Shown in pieces: positions 1 to 64,000 of a DNA stretch of 64,000 nucleotides (position 1 is the stretch's first letter; every line of letters starts with the position of its first letter). Made by a program: the position numbers and the translations under genes. A model generated the notes under the pieces. The model was not told the origin of the DNA, did no database searches, and was given only the letters and a program-made list of their open reading frames with translations. Source of the stretch: Roseibium sp. (GTDB lineage Bacteria > Pseudomonadota > Alphaproteobacteria > Rhizobiales > Stappiaceae); NCBI GenBank assembly GCA_017643215.1, contig JAEPNV010000009.1, forward strand, positions 62,001-126,000. Direction: 5' to 3'.

Positions 1-1722
1 TTCGCCGCTGGCCAGGATCACGGTCTCCTCATCGATCCCGTAGTCCTTGCCGAGCGATTGCAGGCGTTCGGCCGTGTTCACCGTGTCGCCGACCACCGTG
101 TAATTCCAGCGGTCGAGCGCACCAACATTGCCGACAACAGCCGTGCCGGTGTGGATGCCCATCCGCATTCGCATTTCAGGCCGCCCGGTACGGCGGGCGG
201 CTTCATTGCGGCATTTCTGTTCGGCGGCAATCTTTCGGGCAGCGCGCACCGCGGCCTCGGCATGATCGGCGCGCGCATCCGGCGCGCCCCAAAAGGCCAG
301 CATGCCGTCGCCGATAAATTTGTCGACCGTTCCCCCTTCTTCCTCCACCGCCTCGACCAGGATCGCAAAGTGGTCGTTCAACTGCCGTGCTGTCTCGGAG
401 GCCGACATGGTTTCGGAATAGGCGGTGAATCCCACGATATCCGTGAACAGGATGGTCAATTCGGCCTCACGCGCCTCGGCGGCCTGCTGGCCGCCAAGCC
501 GCATCAGCTTGATGAACAAGGACCGCGGCACATAGGTGTTCATGGCTTTGAGACCTTCAACCATCGCGTTGAAGGCCAACGCCACCTGGTCCAACTCGGC
601 CACACGGCTGCGCGGCAGCGGTTCAACCTGGTCCAGCGACAAGGAGCCGACCCGCTCGGACTGGCGGGCCAACTCCCTGAGAGGGCGGGCCACGCGGCGG
701 CCGATCCACACCGCGATCAAAACGGTAATGATGAGCGCCACAAATCCGACAAAGGCCGATCCGGTCAGCCGTTGCACCTCGCGCGAAATGGACGCGCTTT
801 GATAATACTGGCCAATGATCCAGGGCCGGTCGCTGAATCCGGGGATCACCGCACGCATCATGATGAATTCGTCATCGGCCGCCTCGATCAACGATACCTC
901 GATCCCCAGATCCGCCGCCCGCTGGAATTCAGACAAAACCTCCTCGTTGTTCATGGCGGCCAATACGGGATCCCCAAGGGTCAACCGGGCGCTTGGCAAA
1001 GCGCCGACCGGCAGATCGCCGCTTTGGAACATGGTCAAATCGGAGTGGACGACGACTTCGTCATTGCCGGCAATGATGAAGGTCGTGGCGGTCGGCCCGT
1101 CGTCGAACACGGCGAGCGTTTCTTCAAGGCGGTCCAATGAACTTGCCGCCGTCAGCGCGCCGACCATAACCCCGTCCCGAACGATCGGGACCGAGACGTT
1201 GGCGAATACGCCCACGTTGTTTGTGACCAGCGGGCCCCATTTCGGTCCGCTTTCTTGAGTGAGGTCCGGAAGCTCGTAGGCCCGCTCGCCCGGCGGCGGC
1301 TTGTCATTGGTGAACGACCAAAGCTTGCCATCCGGCGCCTTGTAAACCCCAAGCCGCTCGCCGCTCAGGTCGGTCAAAACCAGGACGGTCAGCGCCGGAT
1401 TGGAGGCCACAGCCATCGACATGTCCTCAAGCGCCGATTGTTCGGTGGCAAATTCCACCGCACCGCTATCAAAAAACGGCTTCAGCGCGACAACCGCCTG
1501 CTCGGCCGAATTGAAATAATCGCGGACCTGCCGCTCCATCGATTGGGTGACCAGGATCGTCTTATCGTTCAAGAGCGAGAACGTGTTCTTGAAATTGGCC
1601 ATGACCGAAAGGCCAAGAACCAGCGCAAGCGAGATGGCCACAAACGCGCCAAATCCAAGGCCGATCACCCGTGTCAGCGGCATTTTGATGCGGCGGTCTT
1701 CCCGTTGCGGCAGCAGGGCCAT
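1..1722 (-). CDS. Membrane-bound class III adenylate/guanylate cyclase with HAMP domain (C-terminus cut by window edge)
   Basis: The reading frame is open from an ATG at 1722 down to base 1, so at least 574 residues are present and the C-terminus lies outside the window. A membrane segment spans roughly residues 18-41, followed by a ~270-residue extracytoplasmic sensor of Cache type, a second membrane segment near residues 317-338 and a HAMP stretch. The catalytic domain begins near residue 420, with the metal-binding motif FTDIVGFT, then VDKFIGDGM and a VVGDTVNTAERL motif. The Lys in VDKFIGDG is typical of adenylate rather than guanylate specificity. It would make a cyclic nucleotide in the cytoplasm in response to an external ligand. 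The ligand cannot be told. Confidence 0.93.
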   Translation of the reverse strand, partial: MALLPQREDRRIKMPLTRVIGLGFGAFVAISLALVLGLSVMANFKNTFSLLNDKTILVTQSMERQVRDYFNSAEQAVVALKPFFDSGAVEFATEQSALEDMSMAVASNPALTVLVLTDLSGERLGVYKAPDGKLWSFTNDKPPPGERAYELPDLTQESGPKWGPLVTNNVGVFANVSVPIVRDGVMVGALTAASSLDRLEETLAVFDDGPTATTFIIAGNDEVVVHSDLTMFQSGDLPVGALPSARLTLGDPVLAAMNNEEVLSEFQRAADLGIEVSLIEAADDEFIMMRAVIPGFSDRPWIIGQYYQSASISREVQRLTGSAFVGFVALIITVLIAVWIGRRVARPLRELARQSERVGSLSLDQVEPLPRSRVAELDQVALAFNAMVEGLKAMNTYVPRSLFIKLMRLGGQQAAEAREAELTILFTDIVGFTAYSETMSASETARQLNDHFAILVEAVEEEGGTVDKFIGDGMLAFWGAPDARADHAEAAVRAARKIAAEQKCRNEAARRTGRPEMRMRMGIHTGTAVVGNVGALDRWNYTVVGDTVNTAERLQSLGKDYGIDEETVILASGE

Positions 1723-1878
1723 GGTACGTGGCTTTCATTCAAGTCTATGCGCCGGCACTCGGCCCAGCTGTTCGTTCCCGTTCGGGAAAAAGCAGTTCGC
1801 CACCCAACCCTGTGCTTACTATGGCCGGATCGGCAGATTCCCGCAACGATATCCTTCGGCGCCGCGCCAGGTGCGCGT

Positions 1879-3060
1879 TCAATCAGCGGCGGCCCTAGTG
1901 CCGAGTTCCCCGAGGATTTCCTCGGTGTGTTCGCCAAGTCGGGGCGCGGCGGTCTTAAGGTCCAACGTGCTTTCAGAAAACCGGATCGGCGTGCGGATGG
2001 ATGGGACCCTGCCGCCTTCCACACCGGTGGCGGGAAGATCGACTTTCAAATCGCGGTGCTGCACCTGAGGATCTTCGAACACGTCGGCAACCGAGTTGAT
2101 CGGACCGGCCGGAACGCCCGCCGCCTCGAGTGCGGCCAGCAAACCGTCCCGCTTGTGTTTGCCGATTTCCCCGGCCAGCACCGGCACCAGATCCGATCGC
2201 GCCGCGACCCGGGCCTTGTTGGTGGCATAGGCCGGATCTTGCGCCAGATCAGGGCGTTCCAGGACGTTGCACAATCTGACGAATTGGCTGTCATTGCCGA
2301 CCGCGATGATCAAATGCCCGTCGGCGACCGCAAACACTTGGTAGGGGACGATGTTGGGATGAGCATTGCCGAGCCGGCGTGGGGCGGTGCCCGAGACAAA
2401 GTAGTTCAGGGCCTGGTTGGCCAGAACGCCCACCTGGGCATCGAGAAGCGCCATGTCGACCTGTTCGCCCAACCCGGTCTGGTCGCGGCGCCGGAGCGCT
2501 GCCAGGATGCCGATTACTCCATAAAGCCCGGTGAAGATGTCAGCGAAGGCCACGCCGACCTTTTGCGGCTCGCCCTCCGGATCGCCGGTCAGGTCCATGA
2601 TCCCGCCCATGCCCTGGATCATGAAATCGTACCCGGCCCGGTGCGCGTAGGGTCCGTCCTGGCCGAAGCCGGTCACCGAGCAATAGATGAGACGCGGATT
2701 GACCTGACGCAGGCTCTCATAGTCCAGGCCATATTTCGCCAATCCGCCGACCTTGAAATTCTCAACCAGAATATCGGATCCGGCGACAAGCCGGCGGGCG
2801 GTGTCCTGGCCGTCTTCGGTCCGGAAATCCACGGTGATCGAGCGTTTGCCGCGATTGCAGGCGTGAAAGTAGGCCGCGTCGAGGTCCGCCCCGTCTGGAT
2901 CCTTGACGAAGGGCGGCCCCCAGCCGCGCGTGTCGTCGCCGGTTGGGCTTTCGACCTTGATCACATCAGCACCAAGGTCGGCGAGCGTCTGGCCGATCCA
3001 TGGACCGGCCAAAATGCGCGCAAATTCAACGACTTTTACACCTTCAAGCGGTGCCGTCAT
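1879..3060 (-). CDS. Family III CoA transferase (CaiB/BaiF type)
   Basis: The 393-residue product starts with the family signature GVKVVEFARILAGPWIGQTLADLG and has the expected length. The catalytic aspartate that forms the acyl-glutamyl/aspartyl-CoA type intermediate is most likely D174 in the AFADIFTG motif, and GFGQDGPYAHRAGYDFMIQG is the usual CoA-binding region. Family members move CoA between carboxylic acids (formyl-CoA/oxalate, carnitine, succinyl-CoA/mesaconate and others); the substrate is not readable here. A good Shine-Dalgarno (GAAGGAAG) precedes the ATG. It lies 31 bases downstream of the methyltransferase gene on the same strand, so the two may be cotranscribed. Confidence 0.93.
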   Translation of the reverse strand: MTAPLEGVKVVEFARILAGPWIGQTLADLGADVIKVESPTGDDTRGWGPPFVKDPDGADLDAAYFHACNRGKRSITVDFRTEDGQDTARRLVAGSDILVENFKVGGLAKYGLDYESLRQVNPRLIYCSVTGFGQDGPYAHRAGYDFMIQGMGGIMDLTGDPEGEPQKVGVAFADIFTGLYGVIGILAALRRRDQTGLGEQVDMALLDAQVGVLANQALNYFVSGTAPRRLGNAHPNIVPYQVFAVADGHLIIAVGNDSQFVRLCNVLERPDLAQDPAYATNKARVAARSDLVPVLAGEIGKHKRDGLLAALEAAGVPAGPINSVADVFEDPQVQHRDLKVDLPATGVEGGRVPSIRTPIRFSESTLDLKTAAPRLGEHTEEILGELGTRAAAD

Positions 3061-3091
3061 CAGACGTCTTCCTTCAAATTATGTGTTTGAT

Positions 3092-3583
3092 TCAGAGCGG
3101 CTTCCGGTAAAGGTTGTAGCGCCCCGGCCGGATGCCTTCTGGCATGGGGAACGCTTCGAAGCTTGGCAGGTCCAGTGGTAGGCCGGAAAGCACGTAACCG
3201 CCCGGCGCGGCCCGCGCGTCCACAAGCGGCGACAGCCAGGATGAGGTCGCCAAATCCGTTGTTGGATCGCCGGAGCCGATATCGGCGTGAATCAACGCGG
3301 CCTGCGTTTTGACCCTCGGACCGCAATAGGCAAGCGTGTCGCGGATTTCGCCCAATATCATGTGCTCGCCGTCCGGCATGCAGCTCGGATGGCAAGACAG
3401 GTCCCGGTCGAACACGAAGATTTCACGCTCCGGCAGGATTTCCCGCAGATGGTCGTAAGTCCGCCCGTTTCCAAGTCCCACTTCCAGAACGCAGCCATCA
3501 ATGCCCGGGATCCGGCCCGCGACATCCTCCAGAAGCCGTTTTTGCGCGGTCAGGCGCCGGATGAAGCTGTCCAAGCGGCTCAT
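3092..3583 (-). CDS. Small class I SAM-dependent methyltransferase-like protein
   Basis: The 163-residue product carries a SAM-binding glycine loop, VLEVGLGNGRTYDHL, at about residues 32-46, an acidic end of strand 2 (FVFDRD) and an ADIGSGD segment that resembles the motif III region. It is short for a methyltransferase and has little substrate-recognition sequence after the Rossmann core. I know of similar short proteins in rhizobia, but no function. An AAAGG Shine-Dalgarno stands before the ATG. It is the first gene of a likely two-gene unit with the CoA transferase. Confidence 0.8.
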   Translation of the reverse strand: MSRLDSFIRRLTAQKRLLEDVAGRIPGIDGCVLEVGLGNGRTYDHLREILPEREIFVFDRDLSCHPSCMPDGEHMILGEIRDTLAYCGPRVKTQAALIHADIGSGDPTTDLATSSWLSPLVDARAAPGGYVLSGLPLDLPSFEAFPMPEGIRPGRYNLYRKPL

Positions 3584-3730
3584 GAATCAACCTTTCGGTG
3601 GGCGGTGGCGGCCCCTTGCATAGACGCCCCAACTCTGGCAGTCAAAATCCTCCGCCGACCGGGTGACCCGCGGCGGGCGGGCGGCGCCGACGGCAGGCCG
3701 ACCGCGCGTTCACTTTAGCGAGGAACCGGC

Positions 3731-4579
3731 ATGACAACGGTCGATGACAGGCTCGAGGCACAATATGACAACCGCGCCCTCGTTCCCGATCATCCGGACA
3801 TCTTCGACCGCTGGAGCCGCGAAGCCGCCGCGTTCCGCAAAAGCGCCATGGACGCCGCACGGGCGGAGCTGAACGTTCCATATGGACCCCATGCCCGCCA
3901 CGTCTACGATTATTTCCGTGCGGACCCAAGTGCGGCACCCGCCCCGCGTACCGCGGTGTTCGTCCATGGCGGCTACTGGCGGACCTTCGACAAGAGCTAC
4001 TTCTCGCACATGGCCGGCTGCCTGACGGTGCGCGGTTTCGACGTCGCGGTGATCAATTACCGTCTGTGCCCGGAGGTTCGCATCGCCGACATCATGGAGG
4101 ATGTTGAGATGGCGGGGGCGTCGATCTTCCGCACGTCCGGACGCCCGTTGTTGCCTTATGGTCATTCGGCGGGCGGGCACCTTGTCTCCTGCCTTCTTGC
4201 CACGGACTGGCAACGCCGTGGACTGCCGGCGGATCTGACTCAAGCCGGTCTCGTTGTCTCGGGCGTTTACGATCTCATCCCGCTTCTCAAGGTCAGCGTC
4301 AATGCCGACCTGCAGCTCACGGAAGACGCGGCCACGGCCGCGTCTCCGCTCTTCTGGCAACCACCAGAGCTGACCGGCCTTGCCGTTGTTGCGGGCGGTG
4401 CGGAGTCCGACGCTTTCCAGGATCAAAGCCGGCGCTTTCACACGGCCTGGTCGCAATCGGCCGGGCGTTCGACCCTGGACATCGTGGAAGGCGCCAACCA
4501 TTTTACCGTGATCGATCCGCTGGCCGATCCCGACAGCGCGATGGCCAAACGCCTCACGGACCTGTGCCCGATCACCTGA
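3731..4579 (+). CDS. Alpha/beta hydrolase, kynurenine formamidase (arylformamidase)-like
   Basis: The 282-residue product has the oxyanion-hole motif HGGYWR near residue 77 and the nucleophile elbow GHSAGGHL near residue 141, both characteristic of the arylformamidase/carboxylesterase branch of the alpha/beta hydrolase fold. Late in the chain GGAESDAF supplies the acid region and ANHFTVID the catalytic histidine. Family members hydrolyse N-formylkynurenine in tryptophan breakdown, but other acyl amides and esters are possible. No other kyn genes flank it, so the substrate is uncertain. It is divergent from the methyltransferase across a 147-base gap and is followed closely by pepN. Confidence 0.85.
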   Translation: MTTVDDRLEAQYDNRALVPDHPDIFDRWSREAAAFRKSAMDAARAELNVPYGPHARHVYDYFRADPSAAPAPRTAVFVHGGYWRTFDKSYFSHMAGCLTVRGFDVAVINYRLCPEVRIADIMEDVEMAGASIFRTSGRPLLPYGHSAGGHLVSCLLATDWQRRGLPADLTQAGLVVSGVYDLIPLLKVSVNADLQLTEDAATAASPLFWQPPELTGLAVVAGGAESDAFQDQSRRFHTAWSQSAGRSTLDIVEGANHFTVIDPLADPDSAMAKRLTDLCPIT

Positions 4580-4647
4580 CGACAGCGACCGGCCCGGCCG
4601 TAGTGCCATCCCATCGATCCGAACCGGCGGAACACAAGGAGTTTCAC

Positions 4648-7290
4648 ATGCGTCCCGAAACGGCCCCGGCCATCCGCCTTGAGGACTATGCTCCTGCTGC
4701 GTATCGCATCGATACGGTTCATCTCGATGTGAAACTCAATCCCAAGGCCACAACCGTCGATGCGCGGCTCGTGGTGGTCCCAGTCGAGGGCACACCGGCG
4801 GGACAAATGCTGGTTTTGGATGGCGATGGTCTGGACCTCACCGGTTTGCTGTTGAATGGGCTCCCGGTGGCCCCGGAACTGGTGGACGCCAGCCCGGACA
4901 AGCTGGAACTGCGTGATCCGCCGGCCGGTCCCTTCACGCTGGAGATCCAGACCCGGCTCGATCCGGAAGCCAACACGGCGCTGATGGGCCTCTATCGCAC
5001 GTCCGGCACCTATTGCACCCAGTGCGAGGCCGAGGGCTTCCGCCGTATCACTTATTTTCTCGACCGGCCGGACGTGCTTGCCGTCTACACGACCCGCCTG
5101 GAAGCCCGCCAATCGGATGCCCCCATCCTTCTGGCCAATGGCAATCCGGTGGAAGCGGGCCTGGTGCCGGGCACGGACCGCCACTACGCGGTCTGGCATG
5201 ATCCGTTCCCCAAACCCTCCTACCTGTTCGCCTTGGTGGCCGGGAACCTGGCCTGTGTGTCCGACACTTTCGTCACCCGGTCGGGCAAAACCGTGGACCT
5301 CAACATCTACGTTGAACACGGCCGGGAAAACCTGTGCGCATGGGCGATGGATTCGCTCAAGCGGTCGATGACCTGGGATGAAGAGGCTTACGGGCGCGAA
5401 TACGATCTTGAGGTCTTCAACATCGTCGCCGTTTCCGATTTCAACATGGGCGCGATGGAAAACAAGGGCCTCAACATCTTCAACGACAAATACATTCTGG
5501 CCGATCCGGAAACCGCGACGGACCAGGACTATGCCAATATCGAGGCCGTCATTGCCCATGAGTATTTCCACAACTGGACCGGTAACCGGATCACCTGCCG
5601 GGACTGGTTTCAGTTGTGCCTGAAGGAGGGCCTGACGGTTTTCCGGGATCAGGAGTTTTCATCCGATATGCGCTCGCGTCCGGTCAAGCGCATTGCCGAT
5701 GTCCGGTTGTTGAAGGCGCACCAGTTTCCCGAGGATGCCGGCCCGCTCGCGCATCCCGTCCGTCCTAAAAGCTATAAGGAAATCAATAATTTCTATACGG
5801 CTACCGTATACGAAAAGGGCGCTGAGGTCGTGCGCATGCTCAAGACGCTGCTCGGCGATGACGGGTTCCGGCGCGGCATGGACCTTTATTTCGACCGCCA
5901 TGACGGCGAAGCGACAACCATTGAGGCCTTCCTCACCTGTTTTTCAGAGGCCGCGGCCACCGATCTCGGCCAATTCGCCCGCTGGTACGATCAGGCCGGC
6001 ACACCGAAGGTGTCGGTCAAGAGCCACTATGACAGCGCCGCCCAGACCTTGACGCTGACCTTCGGCCAGTCGATCCCCCCGCTTCCGGAGCAGGATACAA
6101 GCGAGCCGTCCGTCATTCCGCTACGCTTTGCGCTGATGGATCCGGACGGCGGCGAAATGGTCCCCAAACACATTACCGGGGCGACGATCCAGCACGACGT
6201 CTTGCTGCTGGAGGACGAGCGCCAGACCGTCCATTTTTCCGGCCTTGCCCACGCACCGGCTGTCTCGCTCCTGCGTGGCTTTTCCGCCCCGGTGCGGCTG
6301 GAGTTCGACCAAAGCGTCGAAGAACACCTGTTTCTTGCCCGGCACGACACCGACCCGTTCAACCGCTGGCAGGCGATCCAGAATGTCGCCACGCAGGAAC
6401 TGATGCGCCTGACCCAAGCCGCGCGTACGGGACGGACGCTGGAAACCGATAAACGGCTGGTGTCGGCCTTCGGCGACATTGCCGAGAACGGGGATCTGGA
6501 TCCCGCCTTCCGCGCCCAGGCCCTGACACTGCCGAGCGAGTTAGACATTGCCCGCGATCTTGGCCGCGATGTCGACCCCGACGCAATCCATACCGCGCAC
6601 CGGTACCTGAGCCGCGCCATTGCCGACACCAATGAAGCGCAGTTGAGATCGGCGGCGGCCGCGCCGGCGAATGGGCCGTTTTCGCCCGATGCCGCCTCGG
6701 CGGGCCGGCGCGCGCTTGCAAACAAGGCATTGGCCTATCTCGCCGCCTCCAGCGATCCGGAGGCACCAAACCTTGTCAGGGCGCGGTTTGAGACCGCGAA
6801 CAACATGACCGACCGGATGGCGGCCCTGACCGTGCTTGTGCACCTCAATCTCGACGGCGCGGACGAAGCGCTCACCACCTTCAAGCAGCGGCACCGGGGC
6901 GCGTCGCTTGCCCTCGACAAATGGTTCCAGGTTCAGGCCACGGCGCCACGGCCGGACAGCATCGCGCGCCTCAACGAGCTGATGCGTGATCCGCTTTATG
7001 ATGCGACCAATCCGAACCGCATCCGCGCGCTGGTTCAGTCCTTCGCGACCGGAAATCCGACCCAGTTCGCGCGTGCGGACGGATCGGGCTTCGACCTTGT
7101 CGCCGAGGCCGTCATCGCCATCGATCCGCGCAATCCGCAAGTCGCCTCGCGCCTTCTGACCAGCTACCGGTCGTGGCGCGCCTTGGAAAAAACACGAGCG
7201 GCCCAAGCGGAAGCAGCGTTAATACGCATTTCGAAAATCGGAAAGCTTTCGCGCGACAGCCGCGATATCGTCGACCGCTGCCTGCAATAG
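4648..7290 (+). CDS. pepN: Aminopeptidase N (M1 family zinc metallopeptidase)
   Basis: I chose the ATG at 4648 because it follows an AAGGAG Shine-Dalgarno and gives 880 residues, the usual length; the frame is open further upstream but would overlap the hydrolase gene. The exopeptidase motif GAMEN starts at residue 268, and the zinc-binding HEYFH motif is at residues 304-308, with the third ligand in the downstream KEGLTVFRDQEF segment. The C-terminal part is the helical PepN cap. The enzyme removes N-terminal residues from peptides in the cytoplasm during protein turnover. Confidence 0.97.
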   Translation: MRPETAPAIRLEDYAPAAYRIDTVHLDVKLNPKATTVDARLVVVPVEGTPAGQMLVLDGDGLDLTGLLLNGLPVAPELVDASPDKLELRDPPAGPFTLEIQTRLDPEANTALMGLYRTSGTYCTQCEAEGFRRITYFLDRPDVLAVYTTRLEARQSDAPILLANGNPVEAGLVPGTDRHYAVWHDPFPKPSYLFALVAGNLACVSDTFVTRSGKTVDLNIYVEHGRENLCAWAMDSLKRSMTWDEEAYGREYDLEVFNIVAVSDFNMGAMENKGLNIFNDKYILADPETATDQDYANIEAVIAHEYFHNWTGNRITCRDWFQLCLKEGLTVFRDQEFSSDMRSRPVKRIADVRLLKAHQFPEDAGPLAHPVRPKSYKEINNFYTATVYEKGAEVVRMLKTLLGDDGFRRGMDLYFDRHDGEATTIEAFLTCFSEAAATDLGQFARWYDQAGTPKVSVKSHYDSAAQTLTLTFGQSIPPLPEQDTSEPSVIPLRFALMDPDGGEMVPKHITGATIQHDVLLLEDERQTVHFSGLAHAPAVSLLRGFSAPVRLEFDQSVEEHLFLARHDTDPFNRWQAIQNVATQELMRLTQAARTGRTLETDKRLVSAFGDIAENGDLDPAFRAQALTLPSELDIARDLGRDVDPDAIHTAHRYLSRAIADTNEAQLRSAAAAPANGPFSPDAASAGRRALANKALAYLAASSDPEAPNLVRARFETANNMTDRMAALTVLVHLNLDGADEALTTFKQRHRGASLALDKWFQVQATAPRPDSIARLNELMRDPLYDATNPNRIRALVQSFATGNPTQFARADGSGFDLVAEAVIAIDPRNPQVASRLLTSYRSWRALEKTRAAQAEAALIRISKIGKLSRDSRDIVDRCLQ

Positions 7291-7340
7291 TGCGTACTAC
7301 TTGCAAGGGTTAACACGTTGAGCTGAAAGTGCTTTGAGTA

Positions 7341-7348
7341 TTAACCAT
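7341..7348 (+). promoter_or_regulatory. Candidate CtrA half-site (TTAACCAT) upstream of the PleC-like kinase
   Basis: TTAACCAT lies 107 bases before the kinase start, in the only AT-rich stretch of the 164-base gap between pepN and the kinase. TTAACCAT is a known CtrA half-site in Caulobacter. A GGTTAA copy lies about 35 bases upstream in the opposite sense. A single 8-mer is weak evidence, so this is only a candidate. Confidence 0.3.
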
Positions 7349-7454
7349 TTTTTTCGCAAATGCCTCTAGACAAGTCCGGAAAGCTGGATTCAAATGATGG
7401 TGATTCGGGGCAGAAAGCACTCCGATGACCATCTAACACTTTCGGGACTTTCCG

Positions 7455-9821
7455 ATGGCGCGGGCGTTTGCCGGCAGCGCGTCCTCGCGGCGCCGTGGCC
7501 GGACCTCACAGAAGAGAGGCACACAGCAGACGCTGACCGGCCATCTGCGCCTATGGGCCGCTCCCGCTTATCAGCGCCTGCTTCGGTCGGAATCCATCCT
7601 GCGGCGCCTGGTTCCGGTTTTATGCCTGGTGTTCATCGGCGCGCTGGCGACCTACCGCGCCGTGGAGCTGTTTCAGGCCCACCAGGCCGTCGAGCGCCAC
7701 GCCCGGGATGAAATTTCGCTTGTCGCCACCGTGGTGGCCGGCCAGCTTTCGGCGCAGGAAACAGAGCTTCCCGAACGCGGCTACCGGTCGGCACTCCAGC
7801 GGGTGCTGGCGGAAAGCCTGCCGGCCGGGGCGACGCGCAACGGCCGGACCATCCTCGTCTCCGACAGCAACGGCAGAATTGTCGCCAGCGCGCCGCTGCG
7901 CCCCGCGATCGAGGGCCTGCCGATCATCGATCTGTTCGGCGTGTCCCAGCCGCTAACGGTCTTTGGCGCCCGGGCGGGCGTGATGGCCGTCGACGTTGAT
8001 CTTTTTGGAACCGGTGAGCCGGACGCGGCCTTTGCCACGGTGCATCATCTGAACGGCCGCCTCGGGATGGTCGCCGTCCTACAGCCGCAGACGGATGTGT
8101 TCGCCGACTGGCGCGGCGATCTGTCGGCCAACGTGACGCTCTTCGTCGGCACGTCGACCATTTTACTCGTGCTGATCTACGCGTTCTATTCGCAAGCGAC
8201 CCGCGCCGAGCAGGCCGACGAGATGTACGCCGCGACCCGCAGCCGGATCGACACGGCGCTCAATCACGGCCGGTGCGGCCTGTTCGATTGGGACCTGTCG
8301 CGCGGGCGGATCTTCTGGTCGTCGTCTTTGTACGAACTGCTCGGCCGCACGCCGAAGGACGACATCTTGAGTTTTTCCGAGGTGGCGGATCTCACCCATC
8401 CCGAAGATGTGGATCTGCTGGCGCTTGCCGAAGACCTTCTGGAAAGCGGCAGCGGCATTGTCGACAAGATGTTCCGCATGCGCCACGCGGACGGGCGCTG
8501 GGTCTGGCTGCGGGCGCGCGGCGAAATCCAGAGCGAGCCGGGCCGCAGCGAGCCGCATCTGATCGGGATCTGCATCGACGTCACCGAGCAGCATGAACTT
8601 GCCGAACAGAGCCGGACCGCGGATCTGCGTCTGCGCGACGCCATTGAGACGATATCCGAGGCGTTCGTGCTGTGGAACGCGCGCAACGAGCTGGTGATCT
8701 GCAACTCCAATTACCAGAAGCTCCACGGATTACCGGCGCATGCGGTCAAGCAGGGCACGCCTTATCAAAAGGTGATAGCGGCGGCGAAGAACACCCAGAT
8801 CGCACCGCAGCCGGACAGCGGCAGCGATCGCGGCAAAACTCCGGAAGGCAGCTATGAGGCGCAGCTCGATGATGGCCGCTGGCTGCAGATTTCGGAACGC
8901 CGGACCAAGGACGGCGGCTTTGTGTCGGTTGGCACGGACATCACGGCGCTCAAGCGCCACGAGGAAAAACTTCTCGACAGCGAACGCAAGCTGAAAGCCA
9001 CGATCACCGACGTGACGAAGTCCCGCAAGACGCTGGAACTGCAGGCCAAACAGCTGGAAGACCTTGCCGACAAATACGGCGAGGAAAAAACCCGGGCGGA
9101 AAACGCCAACAAGGCCAAATCAGAGTTTCTGGCCAACATCTCACACGAGCTGCGCACGCCGCTCAACGCCATTATCGGCTTTTCCGACATCATGACCAAG
9201 GAGATGTTCGGGCCGATCGGCAGCGACCGCTATTCCGATTACTGCAAGGACATCCACAACAGCGGCACGTATCTGCTCAACGTCATCAACGACATTCTCG
9301 ACATGTCCAAGATCGAGGCCGGACGGCTTTCGATCGAAACCGAGGACCTGTCCGCCAGCGAAGCGGCCCGCGATGCCAGCCGCATCATGAGCGCTGCCGC
9401 CCGGGAAAAGAACATCACGATCGCATGTGAGGTGTGCGATGACCTCACGGTCCGCGCCGACCGCCGGGCGTTGAAGCAGATCCTGCTGAACCTTCTCGCC
9501 AACGCGGTCAAATTCACGCCCGAACAAGGCGCCGTCACCTTGCGGGCCGTCACGAAGGCGGGCCGGGTCCGTTTTGACATCCATGACACCGGCATCGGCA
9601 TCTCGGACAAGGACATCCAGCGCCTTGCCCAGCCCTTTGTTCAGGTGGAGAACCAGTTCACCAAGACCCACCAGGGATCGGGGCTGGGTCTTGCCATCGC
9701 CCGGTCGCTGGTGGAACTGCACGGCGGCAAGCTCGACATCACGTCGGAGATCGGCGCCGGCACGACGGTGAGTTTCAACCTGCCAGCGGCAAACCCCGCC
9801 GCACAGCCGGACCTGCTTTAA
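7455..9821 (+). CDS. pleC: PAS-containing hybrid-free sensor histidine kinase, PleC-like
   Basis: The 788-residue membrane kinase has a hydrophobic segment near residues 50-68, a ~160-residue extracytoplasmic domain, and a second membrane segment near residues 230-250. PAS domains follow (about 275-385 and 395-500), then a short coiled coil and the dimerisation box KSEFLANISHELRTPLNA with the phospho-acceptor H564. ATPase motifs LLNLLANAVKFTP, DTGIGI and GSGLGLAIARS complete the kinase. There is no receiver domain. Calling it PleC (the DivK kinase/phosphatase controlling CtrA and polarity) rests on this architecture and on its position next to glnE, which as I recall matches Sinorhizobium. 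The kinase assignment is firm; the name is less so. Confidence 0.9.
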   Translation: MARAFAGSASSRRRGRTSQKRGTQQTLTGHLRLWAAPAYQRLLRSESILRRLVPVLCLVFIGALATYRAVELFQAHQAVERHARDEISLVATVVAGQLSAQETELPERGYRSALQRVLAESLPAGATRNGRTILVSDSNGRIVASAPLRPAIEGLPIIDLFGVSQPLTVFGARAGVMAVDVDLFGTGEPDAAFATVHHLNGRLGMVAVLQPQTDVFADWRGDLSANVTLFVGTSTILLVLIYAFYSQATRAEQADEMYAATRSRIDTALNHGRCGLFDWDLSRGRIFWSSSLYELLGRTPKDDILSFSEVADLTHPEDVDLLALAEDLLESGSGIVDKMFRMRHADGRWVWLRARGEIQSEPGRSEPHLIGICIDVTEQHELAEQSRTADLRLRDAIETISEAFVLWNARNELVICNSNYQKLHGLPAHAVKQGTPYQKVIAAAKNTQIAPQPDSGSDRGKTPEGSYEAQLDDGRWLQISERRTKDGGFVSVGTDITALKRHEEKLLDSERKLKATITDVTKSRKTLELQAKQLEDLADKYGEEKTRAENANKAKSEFLANISHELRTPLNAIIGFSDIMTKEMFGPIGSDRYSDYCKDIHNSGTYLLNVINDILDMSKIEAGRLSIETEDLSASEAARDASRIMSAAAREKNITIACEVCDDLTVRADRRALKQILLNLLANAVKFTPEQGAVTLRAVTKAGRVRFDIHDTGIGISDKDIQRLAQPFVQVENQFTKTHQGSGLGLAIARSLVELHGGKLDITSEIGAGTTVSFNLPAANPAAQPDLL

Positions 9822-9909
9822 CTACCCCCTCACCGGTGCCTTCGGCCCGGGATCGGGGAGCCAGTGCGAAGAGGTGAATGAGTGCCCGGTTGCCCGCGCC
9901 ACAAAAAGG

Positions 9910-12900
9910 TCACGCCGGGCGGGCGTCCGGCTCGGCGGCCTCGACCGGTCCGACCAACCGGATGAAGGCCGCGCGGACCGCCTTTTGCGTTTCGTCGAGA
10001 TCCAACTCCAGGCGGTAGAAATTGGGGGCGCCGCCGGCGTGAACCAAAAGGTCCAGAACACCGCCCGGCGCCTCACCAGGAACGAATTTGCCCGAAAGCG
10101 ACATGCGCAGCACCTGGGTCAGCCGGTGGTAAAGGCGCAGGGCATTGAGCAGCAGGTCGGCCTCGTCCGGCGCAAGGACACCGGCGTCGCGCAATTGCGT
10201 CAGTGCCGTTTCCGTCCCCTGGGCCGTGACATTCGGATGGTCGGACGCATGGCCAAGCTCCAGGTACTGGGTGATGAATTCAATGTCGACCAGCCCGCCG
10301 GCCACCTGTTTCAAATCCCAGATGTCCTTGGTGCCTTTTTCTTTTTCAATCCGCGCGCGCATGGACCGCACGTCATCGGCGAGTTTCGCGCGATCCCGGG
10401 GCTGCGCCAGGGTTTGCCGCAAAAGCCCGACAATCCGCTCGCGAAACGCCTCGGATGTTGCCGCGATGACCCGCGCCCGGGTCAGCGCCATATGCTCCCA
10501 GGTCCAGGCCTCGGTTTTCTGATAGGCGACAAAACCGTCGAGATTGGTTGCCAGCGGTCCGGCATTGCCGGACGGTCTGAGCCGGAAATCGACCTCGTAA
10601 AGGCTGCCCTCGGCGGTCGGCGCGGAGAGCGCCGTCACCAGCCGCTGGGTGAGCCGGGTATAATACTGGCTCACCGCGAGCGGCCGGCGGCCGTCGGACT
10701 GTTTGACGTGCTTCGGGGCCTCATAGAGCAGGATCAGATCGAGATCGGAGGACGCGGTCATTTCCCGGCCGCCGAGCTTGCCCAAGGCCAAAACGGCTAT
10801 CTCGCCGCCGGGCACCACGCCGTTGGTTTCCGCCACATGATCGACCACACGGGTCAGAATCCGGTCGACAACGACTTCGGCAAGCCGGGCCAACGCGAAG
10901 CCGACCTTGTCGGCCGTCAACGTATCGGACAAGAGCCTGAGGCCGATCAGGAATTGCTGTTCCTGCGCGAAGATCCGCGCCCGGTCGAGCGCCTCCTCGT
11001 AAAACCGCGCCTGCGCCAGGGTGCGGTCCAGTCCGGTGCGGAATTCCGACACGCTGGGCATGGCGCCAAAAAACGCCGGATCGAGCACGCTGTCGAGGAC
11101 ATGGACCCGCCGCGAGACGGTCTCGGCCAGCCGTGGCGCAGCGCCCATCACGGTCGCCAGAAGGTGCAGGAGGTGCGGATTGGAGCGCAGCAACGCGAAC
11201 AACTGCACGCCCGCCGGCAACTTGGCGATAAAGCTGTCGAACGCCCGCAGTGCCGCGTCCGCGTTGTCCGTTGCCGCGAGCGCGCTGATCAGGGCGGGAT
11301 GAAGTTCGGTCAGGCGCTCGCGGGCCTTGGTCGAGCGCATGGCCGGATAGCGGCCGAAATGCCAGGCCTTGATGATGTTTGCCGCCTCGGGCGGGTGCTT
11401 GAAACCGAGCCGCGACAGGGTCTCCAACGTTTCGGGATCGTGGTCGTCGCCGGTGAAGACGAGATTGCCGAGATCGGAGGACAGCGCCGGCTCGTCCTCA
11501 AACAGGTCCGCGTAGTGGCGCTGGACCTGCTGCAAATGATCGACAAAGGCCGATTCAAAGGCGGGCCGGTTCTGAAATCCCATCAGATAGGCAATGCGCG
11601 CCAAGCCCTTCTCGTCCTTGGGAAGGAGCTGCGTCTGCTCGTCGTTGAGCATCTGGATCCTGTGCTCGACCGACCGCAGGAACACATAGGACGCCCGCAG
11701 ATCCTCCCGGGCATCCTCCTTGATCCACCCGGCCTCAAGCAGGCCGTCCAGCATATCCAGCGTCCGCCGGCCGCGCAGGGCCGGGTTCCGGCCGCCGGCG
11801 ATCAGTTGCTGGGTCTGAACGAAGAACTCGACCTCGCGGATGCCGCCACGGCCGAGTTTGACATTGTGACCGGCCACAGCGATCCGGCCGTGACCCTTGT
11901 GCATGTGGATCTGCCGCTTGATCGCCTGGACATCGGCAATGGCGGCAAAATCGAGGTATTTGCGCCAGATAAACGGCCCGATTTCGCGCAGGAACGCTTC
12001 ACCGGCCGGAATGTCGCCCGCACAGGGCCGCGCCTTGATGAGCGCCGCGCGTTCCCAGTTCTGACCGAGCGATTCATAATAGGTAAGTGCTGCGGGAACG
12101 GACATGGCAAGCGGTGTCGCGCCCGGGTCCGGCCTGAGGCGGAGATCCGTTCGAAACACATACCCGTCCGCGGTCCGGTCCTGCATGATCTTGACGAGCC
12201 GGCGGGTCAGGCGGACGAACTCGACCGGCGCCTCGGCCGACCCGGCCATGGGCGCCTTATCGGGATCGTAAAGCACGATCAGATCAATGTCGGAGGAATA
12301 GTTCAGCTCATTCGCGCCGTGTTTGCCCATGGCCAGGACGATCAGGCCGGACGCCCGTTCGGGACGCTCGGGATCGGCGGGGGCAAACCGGCCCTTTGCC
12401 GCCAAGTCCTTCAGGCAGAAGCGGATGGAGGCCGTCAGCGCGGCGTCCGCAAAGCCGGCAAGCGCGCCCGTGACCTGGTCAAGGTCAACGGCGCCGGCGA
12501 TGTCCGCAAGGCCAAGGGTGAGTGCCAGATCCTGCTTGAGGAGGCGCAGGGCGCGCATGAGCTCGGCTTCCGATCCGGCGGTGACCGCGCGGGCCGCGCT
12601 TATAATCCGCGCCAAACGCGTTTCAGGAGCCTCTGACAGGATGCCGTAGAGCCGATCTGCGTCGGCGACGATGAGATCGCGCAGATAGGGGGAGTTGCAG
12701 AGGATCGCGCCCAGAAAGGCATCCACCTTGGACCCGGCCGCAAGCCAGACTGAAAGCGCCGGACCGTTTTCCGCCGAACCGCATTTGTCCACGACATCGG
12801 CCAAAAACAACCTGCCGCGGTCCGGATCGGGATCGACCGGACAAACCTTCAGCCGCGCGGCAAGCGCATCCGGCGCCGGGGATGGCGGGATCGGCCGTGC

Positions 12901-12927
12901 TGTGTCACCCGGTGCTGCGTCTGTCAT
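9910..12927 (-). CDS. glnE: Bifunctional glutamine synthetase adenylyltransferase/deadenylase
   Basis: I place the start at the ATG at 12927, giving 1005 residues, close to the family length; it overlaps the upstream kinase gene by 23 bases. Two tandem nucleotidyltransferase halves are visible: the first with ELNYSSDIDLIVLYDPDK and GRGGIREVEFFVQTQQLI, the second with GGREMTASSDLDLILLYE and GGLVDIEFITQYLEL. The duplicated S-D-x-D metal sites are intact. It adenylylates and deadenylylates glutamine synthetase in response to PII and so tunes ammonia assimilation. The frame continues upstream of 12927, but that part reads through the kinase gene in another frame and is not coding. Confidence 0.97.
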   Translation of the reverse strand: MTDAAPGDTARPIPPSPAPDALAARLKVCPVDPDPDRGRLFLADVVDKCGSAENGPALSVWLAAGSKVDAFLGAILCNSPYLRDLIVADADRLYGILSEAPETRLARIISAARAVTAGSEAELMRALRLLKQDLALTLGLADIAGAVDLDQVTGALAGFADAALTASIRFCLKDLAAKGRFAPADPERPERASGLIVLAMGKHGANELNYSSDIDLIVLYDPDKAPMAGSAEAPVEFVRLTRRLVKIMQDRTADGYVFRTDLRLRPDPGATPLAMSVPAALTYYESLGQNWERAALIKARPCAGDIPAGEAFLREIGPFIWRKYLDFAAIADVQAIKRQIHMHKGHGRIAVAGHNVKLGRGGIREVEFFVQTQQLIAGGRNPALRGRRTLDMLDGLLEAGWIKEDAREDLRASYVFLRSVEHRIQMLNDEQTQLLPKDEKGLARIAYLMGFQNRPAFESAFVDHLQQVQRHYADLFEDEPALSSDLGNLVFTGDDHDPETLETLSRLGFKHPPEAANIIKAWHFGRYPAMRSTKARERLTELHPALISALAATDNADAALRAFDSFIAKLPAGVQLFALLRSNPHLLHLLATVMGAAPRLAETVSRRVHVLDSVLDPAFFGAMPSVSEFRTGLDRTLAQARFYEEALDRARIFAQEQQFLIGLRLLSDTLTADKVGFALARLAEVVVDRILTRVVDHVAETNGVVPGGEIAVLALGKLGGREMTASSDLDLILLYEAPKHVKQSDGRRPLAVSQYYTRLTQRLVTALSAPTAEGSLYEVDFRLRPSGNAGPLATNLDGFVAYQKTEAWTWEHMALTRARVIAATSEAFRERIVGLLRQTLAQPRDRAKLADDVRSMRARIEKEKGTKDIWDLKQVAGGLVDIEFITQYLELGHASDHPNVTAQGTETALTQLRDAGVLAPDEADLLLNALRLYHRLTQVLRMSLSGKFVPGEAPGGVLDLLVHAGGAPNFYRLELDLDETQKAVRAAFIRLVGPVEAAEPDARPA

Positions 12928-14338
12928 CGTCGGTCGTATCCCCATGTGCCGCCGCCCGCGGTAGATCAATCGTCGCCTTGAGGCCAGGCTCTGCATCTTG
13001 CAGCCGCACATCTCCGCCATGCAAGCGGGCAACGGCCCGGACAAGGCTGAGCCCCAGGCCGTGGCCGGGTTCACTGCGGCTTTCGTCGAGGCGCACGAAC
13101 CGGTCGGCCACACGGTCGAGGGCCTCTTCGGGAATGCCCGGTCCATTGTCGGTGACGGTCAGATAAATCCGCTCTCCCGCCTCTGCGGCACTGATCGTGA
13201 TCACCTGCCTGCCGGTTTCCGGCACGGCGTATTTCAAGGCGTTTTCGACGAGATTGACCAGCACCTGATTGATGAGCCCGGCATTGCATTCGGCTAACAA
13301 TCCGTCCGGAACGTCAACATTGAGGCGGCCGCCCGCATCCTCGGCGGCCGGTCCGTAGAGGTCGGCCAACTGTCCGACCAGTTGGCGGAGGTCGACCGTG
13401 TCCATCCCGGCTTCCGGAGTCATCGCTTCGATCCGGGCGATCCGTAACAGGCTGTCGAAAATCCGGATCAGATTGTCGGATTCGTCCAGTGTGGCCTCCA
13501 GCGCGGAGCGATAGTCGGTGTCCGTGCGCGCTTCGCGAAGGGCCGTCTCGACCCGGTTGCGCAGCCGCGTCAACGGGGTTTTCAGGTCATGGGCGATGTT
13601 GTCCGTGACGTCCTTCATGCCGTGCATCAGGAGCTCGATGCGGTCGAGCATGGCGTTCAAATTGGTCGCCAGGCGGTCGAACTCATCGTCGTTGCCGGCG
13701 ACCGGCAGGCGTCCGGACAGATCCCCTTCCATGATCGTCTGGCTGGTGTCGGCAATGTCGTCAATCCGTTTCATGACCCGCCGGTTGACGAAAAACCAGG
13801 TGACGACCGCCATGATCACGACCACGCCGATCCAGAGCTGGCGCGCCTCGGCGAGGATATCGACGAAGTGGCGGGTTTCGCCGAGATCACGGCCGACCAG
13901 GAGCCGGTAGCCGCCGCGCAGATCGAATTGGCGGATCAGCGCCTCCCGCTCCTCCTCCACGCCGGCCGCATCCCGCCTGAGATAGTGGACCCGCTGGACG
14001 CCGCTCGCCGTTTCACCCAAAATGGTCTTGGGCCTTTCGGGAATGTTGCCGGCGATCGGATTGCCGGCGAAATCGGTCAACAGGTAAAGACTGGCGTCCG
14101 GCCGCCGGGCTCTGCGGTCGATGCTGGCCACAAGGGCGCGCACGCCGCCGCGCACATATTCTTCCGGCAGACCGGTGATCTCGGCGTTCAACGTTTGCGT
14201 GACCTGGGCCAGCATCAACTGGTTGGTGTTGCGGGAGATATAGATCAGCAAAAAGGCCGACAGGGCCGTGAAGACGGCCAGGTAGAGGACCGAAAGCTTG
14301 AAGGCCGTTGTGCGCGCGATCCTAGCCAGCCGGTTCAC
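12905..14338 (-). CDS. HAMP-containing sensor histidine kinase (partner of the adjacent OmpR-type regulator)
   Basis: The preferred start is the GTG at 14338, which overlaps the regulator gene by 17 bases and leaves a short basic N-terminus before the first membrane segment (FKLSVLYLAVFTALSAFLL); the product is 477 residues. A ~130-residue periplasmic loop and a second membrane segment precede HAMP. The H-box is IAHDLKTPLTRLRNRV, followed by N, G1 (DNGPGIP) and G2 (GHGLGLSLVRA) boxes. It is translationally coupled to the response regulator upstream and to glnE downstream. Its place beside degP suggests an envelope-stress role, which is inference. Confidence 0.93.
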   Translation of the reverse strand: MNRLARIARTTAFKLSVLYLAVFTALSAFLLIYISRNTNQLMLAQVTQTLNAEITGLPEEYVRGGVRALVASIDRRARRPDASLYLLTDFAGNPIAGNIPERPKTILGETASGVQRVHYLRRDAAGVEEEREALIRQFDLRGGYRLLVGRDLGETRHFVDILAEARQLWIGVVVIMAVVTWFFVNRRVMKRIDDIADTSQTIMEGDLSGRLPVAGNDDEFDRLATNLNAMLDRIELLMHGMKDVTDNIAHDLKTPLTRLRNRVETALREARTDTDYRSALEATLDESDNLIRIFDSLLRIARIEAMTPEAGMDTVDLRQLVGQLADLYGPAAEDAGGRLNVDVPDGLLAECNAGLINQVLVNLVENALKYAVPETGRQVITISAAEAGERIYLTVTDNGPGIPEEALDRVADRFVRLDESRSEPGHGLGLSLVRAVARLHGGDVRLQDAEPGLKATIDLPRAAAHGDTTDDDRRSTG

Positions 14339-15008
14339 GGATCGTGTATCCCGCGCCGCGGATCGTGTGCAGCAATGGCACGTCAAATCCCTTGTCGATC
14401 TTGCCGCGCAGGCGCGACATGTGAACGTCGATCACATTGGTTTGCGGATCGAAGTGATACTCCCAGACATTTTCCAAGAGCATGGTCCGGGTGACCACCT
14501 GCCCGGCATTTTGCATCAGATATTCCAGAAGCCGGAACTCGCGCGGCTGTAATGGGATATCGGTCTGCCCGCGCCGGCAGGAATGAGCCAGCCGGTCAAG
14601 AACGAGATCGCCGACCCGATAGGTCGTCTCCACCTCGCCGCCGCTTTTCGGCCGCCGCGCCAACGCTTCGACCCGCGCAAGCAATTCGGTGAACGCATAG
14701 GGTTTGGGAAGGTAATCGTCACCGCCCGCCTTCAGGCCCTTCACCCGATCATCGACCTGCCCCAGCGCAGACAGGATGAGAACCGGCGTATAGTTGCCAC
14801 CCTTGCGCAGAACCTCAATCACGGACAGCCCGTCGCGCTTGGGCAGCATCCGGTCAATGATCAAGACATCGTAGGTGCCTGCAAGCGCTTGCTCCAGGCC
14901 CGCTTCGCCATCGCCCGCCCGATCGGCGACATGGCCGAGTTCGGTGAGGCCCTTGGCAAGGTAAGCGGCGGCTTCCGCATCATCCTCGATGATCAAGATC
15001 CTGAGCAT
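14322..15008 (-). CDS. OmpR/PhoB-family response regulator
   Basis: The 228-residue product has a receiver domain with the acidic pair ED at residues 8-9, phospho-acceptor D52 in LIIDRMLPKRDG and the conserved Lys in PKPYAFTEL. The C-terminal winged helix (about 130-225) includes LQPREFRLLEYLMQ and the recognition-helix region VIDVHMSRLRGKID. It is the first gene of the regulator-kinase-glnE string and lies 203 bases downstream of degP on the same strand. DegP is a plausible target, because the degP upstream region contains 10-base-spaced direct repeats of the kind these regulators bind. Confidence 0.95.
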   Translation of the reverse strand: MLRILIIEDDAEAAAYLAKGLTELGHVADRAGDGEAGLEQALAGTYDVLIIDRMLPKRDGLSVIEVLRKGGNYTPVLILSALGQVDDRVKGLKAGGDDYLPKPYAFTELLARVEALARRPKSGGEVETTYRVGDLVLDRLAHSCRRGQTDIPLQPREFRLLEYLMQNAGQVVTRTMLLENVWEYHFDPQTNVIDVHMSRLRGKIDKGFDVPLLHTIRGAGYTIREPAG

Positions 15009-15099
15009 GGAGACCCCTTAACATATTCGTTCGTGGTGTCATAAGCCGGCATCGAGCAGCTTAGGGGGATGTGGCGGCGGAAACGCCTTGGGACATACA

Positions 15100-15133
15100 G
15101 CTGGCGGCAGCCGATGGATCGGCCGCCGCCAGC
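15100..15133 (-). other. Strong hairpin between degP and the response regulator gene
   Basis: Bases 15100-15115 and 15118-15133 pair as a 16-base stem with one mismatch (15109 with 15124) and a 2-base loop; the outer arms are GCTGGCGGC and GCCGCCAGC. There is no run of T after it on either strand, so it is not a standard intrinsic terminator. It may stabilise or partly terminate the degP transcript before the regulator gene. Confidence 0.5.
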
Positions 15134-15211
15134 AGTCGCAGCACAAACAGACGTCGTTGGGGGGCAGAGGAACGCCCGTCCATGCCGGATTTGTTTCGTG
15201 AGGCCTTGTGA

Positions 15212-16744
15212 TCAGGCCGCGTTCATCGGCAGCGCGACGAAGCGGGTGTTGTCGTTGCTTTCCACCCGGAACAGCACCGCCTTGCGGCCTTCCTTTTCGG
15301 CCTTGGCGATGGCGTCGACCACGTCCGCCGGCGTTTTCACCGCAACCCCGGCGACTTCCTTGATCAGGTCACCGCGGCGCAAGCGCTTCTCGGCGGCCGG
15401 ACCATCCGGATCGACCTCCGACACCACGACCCCCTCGCCGTCCAGCCCGGCTTTTTCCGCGGTCGTCAGCACCAGGCCGAGATCCTCCAGCGACGTTTCA
15501 CCGGCCGGTGTTTCGACCGCGGCCACGGTCGCTTCCGTGTCCTGCAAACGGCCGAGCGTTACGTCGACGGATTGCTCCTTGCCGTCCCGCCAGACGGTGA
15601 TGTCCACCGTTGTATCGGGTTCGTAGGCGGCGATGACCTTGGAAAGGTCACGCGGACCTTCAATCTCCGTTCCATCGACGGCCAGGATCGTGTCACCGGA
15701 CCGAAGGCCTGCGGCAGCGGCCGGGCTGTCGGCCTGCGCCTCGGCAACGATTGCCCCGCGGGCGTCATCCAGGCCGAGGCTCGCCGCGATGTCCTCAGTC
15801 ACGGTCTGGATCTGAACGCCCAGCCAGCCGCGCGTGACCTTGCCGCCGTCCCGCAGTTCCATGATGACATCTGTCGCCGTGGAGGCCGGGATGGCGAAGG
15901 CAATGCCGACATTGCCGCCCGAGGGCGAGAAGATCGCCGCGTTCACGCCGATGACCTCGCCGTTCATGTTGAAGGCGGGACCACCGGAATTGCCGCGATT
16001 GACCGGCGCGTCGATCTGGATGAAGTCGTCATAGGGCCCAGCGCCAATATCGCGCCCGCGGGCCGAGACGATCCCGGCCGTCACCGAACCACCAAGGCCG
16101 AAGGGATTGCCAATGGCAACGACCCATTCGCCGACCATCGGCGCGTCATCGGCAAAGGCGACATAGGTGAAGTCGTCCTTGCCCTCCACTTTCAACAGGG
16201 CAAGGTCGGTGCGGGCGTCCGCGCCAATCAGCGTCGCGTCATATTCTTCGCCGTCTTGGTCGATGACCGTGAATTCCGTGCCCTTGTCGATCACATGGTG
16301 ATTGGTCACGACATAACCGTCGGCGGAAATGAAGAACCCGGAGCCCTGCGACAGGCCAAACCGGCGCGGGGACCGGTCGCGGCGGCCGTCAAAGTCGCGG
16401 CCACCAAACTCGCGGAAGAACCGTTGGAAGGGATGATCTTCCGGAAGATCTTCAAAAAACTCCCGGAACCCCTCGCGCCCGCCGAAATTCATCATGCGGG
16501 GCTCGACAGCCTGCTTAACCCGGACACTGACCACCGCAGGCTGAACGGCCTGGACAACTTCGGAAAAGTCGGCCGGCGCGGTCCGGTCGATCCGGACGGG
16601 TGTTGCCAATGCGGTTTGTGCCGGGATCACGGTCTGCGCGGTCATCGCACCGGCCAGCCCAAGGGCGGCGGCCCCGAGCAAAAGGCGCGCGCGCCGGGAT
16701 GTCAGTCGGGACCGGGTACCGGGTTTGGTCTGACGGTCTTGCAT
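15212..16744 (-). CDS. degP: DegP/HtrA-family periplasmic serine protease (Do family)
   Basis: The 510-residue precursor begins with a Tat/Sec-like basic region and a hydrophobic signal ending near residue 47 (AQTALA). The trypsin-like domain carries the triad H150 (VVTNHHVI), D180 (RTDLALLKV) and S253 (NRGNSGGPAFN). Two PDZ domains follow, at roughly residues 305-400 and 420-505, which is normal for the family. It degrades or refolds damaged proteins in the periplasm. The gene starts a minus-strand string with the regulator, the kinase and glnE. Confidence 0.97.
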   Translation of the reverse strand: MQDRQTKPGTRSRLTSRRARLLLGAAALGLAGAMTAQTVIPAQTALATPVRIDRTAPADFSEVVQAVQPAVVSVRVKQAVEPRMMNFGGREGFREFFEDLPEDHPFQRFFREFGGRDFDGRRDRSPRRFGLSQGSGFFISADGYVVTNHHVIDKGTEFTVIDQDGEEYDATLIGADARTDLALLKVEGKDDFTYVAFADDAPMVGEWVVAIGNPFGLGGSVTAGIVSARGRDIGAGPYDDFIQIDAPVNRGNSGGPAFNMNGEVIGVNAAIFSPSGGNVGIAFAIPASTATDVIMELRDGGKVTRGWLGVQIQTVTEDIAASLGLDDARGAIVAEAQADSPAAAAGLRSGDTILAVDGTEIEGPRDLSKVIAAYEPDTTVDITVWRDGKEQSVDVTLGRLQDTEATVAAVETPAGETSLEDLGLVLTTAEKAGLDGEGVVVSEVDPDGPAAEKRLRRGDLIKEVAGVAVKTPADVVDAIAKAEKEGRKAVLFRVESNDNTRFVALPMNAA

Positions 16745-16838
16745 GAATGTCTATCCTCTTGTGACAGGGTTGTCGGTCAGGCCGGGGCGATTGCGGGGAT
16801 GGAATCGCACCCGTGTCACAGGAAAAGATAGGGACAGC

Positions 16839-16880
16839 TTCCTTACCGCCCCCTGTCAGCGGGATTAAGGATTGGTAAGG
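16839..16880 (-). promoter_or_regulatory. Candidate OmpR-type regulator box upstream of degP
   Basis: On the minus strand two CCTTA units occur exactly 10 bases apart (16866-16870 and 16876-16880 as TAAGG on plus), and an inverted CCTTACC lies at 16839-16845. Direct repeats at one-helical-turn spacing are typical of OmpR/PhoB-family sites. The box is about 95-135 bases before the degP start. The link to the neighbouring regulator is inference. Confidence 0.3.
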
Positions 16881-16897
16881 TGGCCGGCCAGTTGACG

Positions 16898-17548
16898 TCA
16901 GGCCGCAAATACGACCGGCGTGTCGCCGGCCTGCCATCTTGCATACTTGCTCATGATCCCGGCAAAGGCGTCCGAGGTCTCGAACGCGGTCAGCCAGCGC
17001 CGGAGGGCGGGCCAGTCCTCGCCGTCGAACCAGGCCCGGTCCGAATTGGCGAATTGGCGCACGAACGGCAGGATCGCCATATCGGCCAGGCTGGCCCGCG
17101 CCCCGCACAGCCAGCCCTCCGCCTCAAGGCGCGGCTCAAAGCCGTTCAAAATCGCCGCGGCGGCAGTGCGTTCCGCCAACCGGTCCACGCCCTCGAAGCG
17201 GGTCTCATATTTGTACCGGTCCAGATGCCGTTTGAACGGCCCGTCAATCATTTCGATCAACGCCGCCATCGCGTCCGCACCCCCGGCTTCTGGATGAAGC
17301 CAGCCGTGAGGATCGTTGCGGCGCAGGGCCCAGAGCATGATGTCGAGGCTTTCATCGATGACGGTTCCGTCCGCGAGAACGAGGCAGGGAACCGTCGCAG
17401 ACGGCGAGACCGCGACAAATTCGGGCGCCTTGTCCCGAAGCACGATCTCCCGCAATTCGACCGGAAGTCCGGCCGCCTGGATCGCCAGACGGGCCCGCAT
17501 CGCGTAGGGGCAGCGGCGGAACGAATAGAGAATGGGCAGCGGAGTCAT
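16898..17548 (-). CDS. Glutathione S-transferase family protein
   Basis: The N-terminal thioredoxin fold begins PILYSFRRCPYAMRARLAIQ, with the CPYAMRAR motif typical of omega-like and related bacterial GSTs, and continues to SATVPCLVLADGTVIDESLDI, where cis-Pro and the glutamate/serine glutathione-binding residues are seen. The rest is the all-helical C-terminal domain; 216 residues is normal. I took the ATG at 17548; a GTG three codons earlier at 17557 is also possible. It may protect against electrophiles or act as a glutathione-dependent reductase. It precedes degP by 153 bases on the same strand but degP has its own apparent regulatory region. Confidence 0.92.
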   Translation of the reverse strand: MTPLPILYSFRRCPYAMRARLAIQAAGLPVELREIVLRDKAPEFVAVSPSATVPCLVLADGTVIDESLDIMLWALRRNDPHGWLHPEAGGADAMAALIEMIDGPFKRHLDRYKYETRFEGVDRLAERTAAAAILNGFEPRLEAEGWLCGARASLADMAILPFVRQFANSDRAWFDGEDWPALRRWLTAFETSDAFAGIMSKYARWQAGDTPVVFAA

Positions 17549-17594
17549 GGCCGTCACATGGCGTTTTTCGGCGTGGGCGTCAATTCCAAAGGAT

Positions 17595-17715
17595 TTGACA
17601 TAGTCGAGGACAAAACTTCATTTAAATTATCATAAATACGCAATCCTCACCTTATATCACCAATAGCAACTCGAGGATTATTATTATAGTGCGTGAGTAC
17701 TATTCGGCCAATTAT
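17595..17715 (+). promoter_or_regulatory. AT-rich promoter region of the DUF2336 gene pair
   Basis: The 167-base gap between the divergent GST and DUF2336 genes is strikingly AT-rich for this genome. It contains TTGACA at 17595-17600, followed by the tract CATTTAAATTATCATAAAT, which could hold a -10 element although none fits at ideal spacing, and a run of ATTATTATTAT shortly before the start. Only the base composition is certain. Confidence 0.35.
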
Positions 17716-18714
17716 ATGATTGACACGATCCTCGATCTTGCAAAGGACTGCACACCGGAGAAGCGTCGGCAACTTGTCGACCACATCACCAATTTGTTTG
17801 TTGCCCTGTCACTCAAGGACCGGTCGGAAGAACTCAAACTCTTCAACAATATGCTCGAAGGCATCTATGCCTTCCTTGATGCCGATGCCCGGTTTGTGAT
17901 CTCCGACCGGCTGGCGGGGATCGACACGACGTCCCCCCGCCTTGCGCGCAAGCTTGCCAATGACGATTTCAGGGTGGCCCGGCCCACTCTGGAGCGCTCA
18001 AACGCCCTTTCGCAGTCCGATATGATCGAGATCGCGCAGACTAAGGGCCCTGACTACCTGATGGCCCTTGCCAGGCGTGACCATCTCGGCCCGGAACTCA
18101 CCAAGGTGCTGCTTAGCCGCGGTGAAAAGAATGTGCGGCATGCCGTTGCAGCAAATTTGGGCGCGGAAATCACTGAAGATGATTTCAACCGGGCTTTGGC
18201 GGAAATGCCGGAAAAACTCGGCCAACGGACCCGTCATCTGCGCAAGTCCAATCAGGAACTGATCGACGACCTGTTCAGGACCGAAGGCGAGATTGCCGCC
18301 GGCGCTGCGCTTGAAAAACGCGAGGTCAAATTCGATGCCTTCGCATGGCTGTTCGGCATCAAGCACGGCAAGGTGACCGTCAACCAGGCCGTGGCCAAGC
18401 TGACCGTGGCCAACAACCTCTATGAGATCGTTCATATCCTGGCCGGACTGACCGGTCTGGAAGCGAAATACGTCCACAGCCTCATGATCCGCTATGACGC
18501 GACCGGACTTGCCTGTGTTTGCCGAACGGCCGGGGTGGGTGCTGCCGAATACGGATTTATCTGCAAGGTCCGCAGTCAACATCTCAAACTGCCCGAATCC
18601 ACCGGCAAGAAGTGGCTGACCAACTACCATATGCTGGACGAGACCGATGGGCGCCGGCTGACGACGCTGATGAAAATGCAGCTCCAGGTCGCGCGCAGGG
18701 AAAACGCAGCCTGA
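17716..18714 (+). CDS. DUF2336 domain-containing protein (first of a tandem pair)
   Basis: The ATG at 17716 was chosen because it gives 332 residues, exactly the length of the downstream paralogue, and aligns with it from residue 1 (MIDTILDLAKDCTPEKRRQL). The family pattern is clear: RARFVISDRLAG-like helix, VARPTLERSNALSQSDMIEIAQTKGPDYLMALARRDHL, and VLLSRGEKNVRHAVAANLGAEI. It is wholly helical with HEAT-like repeats and no membrane segment or signal peptide. DUF2336 proteins are common in alphaproteobacteria and have no settled biochemical role that I know. A C-terminal third of about 130 residues is shared by the two copies. Confidence 0.9.
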   Translation: MIDTILDLAKDCTPEKRRQLVDHITNLFVALSLKDRSEELKLFNNMLEGIYAFLDADARFVISDRLAGIDTTSPRLARKLANDDFRVARPTLERSNALSQSDMIEIAQTKGPDYLMALARRDHLGPELTKVLLSRGEKNVRHAVAANLGAEITEDDFNRALAEMPEKLGQRTRHLRKSNQELIDDLFRTEGEIAAGAALEKREVKFDAFAWLFGIKHGKVTVNQAVAKLTVANNLYEIVHILAGLTGLEAKYVHSLMIRYDATGLACVCRTAGVGAAEYGFICKVRSQHLKLPESTGKKWLTNYHMLDETDGRRLTTLMKMQLQVARRENAA

Positions 18715-18786
18715 TCCGGGCATGCACATTATCCCACTGGTAAGACTTACAGCCTACCATCTGACGTTCAGATAGTGGTTTTCAAC

Positions 18787-19785
18787 ATGTTCGACGCTCT
18801 CATCGATCTTGTCAAAGACAGCGCCCCGGAAAAGCGCCGTCAGCTTGTCGACCACGTGACGGATCTGTTCCAATCGCTGGAAGGAAAGAACCGGACAGAA
18901 GAGATCAAGCTGTTCAACACAATGCTTGAACGGGTTTACGCAACACTCGATCGCGACACCCGCCAGTTGATCTCAGACCGTTTGGCGAGCAGCAGATCCA
19001 CATCATCCGGTCTGGCCGGATCCATGGCCCGGGACGACCTGCCGGTCGCACGCGCGGTCCTGGAACGCTCCGATGCGCTGGACCAATCCGATCTGCTGGA
19101 GATCGCGCGGACAATGGGCCAGGAACACTTGATGGCGTTGTCGAAACGCGATCATCTGAGCGCCGATTTGACCAAGGTCCTGCTAAGCCGCGGCGACAAG
19201 GACGTTCAACAGGCCGTGGCGTCCAATCTCGGTGCCGAGATCACCGACACCGATTTCGAACGAATCGTGAAGGAGATGCCCAAAGCATTCGGGGACAAAA
19301 TCCGCCACCTGCGCAAATCCAACCAGGAGCTTGTCGAAGACCTTTTCAAGAGCAACGGCGAGATCCCGGCGGGTTCGGAGCTCGACAAAAAACCGGCCAA
19401 GATCGACGCGAAAACCTGGCTGCACGGCATCAAGCTCGGCAAGGCGACCGCCGGACAAGCAATTTCCCAACTGGCCATGGCCAAGAACCTTTTTGAAGTC
19501 GTACGCCTCTTGTCGGTTCTGGCCGGCCTGGACCAGAAATACATCCACAACCTTATGATCCGGTTTGACGCGACCGGTATCGCCTCGGTCTGCCGGGCCA
19601 CAGGCATTGACGCGGCCGAGTATGCGGCGATTTGCAAAGCCAGATGCCAGCATCTGAGGTTTCCCGAATCCACGGGCAACAAGTGGCTGACCAACTACCA
19701 TATGCTGGATGAAACCGACGCGCGCCGGCTCATGACCTTGATGAAGATGCAATTGCGGGCACAGCGCACGACCGAGGCCGCCTGA
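18787..19785 (+). CDS. DUF2336 domain-containing protein (second of a tandem pair)
   Basis: This 332-residue product is a close paralogue of the gene just upstream, colinear along its full length with no visible gaps and with long identical blocks such as PEKRRQLVDH and KWLTNYHMLDETD. The aligned ATG at 18787 is preferred over a GTG at 18775. The gap between the two genes is 72 bases, so cotranscription is likely. Divergence is greatest in the first 90 residues and around residues 190-210. The pair looks like an old tandem duplication whose copies may have specialised or form a heteromer; no function is known. Confidence 0.9.
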   Translation: MFDALIDLVKDSAPEKRRQLVDHVTDLFQSLEGKNRTEEIKLFNTMLERVYATLDRDTRQLISDRLASSRSTSSGLAGSMARDDLPVARAVLERSDALDQSDLLEIARTMGQEHLMALSKRDHLSADLTKVLLSRGDKDVQQAVASNLGAEITDTDFERIVKEMPKAFGDKIRHLRKSNQELVEDLFKSNGEIPAGSELDKKPAKIDAKTWLHGIKLGKATAGQAISQLAMAKNLFEVVRLLSVLAGLDQKYIHNLMIRFDATGIASVCRATGIDAAEYAAICKARCQHLRFPESTGNKWLTNYHMLDETDARRLMTLMKMQLRAQRTTEAA

Positions 19786-19884
19786 TTCCGGGCGGTCCGC
19801 CCAGAGCTTCTAGTGCACCGGGCCTGGTTTACCGTTCACCGGGAATTTTCTGGACCCGGCAAATTATGCGGTTAGGATTCGTCC

Positions 19885-20580
19885 ATGGGGGAAAAGGACG
19901 AGCACGACGGCCGGCAAAGCCGCTGGAACAAACAAGACATCGATCCGGCAGTGCTTGGCGCTCTGGCCCACCTTTACCGCGCCGAAGTGTTCCGCTCCAC
20001 CCACTGGCGCACCCGGCTCGACAACACGACGAATTGGGCGGTCGTGACCACGGGCATTGCGCTTTCAGCCACGTTTTCCTCCGTTGAAGCCTCGCCTCTT
20101 CCGATGGTTCTGGTCGGCTTTCTTGTTTCCGTCTTTCTCATGTTCGAAGCACGGCGGTACCGGTACTACAATCTGTTCCGGGCGCGGGCGCGGTTGATGG
20201 AAAGCGACTTTTACGCGCCGATGCTGCGCGGCGAGACGGTCAAAGACACCGAATGGAACGACCTTCTGGCTGACGACTACACACTGCCGCATTACCACAT
20301 CAGCTTCCTGCGCGCCGTTGGACGCAGGCTCCGCAACAACTATTCCTGGATCCTGGCCATCCAGGCGGTCGCCTACTACGGGAAGGTCGCCATACATCCG
20401 GCGCCGATCACAGACCTTGCCGAGCTTGTTCCACGCGCCGCCATCGGTCCGATCCCAGGCGAATGGGTGATGCTGGCCGGCGTGTTTTTCCACGGCGGGT
20501 GGATCTTGCTGGCCCTCATCACGCTCCGGCTCGACCAGATCTACCGGAAAAAACGCCGCTCACCGATGGTCCAGGTCTAG
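19885..20580 (+). CDS. DUF2270 integral membrane protein
   Basis: The 231-residue product shows the family signature HLYRAEVFRSTHWRTRLDNTTNWAV and EARRYRYYNLFRARARLMESDFYAP. Two adjacent membrane segments lie at about residues 50-68 and 72-92, an amphipathic middle follows, and a further hydrophobic segment lies near residues 195-220 (MLAGVFFHGGWILLALI). The family is widespread in bacteria, with no assigned function known to me. It stands 99 bases after the second DUF2336 gene on the same strand. Confidence 0.88.
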   Translation: MGEKDEHDGRQSRWNKQDIDPAVLGALAHLYRAEVFRSTHWRTRLDNTTNWAVVTTGIALSATFSSVEASPLPMVLVGFLVSVFLMFEARRYRYYNLFRARARLMESDFYAPMLRGETVKDTEWNDLLADDYTLPHYHISFLRAVGRRLRNNYSWILAIQAVAYYGKVAIHPAPITDLAELVPRAAIGPIPGEWVMLAGVFFHGGWILLALITLRLDQIYRKKRRSPMVQV

Positions 20581-20982
20581 GTGACGGTGGCGATCCTGGT
20601 GCGACCGCGCCATCGGCCATCGAAACAAGCGGTGGAAGATCAACCACGTCGAGGCCCCTGCCAGTTTTCGTCAAGGCCGGCGGATCGACCGGTTCTGAAC
20701 ATCCGAGGGCGGTTTCGGTCACGAAAGTCCGGACTTCCCGTCGAACATCACCATTCGGCTCGAAGGGTTTAAGCCTGCGCCGAGCATGCGCCGGGGACAT
20801 GGCCGCGCTATTTCTTTTGATTTTTGCAATTAAATTGCAATTATCACGATGCCGCACCGTTGCTGTATGCGCCGCGGTCGACGCATCACGGCCCGAAAGG
20901 CCTGAATTCGGCACCGGACGAGACAGCAGCACCGCACACCGTGCAACATTAGGCAGGCTTCCGGCAGAGACGGGACGATTGC
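20581..20982. other. Non-coding gap upstream of the M20 deacylase gene
   Basis: I see no convincing gene in this 402-base stretch; the open frames in it lack Shine-Dalgarno sites and family features. The middle part is AT-rich around 20810-20850 and holds a perfect 17-base palindrome. It marks the left edge of the metabolic island. Confidence 0.6.
20824..20840. promoter_or_regulatory. Perfect palindrome, candidate MarR-type operator
   Basis: TTGCAATT-A-AATTGCAA is a perfect 8-1-8 inverted repeat, 142 bases before the deacylase start, in the only AT-rich part of the gap. Length and symmetry suit a winged-helix MarR dimer. Related TTGCA-type palindromes occur at 22417-22433 and 30640-30652, the latter at the start of the local marR gene. 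Confidence 0.55.
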
Positions 20983-22245
20983 ATGACAGTCAGCACCAAC
21001 CAGCCCACAAACCGCCCGAATGGATTTGCCGATATTTCGCTGAAGCCACCGTCGGCAGCAAAATCCGTTGCCGGTCAGGAGCCTTCAGCACATGTCGTTA
21101 AAACCATAACGGACCTGATTTCCGCTGATACAACGAGCCGGAACTCAAATCTCGGGCTGATTGAGGCGATCCGGGACATGCTCAAGCCTCTCGGATTCGT
21201 CTCGTCCCTCACCTACGACACCACGCGGATGAAAGCCAATCTGCTGGCAACGCTCCCCGCGGATAATGGGCAACAGACGGGCGGTATCTGTTTTTCCGGA
21301 CACGTGGACACGGTGCCGGTTGATGGTCAGGACTGGTCGAGCGACCCTTTTTCCGCGACCATCCGAAACGGCAACCTTTATGGCCGCGGCGCCTGCGACA
21401 TGAAGGGGTTCGTCGGAACAGCCATATCCGTCGCCGCGGCCCGGGCTGGCTCCCGCCGTGCATCGCCGGTGCATCTGGCCCTGTCCTACGACGAGGAGCT
21501 TGGATGCCTCGGCGTCCCGGCACTGGTGGAAGACATGGTGGCGCGCGATATCAGGCCGGACGGGTGCATCGTTGGTGAACCGACCATGATGGGGATCGTC
21601 TGTGCTCACAAGGGCGCACATGTCGGACGCATCCGGATTGAGGGATTGGCCTGCCATTCATCCCTGGCGCCCGAGGGCGTGAATGCGATCGAACATGCGG
21701 CCAGTGTTATCGTTCACCTCCGGGCGCTTGCAGACCGCTTCGCACAAGACGGTCCGTTCGATGCGTGTTTCGACATTCCCTTCAGCACGCTCCAGACCGG
21801 TGTCATAAAAGGCGGAATTGCGGTGAACACTGTTCCTGCGGAATGCGAATTCACCTTTGAGTTTCGAAATCTTCCAAGCGTGTCGGATGAACGCATAAAG
21901 AAGGTGATCGAGCGCCACATCGAGGAGGTTGCCGCTCCGGCCGTGCGGCGGCGAAAAGCCACGTGCAAGGTGGACATCGACTGGCTTGCCGCGGTTCCGG
22001 CCTTTGCAGCCAATGAGACCGCCAGCTTTACAAGTTTGGTCCGCGCGCTCTGCGACGACCGATCGGAGCGCAAAGTGGCTTACGGAACCGAGGCGGGCCA
22101 TTTCGCACAGGCCGGCATACCCACGCTCGTCTGCGGCCCGGGCGATATCTCACAGGCTCATGCCGCCGACGAATTTGTCAGTCTGCAACAGGTCGCCCGC
22201 TGCGAAACGTTCTTGAACGCACTGTTGGACGCACCCCGGCTGTGA
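20983..22245 (+). CDS. M20-family amidohydrolase, ArgE (acetylornithine deacetylase)-like
   Basis: The 420-residue product has the metal ligand H107 and catalytic-site D109 in SGHVDTVPV, the bridging aspartate D139 in GRGACDMKGF, the catalytic EE pair at residues 171-172 (LSYDEELGCLG), a dimerisation insert and a late metal ligand in YGTEAGHF. This sequence is typical of ArgE, which removes the acetyl group from N-acetylornithine. A roughly 35-residue N-terminal extension is unusual. Because it sits apart from arginine genes and beside a hydroxyacid operon, another N-acyl amino acid is a plausible substrate. A palindrome upstream suggests control by the island's MarR regulator. Confidence 0.9.
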   Translation: MTVSTNQPTNRPNGFADISLKPPSAAKSVAGQEPSAHVVKTITDLISADTTSRNSNLGLIEAIRDMLKPLGFVSSLTYDTTRMKANLLATLPADNGQQTGGICFSGHVDTVPVDGQDWSSDPFSATIRNGNLYGRGACDMKGFVGTAISVAAARAGSRRASPVHLALSYDEELGCLGVPALVEDMVARDIRPDGCIVGEPTMMGIVCAHKGAHVGRIRIEGLACHSSLAPEGVNAIEHAASVIVHLRALADRFAQDGPFDACFDIPFSTLQTGVIKGGIAVNTVPAECEFTFEFRNLPSVSDERIKKVIERHIEEVAAPAVRRRKATCKVDIDWLAAVPAFAANETASFTSLVRALCDDRSERKVAYGTEAGHFAQAGIPTLVCGPGDISQAHAADEFVSLQQVARCETFLNALLDAPRL

Positions 22246-22416
22246 CGCCAAGCGCTCTGCTCATCGCGCTATTCAAATCCGATGCCCGATCCGTGCGTTT
22301 GTCAAACGATGGCGGCATGGCGCCTTCGCCGATCAATCATCGCCGCACAGCGGTTGGTGTGACAAACCATCCATCTTCATGACCTATTTGGCAGCGTTTG
22401 CCCAAATGTTTTGCAC

Positions 22417-22433
22417 TGCAATAATTAATTGCA
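22417..22433. promoter_or_regulatory. Palindrome overlapping the operon promoter, candidate MarR-type operator
   Basis: TGCAAT-AATTA-ATTGCA is a perfect 6-5-6 inverted repeat directly upstream of the -35 element at 22442. A further TTGCAATTG copy overlaps the -35 element itself. A repressor bound here would block RNA polymerase. Confidence 0.5.
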
Positions 22434-22441
22434 TATTGCAA

Positions 22442-22471
22442 TTGACAAGCTAGCTTTTTGCTACCTATTCT
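22442..22471 (+). promoter_or_regulatory. Sigma-70-type promoter for the methyltransferase operon
   Basis: TTGACA (22442-22447) and TATTCT (22466-22471) are separated by 18 bases. The pair lies in an AT-rich island within otherwise GC-rich DNA and beside the TGCAAT palindrome. It is the best match to the housekeeping consensus in the island. Confidence 0.5.
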
Positions 22472-22737
22472 CGTCGTTAGCAGTTGAACACAATCAACAA
22501 ACAAGCTTTGCGTGCAATTTCGATGCGGGATGGTTCCCCCTCGCTGGCCAAGGGCCAAAGCCAAACGACGCCCGTTGGCCGCCCGGGATGATCCTGGACA
22601 CGAGTGGGGTCTTAACAGGGGAGGCCCTGCGCATGACGGTCATGCGGAACCAGGCGGTTGGTCGAGAAAGGCGGAGGAAACAACACGGCACCGTGGCAAG
22701 GAGCGGTCGACACACGTCAGCAATCGGAAGGACCAAT

Positions 22738-23541
22738 ATGATGTATGCCGATGCCAAGACCGAGTCTAAATCCATTGAATTTATTGGAAAAAGATCGTCG
22801 GATTACCGGGATGCCTTGTCCCACTACGCCGACGCATGGCTGCCGGACATCGCTTGCATGAAGCGGTTTCTTCACCCGGCGCCGGGTGAGCGTGTTCTTG
22901 AAGTCGGTGCGGGGAACGGATATTTCAGCGCCGCCATTGCCGACTGTCTCGGTCCCGAGGGGCTTTTGGTTGCAAGCGACCCTTCAACCGATCAGCTGTC
23001 CGGCCTGGAAGCCGCCAGCAAGCACGGCAATATCCGGGTTGTACCGGCATCGGCCGACACGCTTGATATCAATTTCAGCGGCTTTGACGCGATTTGGAGC
23101 CGCGGCGCAATTCATCACGTCACCGACAAAACCTCGGCGTTCACCCGGTTTGCGGAATTGACCCGACCTGGCGGGCGGCTGGCGATCGCGGATATTTTCG
23201 CCGGAACGGCCCTTGCGAGGTATTTCGACAGCTTCATCGCCCGAAGCTGCAGCACCGGCCATGAAGTGGCGTTTTTGTCGCACGAGTTCGCCGAAAGCCT
23301 GTGCGCGCTGACGGGGTGGGGCGAACCCGTCTTCCATGAGGTCATCACACCGTGGGAGTTCAAGAAACGCGAGGATATCGGCCGGTTTCTGCAGCTCTTG
23401 TTTTCGGCAAAACCTGACTACAGTGCCCAAGACTGTTTCGACGCCGCGGACAAGCATCTGAGCGTCAGTGAAACGGCGTCGGGCTGGGCGCTCATGTGGC
23501 CCATGACCGTGATGACATCGGTCCGGCCCGCACATGGGTGA
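22738..23541 (+). CDS. Class I SAM-dependent methyltransferase
   Basis: The start at 22738 follows a GGAAGGA Shine-Dalgarno and gives 267 residues. The SAM site is clear: ERVLEVGAGNGYFSAAIADCLGPEGLLVASDPS (motif I and the acidic end of strand 2), then FDAIWSRGAIHHVTD (motif II) and RPGGRLAIADIF (motif III). This is a methyltransferase domain 11/25-type fold with a variable C-terminal cap. The acceptor cannot be told. It is the first gene of an operon that continues with a prephenate-dehydratase-like protein, two hydroxyacid dehydrogenases and an ABC transporter, so the acceptor may be an aromatic or hydroxyacid metabolite. Confidence 0.88.
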   Translation: MMYADAKTESKSIEFIGKRSSDYRDALSHYADAWLPDIACMKRFLHPAPGERVLEVGAGNGYFSAAIADCLGPEGLLVASDPSTDQLSGLEAASKHGNIRVVPASADTLDINFSGFDAIWSRGAIHHVTDKTSAFTRFAELTRPGGRLAIADIFAGTALARYFDSFIARSCSTGHEVAFLSHEFAESLCALTGWGEPVFHEVITPWEFKKREDIGRFLQLLFSAKPDYSAQDCFDAADKHLSVSETASGWALMWPMTVMTSVRPAHG

Positions 23542-23547
23542 TGGATA

Positions 23548-24702
23548 ATGGCAAGGATCCTCACCATGCGCCGAAGCCGAAAACGCAAAGGATATGGTGC
23601 GAGCACCGTCGAGCGCCGCAAGCGCACAACGTCAAAGGGCCGCTCCAAACCTGATCTCCAAGTCATACGCCCAAACGACAATGGGACGGAGCGAAGATTT
23701 CCAGCATGTGGCCGGCAAATACCGGCTCCCCGTCGACACGGGAACGCGGTCCGCAGCGGCCCCATTGGTTCGTTGGCGATATCGGGAAGCCGGGTGCGGC
23801 CCGAAGTAGCGATCTATCATGGCAGCGTGGGCGCGTTCGCTCATATTGCGTGCAGCAGGGCGTTCCCCGATGCCAGGAGCGTTGCAGGAGCCACCTTGTT
23901 GGAGGTCGTCGATGCGGTGCGAAACGGTACGGCAGATGTCGCTGTTCTGCCGTGTGAAAATGTGCTTGCGGGCCGGGTGCCGGACATTCACATGCTGTTG
24001 CCGGACGCCGGTCTGTCGATAGTCGGTGAGATCTTCCTGCCCATCGAACTTCATCTGGTTGCTCCGGACGGCTGGACCCTTTCGCAGATTAAGCGGGTCC
24101 ATTCCCATCCGGTGGCGCTCAGGCAGGTGCAGCGCTTTCTCAAATCACACGGGCTTGCGGCCGTCGAGGAGAGCAATACCGCCACCGCAGCATCGCTGAT
24201 CAAGCAAAAAGGCAATCGCGCGGATGCCGCGGTCGCCTCGGACCTTGCCGCAGAGACCTATGGCCTCAAAATCCTTGAACCGAACATTGAAGACAATCCC
24301 TTCAACATGACCCGGTTCTATATTCTGGCCTCCTCGCCGGTCGTCCCGGCGGCGGAGCAGCCGGATATCCTGACCTGTTTGATGTTCGAAGTCCGCAATA
24401 CGCCGGGCGCATTGTTTCGTGCCGTGGGCGGGTTTGCAGAAAACGGGATCAATCTGACCAAGCTGGAGAGCTATCTGGTCGGCGGCCAATTCGTGGCGAC
24501 ACGTTTCCTGTGTGAATTTGAGGGTCATCCCGACCTTCCACAGGTTCGCCGAGCGCTCGACACGCTCCAGCGTCATACGACAAGCCGTACCATCATGGGG
24601 GTGTTTCCAATGCATAGCGCCGGGTCGCGAGCCCGCGCCGACAGCAGTCTACCGCCGAACGACCGCGGCTTTGTCGCAAGGTTGTCCCGATGCCGGCCTT
24701 AA
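23548..24702 (+). CDS. Prephenate dehydratase-like protein with C-terminal ACT domain
   Basis: From residue 87 (VAIYHGSVGAFAHIAC) the chain follows the prephenate dehydratase fold: LEVVDAVRNGTADVAVLPCEN, AGRVPDIHMLLP, the HSHPVALRQV motif, and the catalytic TRF motif in NPFNMTRFYIL. An ACT domain follows (FEVRNTPGALFRAVGGFAENGINLTKLESY). The usual ENS motif reads ENV here, so a conserved serine is missing. The first ~82 residues are basic, low in GC3 and unlike the family; a GTG at 23794 may be the true start. The stop overlaps the next gene by 13 bases. In this operon it may make or sense phenylpyruvate rather than serve phenylalanine synthesis. Confidence 0.85.
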   Translation: MARILTMRRSRKRKGYGASTVERRKRTTSKGRSKPDLQVIRPNDNGTERRFPACGRQIPAPRRHGNAVRSGPIGSLAISGSRVRPEVAIYHGSVGAFAHIACSRAFPDARSVAGATLLEVVDAVRNGTADVAVLPCENVLAGRVPDIHMLLPDAGLSIVGEIFLPIELHLVAPDGWTLSQIKRVHSHPVALRQVQRFLKSHGLAAVEESNTATAASLIKQKGNRADAAVASDLAAETYGLKILEPNIEDNPFNMTRFYILASSPVVPAAEQPDILTCLMFEVRNTPGALFRAVGGFAENGINLTKLESYLVGGQFVATRFLCEFEGHPDLPQVRRALDTLQRHTTSRTIMGVFPMHSAGSRARADSSLPPNDRGFVARLSRCRP

Positions 24703-26120
24703 GCCCCCGTCCCGCGCTGGAAGACAACGCGCTGGCAACCGTGTTGTCGGCTCTGAAACCGATGTTGGGCGATCGCCTCTCCACATCCCCGGCCCTGCGC
24801 GAGCAGCATGGTCAAGATGCCAGTTTCCTTCCGCCCTACCCGCCGGATGCGGTCGCCTTCCCTGAAAGTGCGAGCGAGGTCGCCAACATTGTCGCTTTAT
24901 GTCACGACCACGGCGTTCCCGTCATTGCCTTCGGTACGGGCACATCCTGCGAGGGGCATGTGGCCGCTCTTTGCGGCGGCATCTGCCTGGACATGTCCTG
25001 CATGGATACCATCGGGCCGGTGAGCACCACGGACATGACGTGTGTCGTCCAGCCGGGCGTCACCCGAAAAAAACTGAATGCCCATCTCCGAGATTGCGGA
25101 CTGTTCTTTCCGGTGGACCCGGGCGCAGATGCCTCCATTGGCGGCATGATTTCGACCCGCGCGTCCGGCACCACCGCCGTCAGATACGGCACGATGAAGG
25201 ACCACGTTGTCTCTTTGGATGTCATTCTGGCGGACGGGACGCACCTGCGCACGTCAAGTTCGGCCCGCAAGTCTTCGGCCGGATACAATCTGACCCAGCT
25301 TCTCGTCGGCGCGGAAGGTACGCTCGGCATCATCGTCTCCGCGACATTGCGGCTTCATCCCATTCCAGAGGCCGTTGAGACGCAGTTGATGACGTTCTCG
25401 TCTCACACCGACGCGATCGATTGCGCGATCGAAATCATGAGCGCCGGCATCCCTGTCGCCCGGATCGAATATCTTGACGATGTCCAGGTCCGCGCGATCG
25501 AAGCCCATTCGGACCTTGGGCTGACGCTTGGTGATACGCTGATCGTGGAGTGTTCCGGCGATCCTGGAACCGTATCGCGGCAGACCGCGTGGATTGCCGA
25601 AATTGCCGCCGGACATGCGCCGCTTCACGTCGAGACGGCCTGCCGTACGGAAGATCGCGCACGAATCTGGCAGGCACGGCACGATGCCTGGTGGGCCGCA
25701 ATTGCGCTGCGGCCGGGCGCAAAGGGAATTCCAACCGACAGCTGCGTTCCGGTCTCCCGGCTTGCGGAAGCCATCGCCCTTGCCAAACAGGACTGCGCGG
25801 AGCTGGACCTCACCGCACCGATCTGCGGCCATGTCGGCGACGGCAACTTTCACCTTTGTGTCATCTTTGATCCCGACGCCCCGTCGGAACGCGAGAAGGT
25901 CGACGAGCTCATCCGGCGCTTGTCCCGGCGCGCCATTGCCCTTGGCGGAACGATCACCGGAGAGCACGGGATCGGATACGGCAAACGGGCTTATCTCGCC
26001 GAAGAACATGGCGCCGCCGGCGTGCGCGTGATGGCGGCGATCAAGCGGGCGCTCGACCCGCGCAACATCCTGAATCCTGGAAAAATCATAGAGGTCGGCG
26101 AACTGCCGCCATTTGAATGA
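24690..26120 (+). CDS. FAD-linked D-2-hydroxyacid dehydrogenase (D-lactate dehydrogenase/GlcD family)
   Basis: The 476-residue product has the FAD-binding PCMH fold, with FPESASEVANIVALCHDHGVPV, GTGTSCEGH and PGADASIGGMISTRASGT, and the C-terminal substrate domain ending in the family signature GTITGEHGIGYGK and ALDPRNILNPGKI. The metal/substrate histidines in CGHVGDGNFH are present. Family members oxidise D-lactate, glycolate, D-2-hydroxyglutarate or aryl hydroxyacids and pass electrons to a cytochrome or flavoprotein. It is coupled by overlap to the upstream gene and is followed after 18 bases by the L-type enzyme, so both enantiomers of one acid may be used. Confidence 0.92.
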   Translation: MPALSPRPALEDNALATVLSALKPMLGDRLSTSPALREQHGQDASFLPPYPPDAVAFPESASEVANIVALCHDHGVPVIAFGTGTSCEGHVAALCGGICLDMSCMDTIGPVSTTDMTCVVQPGVTRKKLNAHLRDCGLFFPVDPGADASIGGMISTRASGTTAVRYGTMKDHVVSLDVILADGTHLRTSSSARKSSAGYNLTQLLVGAEGTLGIIVSATLRLHPIPEAVETQLMTFSSHTDAIDCAIEIMSAGIPVARIEYLDDVQVRAIEAHSDLGLTLGDTLIVECSGDPGTVSRQTAWIAEIAAGHAPLHVETACRTEDRARIWQARHDAWWAAIALRPGAKGIPTDSCVPVSRLAEAIALAKQDCAELDLTAPICGHVGDGNFHLCVIFDPDAPSEREKVDELIRRLSRRAIALGGTITGEHGIGYGKRAYLAEEHGAAGVRVMAAIKRALDPRNILNPGKIIEVGELPPFE

Positions 26121-26138
26121 GGGGGAAGCATCGGTTCG

Positions 26139-27380
26139 ATGACACATCGTCAACACTCCATTGCCGATTTCCGTGAAACAGCACGGCGGAGACTGCCGCG
26201 CTTTGTCTTCGATTTCATCGACGGCGGCAGCGGAACGGAGAACACCCTGGCGGAGAACCGGAGTGCCCTCGATCGCATTCGGCTGGTCGGTTCCGCGCCC
26301 ACCGACATCAGCACCTGTTCCCAAACGGTCAGCCTGTTCGGCCAGCATTATGACATGCCGGTCCTCATCGGTCCCACCGGTCTGGCGGGCGCCGCATGGC
26401 CGCGCGGCGACGTGGATCTGGCGCGCGCCGCGTCTACCCACAACATCCCCTTTGTCATGAGCACCGCAGCGACCGCCACCATGGAAGACGTCGCAGGTGC
26501 GGGCAGCGGAGCCAAGTGGTTCCAGCTTTACATCTTCAAGGATCGCGCGGTCAGCAAGCGGTTGGTATCGAAGGCGCAAAGCCTCGGCTTCGGGGCGCTT
26601 GAGATCACCGTTGACAATGCCATTCCAGGACGCCGGTTGCGCGATGCAAGAAACGGCTTCTCCCTGCCGTTCCGGTGGACCCCGGCAAAGCTGGCCAGCC
26701 TTGCCGCTCACCCGGGCTGGAGCCTGCGGACGGCGCGCGCCGGCGCGCCGAAGCTGGAGGTCATGGCGGCCGAACTCGGCCTGGAAAAAGCGGACACGAT
26801 CGCCGAACTCATGCAATCCCAACTCGATCCGTCCGTCGACTGGGAAGACATCAAATGGGTGCGGGAGGCATGGGACGGCCCACTGATCGTCAAAGGCATG
26901 CTCGATCCAGGGCAGGTTTCGAAGGCGTTGGACATCGGTGTTGACGGGCTGGTCATCTCCAATCACGGCGGACGCCAGCTGGATGGCGCGATCGCAACAA
27001 TCGACATATTGCCGGAGTTTCGGGCCGAAGCCGGGTCCAAGCTCACCCTTCTTGTCGACAGCGGCTTCCGGACAGGCTCGGACATTGCCCGCGCGCTGGC
27101 GCTTGGCGCCGATGCGGTCCAGGTTGGCCGCGCAACCCTTTACGCGCTGGCGTGTGGCGGCGAGGCAAGCGTCGATCAGGCGCTCTCCATTCTCAAGAGC
27201 GAGCTTAACGTCGCGCAGATGCTTATGGGCGCACGTGAGATCCAAGACTTCGGCGCATCCATGGTGCGGTGTCACCCCGCACCCGGCAAATCCGAACCGA
27301 TGACGGCTGCGGTTGCCGCCTCCCAGCGGTCCGGCCCTCTCTCCCTGGTTACCGAAAACAGGCAAGGCAAGCTGCCCTGA
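26139..27380 (+). CDS. FMN-dependent L-2-hydroxyacid dehydrogenase (LldD/mandelate dehydrogenase-like)
   Basis: The 413-residue TIM-barrel protein has the family motifs PRFVFDFIDGGSGTENTLAENR, GPTGLAGAAWPRGD, WFQLYIFKDR and the catalytic base H276 in ISNHGGRQLDGA. The FMN-phosphate site DSGFRTGSDIARALALGADAVQVGRATLY resembles (S)-mandelate dehydrogenase (MdlB) more than typical L-lactate dehydrogenase, to judge from recalled sequences. It would oxidise an L-2-hydroxyacid to the 2-oxoacid at the membrane. Its operon partners include the D-specific enzyme and a prephenate-dehydratase homologue, pointing to an aromatic acid such as phenyllactate or mandelate as the substrate. Confidence 0.92.
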   Translation: MTHRQHSIADFRETARRRLPRFVFDFIDGGSGTENTLAENRSALDRIRLVGSAPTDISTCSQTVSLFGQHYDMPVLIGPTGLAGAAWPRGDVDLARAASTHNIPFVMSTAATATMEDVAGAGSGAKWFQLYIFKDRAVSKRLVSKAQSLGFGALEITVDNAIPGRRLRDARNGFSLPFRWTPAKLASLAAHPGWSLRTARAGAPKLEVMAAELGLEKADTIAELMQSQLDPSVDWEDIKWVREAWDGPLIVKGMLDPGQVSKALDIGVDGLVISNHGGRQLDGAIATIDILPEFRAEAGSKLTLLVDSGFRTGSDIARALALGADAVQVGRATLYALACGGEASVDQALSILKSELNVAQMLMGAREIQDFGASMVRCHPAPGKSEPMTAAVAASQRSGPLSLVTENRQGKLP

Positions 27381-27452
27381 CGCGATCCAGGCTGAACCGA
27401 ACTGCGAATTCCGACCTTCCGGGAAAACCAAACACTGAAAGGACCATCCAAT

Positions 27453-28421
27453 ATGCTTCGACAGAAAATAACAGCCTTCGCCGCGGCCGCGTTGTTGTCG
27501 GCAACAGTTTCAGGTGGCTCGGCAACGGAGATGACCGAGGTCGCGATCACCTACATCATCGATCATCCTGCCATCGACGCGGCGCGTATGGGGATCGTTG
27601 ATGAATTGGCCGCGGGCGGTTTCAAAGAGGGGGAAACGCTCGCCCTTCGCGTTCAAAGCGCCCAAGGCAGCATGCCCACACAGCTTCAGATCGCAAAGGA
27701 ATTCGCGGGCTTGGAACCCGATCTGCTCGTCGCCATCAGCACACCGTCGGCGCAGGCGCTTCAAAGCACGGCCGGCGATATTCCGCTTCTTTTTTCGGCC
27801 GTCACCGATCCGGTCGACGCCAAACTGGTCGACAGTATCGAGGCACCGGGCGGGAACATCACAGGCACAACAGACAAACAGCCCTTCGGGCCAACCTTGA
27901 CGCTGATCAAGACGCTCGTGCCGGACGCGAAAAAGATCGGCGTCATCTATAATGCCGGCGAGGCGAATTCCGTTGCACAGGTCGCCGCCTTGAAGGTGGA
28001 ACTGGAGGAGCACGGGCTGGAGATTGAGGAAAGCACCGCCTCCCAGACGGCTATGGTCGCCGATGCGGCCCTCAGCCTTGCCGGGCGTGCGGACGCCATC
28101 CTTATTCCAACGGACAGCACCGTGGTGGCGGCTGTGGAGAGCGTGGTGAATGTTGGCGAAAGAGCCAAAATCCCGGTCTTTGCCAGTGACACGGATTCCG
28201 TTGAACGCGGCGCGCTGGCCGCCCTTGGCTTCGACTACTACAAGCTCGGACGCTTGACCGGTGAAATGGCCGTGCGCGTGTTGAACGGGGAAAGCCCGGC
28301 GGCGATCCCGGTGGGATCTCTGGACACCCAAGACCTTTACTTGAACAAAACCGCCGCCGCCGCAATGGGCGTGACACTTCCCGATGACATGCTGAACAAG
28401 GCCACGAAGGTGATCCAGTAA
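27453..28421 (+). CDS. ABC transporter substrate-binding protein, TrpX/ABC_sub_bind family
   Basis: The 322-residue precursor has a cleavable signal peptide (basic MLRQK, hydrophobic core, likely cut after residue 24, SATEM) with no lipobox. The mature part follows the two-lobed ABC_sub_bind fold: DLLVAISTPSAQALQS, LLFSAVTDPVDAKLVDS, NITGTTDKQPF, KKIGVIYNAGEANSVAQV and GALAALGFDYYKLGRLTGEMA. Homologues of known role bind tryptophan or other aromatic amino acids. A GAAAGGA Shine-Dalgarno precedes it. The permease and ATPase follow at once, so the transporter is complete. Confidence 0.92.
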   Translation: MLRQKITAFAAAALLSATVSGGSATEMTEVAITYIIDHPAIDAARMGIVDELAAGGFKEGETLALRVQSAQGSMPTQLQIAKEFAGLEPDLLVAISTPSAQALQSTAGDIPLLFSAVTDPVDAKLVDSIEAPGGNITGTTDKQPFGPTLTLIKTLVPDAKKIGVIYNAGEANSVAQVAALKVELEEHGLEIEESTASQTAMVADAALSLAGRADAILIPTDSTVVAAVESVVNVGERAKIPVFASDTDSVERGALAALGFDYYKLGRLTGEMAVRVLNGESPAAIPVGSLDTQDLYLNKTAAAAMGVTLPDDMLNKATKVIQ

Positions 28422-28422
28422 G

Positions 28423-29355
28423 GTGAGTGCGCTAGCTGTCGCCGGCGCCATTGAAGCCGGCCTTCTTTTCTCCCTTGTGGCGCTTGGTGTTTATCTCTCG
28501 TTTCGCGTCCTCAATTTCCCCGACTTGACGGTCGATGGCAGCTTCCCGCTCGGGGCTGCCGCGACCGCGGTCGCGATCATTCATGGTGTCGATCCGTTCC
28601 TTGCAACGGCCATCGGCACCTTCGCCGGCTGTTGCGCAGGCTTCGTATCGGCCTATTTGAACGTCCGGTTCCGGATCCTGAACCTGTTGGCGGGCATCCT
28701 GACCATGGTGGCCCTCTACTCGATCAATCTGCGGGTGATGGGCCGCCCGAACATTTCGCTTTACGGTGAAGACACCATCTTCACCGCATTCGAGGGACTG
28801 ATTGACCTCGGGATTTGGACGACCAGCGCGATCCTCCTGGTTATCGCCGTTGTCATGAAGCTCCTGGTTGATTGGTTTTTGGGAACACAGGTCGGTCTGG
28901 CGCTCAGGGCCAGTGGAGAGAATCCGGCCATGGCCCGGGCGCAATCGGTCAGCAACGGGCGGATGACGCTCGTCGGCATGACCGTGAGCAACGCTCTCGT
29001 CGGTCTGGCCGGTTCCCTATTCGCCCAAAGCCAGGGCGTTGCCGATGTCTCGCTGGGGATCGGTACGATCGTAACCGGCCTTGCGGCCTTGATCATTGGC
29101 GAAACCCTCCTGGGCTCCGTCAAGGTTTTCTGGGCCACCCTTGGCTGTCTCATCGGCGCGCTTCTTTACCGCCTGTTTATCGCCGCCGCCCTCAGCGCCG
29201 GGTTTTTGGGCATTCAGGCGCAAGACCTCAATCTCGTCACGGCCGTTGTTGTTGCAATCGCCGTCATTCTGTCCCAGGCCAGGCGGAACAGCCGCTTCAA
29301 GCTCTGGCCAAAGATGCGGAGCCTCCTGATGGATACGCAGCCGCAGAAAGGCTAA
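28423..29355 (+). CDS. ABC transporter permease of the TrpY/branched-chain-like type
   Basis: The GTG at 28423 follows the binding-protein stop by a single base. The 310-residue product has about eight hydrophobic segments and the usual sequence for partners of TrpX-type binding proteins: LVALGVYLSFRVLNFPDLTVDGSFPLGAA, a cytoplasmic loop GLALRASGENPAMARAQS that contacts the ATPase, and GLAALIIGETLLGS. It forms the membrane channel of the importer, most likely as a homodimer. Confidence 0.92.
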   Translation: MSALAVAGAIEAGLLFSLVALGVYLSFRVLNFPDLTVDGSFPLGAAATAVAIIHGVDPFLATAIGTFAGCCAGFVSAYLNVRFRILNLLAGILTMVALYSINLRVMGRPNISLYGEDTIFTAFEGLIDLGIWTTSAILLVIAVVMKLLVDWFLGTQVGLALRASGENPAMARAQSVSNGRMTLVGMTVSNALVGLAGSLFAQSQGVADVSLGIGTIVTGLAALIIGETLLGSVKVFWATLGCLIGALLYRLFIAAALSAGFLGIQAQDLNLVTAVVVAIAVILSQARRNSRFKLWPKMRSLLMDTQPQKG

Positions 29356-29359
29356 AGCC

Positions 29360-30157
29360 GTGCTGAGTATTTGCGACGCCTTTGTCACGTTCAATCCCGG
29401 AACCCCGCTGGCGGTCCCGGCCCTTCGCGGTGTCGACCTCGACATCAAGGAAGGGCAGTTCGTCACGGTCATCGGCACCAATGGCGCCGGCAAGTCGACG
29501 CTTCTGTCGGCCGTTGCCGGGGATGTCCGCCTCGACAAGGGCGGCATCTATATCGACGGACATGATGTCACGAACTGGCGCACCGAGCAGCGTGCCAGCA
29601 TGATCGGCCGGGTGTTTCAGGAACCGCGCGCCGGCACCTGCAGCGGCCTGACCGTGGAGGAAAACCTGGCGCTTGCGGCCAGCCGCGGCAGCAACCGAAG
29701 CCTGCGCAATGCGCTGGGCGGGGGCCGCCAACGGCGCCAGTTGGCCGACCAGCTCTCGCGGCTCGACATGGGACTGGAAGACCGGCTCGGCGCCATGGCC
29801 GGGACGCTTTCAGGAGGGCAACGACAAGCGCTCAGCTTGCTGATGGCGACCTTGCTGCCGATGAAAATCCTCATCCTGGACGAACACACCGCGGCTCTTG
29901 ATCCCGGCGCCGCAGCAACGGTCCTCGCGCTGTCTGCGGAAATCACCGGGGAGCAGAAGCTGACGACGCTCATGGTGACGCACAGCATGCGCAACTCACT
30001 CGACTACGGTGACCGCACCATCATGATGAACAGCGGCCGCATTCTGCTGGACGTTCATGGCGACAAGAGAAAGGGCTATGACGTGCCTGATCTTCTTGAC
30101 CTTTTCAAGAAAACCACCGGCACAGAAGTGGAAGACGACCAACTCATTCTCGCCTGA
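29360..30157 (+). CDS. ABC transporter ATP-binding protein of the TrpX-type importer
   Basis: The GTG at 29360 lies four bases after the permease gene. The 265-residue ATPase shows Walker A (GTNGAGKST), a Q-loop (FQEPRAGT), signature (LSGGQRQALSL), Walker B (ILILDEHTAALDP, with His after the catalytic Glu) and the switch histidine in MVTHSM. It energises import of the operon's substrate. It is the last gene of the plus-strand operon that begins at 22738. Confidence 0.94.
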   Translation: MLSICDAFVTFNPGTPLAVPALRGVDLDIKEGQFVTVIGTNGAGKSTLLSAVAGDVRLDKGGIYIDGHDVTNWRTEQRASMIGRVFQEPRAGTCSGLTVEENLALAASRGSNRSLRNALGGGRQRRQLADQLSRLDMGLEDRLGAMAGTLSGGQRQALSLLMATLLPMKILILDEHTAALDPGAAATVLALSAEITGEQKLTTLMVTHSMRNSLDYGDRTIMMNSGRILLDVHGDKRKGYDVPDLLDLFKKTTGTEVEDDQLILA

Positions 30158-30195
30158 CGGTGCGATCCATTCCGCAGTTTTTGGCGGACCCGACC

Positions 30196-30534
30196 CTACA
30201 GCGCCGCGCGCTCGCGTGCCAATTCCTTGATCAACAACCCCGGCGGATTTTCAGGAACCATCTGCCGCAAACGGCTTATTCTCAACTCCGAAAACAATCC
30301 CGCCCGCGAATAGGGTTCGGCATCCAAAAACGCGTCAACCGCCTCGCGGGTATCGTAGGACAGCACCATGAGACTTCCGATCACTTTCGACCCGTCGTCG
30401 TTTTGCAACGGTCCGCCGAAGGTCACCTGGTCGCTGTGGGCGATCATGTATTCAAGGTGCTCGGCGCGCGTGCGCTGGCGAAGGTCGCCGGCATCTGACC
30501 GGTCGATACAATGCACGACAAATGGCATGGCCAC
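30196..30534 (-). CDS. YciI-like protein
   Basis: The 112-residue product has the YciI fold: FVVHCIDRSDAGDLRQRTRAEHLEYM, followed by a GGPL segment, SLMVLSYDTREAVDAFLDAEPYSRAGLF. The conserved His in the HLEYM helix and the acidic residue in the DAEPY motif form the putative active site of the family. Its biochemical role is not established; relatives occur in aromatic catabolic gene sets as muconolactone-isomerase-like fold proteins. It is on the minus strand between the ABC operon and marR and divergent from marR, so their promoters share the gap. Confidence 0.85.
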   Translation of the reverse strand: MAMPFVVHCIDRSDAGDLRQRTRAEHLEYMIAHSDQVTFGGPLQNDDGSKVIGSLMVLSYDTREAVDAFLDAEPYSRAGLFSELRISRLRQMVPENPPGLLIKELARERAAL

Positions 30535-30639
30535 CCCTATTCAATCTGGCGTCACGGCCGTCCAAAAAAGCGTTTCCCTCCTTGGTAATTGGGCGTCAGC
30601 GGATTAAGCCGTTGCCGAGGACAATTAAAAAGGATACAT

Positions 30640-30652
30640 TTGCATTATGCAA
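30640..30652. promoter_or_regulatory. Palindrome across the marR start codon, candidate autoregulatory operator
   Basis: TTGCAT-T-ATGCAA is a perfect 6-1-6 inverted repeat, and the ATG at 30647 of marR lies inside it. The TTGCA arms match those at 20824 and 22417. Binding here would block expression of marR itself. Confidence 0.5.
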
Positions 30653-31216
30653 CTATTTAGCAATCAAAATCCAGATCGACCCGAACACGAGACCGGCCAA
30701 GAGAAAGCGGGGCCGGGCGCGACGCTTCAACTGGAGGGCTGGCTCCCCTACCGGCTGTTCCGGATCTCCACCCGTGTTGCGGATGTTCTCAACGCGTTCT
30801 ACGGACCCAAGTTCGGCCTTTCCAGGTCCGCCTGGCGCACCATGGCCATCATCGCAAACCGGCCCGGTGTCAGCGCCAAAGAGATTTGCCAGGCGGGCGG
30901 CCTTGACCAATTCGCGGTGTCGCGTGCGGTCAAGCAACTCGTGGAACTGGGATTTGCGCAACGCCAGGCGGGCCGCTCTGACCGGCGCTATGCGGCCATC
31001 GAGCTTTCGGAGACCGGCTGGACGGCTTTCACCGAGATCTCGGACCTTGCAAAACGTCTTGAGACCGAACTGGTCAGTTCGGTCTCGCCCGACGAACTGG
31101 AAGTCCTGAACGGGATCCTGGCAAAGCTTGACGATGCCAGCGCCGGCATTTTGGCGCGCGGGTGGCGGAGCGTGAGGGACGCGCCCGGGCCACAAGATCC
31201 AAAACCCGAGACTTGA
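30647..31216 (+). CDS. MarR-family transcriptional regulator
   Basis: The 189-residue product has the winged-helix core between about residues 40 and 140: FYGPKFGLSRSAWRTMAIIANRPGVSAKEICQAGGLDQFAVSRAVKQLVELGFAQRQAGRSDRRYAAIELSETG, whose recognition helix is DQFAVSRAVKQLVELG and wing is SDRRYAAIEL. A hydrophilic N-terminal tail and C-terminal extension lie outside the core. MarR proteins usually repress nearby genes and release DNA on binding small aromatic acids. Palindromes of the same type stand at its own start and before two operons in the island, so it is the likely local regulator. Confidence 0.92.
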   Translation: MQLFSNQNPDRPEHETGQEKAGPGATLQLEGWLPYRLFRISTRVADVLNAFYGPKFGLSRSAWRTMAIIANRPGVSAKEICQAGGLDQFAVSRAVKQLVELGFAQRQAGRSDRRYAAIELSETGWTAFTEISDLAKRLETELVSSVSPDELEVLNGILAKLDDASAGILARGWRSVRDAPGPQDPKPET

Positions 31217-31274
31217 GCGGGCCATCCCGGACAGGTCCTTTCCATGGACCGGACCGCCGGAACGAAAGGAAAGC

Positions 31275-32192
31275 ATGAGCGCGTTTCTTTTTGCGGCGAC
31301 GGCCGTCCTGTGGGGCAGCAGCGCCATCGTGACCGGTCACCAGGCGATCTCGGGCGCTCCTGAGGTATCGGTCGGATACCGGATGGCGCTGGTCAGCCTC
31401 GTCATGTTCGCCTGGAGCATGGCACGCGGCGAGAAAATCGGCCTCCGGCAAATCGACCGGCCCTGGGTCGCGCTCCAGGGCGTCCTGTTTTTCGGCCTGG
31501 CCTTCATCACCTTTTATCACTCCACGACGCTGATCACCTCGGGCATTTCGGCGCTGATCCTCTCGACTTCCTCCCTGTTCGCGGCCGTTGTGGGCTGGCT
31601 GTTCCTGTCGGCGCCCGTCACCTTGCGTATGGTGTTCGGGATCATGTCCGGCATTGCCGGTCTTGCCGTGATTGCGCTGCCGCAGCTTCTGGTCCTGTCG
31701 TCCAACACCCAAACCCTGGCCGGCGTTGCCCTTGCCCTGGCGGCGGCGGCCTGCACCGGATGCGGCACCGTTGTCGCCATGCGAAACCAGCACGCGGGCA
31801 TACCGATTTCCGTGCTCATCAGCTGGGCCGCCCTTTGCGGCGCGGCGTTTTCGTTCGCACTGGCGCTGTTCGGGGACATGAGCTTCAGGGTCGATGTTTC
31901 TCCAACCTACCTCGCCGGGCTGGCCTATCTGGCGATCATGGCCTCCTGCGTCACGTTTTTCATGTATTTCAGTTTGGTGCAGCGCATAGGCCCGGCCAGC
32001 GCGTCCTACACGCTGGCGCTGGTACCGGTGGTTGCCCTGCTTCTGTCAGCCCTTTTTGAGAACCTGACGATCGACCTCTACGTGCTGGCCGGCGGGATTG
32101 CGGTTCTGATCGGCAACATTCTGGTTCTCAGCGCGCCAGGCAAACAGCGGGCGCCGGTAAAAGCGGCTCAGGGAAAAGGGAAACCCACATGA
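31275..32192 (+). CDS. EamA/DMT-superfamily transporter
   Basis: The 305-residue product has ten predicted membrane segments arranged as two EamA repeats (about residues 1-135 and 145-290), with typical motifs such as LWGSSAIVTGHQAI, ALILSTSSLFAAVVGWLFL and GPASASYTLALVPVVALLLSALFENL. Family members export amino acids or metabolites. It is 58 bases after marR and overlaps ridA by four bases (ATGA), so the three genes are probably one unit. It could export a toxic intermediate or excess product of the island's pathway. Confidence 0.9.
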   Translation: MSAFLFAATAVLWGSSAIVTGHQAISGAPEVSVGYRMALVSLVMFAWSMARGEKIGLRQIDRPWVALQGVLFFGLAFITFYHSTTLITSGISALILSTSSLFAAVVGWLFLSAPVTLRMVFGIMSGIAGLAVIALPQLLVLSSNTQTLAGVALALAAAACTGCGTVVAMRNQHAGIPISVLISWAALCGAAFSFALALFGDMSFRVDVSPTYLAGLAYLAIMASCVTFFMYFSLVQRIGPASASYTLALVPVVALLLSALFENLTIDLYVLAGGIAVLIGNILVLSAPGKQRAPVKAAQGKGKPT

Positions 32193-32569
32193 ACAAGCAG
32201 GTCTTCGGCGTCCATCCCGTGGTTCCACTCTCCTCGGCAGTCAGAGCCGGCGATTTCATCTTCCTGTCCGGCCAGGTGCCGTTCGGTCCTGGCGGGTCTC
32301 TGGTGGGCGGCGACATTGAAACGCAGACCCGGCAGGTGCTAGACAACATTGCGGCCGCACTTGAAGAGGCCGGGGCGTCGCTCGGCGATGTCGTGAAGAC
32401 GACCATTTGGCTGACCGACCGGCAAGACTTTGCGCGCTTCAATGCGGTCTATGCCCAGTACTTCCCGCATCCGCCACCGGCGCGGTCGTGCGTCGGCGCC
32501 CCTTTGATGGTCGACGCGAACGTGGAGATCGAAGTGGTCGCCTACCGGCCGGTATCCGCCAAGGATTAG
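32189..32569 (+). CDS. ridA: RidA-family enamine/imine deaminase
   Basis: The 126-residue product has the trimeric RidA/YjgF fold, with the conserved arginine in the PPARSCVGA motif that holds the substrate carboxylate, and GDFIFLSGQVPFGPGG and GDVVKTTIWLTDRQDFARFNAVYAQYF. RidA hydrolyses reactive enamine/imine intermediates made by PLP and flavin enzymes that act on amino acids. Its ATG overlaps the DMT transporter stop, so it belongs to the marR unit. Its presence suggests that amino-acid-derived imines arise in the pathway. Confidence 0.93.
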   Translation: MNKQVFGVHPVVPLSSAVRAGDFIFLSGQVPFGPGGSLVGGDIETQTRQVLDNIAAALEEAGASLGDVVKTTIWLTDRQDFARFNAVYAQYFPHPPPARSCVGAPLMVDANVEIEVVAYRPVSAKD

Positions 32570-32805
32570 ATGCGTAGGCCGGCCCACCGGTAAAACATGC
32601 GCAGTCTTTGCCAACGGACGCCAGGTGCTGCACCGCTGACACGCCGGTCAACGGGCTCCAAACGCCACACGCATTGACCCATCCCAAAGCATGCAACAAA
32701 GCCAATGAGGCAACCCAATCCGGCGACAGGTCACGGGCTGAGAGCAAACGGCCGGCCAGCACCGGCCGGTAAAACGCCGCCTGCAAATGCGCGACCATTT
32801 GACTG

Positions 32806-34062
32806 TCAGCCCGATGCCCGCTCCGGATCGACGGGCTTTGCCCGGGTCACAACCGCCGCGCCGGCCTCCAGCGTCCGGTGAACGGGACACTTGTCCGCGA
32901 TTTCAAGCATACGGGCATGGGTTTCCACGTCGAGGTCGCCGTCGATGGAGATGATCCGTTCGAACCGGTCGATGCGGCCGTCGCGCGTCTGCTGTTCGCT
33001 GGTGCAATCCTCGCAATCGGCGGCATGGACCTTGCCGTGCCCGACTGTGACGCCGATCCGGTTGACCGCCAGATTCTTCCGATCGGCATACATGCGCAGC
33101 GTCATGACAGTGCACGCCCCGAGCGCGGTCGACAAGAAGTCATAAGGCGACGGCCCGCTGTCGAAGCCGCCGACGCTTTCCGGCTCATCCGCGATCAGGC
33201 GATGGCTGCCGGTGGCGACCATCGCCTGGAATTTCCCAAGACCCGTTTCGACGACTTCCACACCGTCCAATACGGGATCTTCCGTGGCGGCGACCTCCGC
33301 GTCCATATAACCGCTTGCCCAGGAGGCGATCACCCGGGCCGCATAGGCGGCATCTTCCGCGCGGCTGAGCAAATGGTCGGCCTTGTCAAGGGACACAAAA
33401 CTCTTGGGGTGTTTGGCGGCCATGAAAATGTTTGTCGCGTTGTCGATGCCCACGGTCTCGTCGAGCGGGGCATGAAGCACGAGCAGCGCCTTTTTCAAGT
33501 TGGCGACCTTGTCGCGCACACGCTGCGCCTCCAGATCGTCCAGAAACTCGCGCCGGATCGTGAACGGGCGGCCGCCAAGTTGCACCTGTGCCTCGCCCTT
33601 TTCCCGGATCTCCCCCACCTTGCCGTGGAAATTATGGATCACATGGTCGGCGTCGGACGGGGCACCGATCGTCGCCACCGCGCGCACTTCGGGAATATCG
33701 CCGGCTGCGGCCAACACCGCCGCGCCGCCGAGCGAATGACCGATCAGAAGCGTCGGCGCCATAAAATTCTGGCGCAGATAATCCGCTGCCCGGGTCAGGT
33801 CGTCCATGTTGGAGGAAAAATCGGTGGAGGCAAAATCACCGCCGCTGCCGCCAAGGCCGGTGAAGTCGAAACGAAGCACGCCGATGCCGTCAGCGCTCAA
33901 GGCCCCGGCGATGTGACGGGCCGCGGCGATGTCCTTGGAACAGGTGAAACAATGGGCAAACAGGGCGAATGCGCGGACCCGCCCGGCCGGCAGGTCCAGC
34001 CGCGCGGCCAGTTTCGCGCCGCGGGCGCCGTCGAACTCGATTTTCAATGGTCGCGCTGTCAT
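32806..34062 (-). CDS. Bifunctional alpha/beta hydrolase - OsmC fusion protein
   Basis: The ATG at 34062 follows a CAGGAG Shine-Dalgarno and gives 418 residues. Residues ~1-260 form an alpha/beta hydrolase with the nucleophile elbow GHSLGGAAVL and a late acid/histidine pair (HAPLDETVG, DKADHLL). Residues ~285-415 form an OsmC domain with the two redox cysteines in LGACTVMTLRMYADRK and CPVHRTL. OsmC proteins reduce organic hydroperoxides. The fusion is a known architecture. It may link removal of lipid hydroperoxides to release of an acyl group. The insert CEDCTSE adds two more cysteines. Confidence 0.93.
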   Translation of the reverse strand: MTARPLKIEFDGARGAKLAARLDLPAGRVRAFALFAHCFTCSKDIAAARHIAGALSADGIGVLRFDFTGLGGSGGDFASTDFSSNMDDLTRAADYLRQNFMAPTLLIGHSLGGAAVLAAAGDIPEVRAVATIGAPSDADHVIHNFHGKVGEIREKGEAQVQLGGRPFTIRREFLDDLEAQRVRDKVANLKKALLVLHAPLDETVGIDNATNIFMAAKHPKSFVSLDKADHLLSRAEDAAYAARVIASWASGYMDAEVAATEDPVLDGVEVVETGLGKFQAMVATGSHRLIADEPESVGGFDSGPSPYDFLSTALGACTVMTLRMYADRKNLAVNRIGVTVGHGKVHAADCEDCTSEQQTRDGRIDRFERIISIDGDLDVETHARMLEIADKCPVHRTLEAGAAVVTRAKPVDPERASG

Positions 34063-34171
34063 GGGCTGCTCCTGGGTCACGATGGCCACAGCCTTCATCC
34101 TAGGGGCGTTTGACGCGAATCGCGAGGCAAACACCCAGCCTGAGCGACACGCCCAATCCGCGCGGCCCGCA

Positions 34172-34216
34172 GAGTAGGCCCCGGACGAAGCGCCAGCGGA
34201 GATCCGGGGCCTACTC
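34172..34216. repeat. REP-like palindrome (14-base perfect stem)
   Basis: Bases 34172-34185 and 34203-34216 are perfect inverted repeats, GAGTAGGCCCCGGA and TCCGGGGCCTACTC, around a 17-base loop containing AGCGCCAGCGGAGA. The core CCCCGGA...AGCGCCAGCGGAGATCCGGGG recurs at 63955-63985. It lies between the OsmC fusion gene and ccmH, in a 235-base gap with no other feature. Confidence 0.75.
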
Positions 34217-34297
34217 TCAGGTCCGCTTGTCCTGACCTTCAACAACGACCCAAAACCGTCCGGAGCGGTTGCCATCATCCCGGCGGCGGCCATGTTT

Positions 34298-34774
34298 TCA
34301 GTCGGTCTTGTCGCGCTTTAGGAGCGCGTCCAGGCGGGCCTGTTCGTCGGCGCTGAGCGGCGGGGCGGACACCGTGTTGAGTTCCGACTTGCGCCGGCGC
34401 AGGACAATGGCGATGCCGACAATGCCCGCCAGAAGCGCCAGGGGTGGAGCGGCCCACAAAAACAGGGTGTGCGCGGCGAACCGGGGCTTGAGAAGCACAA
34501 ACTCCCCGTAGCGCCCAACCAGATAATCAAGCACTTGCGCATCGGTGTCGCCGGCCACAAGCCGCTCGCGAACCAGCAACCGCAGGTCCTTGGCGAGCGG
34601 GGCATTGCTTTCGTCAATGGATTCGTTCTGGCAGACCATGCAGCGCAGGTTCGCCGAAAGCGCCCGGGCCCGGGTTTCCAGCGCCGGGTCGTCCAGCACC
34701 TCGTCGGGCGTGACGGCGAACGCGGACGCAGCACCGACAACAAGGGCCAGCCACAGCATAAGCATAAATCGCAT
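34298..34774 (-). CDS. ccmH: Cytochrome c maturation protein CcmH (CycL)
   Basis: The 158-residue product has a signal peptide (to about residue 19), the redox motif [16 protein letters not shown] near residues 43-58 with the thiol pair CMVC, and a C-terminal membrane anchor ([22 protein letters not shown]). It reduces the apocytochrome c CXXCH cysteines before haem attachment in the periplasm. It is the last gene of ccmI-ccmE-ccmF-ccmH, five bases after ccmF. Confidence 0.97.
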
Positions 34775-34779
34775 GGCCG

Positions 34780-36771
34780 CTACTCCGCCGGTGCCGCCTG
34801 GGGCACGGCCTTGCGCCTGGCGGCCGGCTTGGGCGCCCCGACCCTGAGACGCCGGTCGGCCATGGAGAACACCGCGCCAAGCGCCATGAACAGCGTGCCG
34901 ATCCAGATCAATGTGATCAGCGGCTTGTAATAGATCCGAACGTCGATCGCGCCCGTGTCGCGTGGCTCGCCGAGCGAGACGTAGATCTGCGACAGAATGA
35001 GCGTATGGATCCCGGCTTCGGTCGTCGGCATCTGACGGGCCGGATAGAGCCGTTTCGACGGGTCCAGTTCGGCAATGACGACACCGGCCTGACGGACGGT
35101 GAAATGTCCGACATCCTCAATGTAGTTCGGCCCCTGGCGCGGCGCGGCGCCGTCAAATGTCACGGCGTAACCGGAGACATTCACGGTGTCGCCGGGTGCC
35201 ATCGTCAGCACCTTTTCCTCCTGGAAGGCCGAGGAGGCGACAATGCCAAGCGCGGTCACCCCGATGCCAAAATGAGCGGTCGCGGTGCCCCAGGCGGACC
35301 CTGGCAGCCCCTTCAGCCGGGCAAATCCGCGGGCCAGACCGACCTCGGTCAGCTTCACGCGGGTGACGATCTCGGCGACCGCGCCGGCCATGACCCAAAC
35401 GGCGAGCCCGACACCCAGCGGCGCCAGGACTTTTTCCATGCCCCACAGCCAGAACGTGAACAGGGTCAAAAGGATGGACAGTCCGAAGGCGGCGTAAAGC
35501 CGTTGGCTCGCCGCCAGAAGGTCGCCGCGCTTCCAGGCCAGGATCGGCCCATAGGGCACGGCCATGAGAAGGGGGATCATCAACGGGCCGAAGGTCAGGT
35601 TGAAGAACGGCGGGCCGACCGAGATTTTCTCGCCGGTGACCGCGTCAAGGGCCAGCGGATAAAGCGTGCCGACCAGAACGGCGGCGCAGGCCGCCGTCAG
35701 GAACAGGTTGTTGAAGACCAAGGCGCCCTCGCGGCTGATCGGGGCGAACAGCCCGCCCTGTTTCAACAGCGGCGCGCGCCAGGCGAAGAGCGACAATGAT
35801 CCGCCGATGAACAGGCACAGCAACACGAGGATGAAGACGCCCCGCGCCGGATCGGTGGCAAAGGCGTGCACGCTGGTCAGCACACCCGAGCGCACCAGGA
35901 ACGTTCCGAGCAGCGAGAGGGAAAACGTGAAGATCGCCAAAAGGATGGTCCAGACCTTCAACGCGTCGCGTTTTTCCATGACGATCGCGGAGTGCAGCAG
36001 CGCCGTTCCGGCGAGCCAGGGCATGAAGGACGCGTTTTCGACCGGGTCCCAGAACCACCAGCCGCCCCAGCCCAGTTCGTAATAGGCCCAGTAGGAGCCC
36101 ATGGAAATGCCGAGGGTCAGGAAACACCAGGCGAGCAGCGTCCAGGGCCGCACCCACCGCGCCCAGGCGGCATCGATCCGGCCGAGGATCAGCGCCGCGA
36201 CCGCAAAGGAAAAGGTGATCGAGAACCCGACATAGCCGACATAAAGAAGCGGCGGATGGATCGCGAGGCCAATGTCCTGGAGGAGCGGATTGAGATCATT
36301 GCCTTCTGCCGGCGGATTGGGGATCCGGTTGAACGGATTCGAGGTCGACAGCATGAACAGGAGAAAGCCGGCGGTCACCCAGCCCTGGACGCCCAGCGTG
36401 GCGGCCCTGAGCGGCGCCGGCAGGTTGGTGCCGAAATAACCAACCAGCGCGCCGAAGAACACCAGGATCAACGCCCACAACAGGAGCGAGCCTTCGTGGT
36501 TCCCCCAAACGCCGGTGATCTTGTAGACCAAGGGCTTGGCCGAATGGGAGTTTTCCCAGACGTTCTGGACCGAAAAATCGGAATTGAGATAAGCGATCGT
36601 CAGCGCGGTGAACGACAAAAGCACCAGAAAGAACATCGCGATGGAGACCGGCGGCGCCACCGCCATCAGCCGCTCATTCTCACGCACCGCACCCCACACC
36701 GGCACGACCGACTGAATGAGCGTGAGTGCAAACGCCAGCACCAGGGCGTAGTGTCCAAGTTCAACGATCAT
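34780..36771 (-). CDS. ccmF: Cytochrome c haem lyase CcmF (CycK)
   Basis: The 663-residue polytopic protein carries the tryptophan-rich haem-binding WWD motif, [19 protein letters not shown], around residue 230, together with conserved periplasmic and membrane histidines and roughly 15 membrane segments. It takes haem from CcmE and ligates it to reduced apocytochrome c together with CcmH and CcmI. Length and content are normal. It lies in the middle of the ccm operon, 45 bases after ccmE. Confidence 0.98.
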
Positions 36772-36816
36772 GATGACGTTCCGCGTCCTCTCCCGTGGTC
36801 CCCTCGCCCCTTGGGA

Positions 36817-37254
36817 TTATTGTTCGCCCTGCCAGACCCCCTTGTCCTTCAAGGCTTCGGCAACTTCCGTCGGCATATAGTTCTCATCGTGTTTGGCGAG
36901 CACCGTGTCGGCGGCAAACACACCGTCCGGACCGATCACCCCCTCGGTCACGACGCCCTGCCCCTCCCGGAAGAGATCCGGCAAGATGCCCGTGTAGGTC
37001 ACCTGAACGGTGTTCACCGTGTCGGTCACACGGAAGCTGACCTTGGCGTCGTCCGCGCGAATGATGGTGCCTTCCTCGACCAGACCGCCGAGCCGGATCC
37101 GCTGTCCGTCCGGGATCTGTTTTTCGGCGATGTCCGACGGGCTTTGGAAAAACACGATCTGATCACTGAGCGCGAACATGATCAGGCCGATGGCAACAGC
37201 CAGAACGGCGCCCGCGGAGCCGATCAGTGTCAATCGCCGTTGTTTGCGTGTCAT
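36817..37254 (-). CDS. ccmE: Cytochrome c maturation haem chaperone CcmE (CycJ)
   Basis: The ATG at 37254 gives 145 residues, the family length; the frame stays open further upstream. It begins [20 protein letters not shown], a single N-terminal membrane anchor, followed by the periplasmic beta-barrel and the covalent haem-attachment histidine in [10 protein letters not shown]. It holds haem handed over by CcmC and passes it to CcmF. It starts 67 bases after ccmI. Confidence 0.97.
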
Positions 37255-37321
37255 TGTCTTTTCGTTCCGTCCCTTTGCACGAGCCCCCTTTGCCCGTTTC
37301 AAGCATGAATGGCCGACCCTC

Positions 37322-38461
37322 TCAAGGTACTGTAAGCCCGAGTTCGCGCGCTGTCGCATTGATTTGGCCCAAGGCCGCCTGATCGGTGCCAAAAGCGTCC
37401 CGGGCCTGGCGGAGCGCGGCGTGGGCTTTGTCCGGTTCGCCCATCACGGCATAGGCGCGCACCAGGCGCTGCCATTCGGCCGGACTGCCGCCTTCGCTTT
37501 GGAGCCGCGCGGCAAGCCCCTCGACCATTCCGGCGATCATCGCCTGGCGATCTTCGGCGCTCATCTGAGCTGCGGCATCCATGTCCTCACGGCTTGGGCC
37601 CCGCAGCGTTTCGGCGAGCGTCGGAGGCGTTCCGCCGAGCCGCTCCAATTCCGCGCGCGCCACCGGCACCCAGGGTTCACGCGGATCGGCGCCCTCCAGA
37701 AGGGTCTCCCAGGCCGCGATCGCCTCATCCGTCTTGCCTTCCTGGCCAAGCGCCAGTGCCAGGAAAAACCGGGGTTTGACCGCCGTTGGATCCATTCCGA
37801 CAGCGCGCTCAAAGGCCGACCTGGCGGACGCGCTGACAATGCCGTCATTGGCCATTGTCATGGCTTCGCCCATATCCGTGACGCGCTCGACGGTTGGGCC
37901 GAGGAGGCGGATGACATTGGCATAGGCGCGCGCGGAGGCCTGGGGATTGCCGAGGCTCATATACACAGGCGCGATCACCGCCCAACCCTGTCCGTCCTCG
38001 GGATTGTCCGCCAGATGCCGTTCGACACGGGCAACGAGTTCTTCGACCGTCTGGTTTTCCGTTGGCGCTTCAAGCCGGGCCGAAAGCGGCTGATCGGGCA
38101 GATTCGGTGATCCGAGGAAAATGTAGAGGCCCAACGCGAAGGCCGGCAGCGCGAGGATCGCCAAAGCCTGGCCGGTGCGAAGGCTCACGGTCGACTGATG
38201 CCGCGGTGCCTCGGCCTCACGGCGCTCGTTGGCCGCCAGGAGCCGGCGCGCGATCTCGGTCCGCGCGGCATCGGCCGCCGTCCGGTCGATCAGGCCACGC
38301 TCAAGATCCCGATCGATCTCATCAAGCTGCTGCCGATAAACCGCTTCATCGGCGGCGGGCGTGGGCGTCTGCTGATCGGCGGTCCGGCGCCGGGACAAAG
38401 GCACGAGGATCGCCAAGGACGCAGCCGCGGTCATCGCCGCGATTAGTATCCACAATAACAT
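37322..38461 (-). CDS. ccmI: Cytochrome c maturation protein CcmI (CycH)
   Basis: The ATG at 38461 gives 379 residues starting [19 protein letters not shown], the first membrane segment; a second lies near residues 95-115. The N-terminal CcmI region ([34 protein letters not shown]) and a periplasmic TPR domain ([57 protein letters not shown]) are clear. It binds apocytochrome c and presents it to CcmFH. It begins the operon. Confidence 0.96.
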
Positions 38462-38551
38462 GAAGGCACTATAGACCTTGACTTTACCGGAATGGCAAGC
38501 GCCGCATTCTGTGACGAGCCGTCGCAACCGGCAAGAGCCCGCCGGTAGCGG

Positions 38552-40030
38552 TTACCCGCGCAACGCTGAGGCCACGAGGCGCGCCTCGGGCGGCCGTGCC
38601 TTCCGGGCGGCTTTTGCGTCCGCTTCCTTGGCCTTGTTCACGGCGGTCTGCCGGCTGCGGCGCAATTGTGCCGCATAGTCCGCGCCGTAATAGATCTCCG
38701 ACAACATGATCGCGACATCGACCGCCGCAAGATGCGCGTCCCGTTGTTGTCCGCCGGTCGAGGGAACGTCGTTGATGAGTGCACGGGTCACGATTTCAAG
38801 CGTTTGTTCAACCGCTTGGCGTGTACGCTTGCCAAGGTCATTGACGGCGAACGTATCCGGCGCGTTCTTGACCATGACAACCACACGCAAGGCCCGCACG
38901 GCCTCGTCAACGGCGGTCTGATCGACCTTGAATGTACCATCGGCGCCGAACTTGGGCACTTGCAGGGCGCGCCGTACGGCGCTGTGGGCGTTGCCGAGTT
39001 CACGTGCGACCGCTTCGGAGATCACCCGCTTCGTTTCGGCCATACGCTTGTGCCACTTGCCGGCCTGAGACAGATCCATGTCCAGTTCAACGCCGCGGAC
39101 AAGGTCGTGATATTCAGACAAGGCCTGCGAGAAAGCGACCGGGTCCGGATTGTGGTTGCGGTGATCAAGCGCAAGAACATTCAAACGCTCGGCCTCCGAC
39201 AGCACAACATCAACAAACGGCGCGAACCGGGATTCGGAGATCGCCTTTGGATCATCTGTGCGGGCCAGGCGGCTTGCGAAGGTGCACAGAGCCGCCGGCT
39301 TGTCGGCGCGTTCAAGCAAGGCCGCGGCCACAACGGGCACATGATCGGGATAGCGGGTCGTGCACTGATCGACGACCTTCAAAATGTCGTTATCCGACTT
39401 GAAGCGGTTCGGATTGAGCGTCTCGGGAACGGTCCGGAGCAGCGGCAACAACCACTTCTCGGCCTCGAAGATCTTGTAGACGTCCTTGAGTTCGGAAATT
39501 CCGCGGTCACCGCCCATTTCAACGGCCAGACGCCGGTGTTCTTTTTCCGACATCTTGCTGCGGTCCAGCGCCGACCCGATCGCATCGACCGACCGGGTGC
39601 GCAGAGCCTGAACAAGGGCGTCGACGCGTTCGTCGCTGACCTTGTCGTTTTCCGCCGCCAACAGAACCTGTTTGATGTCACCGGGCAGGACGTCGCGCCC
39701 AAGCCACTCCCATACCTTCTCCAGCGCCGGGCGATAGACCCGGCCTTCCTGTTTGTTCGGCAGCGCCTCGTTGATCAGGAATTCCTCCAACGGCGCGAAA
39801 AACATGCGCTGGATTTGGGCCTTGCGCAGCAGGCCATTGGGTTTGCCGTCGTCAAAATCCGGGCGCCGCATCAATCCGATAGAGGCTTGCAGGATGATTT
39901 CCAGATGCGGATCCGCCGAGCCGGACGCACGCGCCTTTTCCAGCTTACGGACAAGCGTCTCGACAGCCCGCGGGCTGAGGCCCAGCAGGTACGACTGGAT
40001 CTTGTCGGTCAGGGCGCTAATTTCTGTCAT
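38552..40030 (-). CDS. Conserved hypothetical protein, 492 residues
   Basis: The ATG at 40030 begins MTEISALTDKIQSYLLGLSPRAVETLVRKLEKARASG, and the frame is fully open with coding-like GC3. The protein is almost wholly alpha-helical, charged, with no signal peptide, membrane segment or catalytic motif that I recognise. The helical bundles (e.g. ALEKVWEWLGRDVLPGDIKQVLLAAEND) recall HEAT-like solenoids. The C-terminus is basic (KAKEADAKAARKARPPEARL). It lies just upstream of ccmI on the same strand, 90 bases away. I do not know its function. Confidence 0.75.
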   Translation of the reverse strand: MTEISALTDKIQSYLLGLSPRAVETLVRKLEKARASGSADPHLEIILQASIGLMRRPDFDDGKPNGLLRKAQIQRMFFAPLEEFLINEALPNKQEGRVYRPALEKVWEWLGRDVLPGDIKQVLLAAENDKVSDERVDALVQALRTRSVDAIGSALDRSKMSEKEHRRLAVEMGGDRGISELKDVYKIFEAEKWLLPLLRTVPETLNPNRFKSDNDILKVVDQCTTRYPDHVPVVAAALLERADKPAALCTFASRLARTDDPKAISESRFAPFVDVVLSEAERLNVLALDHRNHNPDPVAFSQALSEYHDLVRGVELDMDLSQAGKWHKRMAETKRVISEAVARELGNAHSAVRRALQVPKFGADGTFKVDQTAVDEAVRALRVVVMVKNAPDTFAVNDLGKRTRQAVEQTLEIVTRALINDVPSTGGQQRDAHLAAVDVAIMLSEIYYGADYAAQLRRSRQTAVNKAKEADAKAARKARPPEARLVASALRG

Positions 40031-40224
40031 GTTCCGCGCACAGGTTTCCGCATATACCGGATTGAACTTATCGCGGGATTGCTTAAACAAGTGTTGAAAA
40101 AAATCCGGCCTCTGTCACTAAACGCGATGAATTCAGCGTTAGATGGCAAAGGTTTAAAGCCGTTTTTGCATGGATAAGGCGAATCCGCACAGCCACAGAC
40201 AATTCCGGTGGTTGTGCCGATGCC

Positions 40225-40665
40225 TCAGGTCAGCGTCTGCCAGCTGCCGTTTTCCTGCCGGCAAGCTGTGCCCCTGGCGCGCAAAACCTGGCCGTCGATC
40301 GTCAATTCATGCGTGAATTCACGGCATGTTGTGTCGTTGACCTGATAGAGCGGTCCCGGCCGAACCTGACCGCTTTTGCCGGTCCGGTCGTTTTGCCAGG
40401 CCACGGCGGCCCCAACGCCCCGTGCGCGCAGCGCCCTCCGTTGCGCCTCGGCTGCCGCGCGCCGGTCGGACGGTTCCAGCGACTTGCCGAACTCGTTGTT
40501 GACCAGAACCTTTATGGCGGTGCTTGCCTCGACATCGGCCAGGCTTGCGCCAGCGCCGAACGAGGATCCATAACCGCCCGTCTGACCGCCCGGGCCGGAC
40601 AAGGCCGTGCAGCCGCCCAAGGCGGCCAGAAGAACCAGAACCGGGCCGATACGCGCTGGCATCAA
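40225..40665 (-). CDS. RT0821/Lpp0805-family surface lipoprotein
   Basis: The 146-residue precursor has a lipoprotein signal with lipobox LAALGGC, predicting cleavage before C19 and lipid attachment. The C-terminal domain has the family pattern of a conserved tryptophan (AVAWQNDRTGKSGQVRPG), CREFTHEL and RGTACRQENGSW, related to the Rickettsia 17-kDa surface antigen. It is probably anchored in the outer membrane. The role is unknown. Confidence 0.88.
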   Translation of the reverse strand: MMPARIGPVLVLLAALGGCTALSGPGGQTGGYGSSFGAGASLADVEASTAIKVLVNNEFGKSLEPSDRRAAAEAQRRALRARGVGAAVAWQNDRTGKSGQVRPGPLYQVNDTTCREFTHELTIDGQVLRARGTACRQENGSWQTLT

Positions 40666-40781
40666 TTGTCTCCATAAAAGCGGCGGCGGGTCGAATCCGC
40701 CGGCCGCTTGGCAACTCTCTAAAATGACTTTGTGGCTGAACTGCGCCGCATCTACACTTTTACACGCTCAATTCACTTAGG

Positions 40782-42200
40782 TTATAGCGCCGGCAAGATC
40801 AAACGGGCCTTCAATCCGCCCTTGGCCGATCCATCAAGGGTCAGGCGCCCGCCATAAAGCGCCGCCAAATCGGCGACGATCGACAGTCCCAGCCCGGTGC
40901 CGGGGACGGTTTCGTCCAGCCGCCGGCCGCGTTTGATGGCTTCGCGTCGCTCGTCTTCGGACAGGCCGTCGCCATCGTCCTCCACGACGATTTCTACCAT
41001 ATCCCGGCCACCGCCTTCGGTCCGGGCTGCGGCACGAACCGTCACTGCGCTTGAGGCCCACTTGCAGGCATTGTCGATCAGATTTCCGGCCATTTCCTCC
41101 AGATCCTGGCTTTCACCCCGGAACCGGAGGTCCTCCGGCACGGCCAGGGAAAGATCGAGCGCGCGGTCGCGATAGATCTTTTCCATCGCACGGGTCAGCC
41201 GGGACAGCACGGGATCGACTTCGCAGGAGACACCGATGACCCGGCGCTGCGCGGCCATGCGCGCCCGCTCAAGATGATGCTGGATCTGCGTCGACATGAC
41301 GGCCGCCTGTTCGCCGACCTTGTCGGCAAAGGCGCCTTCATTCGTTCGGGCTTCGTTGGCGATCACGCTCAGCGGCGTCTTCAGTCCATGCGCCAGATTG
41401 CCGACATGGGTCCGCGCGCGTTCGACGATTTCGCGGTTCGACACGATCAGGGCGTTGAGCTCCACGGCGAGCGGCGCAATCTCGGTCGGAAGGTCTTCAT
41501 CGATCCGGTCCGCCTCCCCCTTTCGCACGTCACTCAAGGAGGATTTCAGGCGGGTCAAGGGTCTGAGGCCAACGCGCACCTGAAGAAATACGGCGCCGAC
41601 CAGACCCAGGCCGATGACTATCAGCGTCAGCGCCACTTGGCGGGCGAATTCAGCGACTTGCGCCCGGAAATCGGCCGTTGCGATCGCCACCGCGATGATC
41701 AGCCGTTCCCGACCGATTTCGATCGCCGACTGAAGGAAGCGGACTTCCGCGCCTGTTGGCCCCACCGCAAAGCCGCTCTGTGTCATCGCCTCGCCCAGAT
41801 CCGGCACCGCCAACGGATCGCCGACCAGCGACGGCGAGGCAAAGACCACGTGACCATCATGTGACCGGCGGATCGTCCAGTACCAGCCGGAAAGCGGCAG
41901 GGAAAACCGGGGCTCGCCCAGATTGCGGGGGGCATCGAAGGCGGCCGGGGCTTCCGCCGTCTCACTTTCCACGACCATTTCGCCGAGGATCGTCTTCACA
42001 TAGACATCCAACTGGGCGTCGAACGCCCGTTCCCCGGCGGCCCGGTAAAGACCCACCAGAATAAATCCGGCAACCGCCAAGGCCAACGTCGACCAGACGG
42101 CTGCGACAAGGACCAGCCTGCCGGCGAGCGACCGCCGGCCGAGCCTTTTGACTGGCGCCGCCGCCGTGGCCGTTTCCGAGGCTGGGGCGTCACTCGTCAA
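40782..42200 (-). CDS. feuQ: Sensor histidine kinase, FeuQ-like
   Basis: The frame begins at a TTG at 42200 that overlaps the regulator stop by 11 bases; no in-frame ATG or GTG gives a better fit. The 472-residue kinase has a membrane segment (RLVLVAAVWSTLALAVAGFILV), a periplasmic domain of ~125 residues, a second segment (VALTLIVIGLGLVGAVFLQV), HAMP, the H-box VGNLAHGLKTPLSVIANEA and ATPase boxes DDGDGLS and GTGLGLSIVADL. In rhizobia FeuQ with FeuP controls osmolarity-linked genes such as the cyclic glucan exporter and affects iron uptake. The name rests on the three-gene arrangement with FeuN and on closeness to the cyc operon, as I recall from Rhizobium. Confidence 0.88.
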   Translation of the reverse strand: MTSDAPASETATAAAPVKRLGRRSLAGRLVLVAAVWSTLALAVAGFILVGLYRAAGERAFDAQLDVYVKTILGEMVVESETAEAPAAFDAPRNLGEPRFSLPLSGWYWTIRRSHDGHVVFASPSLVGDPLAVPDLGEAMTQSGFAVGPTGAEVRFLQSAIEIGRERLIIAVAIATADFRAQVAEFARQVALTLIVIGLGLVGAVFLQVRVGLRPLTRLKSSLSDVRKGEADRIDEDLPTEIAPLAVELNALIVSNREIVERARTHVGNLAHGLKTPLSVIANEARTNEGAFADKVGEQAAVMSTQIQHHLERARMAAQRRVIGVSCEVDPVLSRLTRAMEKIYRDRALDLSLAVPEDLRFRGESQDLEEMAGNLIDNACKWASSAVTVRAAARTEGGGRDMVEIVVEDDGDGLSEDERREAIKRGRRLDETVPGTGLGLSIVADLAALYGGRLTLDGSAKGGLKARLILPAL

Positions 42201-42858
42201 CGGCAGCTCCCAGGCGGTAACCCAAACCTCGAATGGTCTCGATCATGTCGGATCCGATCTTCTTGCGCAGACGGCCGACAAAGACTTCGACCGTGTTGGA
42301 ATCGCGGTCGAAATCCTGATCGTAGAGATGCTCGGTCAGTTCGGTGCGGGAAATCACCTTGCCCTGGTGATGCAAAAGGTAGGACAGCAGCCGGTATTCA
42401 TGGGAGGTCAGCTTGACCGGACTGCCGTCCAAGGTCACACGGCCGGCGCGCAAATCAAGCCGCACCGGCCCGCAGGTCAACTCGTTGGACGCGTGACCCG
42501 CCGCGCGGCGGACCAGCGCCCGCACCCGCGCCAGCACTTCCTCCATGTGAAACGGCTTTGCCACGTAATCGTCCGCACCGGCATCGATGCCGGCGACCTT
42601 GTCGGACCAGCGGTCCCGGGCGGTCAGAATGAGGACCGGCATGGCGCGGCCGTCCCGGCGCCAGTTTTCCAGAACCGACAATCCATCCAGTTTGGGCAGG
42701 CCCAAGTCGAGGACCACGGCATCATAGGGTTCGGTGTCACCCAGGAAATGCCCCTCTTCGCCGTCGCTCGCCGCATCGACAACGTAGCCGGCCTCCTGAA
42801 GAGCGGTCACCAATTGACGGTTCAGATCGGCATCGTCTTCCACAACAAGCAGGCGCAT
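42190..42858 (-). CDS. feuP: OmpR-family response regulator, FeuP-like
   Basis: The 222-residue regulator has a receiver with acidic pocket VVEDDAD, phospho-acceptor D51 (YDAVVLDLGLPKLDG) and conserved Lys in AKPFHMEEVLARV. The winged-helix effector includes LTSHEYRLLSYLLHHQGKVISRTELTEHLYDQDFDRDSNTVEVFVGRLRKKIG, typical of the PhoP/FeuP branch. It is followed by the overlapping kinase gene and preceded after 22 bases by the small FeuN-like gene. Confidence 0.92.
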   Translation of the reverse strand: MRLLVVEDDADLNRQLVTALQEAGYVVDAASDGEEGHFLGDTEPYDAVVLDLGLPKLDGLSVLENWRRDGRAMPVLILTARDRWSDKVAGIDAGADDYVAKPFHMEEVLARVRALVRRAAGHASNELTCGPVRLDLRAGRVTLDGSPVKLTSHEYRLLSYLLHHQGKVISRTELTEHLYDQDFDRDSNTVEVFVGRLRKKIGSDMIETIRGLGYRLGAAVDE

Positions 42859-42880
42859 GGGATATCAATTCTCACTGTCG

Positions 42881-43132
42881 TCAGTTCGCGCTGATCACCT
42901 TGGTTGTCACCTTGCCGTTGACGAGCACCGACAATCGGTAAACGTACCGGCCGCCCTCAACACACAACTGGGCCTTGACGATCTGGCCGCCGGCCTGGCC
43001 CTGAACCGCGCCCAACGGCCGGGCCTGGCCGCTGTTCACCGCCGCGCGCGCCTCGCTCTGGGAAAGACAGGCCGCGGCCGCTGGCCCGCAAAGGAGCCCG
43101 GTCAAAATCAAAGAGGCGGCCAGTCGTTTCAC
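42881..43132 (-). CDS. feuN: Small exported protein, FeuN-like modulator of FeuPQ
   Basis: Read from the GTG at 43132 the product has 83 residues with a clear signal peptide (VKRLAASLILTGLLCGPAAA, cleavage near ACLS). The mature ~60 residues have a PepSY-like pattern: LSQSEARAAVNSGQARPLG, QGQAGGQIVKAQLCVEGGRYVYRLSVLVNGKVTTKVI. Sinorhizobium FeuN is a small periplasmic inhibitor of the FeuQ kinase encoded just upstream of feuP, and the location, size and export of this protein agree with it. Two cysteines could form a disulfide. Confidence 0.75.
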   Translation of the reverse strand: MKRLAASLILTGLLCGPAAAACLSQSEARAAVNSGQARPLGAVQGQAGGQIVKAQLCVEGGRYVYRLSVLVNGKVTTKVISAN

Positions 43133-43340
43133 GGTTCGGTTCCGTCCTATTGGTGCACGGGGTGAACAGGTCATGCGCTTGTTTTAAGGCCGGCCGGCTG
43201 AACACGGCCTGAACGATCCGGTCATGTCACCGCCGGTTAAGCGCCCGGCACGGCTTTTCCTAGCCGGGTTTGCGTTACGGGCAAAGGGTTGGCTAGAGTT
43301 TTTGAGTTCCAGGCGCTATGTGCGCCCTTGAGACAGGTCC

Positions 43341-44084
43341 ATGACCAATTCTTGCAAAGCAGGGCATTTGTCGCCCCAACGCGATTCCGGTTTTTGGATC
43401 ATGTTGTTGGCTGCACTTGTGTTTTTGGCAATTCCGGGCGCCGCGGTCCCGGTCAAGGCCAAGGCGCCGTGCGCGTTGGCGCTTGTCATTGCGGTGGATG
43501 TTTCGGCCAGTGTCAGTGCACGCGAATACCGGCAGCAGGTGGAGGGGCTTGCTTACGCGCTTGAAGATTCGGAAGTCGTGGCGGCCATTGAAGCGATCGG
43601 CGGGATCTGGGTGACCAGCTTTGAATGGAGCGGCCCCTATCAGCAAAACTCCCTGCTGGACTGGCGGTTCCTGCAAGAGGCTGGCGAGATTTCCGCGGCC
43701 GCCCGGCGGATCGCCGGCCGCAAAAGGGATCCGCGGGAGTTCCTGACCGCGCTTGGCTATGCGCTCGCGCATGGATCGGACCTCATGAAGGCAGCGCCCG
43801 AACAATGCGAGCGGGAAGTCATCGACGTCTCCGCGGACGGGATCAACAACCAGGGTTTCGGGCCGGAGATTGCCTATGCCGATCCGGATTTCCAGAACAT
43901 GACCGTCAACGCGCTGGTGATCGGCAATGAAGACAAGGCGGTCTCCTACTATGCCGACCACGTCATTCGCGGCCCCGGCGCGTTTGTCGAAGTCGCGCGC
44001 GACTATGAGGACTACCGGGACGCCATGGTTCGAAAGCTGCTTAAGGAGATCGGCACCGAGCAGGTCGCACGCGCCGGCAACTGA
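43341..44084 (+). CDS. DUF1194 (von Willebrand A-like) exported protein, copy 1
   Basis: The 247-residue precursor has an N-terminal hydrophobic segment (FWIMLLAALVFLAIPGAAVPV) and then a VWA-like domain beginning CALALVIAVDVSASV, where DVSAS matches the metal-ion-dependent adhesion site. Later conserved blocks are SFEWSGPYQQ, REFLTALGYALAHG, REVIDVSADGINNQGFGP and VIRGPGAFVEVARDYEDYRDAMVRKLLKEI. DUF1194 proteins are known only as families in alphaproteobacteria. It is probably periplasmic. A paralogue follows after 135 bases. Confidence 0.9.
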   Translation: MTNSCKAGHLSPQRDSGFWIMLLAALVFLAIPGAAVPVKAKAPCALALVIAVDVSASVSAREYRQQVEGLAYALEDSEVVAAIEAIGGIWVTSFEWSGPYQQNSLLDWRFLQEAGEISAAARRIAGRKRDPREFLTALGYALAHGSDLMKAAPEQCEREVIDVSADGINNQGFGPEIAYADPDFQNMTVNALVIGNEDKAVSYYADHVIRGPGAFVEVARDYEDYRDAMVRKLLKEIGTEQVARAGN

Positions 44085-44219
44085 CACAGCGGATGAGACC
44101 GCATACCCGCCCGCCAGACTGGCTAATCTCAAAAGGCGTTTGAAGGAACTTCTGCCCGCTTTATGGTGTCATGAGCAGAGCATTTGCTTTCGGCCATGTC
44201 ACATATCGCAGCCACCGCA

Positions 44220-44951
44220 ATGAAAAAACTCCTCGAAAACAGCGCGATCCGGACTCTCATGTGCCCCCTCAATCGGCCATTGACGGCGCTGGTTGTGGCC
44301 GTTGGCGGCTGGCTGGTATTTTCGCCGGCCAAGGCCTGCAGCCTTGCGCTGGTGGTTGCGATGGACGTATCGGCCAGCGTCGATGCCCGTGAACACCAAT
44401 TGCAGCTCCAGGGCCTTTCGGGCGCCCTGATGGATCCGTCAGTTGTCGAAGCGATTGAAACAGTTGGAGGAATTTGGTTTCACAGTTTCGAATGGAGCGA
44501 CCGCTACAAACAGGTGACCCAAGCCCCCTGGAGCTACCTGACCGACGCGGCATCGGCCGAGGCCGCGGCCCGGCGGATCGCTGCGACACCGCGCTCACAA
44601 ACGGAGTTTCCAACCGCGCTCGGCTATGCGCTCGGACACGCGGCCGTGGTGTTGAACAGGGCGCCGGAGCGGTGTGACCGGCGGGTGATCGACGTTGCCG
44701 GCGATGGCATCAACAATGACGGATTCGGGCCAAAAAGCGCGTACCGGGCCTTCGATTTCAACGCCGTTTCCGTCAATGCGCTGGTTGTCGGCGGGCATGA
44801 CGAGACGACCCGCTATTTCGAACGGGAGGTGATCCGGGGGCCGGGCGCCTTTGTCGAGCAGGCGCTTGATTTCGAGGACTATCGGGAGGCCATGACCCGC
44901 AAGCTTTTGCGCGAAATCGGCGGCAATCAATTCGCCTCGTTCACGCGATAA
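44220..44951 (+). CDS. DUF1194 (von Willebrand A-like) exported protein, copy 2
   Basis: The likely start is the ATG at 44220 (MKKLLENSAIRTLM); an ATG at 44196 in frame is possible. A hydrophobic signal (LTALVVAVGGWLVFSPAKA) is followed by CSLALVVAMDVSASV, aligned with copy 1, and by matching blocks SFEWSDRYKQVTQ, FPTALGYALGHAAV, RRVIDVAGDGINNDGFGP and VIRGPGAFVEQALDFEDYREAMTRKLLREIGG. The MIDAS residues are kept in both copies. The two probably arose by duplication and may bind the same or different partners in the periplasm. Confidence 0.9.
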   Translation: MKKLLENSAIRTLMCPLNRPLTALVVAVGGWLVFSPAKACSLALVVAMDVSASVDAREHQLQLQGLSGALMDPSVVEAIETVGGIWFHSFEWSDRYKQVTQAPWSYLTDAASAEAAARRIAATPRSQTEFPTALGYALGHAAVVLNRAPERCDRRVIDVAGDGINNDGFGPKSAYRAFDFNAVSVNALVVGGHDETTRYFEREVIRGPGAFVEQALDFEDYREAMTRKLLREIGGNQFASFTR

Positions 44952-44974
44952 GGTCTGGCCACGCGCTTAAGCCG

Positions 44975-45670
44975 TCACGGCCGGCCATGGCCGTGCTCTT
45001 CCATCTGACGGTAGAAGTCCTTCAAGGTTTTTCCAGGTTCGGCCTTGAACGTGTCGCCCGTGTCGGCGATCCCGGTGATCCGGTCCAGCCGGAACATCCG
45101 GAAATCCGTGCGCAGCTCGCACCAGGCCACCAGCGTCCAGACCTTGCCCCAGAACCACAGGCCGAGCGGCCGGATGATCCGGTCCGACGCCGCCCCGGCC
45201 GCATCGGTATAGGTGATGGAGACGCGGTTCCGGCCATTGGCCGCGCTTTCCAGAAAATCGATCCTGGCGCGGACCTCGTCGGTCATTTCCGGTGCAAAGG
45301 CGTGGACTTCGATTTCATCGGAGCGCGCGCGCAGGCTTTTGGGCAGCACCGCATCGATCTTGATCAGTGCTTCCTCGGCCGCCCGCGCCATGCCGGCGCC
45401 GCCCCAGGCGCGGATGAGGCGCGCACCGGCGACAAGCGCCACGATCTCGTCACGGGAGAACATGAGAGGCGGCAGGTCGTAGCCATCGCGCATGATGTAA
45501 CCGACCCCGGCCGCGCCATCGATCGGCACGCCGGTGGACTGCAAATCGGCGATGTCGCGGTAGATCGTGCGTTCGGACACCTCCAACCGGTCGGCGAGTT
45601 GCCGGGCACGGACGAGCCGACCGCCGCGAAGATACTGAACGATCTGAAACAGGCGGTCGGCACGGCGCAT
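44975..45670 (-). CDS. YafY-type HTH/WYL-domain transcriptional regulator
   Basis: The 231-residue product has an N-terminal HTH (RADRLFQIVQYLRGGRLVRARQLADRLEVSERTIYRDIADLQ), a linker with GVGYIMRDGYDLPPLMFSRDEIVAL, and a WYL domain (VSITYTDAAGAASDRIIRPLGLWFWGKVWTLVAWCELRTDFRMFRLDRI). WYL regulators sense ligands that are largely unknown. It is 15 bases downstream of a VOC gene on the same strand, a common pairing. The palindrome in front of the VOC gene may be its operator. Confidence 0.93.
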   Translation of the reverse strand: MRRADRLFQIVQYLRGGRLVRARQLADRLEVSERTIYRDIADLQSTGVPIDGAAGVGYIMRDGYDLPPLMFSRDEIVALVAGARLIRAWGGAGMARAAEEALIKIDAVLPKSLRARSDEIEVHAFAPEMTDEVRARIDFLESAANGRNRVSITYTDAAGAASDRIIRPLGLWFWGKVWTLVAWCELRTDFRMFRLDRITGIADTGDTFKAEPGKTLKDFYRQMEEHGHGRP

Positions 45671-45685
45671 CGCTCATGTCCCTTT

Positions 45686-46060
45686 TCAGGCCGCGAACAG
45701 CCCGATGGAATTGCCATCCGGGTCCACGGCGTAGATGAACCGGCCCGCCGGGATGGTGACGGGATCCGATAGAACCGCGCCACCGGCCTCCTTGAACCGC
45801 TCGGCGGTCGCTTCTAGCGTGTCCGGGCAGGCCAGATGGATGGTCGGACCGTTACCATCGGCGGCCGGTTTTCCCGGATAGAGATGACCGCCCACGCCCT
45901 TGTCATCGGCGGTCGGGAAAAAGGCAATCGGATTGGGACCCATGTCATCGACGCGGTTCATTTCTGTCTGAAAGACGTTGCTGTAAAAAGCAATGGCCTT
46001 GTCGATGTCGGTGACCGGCAGTTCGAACCAGACGGTGAAGTTGTCGGGCTTAAAGCTCAT
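45686..46060 (-). CDS. VOC-superfamily (glyoxalase/bleomycin resistance-like) protein
   Basis: The ATG at 46060 gives 124 residues of two paired beta-alpha-beta-beta-beta units: FTVWFELPVTDIDKAIAFYSNVFQTEMNRVDDMG and a second unit ending AGRFIYAVDPDGNSIGLFAA. Putative metal ligands include the late glutamate-position substitution DPDGNSIGLF and the histidine in PTIHLACPD. The substrate is unknown. The YafY-type regulator is next in the same likely operon. Confidence 0.9.
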   Translation of the reverse strand: MSFKPDNFTVWFELPVTDIDKAIAFYSNVFQTEMNRVDDMGPNPIAFFPTADDKGVGGHLYPGKPAADGNGPTIHLACPDTLEATAERFKEAGGAVLSDPVTIPAGRFIYAVDPDGNSIGLFAA

Positions 46061-46101
46061 GGCAGGCTCCTTGGTGCGTTGAGACGACAGGAACACCCTA
46101 C

Positions 46102-46139
46102 GCCACCCCTCCTGACAACCTTCTGTCAGGAGGGGTGGC
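46102..46139. promoter_or_regulatory. 16-base perfect palindrome upstream of the VOC-YafY operon
   Basis: GCCACCCCTCCTGACA (46102-46117) and its exact complement (46124-46139) flank a 6-base spacer, 42 bases before the VOC start. The inner core CTGACA-N6-TGTCAG resembles a dimer operator. It could be the autoregulatory site of the adjacent WYL regulator, or a hairpin in the leader; the absence of a T-run on the side facing the VOC gene argues against a simple terminator. Confidence 0.5.
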
Positions 46140-46176
46140 AAAACGCACTCAAATTTACCGGTCCTCCGAACCCGGG

Positions 46177-46596
46177 TTACCGGCGGCGGGCGACAACCGC
46201 GCGGCTGATTGATCGCGCGCCATCGACCAGGAAGAGACTGGTGATGATGATCCCGCCCCACTCCCGCAGCACCGGGACCTCCGCGACCGCCCAGCCAATG
46301 CGGAAGACACTGTCAAGGCACACCGCCGCCCACCAAAAGCCAAGTGGCAGAACAAAGGCCAGCCGTCCAAGCCGCGCCGCCGTCCAGAATTCGCCGGTTT
46401 CCGCGAGAAGAACGGCGCGCGCATCGGCGCGGGCCTTGATCTCCGCGCGGATTTCTTCCGCCGCCAGATCGGCCTCGACCCGCCGTTTCGCGGCTGTGCT
46501 TTCAAGCCGGCGCTCGGCATGCACAAGCAGCCTGTCCAGAATACCGCTCGACAGCCAGCCAAGCAGCGTGGAGATCACGATGCCGCCCGGCGCCAT
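46177..46596 (-). CDS. Phage-type membrane protein, holin-like (GTA lysis candidate)
   Basis: The ATG at 46596 gives 139 residues: an N-terminal hydrophobic stretch (GGIVISTLLGWLSSGILDRLL), a charged coiled-coil (ESTAAKRRVEADLAAEEIRAEIKARADARAVLLAETG) and two C-terminal membrane segments around FVLPLGFWWAAVCLDSVF and WGGIIITSLFLVDG. The layout resembles three-TM phage/GTA holins. It overlaps the preceding small membrane gene by 22 bases and comes after the endolysin gene, as expected for a lysis cassette. Function is inferred from topology and position. Confidence 0.65.
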   Translation of the reverse strand: MAPGGIVISTLLGWLSSGILDRLLVHAERRLESTAAKRRVEADLAAEEIRAEIKARADARAVLLAETGEFWTAARLGRLAFVLPLGFWWAAVCLDSVFRIGWAVAEVPVLREWGGIIITSLFLVDGARSISRAVVARRR

Positions 46597-46784
46597 CCCG
46601 CCGGACCGGACGTGACATGGCGCAGAAGAATATTGGCAAGCCCGAGGGCGAGAATCACCCAGGGCACGTGTTGCGGTGACAGGAGCAGGTGCCAGTCGAG
46701 GCCACTCAAATAGGTCAGGATCTCGGCCAGGAGCACAGCCAGGCTGACCGAACAGTTGAAGACAAGGGTTTTCCATCCGGTCAC
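46575..46784 (-). CDS. Small phage-type membrane protein, 69 residues
   Basis: The product begins MTGWKTLVFNCSVSLAVLLAEILTYL and has a second hydrophobic stretch WVILALGLANILLRHVTSG, so two membrane segments are predicted. Small proteins of this form, MxxWKTLxFN..., occur beside phage and GTA tail or lysis genes. It lies between the endolysin gene (99-base gap) and the holin-like gene (22-base overlap). It may act as a holin, antiholin or pinholin; no direct evidence decides. Confidence 0.6.
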   Translation of the reverse strand: MTGWKTLVFNCSVSLAVLLAEILTYLSGLDWHLLLSPQHVPWVILALGLANILLRHVTSGPAGWRRAAS

Positions 46785-46883
46785 GGGGTGTTCCTTTCAA
46801 TTGGTTTGGAATGGGCAGGCGTCGCGGCGGCGGCTTTCCCATTCACGAATGGCTGGATCGATCCGGGGCCGCGTTTGGTCCGC

Positions 46884-47765
46884 TCACGCGTTGGAAACGC
46901 TGAACACGGACCGGAACCGGCCGCGATACCGCCAGAAGACGCCGGCGATCAGAATGGCCAAAACCGCTGCCAGACCGGCGACGATGACAACTGGCCATGG
47001 AACCGCCACGACAAGCCCCCAGGAGGCCGCGGCAATTCCGGCCGGAATTGCCGCGCGCGTTGTGATGCGCTGCTCGATCTGGCGTTTGAGGACGGCGCGC
47101 GTGGCGCGGCCGGGCACACCGTCGACCTTCAGCGGCGGATGCGCCCGCTGGAAATCCCGCACGGCGGCGCGGGTTCTCGGCCCCAAAAGGCCGTCGACGG
47201 GGCCAGGATCGTGTCCAAGCCGCCTCAGCATGTCCTGAACGGTTCGGACATCGGGATCGGCCGAACGGGCCGGCGCCTTGGCAAGGCTATAGTCACCGGT
47301 TTCCAGAAGCCGCGCTTCCTCCTTGCGGCGTCTGGCCAGACCTGGCAGCCACCGGCCGCTGGCCGTCGTTCCGGTTTTCCGCAACAGGGCGGCGGCGCGT
47401 GCGGTTTGGCGATTTTTCAGCGCCTGCGCCCAGCGCCAGGTCAAGGCGCGCGGACCCAGATTGTAGACGACCGACACGCAGGCATCGAACTGGTTTTGCG
47501 GCAGACCGGGCAGCGTCTTGCGCACCGGCGGCGCGTATTCCTCATCCAGGAGTTTGAGCAAAAGCCGGTTGGCGTCCTCGCGGGACAGCGGATCACCGAC
47601 GCGAAGACCGCGCGCGTTCCGGGTCCGCCACCAGTCGGAAAACACGCGGCTGCGCATGGTAAAACCATAGCCGATCGTCACGATGCCGACCGGATCGAGA
47701 TAACCCCGGCCGACAAAACCCTCATGGGCGGCGATGAACGCCAGGCCCCGGTCGCTGACTTTCAT
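46884..47765 (-). CDS. Endolysin: GH24 lysozyme with peptidoglycan-binding domain and C-terminal membrane anchor
   Basis: The ATG at 47765 follows GGGGAG and gives 293 residues. The lysozyme domain has the catalytic triad E15, D24 and T30 at the same 9- and 6-residue spacing as T4 lysozyme (AAHEGF, YLDPVGIVTIGYG). A peptidoglycan-binding domain lies at about residues 170-230 (VRTVQDMLRRLGHDPGPVDGLLGPRTRAAVRDFQ). A hydrophobic segment near residues 245-275 suggests membrane tethering, unusual for a cytoplasmic endolysin. It probably cuts the cell wall to release GTA particles. Confidence 0.9.
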   Translation of the reverse strand: MKVSDRGLAFIAAHEGFVGRGYLDPVGIVTIGYGFTMRSRVFSDWWRTRNARGLRVGDPLSREDANRLLLKLLDEEYAPPVRKTLPGLPQNQFDACVSVVYNLGPRALTWRWAQALKNRQTARAAALLRKTGTTASGRWLPGLARRRKEEARLLETGDYSLAKAPARSADPDVRTVQDMLRRLGHDPGPVDGLLGPRTRAAVRDFQRAHPPLKVDGVPGRATRAVLKRQIEQRITTRAAIPAGIAAASWGLVVAVPWPVVIVAGLAAVLAILIAGVFWRYRGRFRSVFSVSNA

Positions 47766-47841
47766 GGGCAAGTCTCCCCAAATGCGGACGGAATTGAAAT
47801 GCGGGACGCGGGAGGATGTGGGCTGTGAGCCGATCGACGGC

Positions 47842-48564
47842 TCAAGCCGGCGCGACAGGCAGGAAACAGTGCACGGCCAGCTTTACCGCGCCGGTGGAAA
47901 ACGCGCCGCCATTGGCGGTCAGCACCACATCCGTCGGCGCATAAAACGCGGTCGGTCCGATGACGCCCAGATTGCTCGCCCCCTGGGCAACACCCAAGGA
48001 CCCGCCGAACTTGTTGATTTCCCCGGAAATCCCGCAGTCGTAGGACGCGGCGCCTGAAATGGCCGTGCTGGTGCGGCTTGATACACAAAACACCACGGCC
48101 CGGTCCGGAATGAGCGCGGCGGCGGTCGCGCTCGATCCCATCAGCCCGGTGAGCTCGGTTTCGATCACCTGATGCCGGCTTTCCGCCCCGCCCGTGCCTT
48201 GTGCAACCACCATGTCGGACGCGAGCGCGGCCCCGGTCCGTTGCCAGGCGCTGGAGGAATAGACAATCTGGATCTGTTCGTCCGCCACGAAGGCCATCAT
48301 GCCGTCGACTGGCGTGAAGAACGACCAGGCACCGTTTTGCCAGGCTGCAATCTCGCCGTCCCGGCCCGACCAGGCGCTGGTCGCGCCGGAGGCAATCAAA
48401 TAGGCGGCCCCCTCCCCGGCGACGGGCGGCGCCGACAGGCTCCGTGTCACGAAGGTCAGGTGAACGAGCGCATCGAGCGCCGTCAGCGCCTCGTTATGCG
48501 TGACGTGTTTTTGCGCCTGTGCGGCCGCCAGGAGCGGCAAGGCCAAACGATGAGTGTCAGACAT
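47842..48564 (-). CDS. DUF2793 tail-associated protein of the GTA cluster
   Basis: The ATG at 48564 gives 240 residues and overlaps the megatron gene by eight bases. The N-terminal DUF2793 domain is plain: RLALPLLAAAQAQKHVTHNEALTALDALVHL followed by WSGRDGEIAAWQNGAWSFFTPVDGMMAFVADE. The C-terminal half is a beta-rich, glycine- and alanine-rich domain ending AVKLAVHCFLPVAP. Such proteins sit at the distal end of alphaproteobacterial GTA and phage tail modules and are thought to be host-recognition or fibre-like components. Its role here is inferred from position. Confidence 0.88.
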   Translation of the reverse strand: MSDTHRLALPLLAAAQAQKHVTHNEALTALDALVHLTFVTRSLSAPPVAGEGAAYLIASGATSAWSGRDGEIAAWQNGAWSFFTPVDGMMAFVADEQIQIVYSSSAWQRTGAALASDMVVAQGTGGAESRHQVIETELTGLMGSSATAAALIPDRAVVFCVSSRTSTAISGAASYDCGISGEINKFGGSLGVAQGASNLGVIGPTAFYAPTDVVLTANGGAFSTGAVKLAVHCFLPVAPA

Positions 48565-51500
48565 GAAGGGTCGCCTTTCTGGCAAATCCGCGCCCGGCGG
48601 TGGCCGAGAGCTGACTGATGGAAACCGTTAGGCTGGATTGGGGACCGCCGAAATCCGCCAGTTCCTCAGATTGCGGATAGGTGACGGATGGAGCGCCCGA
48701 GCTCAGTGTTCGAAGAACGGCCTCGCCGGGACCAAGAATATCGATTTCATAGGCCTCCAGATCCTCGCCAAGCGGCACCTCGGCCGCCTCCCAGCTGTCG
48801 CCGCCAATCCGGGTTTGCCGGATCCAGGACAGGTGAACATTGCCGCTTTCCCGCCGGGCCCGGACATGAACCGGGGCAAACGGCAGGGCGCCGACACCCG
48901 AGGCTGAATGGGCAAATGCCAGGCTTTGCGGCGCGTCGAGCGGCAGGCCCTGAGGCACCAGCCGGTAGTTGTAGGCCCGCCCGGTCTGGTCCGCGGAAAG
49001 CGGGACGGACGGCACGGTCCCGTCCTCCAAAAAGACCACCGGCGCGCCGGTCAGTGCCCCTGCGAGCATCGGCGTTTCCGTGCCGCGCTGGCCGCGCAAA
49101 AGCGATGACAGAAGGTAGGTTCGCGTCCCGGTGAGTTCGGCGGTTTCGAATTGCAGGATCTCGAAGCGGCCATCGGCGCATTGAATAGCGCAGGCGTTCG
49201 CGCCCGCCAGCACATTCGTCCGCGACCGGCTTTGAAGATGTCCGCCGAAAATCTCGACCTCGACCGTTGCAGCAGAGTCGACCACCCAGAGCGGACCGGG
49301 GGACAGGTCCGCCAGGAGGCGCCCGATCACCGCCGGGCGGTCAATGATCAGGATCGCATCGAATCCCGTGTCGCCCGCGGACCGCATCAGGCTGAAAGAA
49401 CCGGGCCACGGTTCGGCAAAGGCCGCCAGGCGCGGCGCATGCGGCGGATCATCCTCGGACAAGACCGGTAGATCCATCATCACCGCATGGGGTGTTCCGA
49501 TAACCGCTGAACGGAACGGTGTTGCCGCTTCGGCCGCACCCGCTCCAGTGGCATGGATGTCCCGGCCAACGCGCACGGCCTCGATCCGCCGCCGGTCGGT
49601 TTCTTCGATCGCCTCGATCCGAAGCTGCAGCGGTGGATCGAAGCTGTCGGCCGGCGTCCCGGAGAGACTGATGACATCGCCGGCCTCCAGGTCCATATGC
49701 GCGGGACCCAGCGCGAAGTCCACCTGCTCGCGCTCGCTCCAGATCCGGTGTAGGCGGCGGTCGGCCAATTGCTGGGTCAAGAGCGGCGCCAGAACGGCCT
49801 GAAGGTCGGCGCTTTCCAGATGGCGGCTGCCGCCTTCCAGCCGCCGTGACGCGGCCACCCTTGATCGGAAGTCGACCAGCGGATCGGCGGCCGTGTACCG
49901 GACTTCTTCCGCCAGCTCACTCGATTGCGCCCGCCGTTGTGATAAAAGCGGATCATGACGCGCGGTTTCGGCCAGATCGTCCGCCGTCAACGCCTTGACC
50001 GGGCCACCGGTCCGGCCGATCAGGTCGACATGCGTTCCCCGGTCCGCCGCCAGTCCACCGAACGCCAGAAGCAACGGTTCGAGCACCTGGCGCGCCGACA
50101 CCGGGCCGGGCACCGCAAGCCCATCGAGGCTTCCCGGCAAACCATCGGCGCGAATGTCCGCTTCTGAAATGCCGTAGTCGACGAGAAGCGCCCGCGCCAG
50201 GGCCGCCAGGCTCATGCCGCCGATGCGTCCGGTGAGCCAGTGCCCGACGGTCCAGTTGTCGCCGTCGGCCCACACGTCCTTGTGGACGGGAAAGACCGGA
50301 TAGGGCCGCGCGTCCCAGGTCCACAGATAGATCCCGGCCGGGTCGACCATCGGCCCGCCATAGACCGGCGAGACCGGATTGTCGCCCTGCGGCATGACCG
50401 GATGCGACGTGTCCCAGAAGCTCAAACTCGCTTCGAGCGCCCGCCGTTGGATGAGGTCGTCGCGGCTACCGTTGGAAAAATGCGGCAACCGGCTTTCGGA
50501 GGATTTCGGATCGACAAAGACGTTCGGCTGGTTGGCGCCGCGATCGACCGCCGGAACACCGAGCTCGGTGAAGCGCACCGGTTTGGACCGTGGACTCCAT
50601 GCAGTTGGACTCGCCACCTCGGCGCCGGCGACACGCTCAACATGCGGGTTCGCCCACCAGCCCCACAGATCCTTGGCCCGGTAAACCCAGGGCTTTTGAT
50701 AGGCCCCGTCGGTGATCGGACTGCGGGCTGCTTCCGCACGATCGGCATCGCTGGCGTAGTACCAGTCGAAATATTCGCCGCCGGCGATGTGGCCGCGCAG
50801 GGTGTCCAGATCATAGGGATCAACCGCCCCATCCGGATCGCCGCCGTCGCGCTGATCGGCAAGCGGCAAATAATTGTCGATGCCGACAAAATCGATCTCC
50901 GGCGCGGCCCACAGCGGATCGAGCGGAAAGCGCAGTTCAACCGGGCCCGCCTGGTGACCGGCATATTCCGACCAGTCGGCGGCATAGGACACTTTGACGT
51001 CCGGCCCCAACAGCGCGCGCACCTCGGTGACCAGCGCGACGAGCTGGTCGACGAACGGATAGCTGCCGCCCCCGGTATGGGCGCGGGTCAAACCGCGCAG
51101 TTCCGTGCCGATCAGGAACGATTCAACGCCGCCGGCCGCCTTGGCGAGCGCGGCCAGGGACAGGATATGCCGCCGGTAGGACCATTCGGCCGGTCCGGTA
51201 TAGGTCACGGCCCCGCCGGAAACCGAAAAGTCGCTTGCCGACGCGGTGCCGAAAAACGCCACCGCATCGGCCACGATATCGCCTGTTGGGACCATGCGCC
51301 CGCGCCAGGGAAACGCCGCCTGTTCGCCCGCGCCATAGGGATCGGGCAGGCCGTTGCCCGGCGGGATATCCATCAGGACAAAGGGATAGAGCAGAATCTC
51401 CAGCCCGCGGCTTTTCAGGTCATCGATTGCAGCCAGAACCGCATCGTCGGACGGTGTGCCGCCATAGGCCGGCCGGTCGTCGATTCGCGAGACAAGCTCG

Positions 51501-52429
51501 GCCTCGGCGCGCTGAAGACCGCCGGCGGACCAGGTGGCGCCGGAAGTCACCTTGCTCGGCTCTTCCACCTTCGGGCGGATGGTGCACGAGCCGGCGCGCA
51601 GATCATCGCCGAACCAGGCGACAACCAAGGCCACGCGCTCCAGATTGGGGCAGAGCGCTTGCAACTCGTCCAGCGAGGCCGCCCAATCGGACGGTGCGCC
51701 GATCACGTGGGCATTGACGCTTTCCGTCACGCCCGGCCGGGGCGTCGATGTGACCTGCTGCGGCGCATAGGCAAATTCACCGGCCCCCGGGATGATCGTC
51801 ACGGCGCGGACCTGGCTTTCCAGAACATCGACCGGCCGGATCACCTCGAAGGAGAGCTGCGGCAACCGGTTGCCGAAATACTCCAGCGGCAGGCGTTCAA
51901 ACACGGCATAAACCGTGCCGCGATAGGCCGGTGCATCCTCTTGCAGCGCCGCGACCAGAGGATCCGGCACCTGGGCCTCGTCGCCGTGATAGAGCCGCAT
52001 TTGCAAGCCGGACGTATCGAGCAGCTTGCCGTCCGCCCAGATCCGGCCGACATGCGCCACCGGTCCCTCGCACAGGGCAACGGCGAAATTGCCGAAATAG
52101 GAATAGGAGCGCACGGTGACACCGCCGCCGCCCTTGCCGCCCTGGTTCTCCTCGGACACGACCTCCTCAAAGCGGGTCGCCCAGATCACCTGTCCGGAAA
52201 GCCGGACCCGGCCATAGACCTTGGGCAGGCTGGCGCCCTCGCTGGACGCCTGGACATCGAGATCCGTCAATCGCGCGGTCTCGATCGTCCGCGCCGTGCC
52301 GAACAGGGATTGGTCCAGGGCTCCACCGGCGAGCGCGCCAGCCGCCTTGCCGAGCAGGCTGCCGAAACCGCCCAGTCCCACAGCGGAGCCCAGCGCCTGG
52401 CCGGCCGCACCTAAGATCAATGTCGCCAT
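48557..52429 (-). CDS. GTA baseplate 'megatron' protein (gp15, TIM-barrel-like)
   Basis: This 1290-residue protein begins MATLILGAAGQALGSAVGLGGFGSLLGK, the hydrophobic glycine-rich N-terminus typical of phage host-specificity/J-like proteins. A glycoside-hydrolase-like TIM barrel lies around residues 420-720 (VESFLIGTELRGLTRAHTGG, VSYAADWSEYAGHQ, IDFVGIDNYLPLADQ, RFTELGVPAVDRGANQP), followed by the phage tail domain and rcc01698-type C-terminal region. It forms the baseplate tip and central fibre of the particle. It is TAATG-coupled to the gp14 peptidase gene. Length and order match the GTA family. Confidence 0.95.
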   Translation of the reverse strand: MATLILGAAGQALGSAVGLGGFGSLLGKAAGALAGGALDQSLFGTARTIETARLTDLDVQASSEGASLPKVYGRVRLSGQVIWATRFEEVVSEENQGGKGGGGVTVRSYSYFGNFAVALCEGPVAHVGRIWADGKLLDTSGLQMRLYHGDEAQVPDPLVAALQEDAPAYRGTVYAVFERLPLEYFGNRLPQLSFEVIRPVDVLESQVRAVTIIPGAGEFAYAPQQVTSTPRPGVTESVNAHVIGAPSDWAASLDELQALCPNLERVALVVAWFGDDLRAGSCTIRPKVEEPSKVTSGATWSAGGLQRAEAELVSRIDDRPAYGGTPSDDAVLAAIDDLKSRGLEILLYPFVLMDIPPGNGLPDPYGAGEQAAFPWRGRMVPTGDIVADAVAFFGTASASDFSVSGGAVTYTGPAEWSYRRHILSLAALAKAAGGVESFLIGTELRGLTRAHTGGGSYPFVDQLVALVTEVRALLGPDVKVSYAADWSEYAGHQAGPVELRFPLDPLWAAPEIDFVGIDNYLPLADQRDGGDPDGAVDPYDLDTLRGHIAGGEYFDWYYASDADRAEAARSPITDGAYQKPWVYRAKDLWGWWANPHVERVAGAEVASPTAWSPRSKPVRFTELGVPAVDRGANQPNVFVDPKSSESRLPHFSNGSRDDLIQRRALEASLSFWDTSHPVMPQGDNPVSPVYGGPMVDPAGIYLWTWDARPYPVFPVHKDVWADGDNWTVGHWLTGRIGGMSLAALARALLVDYGISEADIRADGLPGSLDGLAVPGPVSARQVLEPLLLAFGGLAADRGTHVDLIGRTGGPVKALTADDLAETARHDPLLSQRRAQSSELAEEVRYTAADPLVDFRSRVAASRRLEGGSRHLESADLQAVLAPLLTQQLADRRLHRIWSEREQVDFALGPAHMDLEAGDVISLSGTPADSFDPPLQLRIEAIEETDRRRIEAVRVGRDIHATGAGAAEAATPFRSAVIGTPHAVMMDLPVLSEDDPPHAPRLAAFAEPWPGSFSLMRSAGDTGFDAILIIDRPAVIGRLLADLSPGPLWVVDSAATVEVEIFGGHLQSRSRTNVLAGANACAIQCADGRFEILQFETAELTGTRTYLLSSLLRGQRGTETPMLAGALTGAPVVFLEDGTVPSVPLSADQTGRAYNYRLVPQGLPLDAPQSLAFAHSASGVGALPFAPVHVRARRESGNVHLSWIRQTRIGGDSWEAAEVPLGEDLEAYEIDILGPGEAVLRTLSSGAPSVTYPQSEELADFGGPQSSLTVSISQLSATAGRGFARKATLHV

Positions 52430-52899
52430 TACGGCCCCTTTGGAAAGGAAAACGCGGCCGCGATCCGCCGCCGCCAGGCCGGCACGAGCGCGGTTTCGAC
52501 AACACCGACCCGCTCATAGGCGTGGATCAGGCGCGCCGGGGAACTCAGGATCCCGGCGTGTTTGGCGGGCGTGCCGTCCTTCCAGCGAAACACCACGACA
52601 TCACCCGGCTTTGCCGCTTCCACATCGCCTTCGATCAGCCAGCGCCGGCCGGCTTTCAGCAGCGTTTCCTCGCCGTCGGCCTCGGCCCAATCCGCGCTGT
52701 AGGGCGGGAGCGCCTGCGGCTCGGCGCCGTGAAATGCCCGCCAGATCCCGCGCACCAGACCCAGGCAATCGCAGCCGGTGCCCTTCAGGCTGGCCTGGTG
52801 CCGGTAGGGCGTTCCAAGCCACGTGCGGGCCTCGGCGACAATCGCGGCCCGCCGGTCGGCGCCGGGATCAGCCAACAAGCGGGCCGCCATCGTTTTCAC
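52429..52899 (-). CDS. GTA cell wall peptidase (gp14, NlpC/P60)
   Basis: The 156-residue product has the NlpC/P60 catalytic set: nucleophile C45 in GTGCDCLGLVRG, H114 in TPAKHAGI, and the third polar residue H126 in RLIHAYE. It cuts peptidoglycan to let DNA pass into the recipient cell. Its start overlaps the gp13 stop by 32 bases (or 23 if the second ATG at 52890 is used). Confidence 0.95.
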   Translation of the reverse strand: MKTMAARLLADPGADRRAAIVAEARTWLGTPYRHQASLKGTGCDCLGLVRGIWRAFHGAEPQALPPYSADWAEADGEETLLKAGRRWLIEGDVEAAKPGDVVVFRWKDGTPAKHAGILSSPARLIHAYERVGVVETALVPAWRRRIAAAFSFPKGP

Positions 52900-53761
52900 C
52901 GGTGTTGCGGGTGGGGTAAGACAGAACGAAATCCGTTCCAGGCATGTGAGGAAAGCCGCGGAAGTTGGCGGTGTTGCTGAATTTGTCGCGGCATGTGGCG
53001 AGGTGCTTGTCGCATCCGGCGGTCACCGTCAGGGCGGTGCCGGCGGCGAGGAGCGCGGGTGCCGCCTGCCACAAGTGCAGGAAGATCCGGCTCGCGGTCA
53101 CCCGATGTTCGGCGACCTCGCTTGCAAATCCGGCATGCGGACCGTCCAGAACGTGGCACCGGCCCCGGGTGAACCAGCCGGCGGCAAATCCTTCCAGACC
53201 GCTCACCTCGAGGCTGTCCGGCCGATCGGCGGCGATCACGCTCGCCGTTCCGGTGAAATTCGAACCGGACAGATCCACGCCGCAGCGGGCATCGCCGAGA
53301 TCCGCATCACAGGTCTTTTGAAAGACCCGTCCCCGCCGCGCCTCCAAAAGGTGGCTCAGGCCCCTCAGTTCGGCCCGAAAGGCCTGGCCGGTGCGGGTGA
53401 CCTCGCCGATGATCGCGCGGCGCAGGAGAACGGCCTGACCGGGCTCTGCCCAGTTGACCCGGTAGACCTTGACGGCGGCATTGTCCCACAGGCCGGCCGC
53501 CAGGTCGTCCGGGGACAGGGCCGGGCCGTCGAGCCGGCCTTCCACATCGCCGCCACCAGCCGCAAATCCCGGTCCATCGCTCATGGCGCTGAGCGTCAGG
53601 CCGTTTTCCGGCCGGCACGTCACGCTGTCGACCGCAAGCGGGCGGTCGTGATCGGTGAAACCACGTGTCTCGCCGTCGGTGCGGGTCACCAGCCAGCAGG
53701 TGGCCAGCGTGGTAACCGCGCCGGCCAGGTGAGCGGCCAAAGTTGGCGGCAGGGTTTTCAT
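52868..53761 (-). CDS. GTA baseplate hub protein (gp13, DUF2163/phage BR0599 family)
   Basis: The 297-residue product has the DUF2163 N-terminal domain (LPPTLAAHLAGAVTTLATCWLVTRTDGETRGFTDHDRPL) and the BR0599 C-terminal domain with conserved cysteines (CDADLGDARCGVDLSG, CDKHLATCRDKFSNTANFRGFPHMPG). Such cysteines bind an iron-sulfur cluster in related tail hub proteins. It forms the hub between tail tube and megatron. It follows gp12 by 35 bases. Confidence 0.95.
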   Translation of the reverse strand: MKTLPPTLAAHLAGAVTTLATCWLVTRTDGETRGFTDHDRPLAVDSVTCRPENGLTLSAMSDGPGFAAGGGDVEGRLDGPALSPDDLAAGLWDNAAVKVYRVNWAEPGQAVLLRRAIIGEVTRTGQAFRAELRGLSHLLEARRGRVFQKTCDADLGDARCGVDLSGSNFTGTASVIAADRPDSLEVSGLEGFAAGWFTRGRCHVLDGPHAGFASEVAEHRVTASRIFLHLWQAAPALLAAGTALTVTAGCDKHLATCRDKFSNTANFRGFPHMPGTDFVLSYPTRNTGENDGGPLVG

Positions 53762-53796
53762 GCGGGGATCCGAAACGCGAAGGTGATTTTGGCCGG

Positions 53797-54435
53797 TCAG
53801 TCGAGCCGGATCTCGACAAGCGGAATGGACGGAATGTCACCGGCCTGAAAATGGGTCAGGCTCACATCCAGCCGGTCGGTGTCGAACCGCACCGGCACAT
53901 CGAAGACACAGCCCGCGGTGACCGCCGCGCCGTTTGCCGGCGCTGACATGAAAACCACCTCGCCGGTCGCCGCATCGACGGTAAAATCGGGGCCGCTTGT
54001 TTGCTCCATGCCGTCGATGGCAACCCGAACGCTTGCCGCGACCGGCAACCGGATCGGGCGCGCATAGGCCGATGCGTCCGCCCCATAGGTCTTTGACAGC
54101 GCGAACCGATCCGCTAATCCGTCTCCGGTGCCAAGCACCTGGTTGTCCGGCGCCGGCGACCCGCCATCGGCGGCCGTGCTGTGGTCGACCGGATCGCGGA
54201 ACCGGAAGCCGGACAGGCGCCCGCGCGCGGTTTCAAACAAGGCCAGAACGGACCGCAGATCATCAACGGTGCGGATCCCGGTTGCCGCATCGTAACGCCG
54301 GCGGCTGTCCGCCCAGCGGGCGTTGCGCGCCTCATCGCCGCTCGCCAGCGCAACGATGTCGGTCAACCGTTCCGGGCCACCGGTCGCGCCAAAGGCCACC
54401 GACAGCGGAAACGCCTCATCCAAAAAGGAAATCAT
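53797..54435 (-). CDS. GTA distal tail protein (gp12, DUF2460)
   Basis: The 212-residue product follows DUF2460: FLDEAFPLSVAFGATGGPERLTDIVALASGDEARNARWADSRRRYDAATG, then LFETARGRLSGFRFRDPVDHST and VRFDTDRLDVSLTHFQAGDIPSIPLVEIRL at the end. It makes the distal tail ring that joins the tube to the baseplate. It is separated from gp11 by 373 bases that hold an antisense YdcH gene, an interruption of an otherwise gap-free gene order. Confidence 0.95.
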   Translation of the reverse strand: MISFLDEAFPLSVAFGATGGPERLTDIVALASGDEARNARWADSRRRYDAATGIRTVDDLRSVLALFETARGRLSGFRFRDPVDHSTAADGGSPAPDNQVLGTGDGLADRFALSKTYGADASAYARPIRLPVAASVRVAIDGMEQTSGPDFTVDAATGEVVFMSAPANGAAVTAGCVFDVPVRFDTDRLDVSLTHFQAGDIPSIPLVEIRLD

Positions 54436-54531
54436 GGGCCGCCTCGCGGGGAAGTTTTCTTCGATTGATCTGTCTCAAGGTGGCGCGCGGGTCGCATCGC
54501 CATGGTGTGCCTAGAAAAGGAGGCACCAACA

Positions 54532-54786
54532 ATGAGTCACGTTCCCCACGAACTGCACGAGGAATTTCCGGACAAGACGGACGCCATTCACGCCCTGAAA
54601 TTGTCCGACGCGCATTTCGCCCGGCTTTTTGACGAATATCACACCATCAATCGGGAGATTCACCGCGTCGAGGCGGAAATCGAGCCGACATCCGACGCGG
54701 TTCTGGAGGATTTCAAGAAGAAGCGGCTGCACCTGAAAGACCAGATCGCGGCCATGCTGGCCGCCACCGAAAACACCGGCTCCTGA
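54532..54786 (+). CDS. YdcH/DUF465-family small coiled-coil protein
   Basis: The ATG at 54532, after a strong AAAGGAGG Shine-Dalgarno, gives 84 residues: HELHEEFPDKTDAIHALKLSDAHFARLFDEYHTINREIHRVEAEIEPTSDAVLEDFKKKRLHLKDQIAAML, the DUF465 helical hairpin. It is on the plus strand within the minus-strand GTA cluster, between gp11 and gp12. DUF465 proteins are small cytoplasmic proteins of unknown role. It is not a known GTA component to my knowledge and would be transcribed against the cluster. Confidence 0.88.
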   Translation: MSHVPHELHEEFPDKTDAIHALKLSDAHFARLFDEYHTINREIHRVEAEIEPTSDAVLEDFKKKRLHLKDQIAAMLAATENTGS

Positions 54787-54808
54787 GCCCCTCCTTTTCA
54801 GGCCGGTG

Positions 54809-55393
54809 TTAGAGCCCGCGCCGTCCCCGTCCGACGGCGCGGGCCACGATCGCCGAAACCTGTGCTTCCGACCGCCGGAAACTCTCCACGTCACGCGCAT
54901 GCACCGTGATCTGAACCGGGGGCGTGGCGGGCGCCCCCGATCCGGCTTGAACGCCAAGCCGCCCGTTCGCATCGCGTGCCAGTGGCAACACGGCTTCAGC
55001 GCCAGCCTCCCCCATCAACCCGAGACCGGCCGAGTGGGAAAAGAGCGTCGGCGACCCGACAACGCCGCCTTTTGCAAAGGCCAGCGGCGTGCTTGTCAGC
55101 GCGGATTGAAGCGCGCTGCCGCCCGCCCCCGCGATCCCCGAAAACAACCCGTCAAGCGCTGACCCGGCCGCCGCCTCCAGCGGCCTGAGGGCCTGGTTCA
55201 CCAGCCGCGACGAGACGCTGAGTGCCATCTGCCGGAATACGGCGTTGAGCGCCTTGCCATCGACCAGCGCCGATTTCAGGCCGCGGCTCAATATGTCGGA
55301 AAAGCCCTGCGCCGTGCGGGTGATGTCCTCCATCTGCCGTTGAAACGCCGCCAGGTCCGGCAGCTCAAACGCATTGTCGGCCGGATCGGTCAT
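54809..55393 (-). CDS. GTA tail tape measure protein (gp11)
   Basis: The 194-residue product begins MTDPADNAFELPDLAAFQRQMEDITRTAQGFSDILSRGLKSALVDGKALNAVFRQMALSVSSR, an amphipathic helix that fits a tape measure; a glycine/alanine-rich hydrophobic middle (LSALDGLFSGIAGAGGSALQ) and a basic end (AVGRGRRGL) follow. Its shortness fits the short GTA tail. Its ATG overlaps the chaperone stop (ATGA). Confidence 0.88.
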   Translation of the reverse strand: MTDPADNAFELPDLAAFQRQMEDITRTAQGFSDILSRGLKSALVDGKALNAVFRQMALSVSSRLVNQALRPLEAAAGSALDGLFSGIAGAGGSALQSALTSTPLAFAKGGVVGSPTLFSHSAGLGLMGEAGAEAVLPLARDANGRLGVQAGSGAPATPPVQITVHARDVESFRRSEAQVSAIVARAVGRGRRGL

Positions 55394-55614
55394 GTGCGAT
55401 GCTCCTTAAACGGTTCCAAATCGGGATGCGCCGCCATCATCTGCGCCATCGCCTGGCGAGAGAACAGAACGGCCGGATGGCCGATGCCGGCGGCGGCGCG
55501 CACTTCGCAAAGGGTCGCGGACCAGAACGCGGCCGGGGTCCATTTCAACTGGCTCAAGGCAAAGCGCATGATCTCCGGCCAGGGCAAAAAGCGGAGGGCG
55601 GCGTCCGGTCCCAT
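55390..55614 (-). CDS. GTA tail assembly chaperone (gp10.1-like, rcc01693/TIGR02216 type)
   Basis: The ATG at 55614 overlaps the stop of the upstream gp10 gene (TAATG) and gives 74 residues: FLPWPEIMRFALSQLKWTPAAFWSATLCEVRAAAGI, the signature of the small tail assembly chaperone found in GTAs. It presumably wraps the tape measure protein with gp10 before tail tube assembly. Too short to be picked up reliably without the context. Confidence 0.85.
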   Translation of the reverse strand: MGPDAALRFLPWPEIMRFALSQLKWTPAAFWSATLCEVRAAAGIGHPAVLFSRQAMAQMMAAHPDLEPFKEHRT

Positions 55615-55988
55615 TAAGGGTTTGCGGCGGACGTTCCGGCCTCCGTGTCCCGGTCCGCGCGGCCGGTTTCGGTTGACGCAGGGTCGCCAAATGTCGCGCT
55701 CAAGAGATCGGAGGCAACGGCGGCAAATCCCGCCGCTCCCGCCGGCGCGGTCATGATGGCGACCTGTTCGTCGCTGACTTCGTGCCCAGCCCCGCGCAGT
55801 CCCGCGCCCAGGATCTTGATGATATCCCGCGCCGACAAGCGCCCGCTCGAAAACCGGGTCAAGAGCGCGGGCAGATCCTCGCACGCGAACGCGTCCTCCA
55901 GGTCCGCCAGAGCGCCGAGCGTCAGGACCAGCGTCCAGGTTCGCCCATCCAAGACCGCGGTGATTTCCCCGCGCAAACGATTGGCCAT
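55614..55988 (-). CDS. GTA gp10-family protein (tail chaperone)
   Basis: The ATG at 55988, after GGGGAG, gives 124 residues: MANRLRGEITAVLDGRTWTLVLTLGALADLEDAFACEDLPALLTRFSSGRLSARDIIKILGAGLRGAGHEVSDEQV. This is the GTA-gp10 pattern (tail tube domain-like start and DLEDAF helix). The C-terminal tail is polar and disordered (GDPASTETGRADRDTEAGTSAANP). It stands 14 bases after the major tail gene. Confidence 0.88.
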   Translation of the reverse strand: MANRLRGEITAVLDGRTWTLVLTLGALADLEDAFACEDLPALLTRFSSGRLSARDIIKILGAGLRGAGHEVSDEQVAIMTAPAGAAGFAAVASDLLSATFGDPASTETGRADRDTEAGTSAANP

Positions 55989-56002
55989 GGCTTTACTCCC
56001 CG

Positions 56003-56416
56003 TCATGCCGCCGTAAACGTCAATTCTCCGGCCGATTCCAGCGCCAGTTCAAAACTCACCTCGCCGTCATGCCGTCCGGCATATTCCAGCGCCGTCACTT
56101 GAAACGGGCCTTCCACGGTTCCGAAATCGGGAATCACCACCTGCCAGGGCCGGATCGCGCCGTCGAAAAACGTGCTGCGGACTTCCGCATCACTTGCCGC
56201 GTCCTTGAAGAGCCCCGATCCGGACAGGCTGGCCGCCCGGGTTCCCGCACCTTCGAGGAGCTCCCGCCAGCGGCCGGCGCTTTCGGGCGTGGTGACGTCA
56301 ACCGAGGCGGCGTTGAGGGAAATCCGCCGGGCCCGCAATCCGGCAACAGTGGTGAAGACACCGGTCCCGGCCGTATCAAGCTTTAGGAGTAAATCACGTC
56401 CGCGCTGTGCGCCCAT
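56003..56416 (-). CDS. GTA major tail protein (gp9, TP901-1 type)
   Basis: The 137-residue product follows the phage major tail protein family: GRDLLLKLDTAGTGVFTTVAGLRARRISLNAASVDVTTPESAGRWRELLEGAGTRAASLSGSGLF, then VVIPDFGTVEGPFQVTALEYAGRHDGEVSFELALESAGELTFTAA. It polymerises into the tail tube. It stands between the tail terminator gp8 (33-base gap) and gp10. Confidence 0.95.
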   Translation of the reverse strand: MGAQRGRDLLLKLDTAGTGVFTTVAGLRARRISLNAASVDVTTPESAGRWRELLEGAGTRAASLSGSGLFKDAASDAEVRSTFFDGAIRPWQVVIPDFGTVEGPFQVTALEYAGRHDGEVSFELALESAGELTFTAA

Positions 56417-56449
56417 TTCCGTCTCCGATGTTTTTCAAGTCGGCGCCGG

Positions 56450-56866
56450 TCAGGACACCGGTTCGGTCACGGCCCGCATGCCGCACACGGCCTCAAAGGT
56501 CCGCCCGTCCTTCAAGCGGCGGGAGCGGACCGATCCGATCGTCAGGTTGACCAGGCGATGCCCCGACAAGGCGACGGGCCCGTGCAGCAAAGCCTCCGCC
56601 GCCCGCCCGGCAGAGGCGGCCGCGGTGTCGCGGCTTTCGGCTTTTGAAAACACCGTCAGTTCCAGGTCATGCACCAGACCCTCGTCCGGCCCGCTCAGGA
56701 GCGGCCGGCTGTCCACCGGCCCAAGGACAAGATAGGGATCCGCCGCCCCCCGTTCCGGCGCATCGTGGAACCGGGCTCCGCCGAGCAGGCCGGTCAATGT
56801 TCCATCCGCTGACAGGCAGGCGAAAAATCCAGCCCTTAACGCGGTCTGCGCGGTTTCAAGACTCAT
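56450..56866 (-). CDS. GTA tail terminator protein (gp8, DUF3168)
   Basis: The ATG at 56866 gives 138 residues: MSLETAQTALRAGFFACLSADGTLTGLLGGARFHDAPERGAADPYLVLGPVDSRPLLSGPDEGLVHDLELTVFSKAESRDTA, the DUF3168 pattern. It caps the tail tube and joins it to the head. The start overlaps the gp7 stop (ATGA). Confidence 0.93.
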   Translation of the reverse strand: MSLETAQTALRAGFFACLSADGTLTGLLGGARFHDAPERGAADPYLVLGPVDSRPLLSGPDEGLVHDLELTVFSKAESRDTAAASAGRAAEALLHGPVALSGHRLVNLTIGSVRSRRLKDGRTFEAVCGMRAVTEPVS

Positions 56867-57183
56867 CGTTCTTCCTCCTCGCACAGACAAACGAGGGTGT
56901 GCCGGCGTCCGTCCGGATCGGCCGAGGCGAGAACCCGAAAGCGCCGCTGACCGGCGCGGATGTGCCAGCCGCCGATAACATCGTCCCGGTGCCGCAATCG
57001 GATGTCGTGGCTCGCAACGCCGTCCAGGCGCCCGCGCCGAAGCCGCTCGGTCTGGGTCAAAAGCCGGATCGCGGCGAAATCCGGCCCTGCGTCGAGGTAG
57101 ACGAGGGCCGCGCTGCCGTCAGCGTTCTGGGTGCGCACGGGCTGTTCAAGAACCACCGGCGTTGCGTAAGCGCCGGCGTTCAT
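56863..57183 (-). CDS. GTA head-tail stopper/adaptor (gp7)
   Basis: The ATG at 57183 gives 106 residues with a head-closure-like beta fold: VLEQPVRTQNADGSAALVYLDAGPDFAAIRLLTQTERLRRGRLDGVASHDIRLRHRDDVIGGWHIRAGQRRFRVLASADPDGRRHTLVCLCEEEER. The closing HTLVCLCEE is a typical ending of the GTA/SPP1-like head-tail joining family. It is ATGA-coupled on both sides. Confidence 0.9.
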   Translation of the reverse strand: MNAGAYATPVVLEQPVRTQNADGSAALVYLDAGPDFAAIRLLTQTERLRRGRLDGVASHDIRLRHRDDVIGGWHIRAGQRRFRVLASADPDGRRHTLVCLCEEEER

Positions 57184-57749
57184 AGCAGAGGCACCCGGAC
57201 GGTCGACAACAGCCGGTCGAGGCCATGCGGCAGGCTCGCCATCGCGGTGTCCATGCCCGCTTCCCGGTGCTCGAACCAATGCGCGGCCAACAGCCGGATC
57301 GCCTGCCGGTAGGAGGCGGGCACATCGCTTTCGGCCGCGCCATACCCGGCGGTGAAGTCGATCTCCACGCCGTTCAGCCCGGTAGAGGGCCCGCCCGCGC
57401 CCGGCTTGATCCTCAAACGAACGGGCTCACCGCCGCGTTCAAGTGTCCAGTCGCCGGCGTCGAGCGTCTGACCGATGCCGTCGCTTGCAAACACGGTGAT
57501 CTGATCGACGGACTGGACCGGCGCGACGGGCAGCTTCACGATGCGGCCATCAGACCAGGCGTCCAGATAAAGCCGCCAGGCCTGCGTGATCAGCGCGCGC
57601 CGCGTTGACCGCTCGACATGATGGCGTGCGGCGACCAAAAACTCGGTCAGGATCGCGTCCTCGTCAGGTCCGGTCAGGCGCAAATGGGCGCGCATATCCG
57701 CCACCGTCACCGGCTCGCCGGCCGGCGGTGTCACCACTATGGAAGTCAT
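57180..57749 (-). CDS. GTA head-tail connector (gp6, phiE125 gp8-like)
   Basis: The 189-residue product has the connector fold: VTVADMRAHLRLTGPDEDAILTEFLVAARHHVERSTRRALITQAWRLYLDAW, a middle with LPVAPVQSVDQITVF and a C-terminal helix VPASYRQAIRLLAAHWFEHREAG. It binds the portal/head vertex. It follows the capsid gene after a 288-base gap that carries a terminator, the longest true gap in the structural set other than the YdcH insertion. Confidence 0.93.
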   Translation of the reverse strand: MTSIVVTPPAGEPVTVADMRAHLRLTGPDEDAILTEFLVAARHHVERSTRRALITQAWRLYLDAWSDGRIVKLPVAPVQSVDQITVFASDGIGQTLDAGDWTLERGGEPVRLRIKPGAGGPSTGLNGVEIDFTAGYGAAESDVPASYRQAIRLLAAHWFEHREAGMDTAMASLPHGLDRLLSTVRVPLL

Positions 57750-57845
57750 GAAATCCTCAGGAGCATCGCCAGCGCCGCCGCGACAGAATTTGGCCCGGAC
57801 AGCATGGCGTCAATCAGATCGGACGGATCGTCCGCCCATTGCTCT

Positions 57846-57886
57846 TAAAAAAGAAGCGCCGGCATCCCTGATCGGAGTGCCGGCGC
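57846..57886 (-). terminator. Intrinsic terminator after the GTA capsid gene
   Basis: Read on the minus strand, GCGCCGGCA and TGCCGGCGC (57878-57886 and 57856-57864 on plus) form a 9-base GC-rich stem with a 13-base loop, followed at once by TTC and a run of six T. This has the full form of a rho-independent terminator and lies 152 bases downstream of the capsid stop, before gp6. It should reduce expression of the tail genes relative to the capsid. Confidence 0.75.
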
Positions 57887-58037
57887 AAGTCGGGGGAGGA
57901 TGGGTAAAGCTGCTCTCTCATCCTGCGGCCTTGGACCGGTGTTTTCTGCAAAACACCCGCCCCACCTAAAAGACCGCCGACACGCCAAAACGTGACGGTT
58001 TAGCCTTGCGCGAAAATCGATCCCGCACCACTGTCCT

Positions 58038-59357
58038 TTAGGCCGAGAAGACGAGCAGCTTAATCGCGTCGAAATCCTGAACGCCGCCGCCGACCCGTTT
58101 CGTCGTGTAAAACAGGACGTAGGGTTTTGCCGAATAGGGATCGCGCAACAGGCGGACCCCCAGCCGGTCGACGACCAGGTAGCCCCGCCGGAAATCTCCA
58201 AAGGCAATGGCCGGCGCGTCGATGCCGATATCCGGCATGTCCTCCGCCTCGGTGACCGGGAAGTTCATCAAGGTCGCCGCTCCGCCCGCGCTGGCCGGTG
58301 GCTGCCACAGGTAATTGCCGTCGGCGTCCTTGAGCTTGCGGATCGCGCCCTGCGTCTTCCGGTTCATGACGAAACGGGCGTTTTGGCGGTAGCCGCTTTT
58401 GAGCGTGTAGATGAGATCAATCAGGGTGTCGGACGGGGCAAGCGCGGGAAATCCGCCGGCCTCTCCGGTCGATACCGTGCCGAGCGATCCCCAGGTCCAG
58501 CTTGCTTCGGCAACCCGCGGCGCCGACAGGAACCCGGTCGGTTTGTTCACCCCGTCGCCGGAGACAAAGGCGGTGCCTTCCTGTTCGGCAAAGGCGGTCT
58601 CGACCTCCTCGGCGATCCAGGCGTCCATATCGACGGCCGCATCATCGAGAAGCGTCGCGGTCGCGGCGGGCATGGCATAAAGCTCCATCGCGGGAAAGGT
58701 CAGCTCAGCCAGCGTGGGCGCGGTTGTTTCCGGGCGCGCCGCCGTCTCGCCAACCCATCCCGATTGGGGACCGGAAATCGCAAACGGTTTTTTGTAGGTC
58801 GCCGCGGACACCTGCCGGGAGCCGGCGATGGCACGGATCGGCGAGACCTCCGCCAGCCGGCGCAGGATCTCCGTCTCCGTTTCCTCCGGCACCAAGTAGC
58901 CGCCGTCCGGATCGGAACCGGCCGACAGCGCCTTGATTTCCAGGGGCCGGAGATTGTGTTCCCGGCCAGAGCGCACATAAGCGTCGAACGCGGCCTTGTG
59001 TTCCAGGGCCTGCGTGCTTCCCTGGCGTCCAGCAGGCGCCCCGATCTCCGGGCGCCGCGCCTTCAGCGTCAGCGTGTCGAGCCGTTTCTTGGTGGCGTCG
59101 AGCGCCGCGTCGAGCCGGTCGAGCTTGTCCAGCGTGACCACATCGGCGCTGCCGCGCCGCTCGATCTCCGCCAGCCGCGCGTCGTTGACATCCCGGTAGG
59201 TTTCGAAGGTGCGGAAAAACGTCTCGAAGCTGCGCGCAACGTCCTCGCCTTCCGCGCCAGCGGCCGGCTCGGGGCTGTGAACGGCCCCGGGCGGAAGATC
59301 GGCCTTGATCTCGAACGGGGCCGGTTCGCCCCTATGTGCCGGATCGGTCAAAGGCAT
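58038..59357 (-). CDS. GTA major capsid protein (gp5, HK97 family)
   Basis: The 439-residue product has an N-terminal region of about 140 residues containing a coiled-coil scaffold segment (RSFETFFRTFETYRDVNDARLAEIERRG, DRLDAALDATKKRLDTL), which is normally cut off, then the HK97 fold beginning ALEHKAAFDAYVRSGRE with GGYLVPEETETEILRRLAEVSPIRAIA and ending near VGGGVQDFDAIKLLVFSA. It builds the head. A terminator follows it. Confidence 0.96.
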   Translation of the reverse strand: MPLTDPAHRGEPAPFEIKADLPPGAVHSPEPAAGAEGEDVARSFETFFRTFETYRDVNDARLAEIERRGSADVVTLDKLDRLDAALDATKKRLDTLTLKARRPEIGAPAGRQGSTQALEHKAAFDAYVRSGREHNLRPLEIKALSAGSDPDGGYLVPEETETEILRRLAEVSPIRAIAGSRQVSAATYKKPFAISGPQSGWVGETAARPETTAPTLAELTFPAMELYAMPAATATLLDDAAVDMDAWIAEEVETAFAEQEGTAFVSGDGVNKPTGFLSAPRVAEASWTWGSLGTVSTGEAGGFPALAPSDTLIDLIYTLKSGYRQNARFVMNRKTQGAIRKLKDADGNYLWQPPASAGGAATLMNFPVTEAEDMPDIGIDAPAIAFGDFRRGYLVVDRLGVRLLRDPYSAKPYVLFYTTKRVGGGVQDFDAIKLLVFSA

Positions 59358-59406
59358 GGCTCTTGTCCTTTCTGGATGGATCGCGTGATCAGGTTCAGAT
59401 TGTGTT

Positions 59407-59847
59407 TCAAATACTTACGGCGCCATTCGGCCGGACGATGCGCACCCGCGCCCCGTCCACTTGCGGGAAGGTCACCACCGACACCTCCCAAAGGTCGATA
59501 TCGCTCAATAGGCGCTCGGCGCCTTGCCGGGACTTTTGCGCGCGCCGGGCTTGAAAACCGATCGAAAGGCCCGAGACGGCGCCAGCATCAATCAATGCCG
59601 CCGCCTCCCGGCCGAGCGTGACACCCGGCAGCAGGCGGCCGATGACCCAAAGACCGCGCCGGTCCTCGCCGAGCCTTTCCCAACGGCCGATCGGCTGGGC
59701 CGGATCATGCTGCCACAACATGGCGATCCGGGCCGTGCCGCGGCTTTTCAGACTGGCGCGAAAGGCGCCGGGAAGGACCCGGTCACCAGACCGGTCGCGC
59801 ACGCCAAACAGGCTGGCATAACCGGCAATGACCGGCGCGGCGCTCAC
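59407..59847 (-). CDS. GTA prohead protease (gp4, HK97 family)
   Basis: The GTG at 59847, overlapping the upstream small gene (GTGA), gives 146 residues: VIAGYASLFGVRDRSGDRVLPGAFRASL, then IAMLWQHDPAQPIGRWERLGED with the catalytic histidine, and AVSGLSIGFQARRA with the serine nucleophile, and FPQVDGARVRIVRP. It cleaves the capsid scaffold region during head maturation. It precedes the capsid gene by 49 bases. Confidence 0.95.
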   Translation of the reverse strand: MSAAPVIAGYASLFGVRDRSGDRVLPGAFRASLKSRGTARIAMLWQHDPAQPIGRWERLGEDRRGLWVIGRLLPGVTLGREAAALIDAGAVSGLSIGFQARRAQKSRQGAERLLSDIDLWEVSVVTFPQVDGARVRIVRPNGAVSI

Positions 59848-60056
59848 GTCGGCGTCCGCCGGCCAGGGGAAGACCCGCGCATGGCGCCCCCGTCCTGACC
59901 TGACGCCAGAAGGGCGAACAGCAGCGCGGCAAAGTCGCGAAACACCGGTTTGTGATCCGCGCGGCCGGTGCTGGCCCTGGCCAGAAAGCCGGTACGGCCG
60001 GCGTTCTGGCGCGCGCCAACGGGCCCTGTCATCTGTTCGGGCATCCGATTTCTCAT
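59844..60056 (-). CDS. Small uncharacterised GTA-cluster protein, 70 residues
   Basis: The frame starts with an ATG that overlaps the upstream stop (ATGA at 60053-60056) and ends with a TGA that overlaps the protease GTG start (GTGA). Coupling on both sides supports real translation. The 70-residue product (MRNRMPEQMTGPVGARQNAGRTGFLARASTGRADHKPVFRDFAALLFALLASGQDGGAMRG) is basic with one short hydrophobic run, DFAALLFALLA. I recognise no family. It stands where RcGTA has the short gene 3.5. Confidence 0.6.
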   Translation of the reverse strand: MRNRMPEQMTGPVGARQNAGRTGFLARASTGRADHKPVFRDFAALLFALLASGQDGGAMRGSSPGRRTPT

Positions 60057-60295
60057 TGTCGATTTTTACCAGGTTCGTGAGTCGTTTGCGGCGGCCGGCT
60101 GAGACCGGACCGCAACCGGGTCAAGCGATGGTTGAGCTGGGCGATCTCGGCGACGAAGTCGGAAAACCGGCGATTGGACGTACTCAGTTCCCGCAGCAGC
60201 AGGAGCGCCAGCGCGGACGCGGACACGGCCCACAAGAACAGCGCCAGATGCGCCAGATCCCCCCGCTCCAGGACGGCCCGGGCAATGTCATCGGG
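60053..60295 (-). CDS. Small membrane protein of the GTA cluster, 80 residues
   Basis: The ATG at 60295 gives MPDDIARAVLERGDLAHLALFLWAVSASALALLLLRELSTSNRRFSDFVAEIAQLNHRLTRLRSGL, a single membrane helix followed by a short coiled coil and a basic tail. It overlaps the portal stop by eight bases and is ATGA-coupled to the 70-residue gene downstream. Its place between portal and protease matches the small g3.5-like gene of other GTAs. Role unknown; a membrane-linked assembly or lysis role would be inference. Confidence 0.7.
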   Translation of the reverse strand, partial: PDDIARAVLERGDLAHLALFLWAVSASALALLLLRELSTSNRRFSDFVAEIAQLNHRLTRLRSGLSRPPQTTHEPGKNRQ

Positions 60296-61490
60296 CATGC
60301 GGGTCGTCCGGTTCGGCCGGGCCATACCCGACTGCCGCGCGCTTTTCATCGCCGGACAGGAACACCGCGCCACCGACCCGCCGCCAGAGGGCCTCGCGTT
60401 CGGTGGACAGCGCCTCTATGGCGTCCACGTCCGGCTCCAGCCGCAAACCATCGCCCCAGGCGGGCCCAAGCCAGACCGCCAGATTGGCGGCCATGCGCTT
60501 GACCAGCGGCAGCACGGCGCCGCGCCAGAACGCCCGGTTGGCCTCCTGATAGTTGGAATAGGTGTTGTCGCCGGGAATGGCGAGCAGCATGGGCGGAACG
60601 CCGAAGGCAAGCGCGATTTCCCGCGCCGCCTGGTTCTTGGCCTCGATGAAATCCATGTCCTTCGGCGTCAGGCCCATGGGTTTCCAGTCGAGCCCGCCCT
60701 CCAGAAGCAGCGGCCGGCCGGCGTTGCGCGCGCCCTGATAGCCAGCTTCCAGTTCGTCCTTCAGCCGGTCGAACTGATCGGACGTGAGGTTCATGGCATC
60801 GCCCGCGCCGTAAATCAGCGCGCCGGACGGCCGGGCGGCATTGTCCAATAGCGCCTTGTTCCAGGCGGCCGCCGCGTTGTGAATGTCGAGGCTCATCTGC
60901 GCGGCCTCCACCGGCGCGAACCCGTAATGGTCGCTCAAGGGATGGAACAGCTTGATGTGCCGAACCGCTGCCAGACCGCTTTCCGCGTCCGCACGCAGCC
61001 GGACCGTCCGGCCGGACACCGTGTAGTCGAAGGCTTCCGGCCAGCCGCTCGCCCCTGGCACGACCTTCACTCGGTCCGGCCGCAGCGCGTAAAGCTCGCG
61101 CGGCACGCCGTCGACCGGCACCTGCTCCAGATAGGCGTTGCCGGCGACCAGCAGATAGCCATAGACGCTTTCCAGAAAATCGGCGCCGGTCTCCTGCGCG
61201 TTCGGCCGGGCGAGAAGCTCCAGAATCGGATGGGCCGCCATTTCGGCGCTGCCCTCAAAAAGGGTCAGCGGCACGCTGGCGGCGGCCTCGGAAATCAGCC
61301 GGACGGCCCGGTGCACGACCGGATTTTTCGCATAGCCCTCCCGGGCGAGCGCGGAGTAATCACGCGGGCTCCAGACCGGGCGGGCCTGGCCATGAAGCGC
61401 CAAAAGCGGGCCGATGCGCGAGGCTTTCTGCTCCGCCGCCGCGCCGTCATGACGCGAAAAAAGGGAGTCAAGAGCTTTTCTCAAAACCAT
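60288..61490 (-). CDS. GTA portal protein (gp3, HK97 family)
   Basis: The preferred start, the ATG at 61490 (MVLRKALDSLFSRHDG), follows AAAAGG and gives 400 residues; the frame stays open to a TTG at 61553. Family motifs are plain: AREGYAKNPVVHRAVRLISEAAASVPLTLFEGS, FLESVYGYLLVAGNAYLEQVPVDG, and RPLLLEGGLDWKPMGLTPKDMDFIEAKNQAAREIALAFGVPPMLLAIPGDNTYSNYQEANRAFWRGAVLPLV. It forms the dodecameric ring through which DNA is packaged. Confidence 0.96.
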   Translation of the reverse strand: MVLRKALDSLFSRHDGAAAEQKASRIGPLLALHGQARPVWSPRDYSALAREGYAKNPVVHRAVRLISEAAASVPLTLFEGSAEMAAHPILELLARPNAQETGADFLESVYGYLLVAGNAYLEQVPVDGVPRELYALRPDRVKVVPGASGWPEAFDYTVSGRTVRLRADAESGLAAVRHIKLFHPLSDHYGFAPVEAAQMSLDIHNAAAAWNKALLDNAARPSGALIYGAGDAMNLTSDQFDRLKDELEAGYQGARNAGRPLLLEGGLDWKPMGLTPKDMDFIEAKNQAAREIALAFGVPPMLLAIPGDNTYSNYQEANRAFWRGAVLPLVKRMAANLAVWLGPAWGDGLRLEPDVDAIEALSTEREALWRRVGGAVFLSGDEKRAAVGYGPAEPDDPHAR

Positions 61491-61583
61491 GAGATCATTC
61501 GCCTTTTCGGGGCTTCTAAAAATTTGATTCAAGACGCTGGTAAGTTGAGTCAACGGGGCCGATGCAGCTTGACGTTGGGCCGC

Positions 61584-62861
61584 TCACAGCCCCCGCACCC
61601 GGGGCTCCGCGCGCGGGCCCAGCATCAGGTCGCTCACCGCCCAGACGAGCGCGTCGAGCCGGTCCGGCGAGCGTCCGGCGCTAAGACCGGAGGGACCGAA
61701 ATCGGTCATCTCGTCCTCCAGCTCCGGGAACCGCCCGGCATGGATCACCTTGCCCTGGTCGTAGAGCATGGCGACTGGCTCGGCCCTGGAATACTTGCCC
61801 CTGGTGGCGCGCACCTGCTTGACCGGGATGGCGGCATCGGCGCCGGCGATCACTTCCGCGACCATCTCGCCGCCCTGGTTGACCTCCGCGATCAGGCAGT
61901 CGGCCTTGAGGCCGTGATAAAGCCCGGCGGCGGCGGCGGCCCAGTCGGCGGGTTTGGCGTGCTTGCGGCTTCGGTCGGCGAGCACATAGGTCTTGCCGTC
62001 CTCGCCAAGCCCGGCGGCGACAATGCCGCACGCATCGGAGGCCCGCGAGGACGTCGCCGGCGGATCGATGGCGATCACGATCCGCTGCAGCGCCTCCGGC
62101 GCTGCCTCCACCCGGCTTTGTTCCAGCGCGTCCCTGGACCACAGAGCGTCCGGCCGGTCCTCGATCAGTTCGCCGTTGAGCTCCTGGCGGCCAAGGCGGG
62201 TGCCGGCATACCGGGCGACCACCGCTTCCAGAAAGGTCGGCGCCAGGTTGAAGGCGTTGGCCCGGGTCGGCGCATGGCTGAGGACCGTCGTCTTCAGGCC
62301 CATCAGCTTTTTCAACAAAGGGATCGGGCGCGGCGTGGTGGTCACCAACTGCCGGGGCTTGTCGCCCAAACGCAACCCAAACTGCAACATATCGAACGTC
62401 TCCTCGGCATACCGCCACTTGGCCAGTTCATCGCACCAGGCGAGATCAAATTGAGGTCCGCGCAGGGCCGCCGGGTCTTCGGAGGAAAACACCTGCGCCA
62501 CCGCGCCGCTTTGCCATTCCAGCCGCCGCCGGGAGGGGATCCAGGCCGGCCGGTCGCGCCCTGGATGCACCGCCAGAAGCCCGGAGGTGCCCTCGATCAT
62601 CACCTCGCGCACATCGGCATAAGTCTCGCCGACCAGCGCGATCCGGCCCGCCGGCCGCGGCCGGGCCCAGGAGTGCCCCGAGGCGTGGGCCCGGATCCAT
62701 TCCGCGCCGGCCCGCGTCTTGCCGGCCCCGCGTCCGCCGATCAAAAGCCACAGGTCCCAGTCGCCGGGCGGCGGCATCTGGTGGGCATGGGCAAAGAGCG
62801 GCCAGTCGGTCAGCAGGAACCTAAGTTCGTCAGGCGTGAGGCTCTGGAGCGCCGCCTCCAT
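61584..62861 (-). CDS. GTA large terminase subunit (gp2)
   Basis: The ATG at 62861 gives 425 residues beginning MEAALQSLTPDELRFLL and overlaps the upstream gene by 32 bases; a start at 62885 is possible. The ATPase has Walker A LIGGRGAGKTRAG, a Walker B region FDLAWCDELAKW and coupling motif LVTTTPRP. The nuclease domain follows with acidic residues in IVIAIDPPATS, CLIAEVNQGG and SPDRLDALVWAVS. It cuts and pumps host DNA into heads. All catalytic residues appear intact. Confidence 0.96.
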   Translation of the reverse strand: MEAALQSLTPDELRFLLTDWPLFAHAHQMPPPGDWDLWLLIGGRGAGKTRAGAEWIRAHASGHSWARPRPAGRIALVGETYADVREVMIEGTSGLLAVHPGRDRPAWIPSRRRLEWQSGAVAQVFSSEDPAALRGPQFDLAWCDELAKWRYAEETFDMLQFGLRLGDKPRQLVTTTPRPIPLLKKLMGLKTTVLSHAPTRANAFNLAPTFLEAVVARYAGTRLGRQELNGELIEDRPDALWSRDALEQSRVEAAPEALQRIVIAIDPPATSSRASDACGIVAAGLGEDGKTYVLADRSRKHAKPADWAAAAAGLYHGLKADCLIAEVNQGGEMVAEVIAGADAAIPVKQVRATRGKYSRAEPVAMLYDQGKVIHAGRFPELEDEMTDFGPSGLSAGRSPDRLDALVWAVSDLMLGPRAEPRVRGL

Positions 62862-63378
62862 CCGCCCCGCCCTTGCACAGGCCATGAAGGCGCTCCGCAA
62901 GCGCTGCGCGCAGGGCGCCCGCGTCGATGGTGTGTTCGTCATCGCGCCGCGCCGCCGCCTCCGCCTGACAGGTCTTTTCCAGGTCGATCACCAGGTCCAA
63001 CGCCCGGGCAAGACCGGCCAGGGTCTTCACCGTCTTGTCGATCTCGCCGACATCGCCGGCCTCCGGCAACAGGGTCTTCAGCCGGTCTTCCAGCCGGTCC
63101 ATCTGCGCCGCGCAGGCCCTGTAGAGCCTTGGGATCATCACCGCCGCCGATGTGCCCGGGTCCGATTTGGCCGCCGCAACGAGCGCCTTGACCGCGTCCG
63201 GATCGGACAGATCCAGGGCGGCCGGTCCGCCGCCGGGCTGTACGGCGTCCTGCCGTGCCCGGCGTTTGGCTTTTTTCGTTTCCGCCTTTTCCGCCCTCAA
63301 AGTCTCTGCCAGTCCCCGGCCGCTCAGCCGCTGCCGCGCGCGCGCCGGTCCGGGTTCTTCGCCATCTTCTTTCGTCAT
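62830..63378 (-). CDS. GTA gp1-like packaging protein (putative small terminase)
   Basis: The 182-residue product is hydrophilic, basic at the N-terminus (LRAEKAETKKAKRRARQDAV) and helical after that, with KALVAAAKSDPGTSAAVMIPRLYRACAAQMDRLEDRLKTLLPEAGDVGEIDKTVKTLAGLARALDLVIDLEKTCQ. It has the position and size of RcGTA gp1, the small terminase, whose sequence is poorly conserved. No HTH is obvious. It is the first gene of the cluster. The function is inferred from position. Confidence 0.7.
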   Translation of the reverse strand: MTKEDGEEPGPARARQRLSGRGLAETLRAEKAETKKAKRRARQDAVQPGGGPAALDLSDPDAVKALVAAAKSDPGTSAAVMIPRLYRACAAQMDRLEDRLKTLLPEAGDVGEIDKTVKTLAGLARALDLVIDLEKTCQAEAAARRDDEHTIDAGALRAALAERLHGLCKGGADGGGAPEPHA

Positions 63379-63415
63379 TGACGGTCAAGCCACCTTCCGC
63401 GTTCGCCCGGACATG

Positions 63416-63438
63416 AAAAAGGCCGGCGCGGGCCGGCC
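63416..63438 (-). terminator. Intrinsic terminator-like hairpin just before the first GTA gene
   Basis: On the minus strand GGCCGGC-CCGC-GCCGGCC is a perfect 7-base stem with a 4-base loop, followed directly by five T. It ends 37 bases before the gp1 start. It has the full form of a rho-independent terminator in the direction of GTA transcription. Either it ends an upstream transcript or it attenuates the cluster. Confidence 0.7.
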
Positions 63439-63599
63439 TCAAACGGCTGACAAACCATTTGGTCGTTCGGTCATCATGCTCGGGCCTGTCCCTCTGCGGG
63501 CCGGTTTAGATCGTGAGTGCAGACGTATAAATTGGATATTGTTTGGCTTTTCGTTCCGCCACGCAGACTGGACAACCACACCGAAAGGCCGCGACATGG

Positions 63600-63751
63600 C
63601 CTCTCCCCCCTTGAGGGGGAGATGTCCGCGCATGCGGACAGAGGGGGTGACCCGCGCCATTGCAAACCGGACTCATCGTCACGTCTGAGAGCCTTAGACC
63701 CCCCTCTGTCTCCTGACGGAGACATCTCCCCCTCAAGGGGGGAGAGGGGGT
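63600..63751. repeat. Pair of palindromic intergenic repeats in inverted orientation
   Basis: The left unit (63600-63648) begins CCTCTCCCCCCTTGAGGGGG and the right unit (63698-63751) is its reverse complement over most of its length. Each contains a small inner stem whose two halves differ between units yet still pair: TGTCCGC/GCGGACA at left and TGTCTCC/GGAGACA at right. Such compensated changes show that the stems are kept by selection or copied from structured ancestors. Elements of this kind are frequent in rhizobial intergenic DNA. Confidence 0.8.
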
Positions 63752-63954
63752 GCTAGCTACCGGTCTCAGCGAAAACCACGGCCACCGAAAGTTAAACCGG
63801 ACAACACTGGGCATATCCCGATGATCCATAGGCCCTTGAATGACCTGGATCCTCTGGACGTTGCCCGAGGAGGGCGGCGGCGGACCCGGGGAGCGTCCGC
63901 CATCTCTTCGAACGCTGCGGAGCCTTTTGTTGGCACGTTCGTCCCGCCCGGTCA

Positions 63955-63985
63955 CCCCGGACGCAGCGCCAGCGGAGATCCGGGG
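63955..63985. repeat. REP-like palindrome, second copy
   Basis: CCCCGGA (63955-63961) and TCCGGGG (63979-63985) flank a 17-base loop, CGCAGCGCCAGCGGAGA, which differs by one base from that of the copy at 34172-34216. The stem is shorter than in the other copy as its outer arms are not shared. Confidence 0.7.
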
Positions 63986-64000
63986 CCGGAGCCCGTGCGT

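Follow-up and report, generated by a model that had tools for sequence, protein, structure and literature searches.

What does a bacterium gain from a cluster that joins two flavin-linked 2-hydroxyacid dehydrogenases to a tryptophan-type importer, a methyltransferase (MT) and a prephenate-dehydratase paralogue (PDT)? Here, we analysed such an island within a 64,000-nucleotide stretch of Roseibium sp. DNA (the window) and propose, with a probability of about one half, that it is a MarR-controlled uptake and oxidation unit for aryl-2-hydroxyacids, with 4-hydroxyphenyllactate and/or phenyllactate as the most likely substrates. Many plants, fungi and lactic acid bacteria release aryl-lactates. A search of the open-access literature, a weak negative, turned up no described dedicated aryl-lactate uptake-and-oxidation operon, which agrees with the original prediction that no described pathway has this gene set. 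The island is a compact testable unit, consisting of an importer, two presumed stereospecific oxidases, a regulator and a putative operator, and is found in cultured bacteria of soil and marine origin. Its gene families, their conserved order, a conserved palindrome and a gene linkage in Variovorax come directly from the analysis.

Gene content and recurrence

The island comprises the following genes.

20983..22245, plus strand: M20 ArgE-like deacylase of the PRK07522 subfamily (NF005710, 517 bits, cut-off 412); accessory, probably island-linked
22738..23541, plus strand: MT, class I SAM-dependent methyltransferase (Pfam; AlphaFold model and Foldseek)
23548..24702, plus strand: PDT, prephenate-dehydratase/ACT paralogue (PF00800 and PF01842)
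24690..26120, plus strand: predicted FAD-linked D-2-hydroxyacid dehydrogenase, LDHD type (domains, alignment)
26139..27380, plus strand: predicted FMN-linked L-2-hydroxyacid dehydrogenase, (S)-mandelate-dehydrogenase type (domain, alignment)
27453..28421, plus strand: TrpX-type substrate-binding protein, SBP (family match)
28423..29355, plus strand: TrpY-type permease (family match)
29360..30157, plus strand: TrpZ-type ATPase (family match)
30196..30534, minus strand: YciI-domain protein (family match; 10/16 islands)
30647..31216, plus strand: MarR regulator, the likely operator reader (family match; 16/16 islands)
31275..32192, plus strand: EamA/DMT transporter, presumed exporter (family match; 16/16 islands)
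32189..32569, plus strand: RidA-family protein (family match; 10/16 islands)

The plus-strand operon (22738-30157) runs from MT through PDT, the FAD enzyme and the FMN enzyme to the importer. Its spacing is operon-like: MT ends at 23541 and PDT starts at 23548, the end of PDT (24702) overlaps the start of the FAD enzyme (24690), which ends at 26120, with the FMN enzyme beginning at 26139, followed by TrpX (from 27453), TrpY (from 28423) and TrpZ (from 29360). The M20 gene lies upstream, and YciI, MarR, EamA and RidA downstream. Every gene that had been named from the letters alone was recovered at or very near its proposed position and in its proposed family, as was the tight operon; the minus-strand YciI gene was absent from that list.

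Joint conservation of these genes, a check named in advance, was found when 21 loci were fetched by similarity to the FMN enzyme and a gene was called present by half length and set identity (our own thresholds). The set recurs in 16 of the 21, with FMN enzymes 63-89% identical. MT, PDT, TrpX, TrpY, TrpZ, MarR and EamA each occur in all 16 islands, YciI and RidA each in 10, and the FAD enzyme in 12, being missing or fragmentary in the other 4; thus, the expectation of both a D- and an L-enzyme holds for the FMN enzyme throughout and for the FAD enzyme only in part. The remaining 5 loci (FMN enzyme 35-53% identical) contain no further island gene except distant ATPase matches in one (L025), and around 29 control FMN homologues (38-45% identical, loci of ~4.1 kb) no other protein of the island or of the Variovorax cluster was found at E 1e-15. 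Related gene sets are scattered among other bacteria, and a sample of 397 genomes of the order contained MT in just 3, one of them the window's own. M20 is present in 1 of the 16 islands and absent from the other 15; the window copy is 60% identical to the one inside the Chelativorans island (L019) and 41% identical to a PRK07522 paralogue of its own genome. For the N-acyl amino acid precursor that was first suggested, the likeness to the Chelativorans copy speaks in favour and the absence of M20 from 15 islands against. The neighbours of FAD enzymes on Bosea, Shinella and Sphingobium plasmids form mixed operons and are not specific, and in Variovorax sp. RA8 an indolepyruvate oxidoreductase (IFOR) gene and YciI stand beside the FAD enzyme.

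The flavin dehydrogenases

The FMN enzyme has an FMN_dh domain with the catalytic His and Arg, and its best solved match is (S)-mandelate dehydrogenase (MdlB), ahead of lactate and glycolate oxidases. The alignment to 6bfg runs from end to end, also across the segment preceding residue 215, which is replaced in 1huv, and Gly81, Tyr131, Arg166, His276 and Arg279 are retained. By contrast, Tyr26, which has a carboxylate-binding role in MdlB, is Phe in 18/18 islands and Tyr in Variovorax. This affinity, and Gly81 in particular, could be taken to indicate catabolism of mandelate or hydroxymandelate, but the island encodes none of the mdl partner families, with neither a benzoylformate decarboxylase nor a mandelate racemase family among its proteins, and the product would not feed 4-hydroxyphenylpyruvate dioxygenase (HPPD), which is not known to use the oxidation product of mandelate. 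We therefore regard mandelate, one of the acids originally put forward, as a highly improbable substrate.

The FAD enzyme contains FAD_binding_4 and FAD-oxidase_C domains. Its nearest solved relative is mammalian LDHD, whose His398, His405 and Trp351 have retained equivalents, whereas the pocket residues V101, S365 and I407 are replaced by C, P and C. The resulting C/W/P/C combination at V101/W351/S365/I407 is the same in the window, all 13 other aligned alphaproteobacterial copies and Variovorax. Mouse LDHD is reported to accept D-phenyllactate, albeit poorly, its best and preferred substrates being aliphatic D-2-hydroxyacids (PMC10589216). The acceptance of D-phenyllactate, together with the shared C/W/P/C pocket, is consistent with an aryl-lactate substrate; the aliphatic preference counts against it. 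Accordingly, the dehydrogenases might instead oxidise aliphatic 2-hydroxyacids, such as 2-hydroxyisocaproate or 2-hydroxyisovalerate, or lactate, with the importer being a relic aromatic-type protein, and in NCBIfam the FMN enzyme is indeed nearest to the L-lactate dehydrogenase PRK11197 (350 bits, under the cut-off of 376). However, the TrpX-type importer is kept in 16/16 islands, HPPD is linked to the same genes in Variovorax, and mandelate dehydrogenase outranks lactate and glycolate oxidases among the solved relatives of the FMN enzyme, so that we consider this reading rather unlikely.

The importer

A PF04392 SBP, a PF02653 permease and an ABC ATPase in one operon make up the TrpXYZ-family architecture, the same three-part arrangement and SBP family as in the importers of S. 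pneumoniae (SP1069), V. cholerae (VC_1101) and C. difficile (CD0873), which supply the nearest solved SBPs. The only NCBIfam match of the SBP is TrpX, at 270 bits against a cut-off of 390, so that we call it TrpX-type rather than TrpX. Its nearest solved relatives hold Phe, Tyr or Trp. The three solved SBPs, three non-island TrpX proteins and the Variovorax SBP all have Asn222, where 18/18 islands have Ser; Tyr34, likewise in 18/18 islands, is Gln or Ala in the other SBPs compared. The TrpX match could also be read as pointing to utilisation of indolelactate or another tryptophan-derived acid, as could the IFOR-family gene of the Variovorax cluster. Gln284 of SP1069 reportedly gives Trp access to the pocket, and Tyr at this position reportedly excludes it; the site is Tyr in 19/19 SBPs (islands and Variovorax). 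Since, in addition, HPPD acts on phenylpyruvate-type acids, indolelactate, also among the original candidates, appears very unlikely. An Asp at the site of Glu263, which contacts the tyrosine hydroxyl, was considered as proof of a 4-hydroxyphenyl ligand but is not counted, because non-island TrpX proteins of Sinorhizobium, Rhizobium and Pseudomonas share it.

The Variovorax cluster and the proposed route

The chief clue to the substrate comes from the plasmid CP063167 of Variovorax paradoxus VAI-C, in which homologs of the FAD enzyme (55% identical), TrpX/Y/Z (48/54/58%) and the FMN enzyme (65%) share a single run of genes with HPPD (297 bits, cut-off 277). This run also encodes IFOR (962 bits, cut-off 816), two YciI-domain proteins, MarR and RidA. 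Thus, the two clusters share the FAD enzyme, TrpXYZ, FMN enzyme, YciI, MarR and RidA families, whereas the HPPD, homogentisate-dioxygenase (HmgA)-like, FAH-family and IFOR genes are found only on the Variovorax side, and MT, PDT and EamA were not found in that stretch. It is mainly this linkage that upholds the earlier assignment to an aromatic 2-hydroxyacid and narrows it to aryl-lactates, with phenyllactate retained among the acids first proposed; the nearest solved relatives, namely, mandelate dehydrogenase, LDHD and SBPs with bound Phe, Tyr or Trp, point the same way. In the window genome, HPPD and HmgA both score over their cut-offs, HPPD outside the gene cluster (on contig C2, the island being on C42), and HPPD does so in 13 of the 16 island genomes, the only ones counted.

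Several observations weigh against this reading. HPPD over the cut-off is missing from 3 of the 16 island genomes, the Variovorax HmgA-like protein is a remote relative (65 bits, cut-off 511), the FAH-family protein is not assigned to fumarylacetoacetase, and the HPPD linkage was seen once. A search for further HPPD-linked clusters, run without a positive control at E 1e-105, gave 0 among 349 genomes from the order of a Burkholderia (the L028 genome). The Variovorax FMN enzyme is matched in 77 of 398 Pseudomonadota genomes at E 1e-80, and among the matches listed only the window's own FMN enzyme is more than 45% identical to it.

We infer the substrate, direction, stereochemistry and repression of the unit as follows. 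TrpXYZ would import the aryl-2-hydroxyacid; the FMN enzyme, as the core activity, would oxidise the L-form and the FAD enzyme, as an optional one, the D-form to the arylpyruvate, both presumably feeding electrons into the respiratory chain. The arylpyruvate would then pass through HPPD to homogentisate and central metabolism, by way of genes located elsewhere in the window genome and adjoining the cassette in Variovorax. EamA, RidA and YciI probably handle overflow or reactive side products, and MarR would repress the operon and its own gene through TTGCANNNTGCAA in the absence of an aromatic ligand.

Palindromes and probable MarR control

Three palindromic elements mark the island.

22411..22421, no strand: TTGCACTGCAA, the upstream one of two tandem palindromes, at position -327 from MT
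22429..22441, no strand: putative operator TTGCATATTGCAA, conserved before MT, with TTGACA (-35-like) directly after
30640..30652, no strand: second putative operator TTGCATTATGCAA, spanning the marR start

With at most one mismatch, TTGCANNNTGCAA is found ahead of MT in 17/17 islands and at the marR start in 16/17, the exception being L022. This conservation at MT and marR suggests a MarR-controlled unit; the occurrence of the same palindrome, a putative operator, at regulator and target promoters is probably the mark of a local MarR regulon. The element following the MT-side operator is TTGACA in 11 aligned loci and TTGATT in 6 Rhizobium-type ones, and TTGCACTGCAA is exact in 5 of 11 loci of one alignment (A2) and within one mismatch in 9. 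The case for an operator is one of place and conservation; the palindrome count of the window (3 with at most one mismatch) does not exceed chance (shuffle mean 1.52; 21 of 100 shuffles reach 3). Across the window genome, the palindrome occurs 5 times if one mismatch is allowed and once exactly (control, 1), and the 16 island genomes have 0-6 exact WTTGCANNNTGCAAW places each, with at least one in 15 of them (control, 0 in all). In the Variovorax cluster, TTGCANNNTGCAA was not found, even with one mismatch allowed, in the 25 kb examined. The ~270-base MT leader shows little conservation in alignment, and a search of it for riboswitches in Rfam was negative up to E 0.5.

The prephenate-dehydratase paralogue and the methyltransferase

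MT and PDT, present in 16/16 islands and not found in Variovorax, have no place in the aryl-lactate route and count against it; our guess is that they modify the arylpyruvate or serve a side branch from it. PDT has both the prephenate-dehydratase and the ACT domain but scores 336 against the cut-off of 359 for NCBIfam PRK11899, and a canonical PheA is encoded elsewhere in the genome. In 18/18 island copies, Ala or Val replaces the GAxS serine, so that the conserved hydroxyl is lost, whereas the GxxGxx(S/T) site has Ser or Thr in four solved PDTs and the genome's own PheA, the five proteins from which we derived this criterion. The first 85 codons of the PDT frame show little codon-position bias, and therefore the start is uncertain and the first ~85 codons may be untranslated.

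The nearest solved structure, 7alz, is titled just 'Prephenate dehydratase'; we take it to be GqqA of Komagataeibacter, a PDT that is also an AHL acylase. Quorum quenching was considered for this reason. Tyr16 and Ser17 of GqqA are docked as AHL contacts (PMC8192741); they correspond to Phe and Ala in the window PDT, so that acylase activity is not predicted and the idea was dropped. A literature search on GqqA mutants yielded nothing on Tyr16 or Ser17. With Foldseek, the AlphaFold model of MT (mean pLDDT 84.2) matched nothing more specific than various class I methyltransferases (BioC, RebM, JHAMT and others), and no substrate was assigned from structure.

The universal presence of MT, PDT and EamA in the islands, and the palindrome copy (at most one mismatch) that precedes EamA in 6/6 Rhizobium-type islands, would suit a biosynthetic branch in which an arylpyruvate-type compound formed by PDT is methylated by MT and exported by EamA, while the dehydrogenases and importer recycle a reduced form. 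The loss of the GAxS hydroxyl in all 18 copies argues against such a branch, as does the oxidative direction expected of flavin dehydrogenases of these types. Moreover, a plasmid of Rhizobium sp. 11515TR keeps the FMN enzyme, TrpXYZ and MarR over most of their length, with EamA as two fragments, MT matched over only 76/267 residues, the FAD enzyme over 48/476, and PDT not found. We deem this branch unlikely.

Two positions that may contact the ligand, SBP N222 and FMN-enzyme Tyr26, are changed in the islands relative to Variovorax (to Ser and Phe, respectively), and hence the ligand of the islands may differ as well. These changes, present in the 18 clusters with MT and PDT and not in Variovorax, a single contrast, would fit the quite unlikely possibility that the alphaproteobacterial islands use a compound other than that of Variovorax, either a non-aromatic prephenate-like 2-hydroxyacid (of the prephenyllactate type) or an aryl-lactate whose head group is altered. 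Oxidation by the flavoenzymes would then yield a prephenate-like 2-oxoacid, which the remodelled PDT, with its GAxS hydroxyl lost, and MT would aromatise and methylate. If so, shikimate-pathway chemistry would be put to a new catabolic purpose. Under the favoured aryl-lactate reading, the island flags a conserved prephenate-dehydratase paralogue and a methyltransferase that stand outside the route.

A gene island as a putative regulon for aryl-lactate use

The gene island in the window (positions 62001-126000 of its contig, C42; genome of 4.99 Mb, 42 contigs) is best explained as a regulon for aryl-lactate uptake and oxidation, in which the shared core would handle aryl-lactates, oxidised after uptake, and MarR would repress locally through the palindrome TTGCANNNTGCAA, as the switch for the island genes. 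The enzyme families are ordinary, and their combination was not found described in the open-access literature searched, as far as the accessible text goes. The genes are laid out as follows.

Island genes (window coordinates)
20983-22245, M20 deacylase, leftmost island gene
22738-23541, methyltransferase (MT)
23548-24702, prephenate-dehydratase/ACT paralogue (PDT)
24690-26120, LDHD-type D-2-hydroxyacid dehydrogenase (FAD enzyme)
26139-27380, (S)-mandelate-dehydrogenase-type L-2-hydroxyacid dehydrogenase (FMN enzyme)
27453-30157, TrpX, TrpY and TrpZ (importer)
30196-30534, minus strand, YciI
30647-31216, MarR
31275-32192, EamA
32189-32569, RidA

A short way upstream, two visibly similar genes stand in tandem (ORFs 17689-18714 and 18775-19785), each coding for about 340 aa.

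Conservation and distribution of the island

When the FMN enzyme was used to scan the GTDB collection, 21 loci were obtained, 16 of which carry the island, with MT, PDT, TrpXYZ, MarR and EamA each present in 16/16. The presence of the FMN enzyme itself is by construction, because it served as the fetch query, which does not hold for the other genes. The FAD enzyme accompanies the core in 12 of the 16 islands (it is reduced to fragments in L011 and was not found in the island loci L014, L015 and L019), YciI and RidA in 10 each, and M20 in one. The hosts are Stappia, Breoghania, Oceaniradius, Chelativorans, Rhizobium, two MAGs and another Rhizobiales genome, and FMN-enzyme identity across the 16 islands is 63-89%. 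In the other five loci (FMN enzyme at 35-53% identity), no further island gene was detected except for distant ATPase matches in one of them, L025; likewise, none of the island's other proteins was matched at E 1e-15 in the loci of 29 FMN-enzyme homologues at 38-45% identity (L042-L070, about 4.1 kb each).

The island has a sparse, patchy distribution. MT matches occur in 3 of 397 sampled genomes of the order, the window's own counted, and in none of the seven other same-genus genomes among those listed, and the single match among 385 sampled genomes of the class is the window's own. On a plasmid of Rhizobium sp. 11515TR (L032:8478-13951), the FMN enzyme, TrpXYZ and MarR are matched over most of their length, MT over 76 residues only, the FAD enzyme over 48 residues only and EamA as two fragments, and PDT was not found there, a pattern that looks as it would after internal deletion.

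Flavoenzymes and substrate-binding protein

The top solved match of the FMN enzyme is (S)-mandelate dehydrogenase, above lactate and hydroxyacid oxidases. The catalytic His and Arg of that enzyme are retained, as is its Gly81, whereas its Tyr26 is replaced by Phe in 18/18 alphaproteobacterial FMN enzymes; the Variovorax homologue has Tyr. For the FAD enzyme the top solved match is mouse LDHD, for which PMC10589216 gives kcat/KM values of 0.117 for D-phenyllactate versus 0.50 for D-lactate. Of four LDHD pocket residues, only Trp351 is retained, the other three positions being Cys, Pro and Cys in 14 aligned alphaproteobacterial FAD enzymes and in Variovorax. Relatives of the substrate-binding protein TrpX were crystallised with Phe, Tyr and Trp, according to PMC6816091; a Tyr said to exclude Trp is present in 19/19 substrate-binding proteins of the islands and Variovorax, and residue 222 is Ser in 18/18 islands, as opposed to Asn in seven others compared.

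Link to arylpyruvate metabolism in Variovorax

A protein search over 72,556 plasmid records revealed a plasmid protein of Variovorax paradoxus VAI-C with 64.9% identity to the FMN enzyme. The cluster around it comprises, from one side, genes for an indolepyruvate ferredoxin oxidoreductase-family protein (IFOR), YciI, MarR, a tripartite-transporter binding protein, 4-hydroxyphenylpyruvate dioxygenase (HPPD), a second YciI, an HmgA-like protein, an FAH-family protein, the FAD enzyme, TrpXYZ, the FMN enzyme, RidA, an MFS transporter and a DUF2817 protein; MT, PDT and EamA were not found in it. Identity to the window's proteins is 55% for the FAD enzyme and 48%, 54% and 58% for TrpX, TrpY and TrpZ, and lies at the family level for YciI (41% and 36%), MarR (29%) and RidA (36%). 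HPPD exceeds the cut-off of its equivalog model, and IFOR that of its subfamily model; with 65 bits against a cut-off of 511, the HmgA-like protein stays far short, and therefore the lower pathway in VAI-C may use a variant compound. This linkage, a single example, ties the shared core to arylpyruvates. HPPD and HmgA are encoded elsewhere in the window's genome, and HPPD exceeds the cut-off in 13 of the 16 island genomes, a count that covers island-bearing genomes only.

A plasmid of Variovorax sp. RA8 (L096:8944-14830) combines a related FAD enzyme with genes for an Lrp regulator, an IFOR-family protein and YciI; this set may be a further aryl-lactate route that relies on a branched-chain-type importer.

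PDT and MT

Besides PDT, the genome encodes a canonical PheA, with which PDT, as the second copy, shares 43% identity over residues 89-353. The EN motif is retained, as is TRF, save for one island with TRS, and the GAxS serine is replaced by Ala or Val in 18/18 copies. Compared with the L009 locus, changes in the PDT core are biased to the third codon position (31/15/77), which points to selection at the protein level; such bias is slight over the first 85 codons (31/22/36), and the real start may lie farther downstream. The beginning of the frame (23548-23800 of the window, about 85 codons) is arginine-rich. MT belongs to the class I methyltransferases and has general relatives only. Both MT and PDT are conserved members of the proposed regulon. 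In Oceaniradius stylonematis, PDT (L024:7470-8565) is matched in two frames, with the break near 8325, and the second frame continues into the FAD gene.

A putative MarR operator

Exact copies of TTGCANNNTGCAA lie at 22429-22441 and 30640-30652. With up to one mismatch, the window holds three copies, not above chance (shuffle mean 1.52), and therefore the case for this palindrome rests on place and conservation. At the same stringency, it is found upstream of MT in 17/17 islands, at the marR start in 16/17 (the exception being L022), upstream of EamA in all six Rhizobium-type islands and, as one copy, upstream of the M20 gene in the Chelativorans island. TTGACA directly follows the MT-side palindrome (3') in 11 aligned loci, with TTGATT instead in the six Rhizobium-type islands. 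Slightly upstream stands a second palindrome, which 5 of the 11 aligned loci have in exact form and 9 with up to one mismatch; the leader downstream of the palindromes is poorly conserved in these loci. In the whole genome, the long-form site occurs once exactly and at five places with up to one mismatch (control, 1). We read the palindromes as the switch of the local MarR repressor, whose binding we infer.

M20 deacylase

The window's M20 protein shares 60% identity with its counterpart in the Chelativorans island and 41% with the other copy of its subfamily in its own genome, identities that support a link of a few islands to a deacylation step. In Chelativorans xinjiangense (L019:13981-17522), the M20 gene, with its upstream palindrome, and an MFS transporter gene lie between the YciI gene, which is intact, and pieces of a second FMN enzyme and of YciI, an arrangement that looks as if it arose by insertion through partial tandem duplication.
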